A DNA stretch of 34,011 nucleotides from Dehalococcoidia bacterium (lineage in GTDB: Bacteria > Chloroflexota > Dehalococcoidia > GIF9 > UBA5629): the NCBI GenBank assembly GCA_028716085.1, contig JAQUQM010000011.1:1-34011 (forward strand), read 5' to 3'. A program made the translations under genes and the position numbers. Position 1 is the stretch's first letter. Each line of letters begins with the position of its first letter. The notes under the pieces were generated by a model, which was not told where the DNA came from, did not search any database, and saw nothing but the letters and a program-made list of their open reading frames with translations. This document shows, in pieces, positions 1 through 34,011 of the stretch.

Positions 1-1
1 G

Positions 2-1444
2 CTTTCCGAAGTTTACACTACTACGGGACTGCAAAGCGACAATCAGTCGAAGGATCATGTAGATATTTTCTATCTGGACAGCCCGGGTATCTCATGTTCG
101 GCCAGACTGAACAGCGTCGCAGAAAATACCACTATAAAAGTACAGTGGATTTATATTAAAGGTGATATGGCAAAGCAGGAAAAACCGCTTATCCTGGAAG
201 AGACTATTGAATGCAGCAACGACGGTTACCTCGGATTTACCTGGATAGCCCCCCCATCAGGCTACATAGCAGGAGATTATAAAATAGTGATCTACTTGAA
301 TGGGAATCAACAGGCCTCCAAACCGTTCACTATTAAAAAGGACACCTCGGTGCAGCTTCCCCGGATCAATGATTTCTCAGCTACACCACTTGCCCTTGTA
401 GAAGGCCGGCAGATGATACTCAGCTGGAACGTGACAGGCGCAGGCAGGGTAAACATCCAGCCGTCCGTGGGCGATGTCTTATCCGAAGGCAGCATTAACC
501 TGACACCTTCAAAAGACACCATCTATACGATCCGGGCTATAAACAGGCGAGGTACAAGCTCGAGTACACAGAGCATCCAAGTATCCCACGTATCCGGGCC
601 AAAACCCGACCTGATCATTACGGATTTCTGGACCAGCGGCAACGTAATATCCTACCGGATTAAGAACATAGGGGACACCGTGTCCTGCGGTTGCCATAGC
701 TGCCTGTATAAAAACGATTCGCCTGAAGCAGAAGTATACGTGATGCCCCTGGCGCCGGGTGAGGAGAGGGCAGAAGCCTTTTTAAATTATCATTTCTCCC
801 CACGTTACTCCTCACTTGCCGGTGGGGCCACATCATCGGAGACCGGCACGGACGCTATCAATATCATGATATGCGCCAACAACGATAAAAGCTGCGCGGA
901 GAACAATGCGGAAAACAATTGCCTGGACTATAATTTCGGCCCCCTGTCCAGGCTGAGCTTTACCCGCTATGCAAGCTCGGCGGATTGGCAATCCAATACC
1001 GGCGAGCTTAAATGGCCTATGTTCAAAAGCGACAGGGATGGATGGGTGGGGGTTGTTAGCGCTGATAATTCAATCCGCATGAACCCGCCACGCATCAAAG
1101 ACGGCTGGATTCAGGGTACATTCGGTATACCCTCCGAGGTCTCACATGCACTGCAGTCTTATACCATTCCCCATAAAGCCAGATTCAGCGCCAGGGTGGG
1201 CCTTACTGCGGACACACCTGTTTCCGCCAGTGCAAAATTTACTTTTGGAATTATCGGCGACAACTTTACAACTTATTTTCAGCCTGTCACAGTTAAAGCC
1301 GGCAACCAGATGCAGAATTATGAGGTTGATTTCTATCAATTGGCCGGCAGACAGGTGAAGTTCATTTTCAGGGTGGAATCCAGTGATCCTCTTTTTCCGG
1401 GTAGTGCTGCGTGGATAGAGCCCCTTCTGTATCAAGAAAGATAA
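2..1444 (+). CDS. Hypothetical surface/secreted protein with Ig-like/CARDB-like segment (5'-truncated by window edge)
   Basis: The listed ORF starts at 167, but the same frame is open back to position 2 (LSEVYTTTGLQSDNQSKDHVDIFYLDSPGISCSARLNSVAENTTIKVQWIYIKGDMAKQEK...), so the gene very likely begins outside the window. The segment KPDLIITDFWTSGNVISYRIKNIGDT resembles CARDB/Ig-like adhesion modules. Confidence 0.65.
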   Translation, partial: LSEVYTTTGLQSDNQSKDHVDIFYLDSPGISCSARLNSVAENTTIKVQWIYIKGDMAKQEKPLILEETIECSNDGYLGFTWIAPPSGYIAGDYKIVIYLNGNQQASKPFTIKKDTSVQLPRINDFSATPLALVEGRQMILSWNVTGAGRVNIQPSVGDVLSEGSINLTPSKDTIYTIRAINRRGTSSSTQSIQVSHVSGPKPDLIITDFWTSGNVISYRIKNIGDTVSCGCHSCLYKNDSPEAEVYVMPLAPGEERAEAFLNYHFSPRYSSLAGGATSSETGTDAINIMICANNDKSCAENNAENNCLDYNFGPLSRLSFTRYASSADWQSNTGELKWPMFKSDRDGWVGVVSADNSIRMNPPRIKDGWIQGTFGIPSEVSHALQSYTIPHKARFSARVGLTADTPVSASAKFTFGIIGDNFTTYFQPVTVKAGNQMQNYEVDFYQLAGRQVKFIFRVESSDPLFPGSAAWIEPLLYQER

Positions 1445-4400
1445 GGCTCAAATTAAAAGCGCCTGCTGTCAGTCTGTTACTGGCTATAGCGCTCGTTTTA
1501 CTTTCCTTTCCCCAGGAAACCGTCTTCGCCAGGACACCTTCAACATGTGTATTAAAATGGGATATTATTAATACACCCGGGGGCTTCCCGGAGAGAAATG
1601 ATATTTTGCTTCATAGCGAGATAAATGAGATCGTCGTCTCGGCTGATAGCAAAACAATTTATGCAATTGATATCCCCAACGCCAGCGCCGGACCTGCTGT
1701 TTTCACCGGAATATGGCGCAGTACTAACGCAGGTATCTCCTGGAGCCCGAGGCCTGCCCGATGGCTCACGCAAGCAATGCCTGCACCCGTATATCCTATA
1801 GCAGATGTAGCCGTAGCGCCGGATGACCCTAATTTCATCGCGGTTGTCTGCGCCGATGCGCCTGCTGTACATCGTCGCGAGGTCTATCTTTCACAGGACG
1901 GCGGAGTCAACTGGACCTACAGCGGACCTGTACCCTGGTTGTATGGGCCCAATGAGCAGATAGGCGATATAGCCGTATCACCGGTATATACTTATCAGAA
2001 CAATAAAACACGCGATATTATCATCGGCAGCCGTGTCCCCGCCAACGGTCTGTCCCAGGGTGAGATTTATATCCGCAGTTACCCCGGCATCGCCGGATGG
2101 AAGGCGCAGGGATGCAATTCGGGAGATATCATTACTTTAGCGCTTTCGCCAGGCTATATAGAGGATTCAACGCTGGTCGTCATGGCCTGCACTACCCAAC
2201 GTACCTATATACACACCGGTAATCACGATATTGCAGGCAACAGCTGTTACTGGAATGCATATCAGGGCTGGCCTGTGGAGCTTTGTACCCCTGACCAGGC
2301 AAGTGGAATCACAAGTGGCGAAAACCTGATCATCACGGGCAATCTGGCTCTGCCCTCCGACTTCAACGTAGGCTTGGCGGAAAAGCGGATTGTTTTCGCA
2401 GCCTATGATTCTAACGGTTTATCCCGTGGTCCCACGCAGACGCTTGATGATGTTTATCGCCTTAACGATACCATAGTAACTCGCCTGAAAATGCCCGGCT
2501 ACGGAAGCAATCCGAGGATCAGCTCCATCGCATATAGCGGGACAACAAAGATGGGTAAACTACTGGCTGGTTGCGTCCGGGCCGATGCTACAACAGCAGT
2601 AACCACCATTTGGTTTACCGATAGCCCGCTGTCCCAGTGCACTGTCTGGACTAAGCCCTTAAAAGCTCCTACCGGTGGTTACCTTGCCGGACCGGGCAAC
2701 GGTTTTGCTAATGCGAAACTGGCTTGGTCCGACGATGGAGAAACTGCATTCTGCGGTACCGGCTGGGGCAACAGAGATACACCGGCGAAATGGGCCAGCC
2801 TCGCTGATCCTTCATGGAATAGCCAGTCAATGGATGAATCCGCCTTTTCCTCCAGCACAGACAATAGTGTTTCCTGGAACCAGCTTGGTATGATCGATAC
2901 GGCAATCAACCGCTTCAGATCGGTCTCTGCTTCAGCCGATGGCAAAACGCTTTATATATCATCGGTTAATGATACCGGCCTGGACAGCACCTGGCGCAGC
3001 CGTAGCAACATCCTGGGTGACATCTGGCAACGCGTCCACTGTACTGATTGCAATTTACCTGTGTTGAAGCTGGCACCGGATAAAAATGACGGGACATGCG
3101 TTTTCATCGGCAGCCAGGGCACCACCCGGGTGACGAATTCGCGTGATGGCGGACAGACCTGGCAGGATTGCCTGCCAGGCACTATGGTTCAGGACATCGC
3201 CGCGGGCAGTAGCAATGAGCTTTTTGTATTGCAGGACGCAGGCCTGGTAAGGCGCGGCCGGTATAATGCCGCCGCCTGGCAGTGGGATAAATTTACGGAT
3301 ACGGAGCTGTCGCCTGCGCATACTATAGCAGCTCAAGGCAGCAATCTTCTGGTAGGAGCCGCAGTGGGGCAGAGTTATCCCGCCGCGTATTCCCTTGACG
3401 GCGGCAATAACTGGGTCAAAATCGCAGAGTACGCTCCGGGGAACGGCAATAAACATGCGGCTTTCGATGTAGATTTTAAGGATAATCACCTTATCTACCT
3501 GGCCGACGATGCTGGCGGGCTTTATCGCTGGGCTATAACCACCAGCCATCGCTGGGATGATATGGCGCCACCCGATGTCAGCTATTATGGTATAGCGGCA
3601 GGAACGTGGGGAATATTATATGCCGCATATAGCCCGCTGACCAGCGGTGTCAGCCGCACATTATATTCACACAGCGGCATCCCCAAGATAGGACCTTCAT
3701 GGGACTCTTTAAGGACGGGATTGGCTGCGGGAGTTCTTTTCAGGCTCGAGCCTAACGCCATAGTGCTGGCAGACGAAACTGTCTGGGCTATCGATGCACG
3801 CGATTATAATGTGACTCTAGGCATAGGTTGCCTCTGGGCTTTCCATGATCCGCTTGCCACGCGTTCCCCATGGCTTATTTCCCCGAAGAACAATAACATC
3901 ACAGGTTCCGATCCCGTTACAGGCAGGAACGCCCAGGTTGATCTTAAATGGGAGCAGCTTTCCCTTGCCGATGCCTATGAGATCGAAGTGGGCAAAGACA
4001 ATTTTTTCGATCTGTTGATTGCCGCGGCTGAGCCTGCCGCTAATCCCTTCTATAGCCCGGCTGATGTAACCTATCCCGCCTATTACATAACAGACGGGGC
4101 CCTGCCGGAGGCAGGACGAAGCTACTGGTGGCGTGTACGCGTCAGGCGGGCGGCTACAGGTCAGGTCATTCGCAGCCGCTGGTCGCGCGGCTTCAGTTTC
4201 AGCATTAAACCCGGCTACCCCGTCGTCGCGCCCTCCTATCCGGGAATACAACCGCTGCAACCGTGTCATGAAGCCTGCCAGGTGCCTGTTTACCCCATGG
4301 CATTCTCCTGGACACCGATGCGGGATACAACCTCTTACCGCTTCATACTGGCTGGCGATCCTGAACTGGCCAACCCTATTGTAGATGAAACCGTCCGCAG

Positions 4401-4656
4401 TACCTCATATAAGTTTGACGGCCGGCTCAATTACAGGACGGCTTATTTCTGGCAGGTTACTCCTCTTGATCCGGTGCCAGGCGATCCCAGTCCCGTATTC
4501 AGTTTTAACTCTCTGGATAGTCCGCCGTTGTTCGAGCCGCAAACCAGGGAACAAGGACTGGCCTGGGTATATGTACTGATGATTGTAAACGCTTTCGTCT
4601 TCCTCTTCTTTGCCGCCGTGGTGATCATCAAAGACCTCCGCCGACGTTCCGATTGA
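1411..4656 (+). CDS. Secreted, C-terminally membrane-anchored Asp-box (BNR/sortilin-like) beta-propeller protein with FnIII-like C-terminal modules
   Basis: GTG start with N-terminal signal-like segment (KAPAVSLLLAIALVLLSFPQETVFA). Repeated Asp-box motifs (STNAGISW, SQDGGVNW, SRDGGQTW, SLDGGNNW). C-terminal hydrophobic helix followed by positive charges (WVYVLMIVNAFVFLFFAAVVIIKDLRRRSD). Exact start uncertain; it overlaps the previous CDS. Confidence 0.75.
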   Translation: MDRAPSVSRKIRLKLKAPAVSLLLAIALVLLSFPQETVFARTPSTCVLKWDIINTPGGFPERNDILLHSEINEIVVSADSKTIYAIDIPNASAGPAVFTGIWRSTNAGISWSPRPARWLTQAMPAPVYPIADVAVAPDDPNFIAVVCADAPAVHRREVYLSQDGGVNWTYSGPVPWLYGPNEQIGDIAVSPVYTYQNNKTRDIIIGSRVPANGLSQGEIYIRSYPGIAGWKAQGCNSGDIITLALSPGYIEDSTLVVMACTTQRTYIHTGNHDIAGNSCYWNAYQGWPVELCTPDQASGITSGENLIITGNLALPSDFNVGLAEKRIVFAAYDSNGLSRGPTQTLDDVYRLNDTIVTRLKMPGYGSNPRISSIAYSGTTKMGKLLAGCVRADATTAVTTIWFTDSPLSQCTVWTKPLKAPTGGYLAGPGNGFANAKLAWSDDGETAFCGTGWGNRDTPAKWASLADPSWNSQSMDESAFSSSTDNSVSWNQLGMIDTAINRFRSVSASADGKTLYISSVNDTGLDSTWRSRSNILGDIWQRVHCTDCNLPVLKLAPDKNDGTCVFIGSQGTTRVTNSRDGGQTWQDCLPGTMVQDIAAGSSNELFVLQDAGLVRRGRYNAAAWQWDKFTDTELSPAHTIAAQGSNLLVGAAVGQSYPAAYSLDGGNNWVKIAEYAPGNGNKHAAFDVDFKDNHLIYLADDAGGLYRWAITTSHRWDDMAPPDVSYYGIAAGTWGILYAAYSPLTSGVSRTLYSHSGIPKIGPSWDSLRTGLAAGVLFRLEPNAIVLADETVWAIDARDYNVTLGIGCLWAFHDPLATRSPWLISPKNNNITGSDPVTGRNAQVDLKWEQLSLADAYEIEVGKDNFFDLLIAAAEPAANPFYSPADVTYPAYYITDGALPEAGRSYWWRVRVRRAATGQVIRSRWSRGFSFSIKPGYPVVAPSYPGIQPLQPCHEACQVPVYPMAFSWTPMRDTTSYRFILAGDPELANPIVDETVRSTSYKFDGRLNYRTAYFWQVTPLDPVPGDPSPVFSFNSLDSPPLFEPQTREQGLAWVYVLMIVNAFVFLFFAAVVIIKDLRRRSD

Positions 4657-4663
4657 ACCTGCT

Positions 4664-4693
4664 CTGCACATGTTGTTTTAGAACAATGTGCAG
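4664..4693 (+). terminator. Hairpin downstream of the Asp-box protein gene (possible terminator without a U-tract)
   Basis: CTGCACA-tg-TTGTT-ttag-AACAA-TGTGCAG inverted repeat 8 nt after the stop codon. No T-run follows. Confidence 0.4.
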
Positions 4694-4713
4694 TCCTTCG
4701 CACACAAACTGAT

Positions 4714-4736
4714 CCCTTTCCCTCGAGAGGAAAGGG
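4714..4736. repeat. REP-like palindrome
   Basis: CCCTTTCCctcgagaGGAAAGGG, 8-bp stem, between the CDS and the tRNA. Resembles dispersed extragenic palindromes. Copy number not testable in this window. Confidence 0.35.
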
Positions 4737-4757
4737 TAAAGGATAGGATGAGAAATA

Positions 4758-4766
4758 TGCTATAAT
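4758..4766 (+). promoter_or_regulatory. Extended -10 promoter for tRNA-His
   Basis: TGCTATAAT (TGn + perfect TATAAT) about 13 bp upstream of the tRNA 5' end. No good -35 seen. Confidence 0.55.
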
Positions 4767-4778
4767 GTCGTCCGTTGT

Positions 4779-4856
4779 GGTGAGTGTTGCCCAGAGGCCG
4801 AAGGCGCCAGGTTGTGGCCCTGGAGAACGAGGGTTCGAATCCCTCCACTCACCCCA
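4779..4856 (+). tRNA. tRNA-His(GTG), with encoded G-1 and CCA
   Basis: Cloverleaf folded by hand: acceptor GTGAGTG/CACTCAC, D stem GCC/GGC, anticodon arm CCAGG-TTGTGGC-CCTGG (anticodon GTG), T arm GAGGG-TTCGAAT-CCCTC, G-1 opposite C73, then CCA. Confidence 0.93.
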
Positions 4857-4917
4857 CCAGTAACTTCAGCTTCGGCGCATAAAACAGCCGGTTTTGGTAT
4901 TATTTCGTATCACTGTC

Positions 4918-7900
4918 CTAACCTATGACATCCTGCACTGCTCTTTGCAGCTCTTCAATGGTATACGGCTTGGCAACCATCCCACTGAATCCATGTCCCC
5001 TGTAGTCGGCCATAATTGCTTCATCGGCATACCCGCTGGCTACGATCGCTTTGACCCCGGGATCAATTTTAAGCAGCGCCTTAATTGTCTCCTCGCCTCC
5101 CATACCACCCGGTATGGTCAGGTCCAGGATGACCACTGTAAAGGGTCGGCCTGATTCCAGGGCTGCTTTATACAGCTTAACCGTCTCGGCGCCATTAGCG
5201 GCAAACTTGATATCGTTATAGCCTATACGCTTAAGTATATGGCCGGTCACCTCTCTTACCTCTTTCTCGTCATCCATGACCAGTATCCTCGCCTTGCCCG
5301 CAGGTTTGATTTCCTCTTTTTGATCCTGCTTCGGTGCAGATGTTGCCATGGAAGCAGGCAGGTAGAGGTAAAAGGTCGCACCCGAACCGAGCACTGATTC
5401 AACGCTGAGATGGCCACCGTGATTGCGTGCTATGGAGAAGGAGGTGGCCAGCCCCAGACCACTGCCCCTCTGTTTGGTGGTGAAAAATGGATCGAATATC
5501 CTGTCCAGGTGCTCTGCAGATATCCCGCTGCCGTGGTCAGTCACGGCAATCCTTATATAGTTCCCTTCCTTGAGCGGCAGCCCCCTTCCCAGGCTCTGTG
5601 TTTCACTGAGCACCATGTTTTCAGCTACAAGTTCTATGGTTCCGCCCGTGGGCATGGCCTGCTGGGCATTGATAACCAGGTTATGCACGACCTGGCTTAT
5701 TTGCCCTGCGTCAATCTCGGCATGCCAGAGGTGAGGCACCATAGAGAAATGACATTTTACGTTGGAACCATGCAGGGCAAACCTGGCCGTATCTCTAAGG
5801 AGTTCATCCAGGGAAGATAATTTCTTGACCGGTGCTCCGCCCCTGGAGAAGGTGAGCAGTTGCCCGGTCAGGTCCTTGGCCCGCAGCAATGCCTTCTGCG
5901 CTTCTTCCAATCTCTCATGGACTTCACTTCCGGCCCGTACTTCCATACCTGCAAGGCTGACATTGCCCATCACCGCGGTCAGGATGTTATTAAAATCGTG
6001 GGCGATGCCGCCGGCCAGTACAGCGAGAGATTCCAATTTTGATGCCCTCTGCTGTTCCTTTTCAAGATGCATGCGGTCGGTGATATCTGTCATAAAATGC
6101 ATGGCTGCAGGCTTGCCCTCCCATGTAATCTGCACCGAAGTAAGCTCCACCCACCTGATATCTCCCGCCTTGAAGACAACTCGAAAAGTGAACTTATCGG
6201 GAACTTCTATTCCTTTTAAACGCTGAAGATAGCGCTCGGTCGCCCTTGGGCGATCATCTGGATGAATAAACTCGAAAAAAGACTTTGAGGTGAGCTCTTC
6301 CTCCGAATAGCCGCTGAACATTGAAGCCCTTTTATTGGCAAATTTGAGCATGCCGTCAACAACTATAAAGATGGACTCCCGGGCGTTCTCGACGACCATT
6401 CGGTACTTCTCCTCGCTTTCCCTTAGCGAATATTCGATGCGCTTACGGTCGGAGATGTCCCGGGCCTCGCCCAGGATGGATACGAGCTTGCCGCTCGGAT
6501 CCCGTATTACACTAAACTTGTTTTCCGCCCACGCGGTGGTACCGTCCTTGCAGTAATACTCAAGCTCTAAGGTACGAACAGGGTTGTAGTCAGGGTCCGC
6601 CTCAATCCTAGGCAACTCTGTTAAAAACATCTCGTATGCCGATTTTAGCGACTCCGGTGTCAGGTTCTGCTCCAGCGGTAGATCCATAATCTCCTGCGCA
6701 GTGAATCCACGTATCTTTTCTATGGAAGCGCTGTGATATGTGGTCTTAAGGTTCATATCCATCAGCCACACTGAGTCCGTCGTGTGCTCCGACAGCAAGC
6801 GATACTGCGCTTCTCTCTCCCTCAGTGCATCCTCCGTCTTCTTACGTTCGCTGATATCTCGAGCCTCTCCCAGGATGGACACCGGTCTACCATTATCATC
6901 CCGTATTACACTGAACTTGTTTTCCGACCAAATAGTTGTACCGTCTTTACGATAAACCTCAAGCTCCAAAGTTATCACAGGATTGTAGTCCGGGTCAGAC
7001 TCAACTATGGGTATCTGTTTAAAAAACACTTCAGCCGCTGATTTGAGTGATTCCGGTGTGATGCGTTTCTCAAACGGCAGTTCTGTTAGCTCCTGTTGCG
7101 TGAAGCCGGTGAGTTTTTCCGCGGAGGGACTCTGGTACGTGGGCTTAAGGTCCATATCCATCAGCCAAATAAAGTCCGTTGTGTGTTCAGATAACAGGCG
7201 GTATTGCTCCTCTCTCTCCTTCAGCGCAGCTTCTACCCGCTTGCGTTGGGTGATGTCCCAGACTTCGCCCAGGACGGATACGGGCTTTCCGCTCGGGTCC
7301 CGTATGATGCTGAATTTACTTTCCGTCCATATGGTGCTTCCGTCCTTACAATAATACTCAAGCTCTAATGTACGGACAGGATTATAGGCGGGGTTGGCTG
7401 CCACCCTGGGTAGCTCCTCTAAAAACAACTCGGATGTTAATTTGAGCGATTCCGGGGGCATATGCTTCTCCAGCGGCATATTGAATGCCTCCAGAGGCGT
7501 GAAGCCGCGCATTTTTTCTATCGATGGGCTTACATAAATAGGTTTCAGATCCATATCCATCAGCGTTACACCGTCTGCCATATGCTCCGACAGCAGCCGG
7601 TATCGCGCCTCGCTCTCCACAAGGGCGGACTCAACGTTCTTCCGTATGGAGATATCTCTCACAAAGGCCAGCACGAATTTCTCGCCTTCCCACTGCACAA
7701 CGCTGGTGCTGATCTCTACAGGCACACGGCGACCGTCCTTTCTGATCAGTTCAAACTCATCAGGACCGCTTGATTTGCCCTTAGCATTATCCTGGAATAT
7801 CTCTATAGCCCTGGCAACGCTGCTTTCGGAAAGTATATTCACCTCCAGATAGTTCCTGCCAAGAATCTCTTCACGCCCGTAACCTATTATCTCCTCGCAC

Positions 7901-8082
7901 CTGTGGTTACCGTAGAGGAAGTTGCCTGCGAGGTCGTATATATAGACGCCTTCCGGAGCATTCTCCAGCAAGGCGTTCATGTACGCCCCACCCTCCCTTA
8001 GCACGTGCTCCTCCTGTTTGTTCTGGGCGCTATCTATAGATGACTTGACAGATTCCTTTTTAGCAGGCTTCTTTGTGACCAT
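4918..8082 (-). CDS. Hybrid sensor histidine kinase: multiple PAS domains, HisKA, HATPase_c, C-terminal receiver
   Basis: Repeated PAS/PAC segments (…[10 protein letters not shown]…GEARDIS.RK…). H-box [21 protein letters not shown] boxes [54 protein letters not shown]…[17 protein letters not shown]-like GGAG just upstream of the start on the minus strand. Confidence 0.93.
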
Positions 8083-8283
8083 TTAAGGTACTCCTTTCGC
8101 CAAGAAAGTAGCTTACTTCATCCTGCATCCTCGTTGTCAATTCAAATACTACGGTAATTTTTGCCGGTTCTAATTAATTTTTGTAATAAATAGTATAATC
8201 CATCCTTCTGATATCAGTAAGTTGAAGGTCGAAATACGAGATGATGAAGTCTAAGTACGGTTACGCTTAACCACAGTAATATT

Positions 8284-8322
8284 CGAAAAGAAAAAGCCGG
8301 CGGCCTTTGCCCCGGCTTTTCC
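8284..8322 (-). terminator. Rho-independent terminator of the minus-strand nitronate monooxygenase gene
   Basis: AAAAGCCGG…CCGGCTTTT stem. Read on the minus strand it is followed by TTTTTCTTTT. Confidence 0.8.
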
Positions 8323-8346
8323 TGTCAGAATAATCTGGTTTAAATT

Positions 8347-9456
8347 CTATGCCACAAGCTTTGAAGCATTCCTCAGTATACCTTCAGCTTCTTTGACCAT
8401 TTGCTGCACCAGATCGTTTACTTTGGGCATATCTTTAATCCTCTGGGCCGCTTCACCGGCTGCCATCATGGCTTTTTCTTTATTCCCCTCAAAGACGGCT
8501 TTTATGGATTCAATCTCATATTGTATTAAAGACATATCGATTGTGCTGTAATCATCGGGGGCACCCAGGAAAACGCCGGGCGATTTCTGGAGAGTATTTT
8601 TGGCATGTTCACTGCTGCGGGGCGTCTTCAACCAACGGGCAGGCCCTACGAAGCCCCGTGCCACAAGGGTTGCCCTGTCATCAGATTCAACAACTCCCTC
8701 CTTCCAGATCTGGTGGAAATCGCTCTCCTGTGTTGCCAGGAAGCGGGTCCCCATCTGTGCACCGTCTGCACCCATCACCAGTGCTGCCGCCAGTGTCTTA
8801 CCATCGCAGAATCCACCGGCACCTACAACCAGTGTATCTTTGTCAGATACTGTCTCCACTACAGCTGGAAGCAGAATCATTGAGTGTACCGGCTCCCACG
8901 AGGTATGGAAACCGCCTTCATGGCCGGAAGCTACTATCACATCGACACCGGCTTTCTTACATCGTATAGCTCCTTTGACCGAGGGCACAACGTGTATCCA
9001 GGTGAATCCCGCTCCCTTAATTTTGTCCTTCCAGCCCATGGGATCGCCGGCAGACGTAAAGATTACCTTGAAATGCTTCTTCATGTCGGGATTCTCTTCA
9101 CGCACCCTGATGGCCGTATCAATCATGACGTGCGAATGTTTGAGGACTTCCGTTGAGACCATCACGTTGATGCCGAAAATACCGCCTTTATCTTTGACCA
9201 GCCTGTATGTACGTTTCAGCACCTTTTCCATAACCGTAGCCATATCATCGTCGAAGTTAGCCTCAGCAGTTTCCACGAAGGCTTTGTAAATCCAGGGCTG
9301 GTCATCTTTGTTAAAAACACCGCTTGTTGAAAGCAACCCAAGTACACCTGCATTTGCCGAAGCAACACAGAGATTGTTGTTGCTAAAGGGGCCCATCCCG
9401 GCCTGAATAATGGGATATTTAATCCCAATGAGGTCACATAATCTTGATTTAATCAT
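8347..9456 (-). CDS. Nitronate monooxygenase / 2-nitropropane dioxygenase-like FMN enzyme
   Basis: N-terminal LCDLIGIKYPIIQAGMGPFSN, VIVASGHEGGFHT and LVVGAGGFCDGKTLAAALVMGADGAQMGTRFLATQES are NMO-family FMN-binding signatures. Confidence 0.9.
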   Translation of the reverse strand: MIKSRLCDLIGIKYPIIQAGMGPFSNNNLCVASANAGVLGLLSTSGVFNKDDQPWIYKAFVETAEANFDDDMATVMEKVLKRTYRLVKDKGGIFGINVMVSTEVLKHSHVMIDTAIRVREENPDMKKHFKVIFTSAGDPMGWKDKIKGAGFTWIHVVPSVKGAIRCKKAGVDVIVASGHEGGFHTSWEPVHSMILLPAVVETVSDKDTLVVGAGGFCDGKTLAAALVMGADGAQMGTRFLATQESDFHQIWKEGVVESDDRATLVARGFVGPARWLKTPRSSEHAKNTLQKSPGVFLGAPDDYSTIDMSLIQYEIESIKAVFEGNKEKAMMAAGEAAQRIKDMPKVNDLVQQMVKEAEGILRNASKLVA

Positions 9457-9755
9457 AGTAATACCACTCCATAATTTTTTATTGCTGTCTAGCGGATAAG
9501 AATCGGCCTTCTCGCCAAAGCATTATAGGTAACGCCATTATTATATGTCAAAAATTACGTAGTGACCGAGATATGCCGCAAAGTCGTTGAGATACGAGAA
9601 CTATCCATAGGGACAGGCAGACCTATCAAATCATTAAAACTGCAGGATTTATACCCATCAGTACAAACGCAATCTCCAAGTTATCATCCCTCTTGGAGTA
9701 GCGAGCGCTAATGCGGTATATTTAATAAGCACATGGTTAAGCATGGGTATCAGCA

Positions 9756-12374
9756 ATGGAACTGAGCACAGGCATCGTTGACCTGGACAACCTGCTGCAG
9801 GGATTGATTCCTGGCGATAACGTCGTCTGGCAGGTGGACGATATGGCTGACTATGCCTTTTTCGCCGACAGATTTGCCCGTAAGGCACTGGCCGATAAAC
9901 TGCAGTGTGTTTACTTCCGCTTTGCAAGGCATAAGCCGCTGCTTGAAAACGGCCAGGGCATAAAAGTTTTTAACATTGATCCCGCGCCGGGATTTGACCA
10001 GTTCGCCGCCGAGGTCCACGGCATCATTGAAAAAAGTGAACGCAACTCGCGATTAATCTTTGATAACCTGTCTGTTCTGGCCACCACGTGGGCAACCGAT
10101 GAGCAGCTGGCCAATTTCTTCCAGGTTACCTGCCCGTTTATCTTTGAACTCGGCCCGGTGGCTTACTTCGGCCTGACGCGCGGCAAGCACCTTCACACCG
10201 CCGTGGCCCGCATCCGCGATACCACACAGATACTGATTGACGTTTACCATGTTAAGAACGCCATGTACATCCATCCCATTAAAGTCTGGAACCGCTATTC
10301 CTCCCAGATGTTCCTGCCTCATCGGGTCTCTGAAAACGGCTGGACTCCTGTTTCCATTAGCGGTGAGGCTGCCGCCGTATCTTCCACGGCTCTTAAGCAG
10401 CCGTTAAGCTCCTCTGTCTCCTCTATGGCGCCCTGGGAGGTGGTTTACGAAAGATTGCTCCAACATCGCGCTACCGCTGAAGAAAAAGAAGCCTATTCAC
10501 CTGAAATTGCCTCGCTCAAGCACGAACTGGTACGCATGATGATCGGTGACCATCCTTCGTTCAATAAGCTGGCCGCCGAATACTTCACCATCGACGACCT
10601 TATTAATATCCGGAACCGTCTTATCGGTACCGGCCGAATAGGAGGCAAGGCGGCTGGCATGCTGCTTTCCAGGCGCATCCTGCTGCAGGACAATAATAAA
10701 TACGATTTTGCACAGGTTTTGGAGGCGCACGACTCTTTCTACATAGGCTCAGACGTCTTTTTCACGTTCCTGGTGAAGAATAATCTCTTCCAGTTGCGCA
10801 TGCAGCTAACGCGCGATTCCCAGATCAGCCCCGAGGAATTCGAGGAGGTGGAACGCCGCTTTTTGCAAGGTCAATTCCCTGACGATATCATGGAGCAGTT
10901 CCGCGACATGCTGGACTATTTCGGCCAGGCGCCCATCATCGTACGTTCCAGCAGCCTGCTGGAAGACCGCTTCGGCAACGCTTTCGCCGGTAAATATCGT
11001 AGCGAGTTCTGTGCTAACCAGGGCAGCCCCGAGCAACGTATGCAGTCCTTCCTGCACGCGGTCAGGCTGGTATACGCCAGTGCCATTAACCCGGACGCAC
11101 TTTCCTACCGTCACAAACAGGGGTTGGGCGAGAATGATGAACAAATGGCTATCCTGGTGCAACGCGTCTCCGGCATGCCCTACAAGGAATATTTCTTCCC
11201 GCCGCTGGCCGGCGTAGCCTTCTCCCGCAATCTCTATGCATGGAGCAGTCGCATCGACGCCAATAAAGGCATGATCAGGCTGGTCTTCGGCCTGGGTACT
11301 CACGCGGTCAACCGCGTGGGGGGTGATTATACCCGCATCGTGGCTATCAGCCACCCGCAATTACGGCCCGAGATAGGGACCAAGATCATCAAGTACTCGC
11401 AGCATACCGCCGACGTCCTTAACATATCCAGGAATTGCTTTGAATCGGTGCTGGTTAGCGAGCTATTGGTTGATTGCGATTATCCTGATCTAAACCTGAT
11501 TGCATCGCTGGCCGTGGACGGCTATCCCCAGGAGATGATAAGAAGTTGCCCCCGCGGCGAGGCCGACCATCTGGTGCTCACTTTCAATAACTTTATTAAT
11601 AAAACTCCTTACATAAAACACATGGACGCTATGCTCAGCCGGCTCGAGGAAGCCTACGGTCAACCGGTGGATACCGAGTTCACAGCACGTCTTGACTCAG
11701 ATGGAAGGGTTAAAATCAACCTGCTGCAGTGCCGTTCGCTGCGGTTGCCCGGTACTATTGACCAGGTAGAGTTCCCCCAGCATATACCTGATAACCGTAT
11801 ACTTTTTACCTCCAGCCGCTTCATCAGTGGAGGCGCAGTTCACAATATCAGGTATATCCTGTACATTGACCCTGACAAATACGCCGGCATCGAGTTGGAA
11901 GAGTTCAAGCGATCACTGGGCCGTATCGTAGGGCGCATTAACCGCCATCCGGCAATAATTGACGGCAGGATAATTATGATGGGACCAGGCCGCTGGGGCA
12001 GCAGCAATCTTAATCTGGGCGTTAATATTGGCTACTCGGACATCGATAATACTGCTGTGCTGGTTGAGATAGCGCGCGAAGAGAAGGGGCAAATACCCGA
12101 AGTTTCTTACGGCACCCACTTCTTCCAGGATCTGGTCGAATCAGGCATCATGTACCTGCCTGTCTATCCCTCTGATGCCGAATCAAAATTTAACGAAAGA
12201 TTCTTTAACAGCTCAAAAAACGTATTACCCGAGATTGTTGCGGATGTAGCTGAATTCGCTGAAATAGTTCACCTGATTGATATCAATGGAAGTGCTGATG
12301 GCCTCTATGCACATATACTGGCAGACCCAGCAGTCCATAAAGCCATCTGTTTCCTGGATGTCTATTGTGCGTGA
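9756..12374 (+). CDS. PEP/pyruvate-binding (PPDK/PpsA N-domain, ATP-grasp) protein with N-terminal degenerate KaiC/RecA-like domain
   Basis: N-terminal STGIVDLDNLLQGLIPGDNVVWQVDD is KaiC-like but lacks GxxxxGK[ST]; Walker-B-like SRLIFDNLSVL. Central IGGKAAGMLLSRRILL, APIIVRSSSLLEDRFGNAFAGKYRSEF and GVAFSRNLYAW match PPDK N-domain motifs. No phosphohistidine or PEP-binding domain recognised. Confidence 0.8.
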   Translation: MELSTGIVDLDNLLQGLIPGDNVVWQVDDMADYAFFADRFARKALADKLQCVYFRFARHKPLLENGQGIKVFNIDPAPGFDQFAAEVHGIIEKSERNSRLIFDNLSVLATTWATDEQLANFFQVTCPFIFELGPVAYFGLTRGKHLHTAVARIRDTTQILIDVYHVKNAMYIHPIKVWNRYSSQMFLPHRVSENGWTPVSISGEAAAVSSTALKQPLSSSVSSMAPWEVVYERLLQHRATAEEKEAYSPEIASLKHELVRMMIGDHPSFNKLAAEYFTIDDLINIRNRLIGTGRIGGKAAGMLLSRRILLQDNNKYDFAQVLEAHDSFYIGSDVFFTFLVKNNLFQLRMQLTRDSQISPEEFEEVERRFLQGQFPDDIMEQFRDMLDYFGQAPIIVRSSSLLEDRFGNAFAGKYRSEFCANQGSPEQRMQSFLHAVRLVYASAINPDALSYRHKQGLGENDEQMAILVQRVSGMPYKEYFFPPLAGVAFSRNLYAWSSRIDANKGMIRLVFGLGTHAVNRVGGDYTRIVAISHPQLRPEIGTKIIKYSQHTADVLNISRNCFESVLVSELLVDCDYPDLNLIASLAVDGYPQEMIRSCPRGEADHLVLTFNNFINKTPYIKHMDAMLSRLEEAYGQPVDTEFTARLDSDGRVKINLLQCRSLRLPGTIDQVEFPQHIPDNRILFTSSRFISGGAVHNIRYILYIDPDKYAGIELEEFKRSLGRIVGRINRHPAIIDGRIIMMGPGRWGSSNLNLGVNIGYSDIDNTAVLVEIAREEKGQIPEVSYGTHFFQDLVESGIMYLPVYPSDAESKFNERFFNSSKNVLPEIVADVAEFAEIVHLIDINGSADGLYAHILADPAVHKAICFLDVYCA

Positions 12375-12550
12375 ACATTGATAACCTCGCTACTGCACAG
12401 AAATTGTCCCTGTTTCAACTCATTCCTTAGATAAAATTTATTCCTTAAAATCAAACCTGAATTTTTTAAAAAAATTCCGTTACATCTGTGTTTCATTGCC
12501 GTGCCCCTATCACTTTGCGGCAAACATTTTACAGATCTAACCTTAGTATT

Positions 12551-12579
12551 TTGACAATCTATAACGTATGTGGTAAAGT
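12551..12579 (+). promoter_or_regulatory. Candidate sigma70-type promoter for the hisH-initiated operon
   Basis: TTGACA (12551-12556), 17-bp spacer, TAAAGT (12574-12579). Confidence 0.5.
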
Positions 12580-12583
12580 AATA

Positions 12584-12612
12584 ATACGGCATATGGTTGC
12601 CATATACCGTAT
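12584..12612. promoter_or_regulatory. Near-perfect inverted repeat at the predicted transcription start (operator or 5'UTR hairpin)
   Basis: ATACGG-C-ATATGG-TTG-CCATAT-A-CCGTAT: 12 of 13 arm positions pair, 3-nt loop, just downstream of the candidate -10. Confidence 0.5.
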
Positions 12613-12624
12613 GAAGGCAAGGAT

Positions 12625-12726
12625 ATGCAGGTGAAGAGAGTCTTCCTTTTGATTAAAGTCAGCAATAGCGAAGCAACTCCTGCAAAAGAAGATGCTAGTA
12701 CGCGCATTGAAAAAGGATTTAAATAA
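12625..12726 (+). CDS. Candidate 33-aa leader/small protein, TAATG-coupled to hisH
   Basis: ATG…TAA, MQVKRVFLLIKVSNSEATPAKEDASTRIEKGFK. Stop overlaps the hisH ATG; purine-rich GAAGGCAAGG upstream. Confidence 0.3.
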   Translation: MQVKRVFLLIKVSNSEATPAKEDASTRIEKGFK

Positions 12727-13334
12727 TGATTGCCGTTATCAATTATGGATCCGGAAATTTAGGGAGTGTGGCCAACGCCCTAGTGAAGTTAGGGCGCAAG
12801 CCATCGGTAACCAGTTCCATATCTGACGTGCTTAAAGCTGACGCAGTCTTCCTGCCGGGAGTGGGCGCAGCAGGCGATACTATGAAAGGTCTGCAGGCAT
12901 TAGGCATGGATAAAGCTTTGAAAAAACTATTTGAGCTTGGTCGACCTGTGTTTGCCATCTGTGTAGGGTTGCAAGTGCTCTTAACTGCCACTGAAGAAGG
13001 TGGCGAGCATATATGTCTGGATGTTATACCCGGCCGGGTCAGGAAGTTGCCGGGGGGGTTAAAGGTCCCACATATGGGCTGGAACCAGGTACATCAACTC
13101 AAATCTCATCCGGTGTTTAATGGCATACCTGATAACAGCAATTTCTATTTTGTTCATAGCTATTACGTTAATCCTGAGGATAAGTCTACTGTAGCTGCAA
13201 TCACCCAATATGGGATTGAATTATGCAGCATGGTAATCATCGATAATCTTATTGCCACACAGTTCCATCCCGAAAAAAGTGGCGAGCTCGGCCTCAAGAT
13301 GTATTCCAATTTTCTCGATTTAGCTAACTGTTAG
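12726..13334 (+). CDS. hisH: Imidazole glycerol phosphate synthase, glutamine amidotransferase subunit
   Basis: MIAVINYGSGNLGSVANAL; catalytic Cys in FAICVGLQVLL; HPE in ATQFHPEKSGELG; GWNQVH. Confidence 0.95.
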   Translation: MIAVINYGSGNLGSVANALVKLGRKPSVTSSISDVLKADAVFLPGVGAAGDTMKGLQALGMDKALKKLFELGRPVFAICVGLQVLLTATEEGGEHICLDVIPGRVRKLPGGLKVPHMGWNQVHQLKSHPVFNGIPDNSNFYFVHSYYVNPEDKSTVAAITQYGIELCSMVIIDNLIATQFHPEKSGELGLKMYSNFLDLANC

Positions 13335-13342
13335 GGCGCTAA

Positions 13343-13444
13343 ATGGAATGTGCTGAAAATGTTAAGACAGAATATCTCGTATTTTACAGCCTTAAACCTC
13401 TGTCGCAGACTCCGCAACAGGGGCAAGTGCCGGTTGCCTATTAA
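13343..13444 (+). CDS. Candidate 33-aa small ORF between hisH and hisF
   Basis: ATG…TAA, MECAENVKTEYLVFYSLKPLSQTPQQGQVPVAY; AGGG 7 nt upstream. Fills most of the hisH-hisF gap. Confidence 0.2.
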   Translation: MECAENVKTEYLVFYSLKPLSQTPQQGQVPVAY

Positions 13445-13462
13445 AGGAGCAGGAGTTGAACC

Positions 13463-14230
13463 ATGTTGACCAAGCGCATCATACCGTGCCTGGATGTCAC
13501 CGCCGGCCGAGTAGTTAAGGGTACCAGCTTTACCAACCTGCGGGACGCCGGTGATCCTGTAAAACAGGCAGCCTTCTACTACAAACAGGGCGCTGACGAG
13601 CTGGTCTTCCTTGATATCGGTGCAACTCCCGAAGGTAGAGATACGCTTGTTGACATCGTAGAACGTGTGGCGAGACAGGTTTTTATACCTTTTTGTGTGG
13701 GAGGTGGACTTCGCAATATCGAAGATATGAGACGCATGTTACTGGCCGGTGCAGACAAAGTTTCGGTCAATACGGCTGCAGTGCAAAATCCGGAGTTGCT
13801 TAGAGAAGCCTCGGAGATTTTCGGACAGCAGTGCATAGTGCTGGCTGTTGACGCGAGGCGTACGCAGGGGAACGGGCCGGTATATTGGGAGGTCTGCACC
13901 CACGGCGGACGCCAGCCTACCGGAAAAGATGTTCTGCAATGGGTAAGGCAAGCAGTGCAACTGGGTGCGGGTGAAATTCTACTGACCAGCTGGGACTCTG
14001 ACGGCCAGCGTCGGGGATATGATAACGAGCTTAACAGGGCCGTAAGTGAAGCAGTTTCCGTCCCGGTCATCGCCAGCGGTGGTGCAGGTGAACTGGAGCA
14101 TCTGTACGAAGCACTGTCCTTGGGCAAGGCTGATGCTGTGCTCGCTGCCAGCATCTTTCACTACCGTGTCCATTCCATTGCTGAGGTCAAACACTATCTT
14201 GCTAAAAAGGGAATCCCAGTACGTATATAA
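13463..14230 (+). CDS. hisF: Imidazole glycerol phosphate synthase, cyclase subunit
   Basis: [64 protein letters not shown]. Both catalytic Asp motifs present. Confidence 0.96.
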
Positions 14231-14241
14231 GGTGTAATTAT

Positions 14242-14670
14242 ATGAATGGCCAACATGCAAAAATATATCTTTTTTACTGTGCCAACAGCGTGGATTCAAA
14301 GGAGTTGCATCATAGACTGGCTCACAACCATGACAAATTTAAGTCAATACCGCTTCCCTGCTCTGGAAAGATCGATGCCCTGTATCTCATGAAAGCTTTT
14401 GAATCAGGGGCCGACGGAGTAGCCGTTGTGACCTGTAAATATGGAGAATGCAAATATCTCGAAGGCAATCTCCGGGCTACCAAGCGCGTGGGAGCGGTTG
14501 AAGCTTTGCTGGAAGAACTTGGACTCGGAGTCGGTCGAATTATTATTACGCAGATTGGTGATCAAGGAATAGATAAGGTTGCTGAAGAGATTGATACATT
14601 GCGGCAAAAGGTCAAAAGTTTGCCGAGTAAGTTATTTATTGAAGACGAGTCCGAACTGGATAAGGAATGA
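14242..14670 (+). CDS. MvhD-like (FlpD family) iron-sulfur electron-transfer subunit, Cys-reduced variant
   Basis: FYCANSVDS…LPCSGKIDALYLMKAFESGADGVAVVTCKYGECKYLEGNLRATKRV aligns with MvhD motifs and with the second copy at 27199. Confidence 0.8.
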   Translation: MNGQHAKIYLFYCANSVDSKELHHRLAHNHDKFKSIPLPCSGKIDALYLMKAFESGADGVAVVTCKYGECKYLEGNLRATKRVGAVEALLEELGLGVGRIIITQIGDQGIDKVAEEIDTLRQKVKSLPSKLFIEDESELDKE

Positions 14671-14707
14671 ATTTATGTTCCCTACAATTTAATAAGGAAT
14701 TAAGAAA

Positions 14708-15610
14708 ATGAAAGCTGATAGTAAACTGGCTGACCGAATAAAGGAAGGAAAATTTATTATTACCGCTGAATATGCGCCGCGTACCGGCACAGATGCTGCT
14801 GTCATCCGGGAATGCGCTGCAAACCTTACCGACGGCATTACTGCCGTAAACGTGGCTGATAACCACTACGGTATTGCCATGTCGAGCCTTGCCGCATCCG
14901 TTGGTCTGATCAACTCGGGTATTGAACCGGTGTATCAAATCGTAACCAGGGATAGAAATCGCATTGCATTGCAATCGGATTTACTGGGATCGGCATATCT
15001 GGGAATTAAAAATGTCTTATGCCTGTCCGGTTATCATCAGAAACTTACCGGCAACGAGGACTCGTCAAATGTATTTGATATGGACTCTATCCAGCTTGTC
15101 GCTACTGTAAAAAAAATGAATGAAGGCTTTTTACTCAATGGAACTGAAATCAACGGTGAATTTTCTATGCTGATGGGTGCTGTAGCAAACCCGTTTTTAC
15201 AGCCAATAGAGTTGAATCTGCTGCGATTGAAGAAAAAGATAGCGGCCGGCGCGGAGTTTATCCAGACACAGGCCATATTCGATACTGATGCTTTCGCTTC
15301 CTGGCTGGCTGCTGCAAGAGACAAAGGGCTGACTGATATGACCGCCATACTTGCAGGTGTCTTGCCCCTGACAGGCGCGGACAAAGCATTGAGGCTAAAA
15401 GAGCAATTCACGGACATGGTTATCCCCGATGCATTGATTTCCAGACTGAAATCTGCAGGTGACGAAGCCGCTCAGTTGAAAGAGGGTATAGCAATATGTT
15501 CGGAAATCGTGCAGAAAATCAAGAACATCCCCGGTCTACGGGGTATCCATATCATGTCCGGCGGAAATGAGAGATTCGTGCCCCAACTGATATCAGCTGC
15601 AAAGCTATAG
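14708..15610 (+). CDS. metF: Methylenetetrahydrofolate reductase catalytic subunit
   Basis: FIITAEYAPRTGTD (MTHFR N-term), GINAV-like DGITAVNVADN, VYQIVTRDRNRIALQSDLLGSAYLGIKNVLCLSG, KIAAGAEFIQTQAIFD, ILAGVLPL. Confidence 0.92.
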   Translation: MKADSKLADRIKEGKFIITAEYAPRTGTDAAVIRECAANLTDGITAVNVADNHYGIAMSSLAASVGLINSGIEPVYQIVTRDRNRIALQSDLLGSAYLGIKNVLCLSGYHQKLTGNEDSSNVFDMDSIQLVATVKKMNEGFLLNGTEINGEFSMLMGAVANPFLQPIELNLLRLKKKIAAGAEFIQTQAIFDTDAFASWLAAARDKGLTDMTAILAGVLPLTGADKALRLKEQFTDMVIPDALISRLKSAGDEAAQLKEGIAICSEIVQKIKNIPGLRGIHIMSGGNERFVPQLISAAKL

Positions 15611-15622
15611 AGGGAAAAGTCG

Positions 15623-17023
15623 ATGCCAGATAAATATCATATTAAAACCAAGTCGATGCCTGCACGACGGCCAAAGATCGGCAAGGTCGGCATCGTTGAC
15701 TGGCGCGAGGATTGCGCCGGTTGCCGCAACTGCGTCAAAAAGGCCTGCGTATTCGACCGTTACAGGCAGGAGGCGGAATATATCCGCAGTCTGAACGATA
15801 TGGATTCTATCTTTTTCCAGTGTATGGGCTGCTTCTCATGCGTGCAGCAGTGTACCAAGGGACTGCTGGCATTATCGGAGAATCCGGTTTACAGTAGGTT
15901 GGGCAACAGATACTGGACACCGGACATTATCGAGACTACCTGGAACCAGGCAGAGACGGCCAAGATACCTGTATCCGGTGCAGGCTATCGCGGCAGGTTC
16001 ACCGGCCCCGGTTTTGATTCCATGTGGACAGATATGTCGGAGATCGTACGTCCCACCCGTGATGGTATACATGGCCGTGAGTATATCAGTACAGCTGTGG
16101 ATATCGGTAGAAAACCGGCAGTTCTGCATTTCAACTCTTTGAACGTCAACCATTTTCCGCTGATTACTATCCCAATGCCACTGGTTATCGACTTGATGCC
16201 GCAAGGTTACAAACTGCCCAATGTAGTCGGGTTATGCAAATCGCTTGCCGCACAGACCGGCATATTGATGATCGTTGATTACAGGGATCTGGAGCTGTTG
16301 GGCAATGACCTGGATACTAGCCTCCCTAATCTTATTTTCTACATAGATAAAGGAGCACATCTGCCACCACATTCCTTGCTGAAAAGGGTGAGAATGGTGG
16401 AAATTGGTGATGATAATCAGATTGATAAGAGAATCAGCGATATCAAAGCAATTAATCCGGATATCGTAGTAGCCATCCGGGTGGATATGGGATCTGAAGG
16501 AGTTGTCAGAGCTAAAGAGCTGGGTCAGAAAGAAAATGCTGAAGTTATACATCTTGTCGCCGATATAAACGGTGACCAGATTGGAGTTAACCAGCCACGA
16601 TTCATCAAAGATATGGTGAGGGAAGTACACAACTTCCTGGTCAGCAAGGGTATTAGAAATGAGATCACTATAATCGCAGGAGGCGGCATAGCCCTGCCCG
16701 AGCATATGGCCAAGCAGATTATCTGCGGTGCTGACCTGGTAGGTATCAATTTACCGCTGTTAATAGCTCTTGAATGTGTTTTTTGCCAGGAGTGCAATGA
16801 CGGGGTAAATTGCCCGGCCGATGTCAGGAACGTAAAAGAATCATACGGTGTCGGCCGCATGGTCAACTTGATTGCTGCATGGCACGATCAATTAATTGAG
16901 ATGATGGGCGCTATGGGCATCCGTGAGGTCCGCAGGCTGCGCGGCGAGGTCGGACGTGCTTTATTCTTTGAAGAACTTGAGGAGGCTACCTTTGGTAAAC
17001 TCTTTGGTACGAGAAAAAATTAA
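15623..17023 (+). CDS. Glutamate synthase FMN-domain-like protein with N-terminal ferredoxin-type Cys clusters; catalytic motifs appear degenerate
   Basis: DCAGCRNCVKKACVF and CMGCFSCVQQC clusters; FDSMWTDMSEIVRPTRDGIHGREYISTAVDIG; IIAGGGIALPEHMAKQIICGADLVGINLPLLIALECVFCQECNDGVNC. Co-linear with the next CDS. Confidence 0.75.
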   Translation: MPDKYHIKTKSMPARRPKIGKVGIVDWREDCAGCRNCVKKACVFDRYRQEAEYIRSLNDMDSIFFQCMGCFSCVQQCTKGLLALSENPVYSRLGNRYWTPDIIETTWNQAETAKIPVSGAGYRGRFTGPGFDSMWTDMSEIVRPTRDGIHGREYISTAVDIGRKPAVLHFNSLNVNHFPLITIPMPLVIDLMPQGYKLPNVVGLCKSLAAQTGILMIVDYRDLELLGNDLDTSLPNLIFYIDKGAHLPPHSLLKRVRMVEIGDDNQIDKRISDIKAINPDIVVAIRVDMGSEGVVRAKELGQKENAEVIHLVADINGDQIGVNQPRFIKDMVREVHNFLVSKGIRNEITIIAGGGIALPEHMAKQIICGADLVGINLPLLIALECVFCQECNDGVNCPADVRNVKESYGVGRMVNLIAAWHDQLIEMMGAMGIREVRRLRGEVGRALFFEELEEATFGKLFGTRKN

Positions 17024-18572
17024 TAATAGTGATCTGCCAGAGAATACCCGTAAAACACAGGTTGAACAGGCTCGGGTAGCGCGTGAGATTAAACCGGCTC
17101 CACCCCGCTATCGGAATGAGCTGGCTAAATATATCATTAACCGCAGCAATGCCTGCATACACTGTGGAAAATGCGCTGAAGTCTGCCCGCAGGGTGTGCA
17201 TATTCTAAAACCCGGATACAAACTGTTCGCCGCACCGCGTTTGAACGTATGCATCGGCCCCTCATGTCAAAATACAGACCATTATTGTGTTGATCTTTGC
17301 CCGCAGAAAGCGTTGAGAATGGTGGAGAATCCCATGATGAAGGTGCTGGGCGATTATCGCTGGACGCCCGACCTTATTCTATCCACGTGGAAGATGTCGG
17401 AGACAGGATCGGCCCCGCCTGTTGAATTTGGTTATGAACGGGAATTCGGCAATTCCGGTGGCGGTTTTGATCGTATCAAGATCAAATTCCCTGAAAAACC
17501 GCCTATCGAAGTGAAACCTGAAGAAGTAGATACGACACTGGAACTGAACCGCCGCAACGACGGCCGCCCGCAGATCAAGCTAGATGTACCTTGGTATGGC
17601 GGCGGCATGTCCTTTGGCTCGGTCAGCAATGTAACACAACTGTCCAAAGCCCGTGCTGCGGTGGCCTTCAATACTTTTACCTGCACCGGTGAAGGTGGCT
17701 ACATGGAAAGGTTACGCCCGTATGATGACCATACTATCACACAGGTGGCGACAGGATTGTTCGGTGTACGCGAGGAAACAATCCAACGTGTCCGCATTGT
17801 TGAATTTAAATATGCCCAGGGTGCGAAGCCGGGCTTGGGAGGGCATCTTCTGGCTGACAAAGTTACACCGTCGGTAGCTCGCATGCGTGAGACAGTATTG
17901 GGTATATCACTGTTCTCACCGTTCCCATTCCACAGTGTTTACTCGATTGAAGATCACCAGAAACATATGGACTGGATCAAACATATTAACAGGCATGCCC
18001 TGATCTCCGCCAAGGTATCCACACCAACCGATGTAGATATGGTTGCCGTCGGCAGCCACTCAGCCGGTGCGCATATAGTGCACATTGACGGCGGTTATGG
18101 TGGTACCGGTGCAGCGCCTGACATCGCCAAGAAAAATATTGCCATGCCTGTTGAATACGGAATTGTTAAAGTGCATGATTTCCTCACACGCGAGGGAGTG
18201 CGGGATAAGGTTACATTGATAGCCAGCGGTGGATTGCGTAATGCTTACGATATCGCCAAGGCTATCGCACTGGGTGCTGACGGTGTCGTAGTTGGTACCG
18301 CGGAACTGGTTGCGCTCGGATGTATAAGATGTGCCCGCTGTGAAAGTGGACGCGGCTGTCCTCGTGGCATAGCTACAACGGATACCAAATTGCAGGAGCA
18401 GATTACAGTTGAATGGGGTTCACAACGAATCATTAATCTTTACAACGCATGGCGAAATGACCTCGTAGATATCCTTGTTAAGCTTGGTATGCGCAGTATC
18501 AGTGAATTGAGGGGACGCACTGATCTGCTGATGCATATGGATTACACCAATGACGTGGAGCCTACAAAATGA
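16992..18572 (+). CDS. Glutamate synthase large-subunit FMN/Fe-S (GltB2-type) domain protein with N-terminal ferredoxin clusters
   Basis: CIHCGKCAEVCPQG; PWYGGGMSFGSVSN; AQGAKPGLGGHLLADKVTP; HIDGGYGGTGAAP; LIASGGLRNAYDIAKAIALGADGVVVGTAELVALGCIRCARCESGRGCPRGI. TTG start at 16992 preferred over GTG 16923 because GAGGAGG (16979-16985) lies 6 nt upstream of it. Confidence 0.9.
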   Translation: MVNSLVREKINNSDLPENTRKTQVEQARVAREIKPAPPRYRNELAKYIINRSNACIHCGKCAEVCPQGVHILKPGYKLFAAPRLNVCIGPSCQNTDHYCVDLCPQKALRMVENPMMKVLGDYRWTPDLILSTWKMSETGSAPPVEFGYEREFGNSGGGFDRIKIKFPEKPPIEVKPEEVDTTLELNRRNDGRPQIKLDVPWYGGGMSFGSVSNVTQLSKARAAVAFNTFTCTGEGGYMERLRPYDDHTITQVATGLFGVREETIQRVRIVEFKYAQGAKPGLGGHLLADKVTPSVARMRETVLGISLFSPFPFHSVYSIEDHQKHMDWIKHINRHALISAKVSTPTDVDMVAVGSHSAGAHIVHIDGGYGGTGAAPDIAKKNIAMPVEYGIVKVHDFLTREGVRDKVTLIASGGLRNAYDIAKAIALGADGVVVGTAELVALGCIRCARCESGRGCPRGIATTDTKLQEQITVEWGSQRIINLYNAWRNDLVDILVKLGMRSISELRGRTDLLMHMDYTNDVEPTK

Positions 18573-21226
18573 ATGGGGAACTGATAGATAATCTGCATGC
18601 CTCCAGGTACATGTTGAATCAGGAACTTCAGCCTCCGACCTCTGAAAGAAAGCTGGAAGAGGAAGGCGGCTGCGGAGTTGTTGGCTTCTGTTGCAGCGAA
18701 CCTGTAGCTGCCAGACATATTTATGAGCCTTCACGCCAGATGCATAACAGGGGCAACGGAAAAGGCGGTGGCGTAGCTGCGCTCGGCTTCAAACCCGAAC
18801 AGCTGGGTGTCAGTAAAGACGTGCTCGATAATTACTACATACTGCATATCGCTGTCCTGGATTTGAACGTCCTGCAGGCACTGGAAAAGAAATATATATA
18901 TTCAAACTTCGAAGTTAAATCTGCACAGAAGCTGGATACTGTAGAGGATTGGACAAAGATATCAGGGCTGCAAGCCAAACCTCCCGATGTTTTCCGTTAT
19001 TTTGTAAAAACGAAATCGGATACCCTCAATGATTTCGTCAAGAAAAATAATCTTTCCGGACTTCCCCAGGAAGAAGCTGAAGCTGAATTCATCAATCAGA
19101 TCAGCATCAGGTTAAACCAGGAATTTTATGCCTCACTTGGTGAGCAAAAAGCCTTTGTCATGTCCGAAGGCAAAAATATCATGATTTTGAAGGTCGTGGG
19201 TTTTGCAGAGGCGATTATTCAATACTACAAAATCGAAGAGCTTTGTGCACATGTCTGGATAGCCCACCAGCGCTTCCCCACAAAGGGAAGGGTATGGCAC
19301 CCCGGTGGAGCTCATCCTTTTGGAGGTATCAACGCCGCGCTGGTGCACAACGGAGACTTTGCCAACTATCACTCTGTATGCGAGTACCTGGCGGAACGCC
19401 AGATATTTCCACAGTTCCTGACGGATACGGAAGTCTCCATACTGCTGTTCGATTTGCTGGAAAGGACGTATCACTATCCTCTGGAATACATCATTGAAGC
19501 CCTTGCACCTACTTCGGAGCTGGATTTCGACCGACTCCCTCCGGAGAAACAGGCGATTTACAGCTCCATCCAGGCTGCACACATACATGGCTCACCGGAC
19601 GGCCCATGGTTCTTTATCATTGCCAGGTCGCTACCCGATCAGAAAGCTTTCCAGTTAATGGGCATTACGGATACTTCAATGTTGAGGCCGCAGGTCTTTG
19701 CCTTAAGCAACGGCGAAGTGCAGGTTGGCCTGATTGCATCCGAAAAACAAGCTATTGATGCTACCCTGCTCAGCCTTCATAAAGACGACGCCCGCATCTG
19801 TCCGGTTGCTGAACGGTACTGGAATGCAAGGGGAGGAAGTCACACAGACGGCGGGGCTTTTATCTTCGATTTGAAATCCGACGACCACGGCAAGCTAAGG
19901 ATTACATGTACAGACAAATTCGGAACTCACATCCCTATGCCATCGGGCAGCGAGGAATGCAACTTTGCCAAAGAAATAACTGCTGTTAGTGCTGAGTTAG
20001 GTAGTGAACTTAAACCGTTCTTCGAAGATAAAGACGCAGCGGCTATTTTTAAATACGTGAAAAACCACAGTCCGCAATGGACATACGATGAGTTTCAAAT
20101 ATGCTTAAACACCATCGTGAATATGGCTGAGGTTGATCGTTATACAACCACGGTCGTTGATGCCCTGACACTTCTCAACGACAGACAGTACGGTGTGGGT
20201 AACAAAAAGCGCAGTCACATCGTTTATATCATCAGAATGGCGCTAAACAAATTATTCAGCAGCCTTCCCCGTTTGGACTCTGATACTCTGCCAGATAGCA
20301 ATTACAGACTGATAGATTATGCCAGCCGGTTATCTTTAAGGGAACCGCGCAACAGTGAAACAACGCTCGTTATCAATGTCAGCGGTTTCGAACCGGAAGG
20401 CAAGCTTTCCGATGCCACTCTCTTAATGGATGCCTATTTTAAAGGTTGGAAACATTTCATCAGCTATAACTGTATCGGGCAGAGGTTCACAGGTTGCGGA
20501 CTCGGGCCTGAAACTGATGGTGTGACAATCGATATTTATGGCAGCTCCGGCGATTATGTAGCTTCCGGCATCGACGGTATGACGATCACTATCCACGGCA
20601 ATGCCCAGGATCAGGTAGGACAGATAATAAAAAGTGGTAAGCTCGTGGTTCACGGAGATGTCGGGCAGACATTTATGTACGGAGCCAAGGGCGGTGCAGT
20701 CTTTGTCAGGGGTAATGCTGCAGGACGCCCGCTAATCAACTCCGTGGGAAAACCAAAGGTTGTACTCAACGGGACATGCCTGGATTTCCTGGGAGAATCA
20801 TTTATGGCTGGCGATGTCTTCAACGGCGGAGGGTTCGTAATCCTGAACGGTGTTAAATTTGATGACAATGGATATGTCGTATCTCTAAAGGAGCCGTACT
20901 CCGGAAGCAATCTCTTCTCGCTTGCATCAGGGGGTGCCATCTATGTCAGGGACCCCGGACAGCAACTGGTCTGGCAGCAGTTAAACGGTTGCGGATTCCA
21001 CCGCATGACAGATGAAGATTGGGCATTGATGCTGCCGTATCTAGAGGAGAACGAGAGGCTTTTTAATATTAAAGTAGAAGAACTCCTGACGGTAAACGGG
21101 GAAAAAAGGTCGCCTGTTGAAGTTTATCGTAAGGTAGCGCCCGTGAAAATCGCGGCCCTCGGGAAAAAGGCTGAAGAAATCATGGCCACAGAAACAGAGG
21201 AACTGACAGTATCTACAGGAGAATAA
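18569..21226 (+). CDS. Glutamate synthase class-II glutamine amidotransferase fused to GXGXG domain (no FMN domain)
   Basis: GGCGVVGFCC (GATase II nucleophile Cys35 behind a 34-residue propeptide), AHQRFPTKGRVWHPGGAHPFGGINAALVHNGDFANYHS. C-terminal GSSGDYVASGIDGMTITIHGNAQDQVGQIIKSGKLVVHGDVGQTFMYGAKGGAVFVRGNAAGRP (GXGXG repeats). 4-nt overlap with the upstream gene. Confidence 0.9.
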   Translation: MNGELIDNLHASRYMLNQELQPPTSERKLEEEGGCGVVGFCCSEPVAARHIYEPSRQMHNRGNGKGGGVAALGFKPEQLGVSKDVLDNYYILHIAVLDLNVLQALEKKYIYSNFEVKSAQKLDTVEDWTKISGLQAKPPDVFRYFVKTKSDTLNDFVKKNNLSGLPQEEAEAEFINQISIRLNQEFYASLGEQKAFVMSEGKNIMILKVVGFAEAIIQYYKIEELCAHVWIAHQRFPTKGRVWHPGGAHPFGGINAALVHNGDFANYHSVCEYLAERQIFPQFLTDTEVSILLFDLLERTYHYPLEYIIEALAPTSELDFDRLPPEKQAIYSSIQAAHIHGSPDGPWFFIIARSLPDQKAFQLMGITDTSMLRPQVFALSNGEVQVGLIASEKQAIDATLLSLHKDDARICPVAERYWNARGGSHTDGGAFIFDLKSDDHGKLRITCTDKFGTHIPMPSGSEECNFAKEITAVSAELGSELKPFFEDKDAAAIFKYVKNHSPQWTYDEFQICLNTIVNMAEVDRYTTTVVDALTLLNDRQYGVGNKKRSHIVYIIRMALNKLFSSLPRLDSDTLPDSNYRLIDYASRLSLREPRNSETTLVINVSGFEPEGKLSDATLLMDAYFKGWKHFISYNCIGQRFTGCGLGPETDGVTIDIYGSSGDYVASGIDGMTITIHGNAQDQVGQIIKSGKLVVHGDVGQTFMYGAKGGAVFVRGNAAGRPLINSVGKPKVVLNGTCLDFLGESFMAGDVFNGGGFVILNGVKFDDNGYVVSLKEPYSGSNLFSLASGGAIYVRDPGQQLVWQQLNGCGFHRMTDEDWALMLPYLEENERLFNIKVEELLTVNGEKRSPVEVYRKVAPVKIAALGKKAEEIMATETEELTVSTGE

Positions 21227-21247
21227 TCCTTAAGCAGGGTGAACACT

Positions 21248-21808
21248 ATGAAAATAAACGGGACAAGAAAGAGCAATTTGAAGCAGACTGTCGAAGAGCT
21301 TTCCGGCGTCAGGATAGATAGCTGCTTAAAATGTATGAAGTGCACCAGCGGCTGTTCGGTTGCTAAAGAAACCAAGATGCATCCTTCCGAGTTGATCGGT
21401 CTGCTTAAGCTCGGCGCTGGCGATGAAATTCTGAAAAGTGACCTGGTCTGGATGTGTTTATCATGCGAGATCTGCTATGGAAGATGCCCGATGAAGATTA
21501 ATACCGCCTCTCTGATTGATGCCCTGAGGAAGCTGGCTGTGGAGCGTGGAACAACTACCCGGAAAGGTAATGCCCCTCTATTTAATAAAGCGTTCCTGGG
21601 TACGGTAAAACAATACGGCAGGTCATATGACTTACAGATGATCATGCACTACAAATTTGGTTCGGGATCATTGATGCAGGATACAGAGAAATTTCCCACT
21701 ATGCTGCGAAAGGGAAAAATGGCTCTGCTTCCACCTTACGGAGCTAAAAAAACAGTTGTGAAGCGGATCTTCGATACATCCCCCGGTGGCAAAGGAAAAA
21801 TAAAATGA
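21248..21808 (+). CDS. hdrC: Heterodisulfide reductase subunit C-like 4Fe-4S protein
   Basis: CLKCMKCTSGCSVA and CLSCEICYGRCPMKI; ATG 21248 with an AGGGTG RBS is preferred to GTG 21239. Confidence 0.88.
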   Translation: MKINGTRKSNLKQTVEELSGVRIDSCLKCMKCTSGCSVAKETKMHPSELIGLLKLGAGDEILKSDLVWMCLSCEICYGRCPMKINTASLIDALRKLAVERGTTTRKGNAPLFNKAFLGTVKQYGRSYDLQMIMHYKFGSGSLMQDTEKFPTMLRKGKMALLPPYGAKKTVVKRIFDTSPGGKGKIK

Positions 21809-22668
21809 GATACGCATATTATCCCGGTTGTTCCTCACATTCAACGGCGCGTGATATGCATGAATCAGCGGCAGCTGTTGCAAATAAGCTTGGAATTGAA
21901 CTCGTGGAAATATACGGCTGGTCCTGTTGCGGTGCAACGTCGGCGCACCAAACTGACAGAGTACTTGCGGCAGCGCTTCCTTCATCCAATTTGTTGCTGG
22001 CCAGAGATATGGGGCTCGATACAGTGGTAACCTGTGCAGCCTGTTATAACCGCATGAAAGTTGCCAATCGCGAAGTGAAGGATTCTGCTGAAATACGTTG
22101 CATGGTGGCTGACCGGGTGGGAAAAGAATATGACGGGTCTGTTGCAGTCCGTCATATTATTGAAATACTGCTTGAGGATGTTGGCCTGGATAAGATTAAG
22201 AAAGCATTGAAGAAGTCGCTCAATGGGCTAAAAATCGCCTGCTATTACGGTTGCCTGCTGGTACGTCCCAATGATGTCACCGGCTTCGATGATGCCGAGA
22301 ATCCGACCTCGATGGACAAGCTGGTTAACGCCATGGGCGGCGAGAGCCTGGAATGGCCATATAAAGTCGAGTGTTGCGGAGGTGGATTGAACCTGACCAG
22401 GACAGATGTCGCTGTCAGGCTTTCCGGTTCAATCATTGATATGGCGGCAAGAGCAGGGGCTGATTGCATCGCCGTCGCCTGCCCGATGTGTCAGGCGAGC
22501 CTTGATCTCAGACAGTCCGATATTAAAAAAGAAACGGGTTTAAAAGCCGATATGCCCGTTGTTTATTTAACCCAGTTGCTGGGTCTGTGCCTGGGTATTC
22601 CTCTAAATGAGCTTGGCCTTAACAGGCTGATGGTGAGCCCGGCGAATATTATTAAGCAGATCTGTTGA
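21805..22668 (+). CDS. hdrB: Heterodisulfide reductase subunit B-like protein (CCG domains)
   Basis: YYPGCSSHSTARDMHESAAAV; GWSCCGATSAH; YYGCLLVRP; ECCGGGLNLTR; CPMCQASLDLRQ. ATGA-type overlap with hdrC. Confidence 0.93.
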   Translation: MRYAYYPGCSSHSTARDMHESAAAVANKLGIELVEIYGWSCCGATSAHQTDRVLAAALPSSNLLLARDMGLDTVVTCAACYNRMKVANREVKDSAEIRCMVADRVGKEYDGSVAVRHIIEILLEDVGLDKIKKALKKSLNGLKIACYYGCLLVRPNDVTGFDDAENPTSMDKLVNAMGGESLEWPYKVECCGGGLNLTRTDVAVRLSGSIIDMAARAGADCIAVACPMCQASLDLRQSDIKKETGLKADMPVVYLTQLLGLCLGIPLNELGLNRLMVSPANIIKQIC

Positions 22669-22711
22669 TCATTTTGAAAGTGATTGTTAATGATTTTGGA
22701 AGGTATCCAGT

Positions 22712-25700
22712 ATGGAAAAGAGTAATGGAAAAAAAATAGGCGCAGTACTGGTTCAGGGCGGAGGTATTGCCGGCATTCAGGCTGCACTCGACCTTGCCAA
22801 TTCAGGTTTTAAGGTTTACCTGGTGGAACGCTCTGCTGCTATCGGCGGTATGATGTCCCATCTGGATAAGACCTTCCCCACGGGCGATTGTGCCACCTGT
22901 ATCGTCTCCCCCAAGCTTGTGGAATGTGCAAGGAATTTAAATGTGGCAATTCTTACTCTCTCCGAGCTGGTTGATCTCAAGGGCACTCCGGGCAATTTCA
23001 AAGCTATGGTGAAAAGATATCCCCGCTATGTGATAGAAGATAAGTGCACATCGTGCGCGCAGTGCACGGATGTCTGTCCCGTGAATGTACCGAATAAGTT
23101 TGACAGGAATCTGGGCACACGCAAGGCTATAGCCAAGCATTACGCCCAGGCAACACCCAATATTTTCGGTATTCTGAAGAACGGGCATGCTCCATGTAAA
23201 ATCAAGTGCCCCGCCAATATCAATGTTCAGGGCTATATACAGCTGATCAAAAAGAAGGAATACATCAAGGCCGTTAACTTGATTCGAGAGAGAAATCCAT
23301 TATCGGCGATCTGTGGAAGAGCCTGCAACCATCCCTGTGAAGAGGCCTGCACCCGTAATTCCGTGGACTCACCGGTTGCTATCAGGGCCCTGAAAAGGTT
23401 TGCCTCAGATAAGGAAATGGAAATGATCGCTTCCGGACAGTTGATGTTGCCGGACGAGAAGATTCCTGCCGTTGGTGCTAAGAAAGTAGCCGTTATTGGT
23501 GCTGGCCCGTCCGGTCTAACTGCTGCCGCTGACCTGGCAGACCATGGTTATGACGTGACTGTTTACGAAGCCAGCTCTGCAGCAGGAGGCATGCTGCGCT
23601 GGGGTATCCCTGAATATAGATTGCCTAAAAACGTGCTCGACCACGAGGTCGAACTGATCCGTCGCAAAGGCGTTAAATTTAACTACAATTGCCGTATCGG
23701 AAAAGATATCTCACTGGAAAAGCTGCAGCAGGATAATGTAGCTGTATTTATCGGCGTGGGTGTTCAATCGAGTCGTAAGCTGGGCGTGGACGGCGAAAAT
23801 AAAACTGGTACCAATTACGGCATTGAATTCCTGAATAAGGCTGCCGATAAGAGTGATCCTCCTGCAGTTGGTAAGAAAGTGATCGTTATTGGTGGTGGCA
23901 ATGTCGCCGTGGATGTTGCACGCACTGCAATGAGACTGGGCGCAGGCAGTGTTGAGATGGTTTCTTTGGAGCAGAGAGACGAAATGCCCGCCTTGCCCGA
24001 GGAAGTTCAGGCAACCATTGAAGAAGGTATCAAGGTGCTCAATGGCTGGGGCCCGCGCAGGATATTGGGCAACGGTGCGGTCACAGGAATTGAGCTTAAA
24101 AAATGTACCAGCGTATTTGATGTGAATGGAAGGTTCAATCCTGCATATGACGAGGAGAACCGCATGGAACTGCAGGCAGATCAGATAATTATTGCCATCG
24201 GCCAGTCGCTCGATAAAGATTTCGCCGGGCAATCCGGTGTTGAGCTCGAGAGGGGATTGCTCAAAGTAGACCCACTAACACTGGAAACACCAGTGCAAGG
24301 AGTATTCGCCGGTGGTGATAGCGTTTCAGGGCCCGCATCCATCATACAGGCTGTGGCAGCAGGCAAACGTGCTGCCGAGTCAATCGATTTTTATATTAAG
24401 AACGAAGGCATGAACCGGCCTCGTTTCACTGACTCTCTTATACCTATCCCTCCTGAAATGCTGCCGACTACTGCAGACCAACCGAAGAAGCCACGCAATA
24501 TGCCGGAGGAATTACCTCCCGCTCAAAGGGCCGGCAATTTCAAAGAAGTGGAAATGAGTTTGACGGAAGATGCGGCCATGGCCGAATGTGACCGCTGCCT
24601 GAACTGCGCTCTGTGTTCCGAATGTCAGGAGTGCGTTGCAATCTGTGAGCAGCATGCCATAAATCACGCCATGCAGGAAGAGCTTGTAGAGCTGGAAATA
24701 GGCTCGGTAATACTTACATCGGGCTTTGAAGAATTCTCAGCGGAACGCAAGGGTGAATTCGGCTACGGCCGCTATGCCAATGTCGTTACCAGCGTGCAGT
24801 TCGAGCGTATGCTATCGGCATCAGGTCCGTTCGAAGGACACGTGATACGCAGGTCAGATGGCAAGCCCGCCAACCGTATCGCCTGGATACAATGCGTCGG
24901 CTCACGCGACAGTAAATGCGGCAATGATTATTGTTCATCGGTTTGCTGCATGGTATCGACAAAGCAGGCGCTGGTCGCTATGGATCATTCCGCAAATCTG
25001 AAAGCTTCGATATTTTATATGGATATCCGCGCTCATGGAAAAGACTTCGACCAGTATTATGAACGTGCTTTAAACAGCGGGAACGTGAACTATATAAAGA
25101 GTATACCCTCCCGTGTTTTACAGGTTCCGGAGACCAGGGATTTACGCTTGCAGTTCATCGGTGCCAACGGCAGCATAGAAGAACAGGATTTTGATCTTGT
25201 GGTGCTCTCGGTAGGTATGGAAGCAGGTGCCAGTGCCAGGGAAAATGCCCGTCAGCTGAATATCGAGCTTAATGAATGGGGATTCTGCAATACAGACAGG
25301 CTTTCACCCGTTAATACATCACGGGATGGTGTTTTCGTGGCTGGTGCATTCCAGGAGCCCAAGGATATACCGGAAACGGTTACTCAGGCCAGCGCAGCAG
25401 CATCCCTGGCCATGGAAATGCTTTCAAACGCACGTAACTCATTGATAACAAAGAGGGTCTACCCGGATGAACACGATGTTACCGATGAAGATCCCAGGAT
25501 TGGTGTATTTGTCTGCCACTGCGGCAAGAATATCGCGTCTGTAGTGGATGTGGAAAAAGTTGCCCAGGTAGCCTTAGGCTTGCCTAATGTGGTTTTTGCT
25601 ACGCATACAATGTATACATGTGCAGACTCCAGCCTGGATGGCATCAAAGAAATGATCAAGCAGCACAACTTGAACCGCGTGGTCGTTGCTTCCTGTACTC

Positions 25701-27202
25701 CGCGTACTCATGAGCCGATATTCAGGGATACTTTAAGGGAAGCAGGATTGAATCCCTATTTGTTTGAGCTGGCCAACATACGCGATCAATGTTCATGGGT
25801 ACATTCATGCGACCCGGAACATGCTACTGAAAAAGCTATTGAGTTGATGTCCATGTCCGTTGCCCGTGCTAGGCTGTTGAAGCCATTGACCGGCACCTCA
25901 TTCGCGGTAGACCAGAGCGGACTCGTCATAGGTGGTGGAGTAAGTGGTATGACCGCTTCATTATCACTGGCCGAACAGGGCTTTAAAGTTCATCTTATCG
26001 AGAGGGAAAGCAAACTCGGCGGTAATGCCATTGACCTGAAATATACGCTCGAACATGAGGATATACCGCAATTTATAGCCGAGCTCGTAAGAAAAGTGGA
26101 AGAGCACGAAAACATCGAAGTGCATAAATCGACCACGATCGAAAATGTAACCGGATTTATTGGCGCCTTTCGTGTGACAGCTTCAACAGCGGAAACCCAG
26201 AAAGAGATCAACTGCGGCAGCATCATCGTGGCTACCGGCGCCAGCCCCGCTACAGTAAAGGAATACAAACATGGCACATCGGAACGAATCATGACCCAGC
26301 TTGAACTCGAGCGGAAGTTATGCACCGATGACGTTGATTTCAGTGGTGAGAACATAGTTATGATTCAGTGCGTGGGCTCCCGCAATGAAGAAAGATCATA
26401 CTGCAGCCGCCTGTGCTGTTCAATGGCTGTGAAGAATGCATTGAAGATTAAGAAATTGAATCCTGACGCCAATATATATGTCTTATACCGGGATATCCGT
26501 ACTTACGGCTTCAGGGAGAAATACTATAAAGAAGCACGTGAAGCCGGGGTGAACTTCATCCGCTATGAAAAGTCCAATCCGCCCATGTTATCTGAAAATG
26601 GAGAGATGGTTGTGACGTTAAAGAGCCCTGATTTTATAGATCTGATTGAAATCGAAGCTGATAATCTGATCCTCAGCACAGGCGTTGATGCAGTCGGCAA
26701 CGGCAGGCTGGCCGATATGCTCAAAGTGCCGCTCAATGCCGATGGTTTTTTTGTGGAAGCTCATTTAAAGCTGCGCCCTGTTGAATTTGCCACAGAAGGT
26801 ATTTTCCTTTGCGGATTGGCTCATTCACCCAAGATGCTGGACGAAAACATCTCCCAGGCACGCGCAGCCGCTTCACGCGCCGCTACCGTGCTGTCTCGGC
26901 CGACGTTGGAAGTCGGCGCACAGGTTTCCCATGTAGACCAGAACAAATGCATATCCTGTATGACCTGCGTCCACATCTGCCCTTATACTGCGCCAACGGT
27001 TAATGCAGATCGCAAAGCTGAGATAATCAGTGCCAAGTGCATGGGCTGCGGCATCTGCGCGGCGGAATGCCCTGCCAAGGCAATCCAATTGAACCATTTC
27101 GAGGGAGTGATATTTGAAAGGATGTTACAGGAGCTTTTTCAGCGCAGGGAAACTAATGAAAACGAGCCGGTAAAGGTGCCGGAGCAAAGAAGTGTGATAT
27201 GA
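22712..27202 (+). CDS. hdrA: HdrA-like flavoprotein: interrupted N-terminal HdrA copy + GltD/NfnB-like module + second HdrA copy + C-terminal 2x[4Fe-4S]
   Basis: GGGIAGIQAALDLANSG…GDCATCIVSPKL (HdrA); PCKIKCPANINVQGYIQLI…CGRACNHPCEEACTR, VAVIGAGPSGLTAAADLA, VIVIGGGNVAVDVARTAMRLGA (GltD-like FAD and NAD(P)H sites); IGVFVCHCGKNI…VVASCTPRTHEPIFRDTL, GLVIGGGVSGMTASLSLAEQG (second HdrA); CISCMTCVHICP…CMGCGICAAECP. Confidence 0.9.
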   Translation: MEKSNGKKIGAVLVQGGGIAGIQAALDLANSGFKVYLVERSAAIGGMMSHLDKTFPTGDCATCIVSPKLVECARNLNVAILTLSELVDLKGTPGNFKAMVKRYPRYVIEDKCTSCAQCTDVCPVNVPNKFDRNLGTRKAIAKHYAQATPNIFGILKNGHAPCKIKCPANINVQGYIQLIKKKEYIKAVNLIRERNPLSAICGRACNHPCEEACTRNSVDSPVAIRALKRFASDKEMEMIASGQLMLPDEKIPAVGAKKVAVIGAGPSGLTAAADLADHGYDVTVYEASSAAGGMLRWGIPEYRLPKNVLDHEVELIRRKGVKFNYNCRIGKDISLEKLQQDNVAVFIGVGVQSSRKLGVDGENKTGTNYGIEFLNKAADKSDPPAVGKKVIVIGGGNVAVDVARTAMRLGAGSVEMVSLEQRDEMPALPEEVQATIEEGIKVLNGWGPRRILGNGAVTGIELKKCTSVFDVNGRFNPAYDEENRMELQADQIIIAIGQSLDKDFAGQSGVELERGLLKVDPLTLETPVQGVFAGGDSVSGPASIIQAVAAGKRAAESIDFYIKNEGMNRPRFTDSLIPIPPEMLPTTADQPKKPRNMPEELPPAQRAGNFKEVEMSLTEDAAMAECDRCLNCALCSECQECVAICEQHAINHAMQEELVELEIGSVILTSGFEEFSAERKGEFGYGRYANVVTSVQFERMLSASGPFEGHVIRRSDGKPANRIAWIQCVGSRDSKCGNDYCSSVCCMVSTKQALVAMDHSANLKASIFYMDIRAHGKDFDQYYERALNSGNVNYIKSIPSRVLQVPETRDLRLQFIGANGSIEEQDFDLVVLSVGMEAGASARENARQLNIELNEWGFCNTDRLSPVNTSRDGVFVAGAFQEPKDIPETVTQASAAASLAMEMLSNARNSLITKRVYPDEHDVTDEDPRIGVFVCHCGKNIASVVDVEKVAQVALGLPNVVFATHTMYTCADSSLDGIKEMIKQHNLNRVVVASCTPRTHEPIFRDTLREAGLNPYLFELANIRDQCSWVHSCDPEHATEKAIELMSMSVARARLLKPLTGTSFAVDQSGLVIGGGVSGMTASLSLAEQGFKVHLIERESKLGGNAIDLKYTLEHEDIPQFIAELVRKVEEHENIEVHKSTTIENVTGFIGAFRVTASTAETQKEINCGSIIVATGASPATVKEYKHGTSERIMTQLELERKLCTDDVDFSGENIVMIQCVGSRNEERSYCSRLCCSMAVKNALKIKKLNPDANIYVLYRDIRTYGFREKYYKEAREAGVNFIRYEKSNPPMLSENGEMVVTLKSPDFIDLIEIEADNLILSTGVDAVGNGRLADMLKVPLNADGFFVEAHLKLRPVEFATEGIFLCGLAHSPKMLDENISQARAAASRAATVLSRPTLEVGAQVSHVDQNKCISCMTCVHICPYTAPTVNADRKAEIISAKCMGCGICAAECPAKAIQLNHFEGVIFERMLQELFQRRETNENEPVKVPEQRSVI

Positions 27203-27648
27203 GTTCAGCTAAAAAGGAGACGACCATAGTAGCTTTCTGCTGCATCTACTGCGCTTATGCAGCCGCCGATCTGGCCGGCTCTATGCGATTGCAGTATCCT
27301 TCCAACATTCGGATACTGAGGACACCATGTACGGGCAGGCTGGAAGTAGAATACTTCATGAAGGCATTTGAAGACGGCGCAGATGGCGTGATAGTGGCAG
27401 GATGCGAGGAAGGCAGTTGCCATTTTAAAGAGGGCAATCTTGTAGCTAAACGGCGTGTAAATTACGCGAAAAAATTACTGGCGGAGGCCGGGCTGGAAAG
27501 CGATAGACTAAGGATGGTGAATGTCAGCGCTGCCAGCGCACGCAAACTGGTTGATTATTTAAAAGAGATGGCCGCCACAATTGAAAAACTTGGGCCAAGT
27601 CCATTGCACACGGTCAAACAATTAGCCCGACAGGAGAGTAAGTCATGA
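27199..27648 (+). CDS. mvhD: MvhD-like (FlpD family) [2Fe-2S] electron-transfer subunit
   Basis: FCCIYCAYAAADLAGSMRLQYPSNIRILRTPCTGRLEVEYFMKAFEDGADGVIVAGCEEGSCHFKEGN; 4-nt overlap with hdrA. Confidence 0.92.
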   Translation: MSSAKKETTIVAFCCIYCAYAAADLAGSMRLQYPSNIRILRTPCTGRLEVEYFMKAFEDGADGVIVAGCEEGSCHFKEGNLVAKRRVNYAKKLLAEAGLESDRLRMVNVSAASARKLVDYLKEMAATIEKLGPSPLHTVKQLARQESKS

Positions 27649-28313
27649 TTGTAGCAGAAAGAAAAACCATTCCTGAACTGATAGATATTTTGCAGGGGCA
27701 CAAAAATGTCCTTGTGCTCGGTTGTGGAACGTGTGTCACGGTTTGCCTGGCAGGCGGTGAACGTGAAGTAAGTATCATTGCATCGGCACTGCGCATAGCT
27801 TCACGTACACAGAACCTGGACTTCAAGGTCAGCGAGTTGACGATTGAAAGGCAGTGCGACAATATCTTCATTGAACAGGCGGCCGAAGCCATAGATAAGA
27901 GCGATGCCGTACTATCGCTGGGCTGTGGCGCCGGTGTGCAGGCTATTGCCGAGCGTTACCCCCGCAAGCCTGTATATGCCGGGTTAAATACCAAGTTCCT
28001 GGGTATCCTGGAGGAAAGGGGCATCTGGACGGAGAAGTGTGCTGCCTGCGGCGCCTGCGTGTTACATGAATATGGTGGTATCTGCCCGGTGACACGCTGT
28101 GCAAAGCATATGTTGAATGGTCCGTGCGGAGGATCAAAGGAAGACAGGTGTGAAGTGAATCCTGATCGTCCTTGTGCCTGGCAACTAATATATCAACGTC
28201 TGAAGTCTATCGGACAATTGCAGAAACTGGAGCAGGTTACGATGCCGAAAAATTGGGGGCCGAGTCTTAGTGGAGGACCTCGCACTATTATACGGGATGA
28301 TCACAGGATTTGA
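27645..28313 (+). CDS. metV: Methylenetetrahydrofolate reductase-associated Zn/Fe-S subunit (MetV, MTHFR_C-type)
   Basis: VLVLGCGTCVTVCLAGGEREV; LSLGCGAGVQAI; KCAACGACVLHEYGGICPVTRCAKHMLNGPCGGSKEDRCEVNPDRPCAW. Confidence 0.88.
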   Translation: MIVAERKTIPELIDILQGHKNVLVLGCGTCVTVCLAGGEREVSIIASALRIASRTQNLDFKVSELTIERQCDNIFIEQAAEAIDKSDAVLSLGCGAGVQAIAERYPRKPVYAGLNTKFLGILEERGIWTEKCAACGACVLHEYGGICPVTRCAKHMLNGPCGGSKEDRCEVNPDRPCAWQLIYQRLKSIGQLQKLEQVTMPKNWGPSLSGGPRTIIRDDHRI

Positions 28314-28425
28314 TTCTGCAAAATTATATGTGAATACGATGGAAATTATTATTTGTAGATAAAGAATTACTAAATGTACTGAGCTAGTGCTTATTAAGTG
28401 AGATGAGCTCTCAGCGGAGGTTCAT

Positions 28426-29427
28426 ATGATTGGACAGGAAACACGCGATGTAGAAAGAAAGATTACGGCGATTCTCAGGATACTCAGCGAGTCCAGGCAA
28501 CCGGTGGGTGGCCGGAGCATATCGCTCATGCTGGAGGAACAGGGAATCCACCTTGGCGAGCGGGCTGTCCGCTACCACCTCAAGATCATGGATGAACGGG
28601 GATTAACACGCTTGGCAGGGCCCAAAGACGGCCGCACTATCACGCTTGCAGGCCAGGACGAACTGCGCAATTCTCTGGTAACTGATAAACTCGGCTTCGT
28701 CAGCACTAGAATCGAGTGCCTGGCCTACCAGACCAATTTCGGCCTGCGCTCGGCTAACGGCAAAGTACCTGTAGATATCACCCTGTTTAACCGCGATGAC
28801 TTAATCCGTGCATTAAAAATCATGTCAGACGTATTCGCGGCCGGCTTTTGTTCCTCTGAACTGGTCGCTCTGGGTGGAGAAGGCGCCAGCCTGGGACAGA
28901 CTATAATTCCATCGGGTAAAGTGGGCTTCGCCACAGTATGCAGCGTAGCTATCAACGGCTGTCTGCTTAAAGCCGGCATTCCGGCACACGCACGCTTCGG
29001 TGGTCTCATGCAGGTGAGGAACAGGCAGCCTTACCGTTTTGTGGATCTCATTGAGTTCTCCGGCTCGACCATTGATCCTTCCAATATTTTTATCACCGGA
29101 CGTATGACAGAGGTTAAAAATGCCGCCTCCGTCGGAGAGGGGAAGGTACTGGCTGGCTACCAGGAGATACCTATGCTATCCCTGGCCAGAGCCGAGGAAC
29201 TGTTGCACAGGCTGAATAATCATGGACTAATGTGCCCCGCCATGCTCGCGCGTTCCGGAGAGGCGGTTTGCGAGATACCCCGTAATCCGGATAAGGTAGG
29301 ACTGATTACTCTCAGCGGCCTTAATCCGGCGGCTGCTGCTGCAGAAGCCGGTATCAAGATTTCAAACATGGCTATGTGCGGCATGATGGAAATAACAAAA
29401 CTGCGCCCGTTCCGGGAACTTCTCTGA
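28426..29427 (+). CDS. nrpR: NrpR-type transcriptional regulator (winged HTH + single NrpR regulatory domain)
   Basis: N-terminal wHTH (ILRILSESRQPVGGRSISLMLEEQGIHLGERAVRYHLKIMDERGLT); NrpR/DUF128 domain (…ELVALGGEGASLGQTIIPSGKVGFATVCSVAINGCLLKAGIPAHARFGGLMQV…LINPAAAAAEAGI-like C-term). RBS GGAGG upstream. Confidence 0.8.
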   Translation: MIGQETRDVERKITAILRILSESRQPVGGRSISLMLEEQGIHLGERAVRYHLKIMDERGLTRLAGPKDGRTITLAGQDELRNSLVTDKLGFVSTRIECLAYQTNFGLRSANGKVPVDITLFNRDDLIRALKIMSDVFAAGFCSSELVALGGEGASLGQTIIPSGKVGFATVCSVAINGCLLKAGIPAHARFGGLMQVRNRQPYRFVDLIEFSGSTIDPSNIFITGRMTEVKNAASVGEGKVLAGYQEIPMLSLARAEELLHRLNNHGLMCPAMLARSGEAVCEIPRNPDKVGLITLSGLNPAAAAAEAGIKISNMAMCGMMEITKLRPFRELL

Positions 29428-29432
29428 CGGAT

Positions 29433-30128
29433 ATGTATTCGATGTATAACATCCTTATTGTAACCAACGAAATGGACCGCATGCGCGACGTGATAACCGG
29501 CTTAAGCCGACAGGGTTATTCCTGTACCGCCTGCGCCTATGCCGACGACGTTATTACGCAGGATGTGCGCCAGTACTTTAACCTGGTGCTTATAGATATA
29601 TCATCGGTATCGCAGCACGGCGATTCTGCCTGGCGCTGGTTCAGACGTATTAAACTGCGCCGGCCGTTGCCCATCATCGCCCTGGTCTCAACTTCTACCT
29701 TGCAGGTAATAATGGCAGAAACCGGAATCGACGATTTCATTCTTAAGCCCTGGAACATGGATGAGCTCAGTTCGCGCATAACACGGCTGCTTAACCGTGC
29801 TGATACAACTGAAGAAGGCAAGATAATCAAAGCCAGCGACCTGATAATTGACCCGGTTAAATGTGAGGTACACCTGGGAGGCAGGCTGTTGGTGCTCACC
29901 TTTAAAGAATATGAGATGTTAAAATTGCTGGCAACCAACCCAGGCCGGGTCTTTACCCGTGAGGCGCTCCTGAACGAGGTCTGGGGCTATGATTATTTCG
30001 GCGGTGACCGCACCGTGGACGTACATATCCGCAGACTTCGCAGTAAGATCGAGGATTCCGTACATTCCTTTATTGAAACAGTAAGGAACATAGGCTACAA
30101 GTTTAAGGATATGCCCCCTGCCGCTTAA
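29433..30128 (+). CDS. OmpR-family orphan response regulator, GlnR-like
   Basis: Receiver-like NILIVTNEMDRM…FNLVLIDIS…GIDDFILKPW; trans_reg_C LTFKEYEMLKLLATNPGRVFTREALLNEVWGYDYFGGDRTVDVHIRRLRSKIEDSVHSFIETVRNIGYKF. ATG 29433 or 29442 is preferred to the in-frame GTG 29376 that overlaps nrpR. Confidence 0.88.
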   Translation: MYSMYNILIVTNEMDRMRDVITGLSRQGYSCTACAYADDVITQDVRQYFNLVLIDISSVSQHGDSAWRWFRRIKLRRPLPIIALVSTSTLQVIMAETGIDDFILKPWNMDELSSRITRLLNRADTTEEGKIIKASDLIIDPVKCEVHLGGRLLVLTFKEYEMLKLLATNPGRVFTREALLNEVWGYDYFGGDRTVDVHIRRLRSKIEDSVHSFIETVRNIGYKFKDMPPAA

Positions 30129-30134
30129 CCTCCT

Positions 30135-30172
30135 GTAACAAAATCTTAACATCGCTGTAATAATACCGAAAC
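30135..30172 (+). promoter_or_regulatory. GlnR-type box (four 5-bp half-sites, 11-bp period) upstream of amtB
   Basis: GTAAC-n6-TTAAC-n6-GTAAT-n6-GAAAC at 30135, 30146, 30157 and 30168; followed 8 bp later by TATAAA (30181-30186), a candidate -10. Confidence 0.65.
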
Positions 30173-30178
30173 AGGCCT

Positions 30179-30202
30179 CCTATAAACTAACCCCTATAAA
30201 CT
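30179..30202 (+). repeat. Short direct repeat CCTATAAACT x2 in the amtB leader
   Basis: CCTATAAACT at 30179 and 30193 (14-bp offset); the first contains the candidate -10. Confidence 0.5.
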
Positions 30203-30217
30203 TAAAGGAGGTGTCCC

Positions 30218-31441
30218 ATGAACTCGGGCGATACTGCATGGTTACTCACATCCACCGCGCTCGTGCTTCTCATGACGCCCGCCCTGGCCTTCTTTTACGG
30301 CGGCATGGTCAGAAGGAAGAATCTGCTCTCCACGATTATGATGAGCTTTGCCATACTCTGCATGGTTTCCATCCTCTGGATCATTTACGGTTATACAATG
30401 GCCTTCGGGCCGGATGTCAAAGGTTTGATCGGCAACTTTTCGTGGCTTGGACTGCTAGGAGTAGGACAGGACCCTTCAACCGTATATGCAACCACAGTTC
30501 CGCATCTGGCCTTCATGGCCTTTCAGGCTACTTTCGCCATTATCACGGTGGCTTTGTGGACGGGAGCGGTAGTCGAGCGTATTAAATTTGGTGCTCTGCT
30601 TGCTTTTGCCGCGCTCTGGTTTACCCTGGTCTATTGTCCTGTTGCACACTGGGTATGGGGCAGTGGAGGCTGGCTTGCACAGTTGGGTGCACTGGATTTC
30701 GCTGGTGGTACTGTGGTTCACGTTAATGCCGGTATTTCGGCGCTGGCGCTAGCACTCGTACTCGGACCCCGCAGGGGATTCAAGGAGGGCGAGACTATGG
30801 AACCCAACAATATACCTTATGTTGTCCTGGGCGCCGCTCTGCTCTGGTTCGGCTGGTTTGGATTTAATGCAGGCAGTGCTCTGACAGCAGGCCGTCTCGC
30901 AGCCAATGCATTTGTCACCACAAATACGGCCGCGGCTTCAGCTGGGTTTACCTGGATGCTACTCGGCTGGATTCATCGCAGGCCTTCAGTTGTGGGCGCT
31001 GCCACGGGCGCTGTCGTCGGACTGGTGGCTATTACCCCGGCCGCCGGTTTTGTTCAGCCCTGGGCCGCTATCCCCATCGGGGCGATCGGCTCTGTAATCT
31101 CTTATTACGTAATGGTATGGAGGGCTAAGGCAAATAAAGTTGACGAATCACTGGACGTATTCGCCTGCCACGGGATGGGCGGCACCTGGGGTGCGCTGGC
31201 CACCGGTATCTTTGCTACTACCGCCGTCAACACCGGGGGGTCGGGACTCATCGACGGGAACTGGAAACAGGTACTTATCCAGGTTGTGGCAATCGCAGCC
31301 ACTATGGTTTTCGCTTTTGGAGTATCCTGGCTGCTGGCTAAGGCGCTCAAGGCAACCATGGGACTACGCGTGAAGGACGAGGAAGAAGCGGTGGGTCTGG
31401 ACATATCACAGCACGGTGAAAATGCTTATGGAGGTGTTTAA
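30218..31441 (+). CDS. amtB: Ammonium transporter
   Basis: TPALAFFYGGMVRRKN; FAGGTVVHVNAGISALALALVLG; GWFGFNAGSALTA; FACHGMGGTWGALATGIFA (both pore His motifs). AGGAGG RBS. Confidence 0.97.
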   Translation: MNSGDTAWLLTSTALVLLMTPALAFFYGGMVRRKNLLSTIMMSFAILCMVSILWIIYGYTMAFGPDVKGLIGNFSWLGLLGVGQDPSTVYATTVPHLAFMAFQATFAIITVALWTGAVVERIKFGALLAFAALWFTLVYCPVAHWVWGSGGWLAQLGALDFAGGTVVHVNAGISALALALVLGPRRGFKEGETMEPNNIPYVVLGAALLWFGWFGFNAGSALTAGRLAANAFVTTNTAAASAGFTWMLLGWIHRRPSVVGAATGAVVGLVAITPAAGFVQPWAAIPIGAIGSVISYYVMVWRAKANKVDESLDVFACHGMGGTWGALATGIFATTAVNTGGSGLIDGNWKQVLIQVVAIAATMVFAFGVSWLLAKALKATMGLRVKDEEEAVGLDISQHGENAYGGV

Positions 31442-31791
31442 TGCTTAAGAAAATCGAAGCCATCATCAGGCCGGAAAAATTGGACGCCGTTAAGGACGCC
31501 CTGGAGGCCAGTGGAATACTGGGAATGACTGTCACCAATGTCAACGGACGCGGCAGGCAGAAAGGCATTGCGCTGCAATGGCGCGCTGGCGAATACCGCG
31601 TCGATTTCCTTCCCAAGATAAAACTTGAACTGGTTGTCGCCGGAGAGGAATGCCAGGCAGCAATTAACACCATCTGCACTGCAGCCAAAACCGGCAGGGA
31701 AGGCGATGGGATGATCTTTGTCCTGCCGGTGGAAAATGCCATACGTGTGCGCACCAGCGATTGTGGTGAAGAGTGCTTTTCCCGGCAGTGA
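31441..31791 (+). CDS. glnK: P-II nitrogen regulatory protein (GlnK/GlnB)
   Basis: MLKKIEAIIRPEKLDAVKDALEASGILGMTVTNVNGRGRQKG…EYRVDFLPKIKLELVV…GDGMIFVLPVENAIRVRT; TAATG overlap with amtB. Confidence 0.95.
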   Translation: MLKKIEAIIRPEKLDAVKDALEASGILGMTVTNVNGRGRQKGIALQWRAGEYRVDFLPKIKLELVVAGEECQAAINTICTAAKTGREGDGMIFVLPVENAIRVRTSDCGEECFSRQ

Positions 31792-31828
31792 ATAACAGTT
31801 TTCAGCGGGGGCATAAGGAGATTTTAGC

Positions 31829-31882
31829 CACAATTTTTACATAACTGCACAATTTTTATACAAATCCGGTGCAATTTAATAT
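31829..31882 (+). repeat. Direct repeats upstream of glnA
   Basis: CACAATTTTTA at 31829-31839 and 31848-31858 (19-bp offset), with a diverged third copy GTGCAATTTAATA from about 31869. Confidence 0.5.
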
Positions 31883-31931
31883 GTTTGTAACATTTCACCC
31901 TTATACTGAATTAAAAAAGCAGGAGGATAAC

Positions 31932-33272
31932 ATGGCAACAAAAGACCGTGCAGAAGCCGTTGAATACGTGCTCAAAATGTCAAAGGAGCACGACATTAAG
32001 TTTATTAACCTGTGGTTTACAGATATACTCGGTTTTCTCAAGAGTTTCTCCATAACCATCGAAGAGCTGGAAAGAGCTCTGGAAGAAGGCATGGGATTCG
32101 ACGGCTCATCCATCGAGGGCTACGCGCGCATCGATGAGAGCGACATGATCGCCCTCCCCGACCCGGATACCTTCCAGTTGCTTCCCTGGAGACCCAAGGA
32201 GCAGGCGGTCGCCCGTATGTTTTGTGATATTCAGATGCCGGGCGGACAGCCTTTCGAAGGCGATCCCAGATACATCCTCAAGAAAAATCTGAAACTCGCC
32301 GCTGACATGGGTTACACTTACTATGTCGGACCCGAGCTGGAGTATTTCTACTTCAAGAACAACCAGGGCACTGAGATTCTTGATTCCGGCGGCTACTTCG
32401 ACCTGGTGCCGCTGGATATGGCAGTAGACCTGAGGAGACAAACCGTCCTGGCCCTGGAGGAAATGGGTATCGGGGTGGAATATTCGCATCACGAGGTAGC
32501 ATCCAGCCAGCATGAAATCGATATGAGATACACCGATGCCCTCACCATGGCTGACAATGTGATGACATACAGGCTGGTGGTGAAACAGGTAGCCATGGAA
32601 AACGGCGTTTACGCCACTTTCATGCCCAAGCCGATCTTCGGGGAAAACGGCAGCGGCATGCACGTGCACCAGTCACTGTTCAAGGGCGAGAGAAACGCCT
32701 TTTTCGATAAAAACGACCCCTTCCATCTCTCCAAAGTCGCCCGCAGCTACATCGCCGGGCTGCTCAAACATGCTCCGGAGATAACATCGGTCACCAGCCA
32801 GTGGGTAAACTCGTATAAACGCCTGGTGCCGGGCTATGAGGCCCCCGTATATCTTTCCTGGGCAAGGCGCAACCGGGCCGACCTGATCAGGGTCCCCGAA
32901 TATAAGCCGGGCCGTGAGATGGCCACGCGTATCGAGTACCGTTCGCCCGATCCCGCCTGCAACCCTTACCTGGTGTTCAGCGTGATGCTGGCCGCCGGCC
33001 TGGACGGCATTGAAAAGGGACTGGAGCCGCCTGTGCCCGTTGAAGAGAACGTCTACGAGTTCACGGAGGAACAGAGAAGGCGGAGGGGTATCAAGACCTT
33101 GCCTTCAAGCCTTTTTGAAGCTATTGCTCTGACGGAAAAAAGCGCCCTGGTCAAAAATGCGCTGGGCGACCACCTGTTCAACGCTTTCATTAAGAACAAG
33201 AAAGTGGAGTACGACCAGTACAGGATACAGGTCACCGAGTATGAGATCAAAAAATACCTGCCTGTGCTGTAA
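31932..33272 (+). CDS. glnA: Glutamine synthetase type I
   Basis: GMGFDGSSIEGYARIDESDM; GPELEYFYF; MPKPIFGENGSGMHVHQSL; RLVPGYEAPVYLSWARRNRADLIRVP; RIEYRSPDPACNPYL. ATG 31932 has AGGAGG 5-6 nt upstream; the listed start at 31869 is a GTG inside the promoter region. Confidence 0.97.
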   Translation: MATKDRAEAVEYVLKMSKEHDIKFINLWFTDILGFLKSFSITIEELERALEEGMGFDGSSIEGYARIDESDMIALPDPDTFQLLPWRPKEQAVARMFCDIQMPGGQPFEGDPRYILKKNLKLAADMGYTYYVGPELEYFYFKNNQGTEILDSGGYFDLVPLDMAVDLRRQTVLALEEMGIGVEYSHHEVASSQHEIDMRYTDALTMADNVMTYRLVVKQVAMENGVYATFMPKPIFGENGSGMHVHQSLFKGERNAFFDKNDPFHLSKVARSYIAGLLKHAPEITSVTSQWVNSYKRLVPGYEAPVYLSWARRNRADLIRVPEYKPGREMATRIEYRSPDPACNPYLVFSVMLAAGLDGIEKGLEPPVPVEENVYEFTEEQRRRRGIKTLPSSLFEAIALTEKSALVKNALGDHLFNAFIKNKKVEYDQYRIQVTEYEIKKYLPVL

Positions 33273-33405
33273 AGAGAATCAGGTTTTCTAGCACATTTAC
33301 TATGATTGCACCGTTTGGTGCATGAGAAAGCGCGAATGAATACATGACCGGGAATAAATGTAATCGTGAAAGTCACATAATTAAAAACAAGAGCTTGTAG
33401 AAAAA

Positions 33406-34011
33406 ATGGATAAAGCAGCAATTCTGGCTCTGGAAGACGGCTCAATTTATCACGGCTACTGTTTCGGCGCTGAAATTGACACCTTTGGTGAGGTTGTATT
33501 CTGCACCAGCATGGTTGGCTACCAGGAAATGTTAACCGACCCCTCATATGCCGGACAGATTCTGGTACCAACCTATCCTCTTATCGGCAACTATGGCATT
33601 AATGAGATCGATATCGAATCGGCAAAGATACAGGTTCAGGGTTTTGTTGTAAGAGAGCAATGTCTTAAGCCAAGTCACTATCAAAGCCGGGAAACAGTTC
33701 ATCAGTATCTGACAGGAAGCAGCGTCCCCGGAATTTACGGAGTGGATACCCGGGCTGTTACCCGCCGGCTCCGTTCCAGCGGTGTAATGATGGGGACGAT
33801 AACCAGTAGCAAGACCCCCAGGCAGGCTCTGGAAGCATTAAGAAACCTGCCCAACTACGGTTCCATAGATTTTGTCAGGCAGGTCACTGCCGGTGCTGCC
33901 TATCGCCGGCAATCAGACGGGGGAGCGTCCCAGTACCATATCGTTGCCCTGGACTGCGGTTTGAAATATAACATCCTGCGTATGTTGAACCGGCTGGGTT
34001 GTGATACAACC
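33406..34011 (+). CDS. carA: Carbamoyl-phosphate synthase small subunit (3'-truncated by window edge)
   Basis: Own translation: MDKAAILALEDGSIYHGYCFGAEIDTFGEVVFCTSMVGYQEMLTDPSYAGQILVPTYPLIGNYGIN…GVDTRAVTRRLRSSGVMMGTI…ALDCGLKYNILRML; open to the last base. Absent from the supplied ORF list because it has no stop. Confidence 0.94.
   Translation, partial: MDKAAILALEDGSIYHGYCFGAEIDTFGEVVFCTSMVGYQEMLTDPSYAGQILVPTYPLIGNYGINEIDIESAKIQVQGFVVREQCLKPSHYQSRETVHQYLTGSSVPGIYGVDTRAVTRRLRSSGVMMGTITSSKTPRQALEALRNLPNYGSIDFVRQVTAGAAYRRQSDGGASQYHIVALDCGLKYNILRMLNRLGCDTT

Follow-up and report, generated by a model that had tools for sequence, protein, structure and literature searches.

The locus described here raises the question of what a complete glutamate synthase is doing within a set of genes otherwise known from acetogens as the MetFV-HdrABC-MvhD system. 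Glutamate synthase is the main point of ammonia entry into metabolism in many cells, and its known electron sources are NADPH, NADH, and ferredoxin, with F420 also proposed. The window, meaning the whole stretch of 34,011 nucleotides that was analyzed, is from contig JAQUQM010000011.1 of a Dehalococcoidia bacterium (GCA_028716085.1) and is part of a 2.46-Mb draft genome. Ten closely packed ORFs were found on the plus strand between positions 14242 and 28313, in the order MvhD1-MetF-GltB2-like-GltB2-GltB1/3-HdrC-HdrB-HdrA(GltD insert)-MvhD2-MetV. The ORFs and their family matches bore out the coordinates, gaps, and overlaps given in the original prediction. The locus and its surroundings contain the following features.

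12551-12579, plus strand: promoter-like site TTGACA-17-TAAAGT upstream of hisH
12584-12612, plus strand: palindrome ATACGGCATATGGTTGCCATATACCGTAT, containing GGCAN6TGCC; candidate NrpR-type operator
12726-13334, plus strand: hisH-like class-I glutamine amidotransferase; probably shares the transcription unit
13463-14230, plus strand: hisF; 3' end 11 nt ahead of mvhD1
14242-14670, plus strand: MvhD1 (FlpD); four conserved Cys kept
14708-15610, plus strand: MetF-like protein of the MetVF type; Tyr109 at the catalytic Asp site
15623-17023, plus strand: GltB2-like paralogue; ferredoxin domain, degenerate barrel, and C-terminal CxxCxxCx5C
16992-18572, plus strand: GltB2; ferredoxin domain and intact FMN/Fe-S glutamate synthase domain
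18569-21226, plus strand: GltB1/GltB3 fusion; Ntn glutamine amidotransferase and GXGXG domain
21239-21808, plus strand: HdrC (4Fe-4S)
21805-22668, plus strand: HdrB; two CCG cysteine-rich motifs
22712-27202, plus strand: tandem HdrA with GltD insert; NAD(P)H:FAD/Fe-S module in the first HdrA copy
27199-27648, plus strand: MvhD2 (FlpD); Cys set complete
27645-28313, plus strand: MetV (DUF5981, MTHFR C-terminal/MetV family)
28426-29427, plus strand: NrpR-type nitrogen repressor
29376-33272, plus strand: response regulator, Amt, PII, and GlnA, the nitrogen-assimilation neighbors

The intergenic spacing from mvhD1 to metV was 37, 12, -32, -4, 12, -4, 43, -4, and -4 nt. The GltB2 ORF is open from a GTG at 16923, and its likely start is the TTG at 16992, closely preceded by the ribosome-binding sequence GAGGAGG; the 32-nt overlap with the GltB2-like gene is conditional on this start. 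Family matches were to FlpD/MvhD for MvhD1 and MvhD2, MTHFR for MetF, HdrC, HdrB, DUF5981 for MetV, and HdrA with an inserted GltD-type Fer4_20/Pyr_redox_2 for the HdrA ORF. All six subunit types of the MetFV-HdrABC-MvhD system are thus encoded together. The CxxC seen in MvhD2 is incomplete in MvhD1, where its second Cys is missing.

The predicted composite of a MetFV-HdrABC-MvhD-type locus with a complete glutamate synthase embedded in it was confirmed, and the synthase motifs are intact. In GltB1/3, the nucleophile Cys35 follows a 34-residue leader, the EGGCGVVGF, NRGNGKGGG, HQRFPT, and HNGD motifs of an Ntn Cys amidotransferase are kept, and the GXGXG domain was matched by PF01493 at 54.7 bits. 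Identity of this protein to its split archaeal counterpart is only about 30%, and its sole match among solved structures was formylmethanofuran dehydrogenase C, via the GXGXG repeat. GltB2 matched the glutamate synthase family PF01645 at 307 bits and aligned along the synthase domain of Azospirillum brasilense GltS with QGAKPG, SIED, GGTGA, and the cluster Cys conserved, thereby retaining the FMN, 2-oxoglutarate, and Fe-S motifs. The GltB2-like protein has an N-terminal two-cluster ferredoxin domain and a degenerate Glu_synthase barrel with a partial PF01645 match; its AlphaFold model (pLDDT 77) had A. brasilense GltS as the best PDB match at a TM score of 0.45, which supports the fold family only. 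Its C-terminal CxxCxxCx5C motif is present in every MvhD-bearing operon and absent or broken in most MvhD-less ones; the exceptions with the motif and no MvhD (G303 and G405) are from a clade related to MvhD-bearing operons. Since the motif tracks the presence of MvhD, the pattern suggests that the GltB2-like protein may exchange electrons with MvhD as an electron-entry subunit.

The GltB2-like/GltB2 pair gave the only strong PF01645 matches in 19/19 carriers checked, all others being weak (18 to 47 bits). Judged by these matches, the unit is the only glutamate synthase in each of these genomes. Among 150 relatives, counted by hand from a list, 15 had the fused-type unit and 53 the split archaeal-type GltB1, and none had both (P about 0.001). 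A GDH is also present in the window's genome, so the locus is not its sole route to glutamate.

The ten-gene order recurs in 12 Dehalococcoidia genomes, the window's included, which answers the question of conservation among relatives posed with the original prediction. The order is uninterrupted in the window, L034, and L038, is kept with two frame breaks in L041, and is partial in eight more genomes (L035, L036, L037, L039, L040+L050, L047, L049, and L136), where it is cut by contig ends; contig ends and frame interruptions are the only breaks. The homologues are about 50 to 89% identical to the window's proteins, indicating that the order is conserved by selection and is not a recent copy. 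The named relatives of the locus are Dehalococcoidia/Chloroflexota metagenome-assembled genomes. Chance or misassembly as the source of the gene order was ruled out by the agreement of independent assemblies, including PLLL01000046.1.

The GltB2-like-GltB2-GltB1/3 unit occurs more widely. Carriers numbered 25 among 393 genomes of the class and 10 among 400 of the phylum, and four of them were not members of the class. In its simplest setting it stands alone with nitrogen genes (e.g., G133, G249, and G242). In G207, G144, and G286 it follows MvhD and has GltB2-like and GltB2 joined in a single protein; in G091, G092, G109, G127, G190, G330, and G365 the order is mvhD-metV-metF-gltB2like-gltB2-gltB1/3 (fused in G109). 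The top tier, that of the window, adds HdrCBA(GltD)-MvhD2. A counterpart without gltB, the MetV-MetF-HdrC-HdrA(GltD)-MvhD operon, is found in G034-type relatives, and G109 has a second locus with HdrCBA(GltD), MetV, and MetF. Both building blocks thus exist apart, and they are joined in the window's tier. On this distribution, the glutamate synthase unit is the portable core and the MetFV/Hdr parts are additions. The alternative offered with the original prediction, in which a folate reductase had co-opted glutamate synthase parts, therefore has the wrong direction. The description of the synthase as rearranged was only partly apt, as both the GltB1+GltB3 fusion and the GltB2-like partner were inherited with a Chloroflexota type of glutamate synthase.

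The MetF of the locus departs from the copies compared outside Hdr operons at a catalytic position. Asp120 of E. coli MTHFR, which forms a hydrogen bond to the pterin, has been called invariant and catalytically essential (PMC9900621), and the D120N enzyme has 0.3% of the wild-type kcat and a Km more than 40-fold higher (PMC11094777). The equivalent site is Tyr (eight) or Phe (one) in 9/9 available Hdr-operon copies, and Asp in 34/34 aligned MetFs outside Hdr operons. Thus, of the invariant Asp, Glu, and Gln expected of a competent MetF, the window protein has lost the Asp (Tyr109) and kept the equivalents of Glu28 and Gln183, together with RDRNRI. Some residual folate chemistry may be possible because these are kept. 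Of the MetF columns that are conserved among Hdr-less operons, 23/109 were lost from every Hdr-operon copy, compared with 60/896 for MetV, GltB2-like, GltB2, and GltB1/3 combined (P = 6e-6). The Hdr-operon MetFs form one clade (100/100) whose stem, at about 1 change per site, is too long for the tree to fix the position of the clade relative to the MetF of Hdr-less operons. The dN/dS of 0.16 to 0.26 in close pairs indicates purifying selection and rules out a pseudogene. The structural model (pLDDT 90) matched MTHFR structures, indicating that the fold is kept, a result that is silent on activity.

A canonical MetF is encoded elsewhere in the window's genome (G000) and in other near-complete carriers; none was seen in G028 (82% complete) or G775, the latter having a MetVF-type copy. 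Most carriers also have the acetyl-CoA synthase marker PF03598; their methyl branch can therefore rely on the canonical MetF. The sequence evidence suggests that the operon MetF has probably lost its competence in methylene-THF reduction and now serves glutamate synthesis, retained for a structural or electron-relay role. Pull-downs in Sporomusa showed interaction of MetF, HdrA, HdrB, MvhD, and MetV (PMC9430772), which by analogy makes a docking role for MetF reasonable. For MetV, no relative was found among solved structures.

The HdrA protein (1,496 residues) consists of two incomplete HdrA copies in tandem, the first of which carries the GltD insertion. HdrA positions 147 to 288 align to residues 13 to 154 and positions 293 to 510 to residues 635 to 851; the GltD module, at residues about 155 to 570 with its alignment spanning 160 to 565, lies inside the ferredoxin insertion of the first copy, the arrangement that defines type III HdrA. 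The HdrA cluster Cys and flavin motifs are conserved. The NAD(P) loop is YRRxR in aligned NADPH-linked structures and in the HdrA-GltD of glt-less MetVF operons, whereas it is SLEQR or CLEQR in the window's tier (VSLEQR in the window). This loop change predicts a shift toward NADH.

The transcription unit is probably longer than ten genes and starts upstream of hisH, since hisF ends 11 nt before mvhD1 and the promoter-like site, immediately followed by the palindrome, lies ahead of hisH. No terminator-like site was found on the forward strand from 12300 to 31000. Related glt operons are also flanked by hisH/hisF. A palindrome of the form GGYAN6TRCC was found within 250 nt of 13/29 operon starts, in all tiers, against 0.7 expected, an enrichment somewhat inflated by derivation of the pattern from some of the tested loci. 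Its best form, from comparison of upstream regions, is CGGTAAN4TTACCG; a degenerate pattern with 2 mismatches was dropped as too loose. The published NrpR operator, GGAAN6TTCC (PMC2723118), has the same layout of two 4-nt arms and a 6-nt spacer but differs in its letters, and across the window it gave scattered matches and none at the operon start. The absence of GGYAN6TRCC ahead of five family members having nrpR as the first gene counts against NrpR control. The operon is flanked by nrpR, amt, PII, and glnA, and it is apparently under nitrogen control, presumably through binding of NrpR.

To our knowledge, a stable or transient MetFV-HdrABC-MvhD complex active as a methylene-THF reductase has been reported only for Moorella and Sporomusa. 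As in the window, the MetFV-HdrABC-MvhD genes of Moorella thermoacetica and the HdrCBA-MvhD-MetVF genes of Sporomusa ovata place six subunit types in one operon, and a tandem HdrA has been described for Moorella (PMC9012536). In contrast to these systems, the window has GltD inside HdrA, a second MvhD, glt genes between metF and metV, a MetF without the catalytic Asp, and a nitrogen-regulon context. It shares with archaeal split GltB1/GltB2/GltB3 and bacterial alpha-beta GltS the amidotransferase, the FMN/Fe-S synthase, the GXGXG domain, the N-terminal ferredoxin domain of GltB2, and a GltD-type NAD(P)H oxidase, but differs in the GltB1-GltB3 fusion, the extra GltB2-like protein, and four Cys at the GltB2 cluster; GltD sits within HdrA and not, as in alpha-beta GltS, in a separate beta subunit. 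Archaeal type III HdrA (HdrA9/10/11; ANME-1 and Bathyarchaeota) also carries GltD in the ferredoxin insertion, the A9 class having a second C-terminal thioredoxin-reductase domain (PMC12054007, PMC9012536), whereas the window's is bacterial, is tied to MetVF/MvhD and glutamate synthase, and has the SLEQR loop. The putative F420-dependent glutamate synthases of ANME (FrhB10-GltS; PMC9012536) likewise combine a glutamate synthase with a nonstandard electron-input subunit, which is FrhB/F420 there and HdrABC-MvhD-MetV-GltD in the window. Sewell et al. (2017) described hdrABC-mvhD-metVF in marine Chloroflexi (PMC5736913); the passages of that paper on glutamate synthase/GltD concern similarity to NfnA and make no link to gltB. 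In the open-access literature searched (subscription papers excepted), no description was found of a glutamate synthase that is joined to HdrABC/MetFV or that bifurcates electrons.

The reading that we favor, with a probability of roughly 0.55, is that the locus encodes a nitrogen-regulated, NAD(P)H-fed glutamate synthase with a captured acetogen-type MetV-HdrABC-MvhD electron module and a repurposed MetF. The genome's only glutamate synthase (GltB2-like, GltB2, and GltB1/3) would be paired with electron-input machinery of its own, descended from the MetFV-HdrABC-MvhD system of acetogens. The first step would be oxidation of NAD(P)H, probably NADH, at the GltD domain inside HdrA. Electrons would then travel by way of the Fe-S clusters of GltD/HdrA and the flavins of HdrA to MvhD and/or HdrBC, and onward via the ferredoxin domains of both GltB2-like and GltB2 to the FMN of GltB2. 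At this FMN, 2-oxoglutarate and ammonia channeled from the GltB1 amidotransferase would form glutamate. The retired MetF and MetV would remain part of the electron bridge, and NrpR would set expression by nitrogen status. The sequence itself shows the gene content and conserved order, the intact GATase, synthase, Fe-S, and GltD motifs, the MetF Asp loss, the second, canonical MetF, the nitrogen context, and the palindrome, whereas we infer the physical complex, the path and direction of electrons, the cofactor preference, NrpR binding, and any bifurcation at HdrA. The high conservation of MetV (80 to 86%) counts against this reading. Cotranscribed separate enzymes would produce an identical gene order, which counts against a single complex.

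Such separate enzymes under common nitrogen regulation, a glutamate synthase fed by ferredoxin via ferredoxin domains of its own and a MetFV-HdrABC-MvhD with an unrelated job that share only transcription, are suggested by the glt unit without Met/Hdr genes in other Chloroflexota and by the glt-less MetVF-HdrC-HdrA(GltD)-MvhD operon of G034-type relatives. We consider this unlikely, however, because 12 genomes retain the interleaved mvhD-metF-glt-hdr-mvhD-metV order, the presence of the GltB2-like cluster goes with that of MvhD, the operon MetF is degenerate, and the HdrA-GltD cofactor loop is unlike that of glt-less homologues. That the GltB unit is a related amidotransferase/oxidoreductase, or runs in reverse, is very improbable: GltB1/3 has only low identity to the split archaeal type and its GltB2-like partner is degenerate, but the catalytic motifs are intact at the sole Glu_synthase locus, which was never found alongside the split type and adjoins amt-PII-glnA-nrpR.

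The original prediction linked C1-folate reduction to glutamate synthesis. In such a model, a functional MetFV would reduce methylene-THF (or oxidize methyl-THF) and exchange electrons with the synthase via Hdr/MvhD in one assembly. Retention of MetF and MetV under purifying selection is consistent with this, and it is plausible for the Hdr-less tier (mvhD-metV-metF-glt), where the MetF Asp is intact and where the sole other MTHFR match in G091 is a weak one in a 686-aa fusion ORF. In the window's tier, the substituted Asp site in all nine copies, the long stem, the ordinary MetF elsewhere in most carriers, and the nitrogen-regulon context argue against it, and we regard coupling as quite unlikely.

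A nitrogen-regulated glutamate synthase with a captured electron module might go further. Glutamate formation from NADH is exergonic enough, by redox potentials, to make bifurcation to ferredoxin thinkable. Tentatively, and with low probability, HdrA could split NADH electrons so that strongly exergonic glutamate formation at GltB2 drives ferredoxin reduction, with the catalytically retired MetF forming part of the electron bridge; ammonia assimilation would then return some energy to an energy-limited anaerobe.

In a group of uncultured anaerobic Chloroflexota (Dehalococcoidia), glutamate synthase appears to have been joined by an entire Hdr module of the acetogen type. The ladder from glutamate synthase alone through the addition of MvhD, MetVF, and Hdr shows a possible step-by-step build of such a machine. 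Because a window-type MetF has the name without the catalytic residue, metF, metV, and hdr genes in Chloroflexota genomes should not simply be taken to indicate a Wood-Ljungdahl methyl branch. Were the parts to form a single enzyme, Hdr-type electron transfer would extend from energy metabolism to nitrogen assimilation, and bifurcating glutamate synthesis would become directly testable.

Several families encode GltB2-like and GltB2 as one fused polypeptide, roughly 940-1000 residues long; this fusion supports the view that the two are fixed partners.

GltB2-like/GltB2 fusions (relatives' loci)
L043:6390-9371
L046:6507-9512
L140:7002-9983
L145:5859-8858
L149:9255-12080

In G016, which has the full operon order, gltB1/3 and hdrA each occupy two overlapping frames (L041:4103-12668); these splits reflect either errors in sequencing or genuine gene breakage. 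Some genomes with the GltB1/3 fusion also encode a stand-alone GXGXG protein beside nrpR/amt genes; it shares about 30% identity with the GltB3 portion.

Lone GXGXG protein
L044:4117-4890
L154:5912-6670

Relatives in the order carry the operon HdrA-HdrA-MvhD-MetV-MetF-HdrC-HdrA(GltD)-MvhD without gltB (L167:8265-18767; L174; L175; L176). Its tandem HdrA with a GltD insert is linked to MetVF, an arrangement for which no description was found in the Chloroflexota literature searched.

Within the window, tRNA-His adjoins the following gene.

4918-8082, minus strand, hybrid sensor kinase (five or more PAS domains, plus HATPase and receiver domains)

In relatives whose glutamate synthase is of the split type, hisF is lodged between gltB1 and gltB2, indicating that histidine-pathway amidotransferase genes accompany both glutamate synthase types.

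gltB1-hisF-gltB2-gltB3 loci
L051:9731-13219
L052:8061-12297
L053:7483-11752
L155:1282-5507
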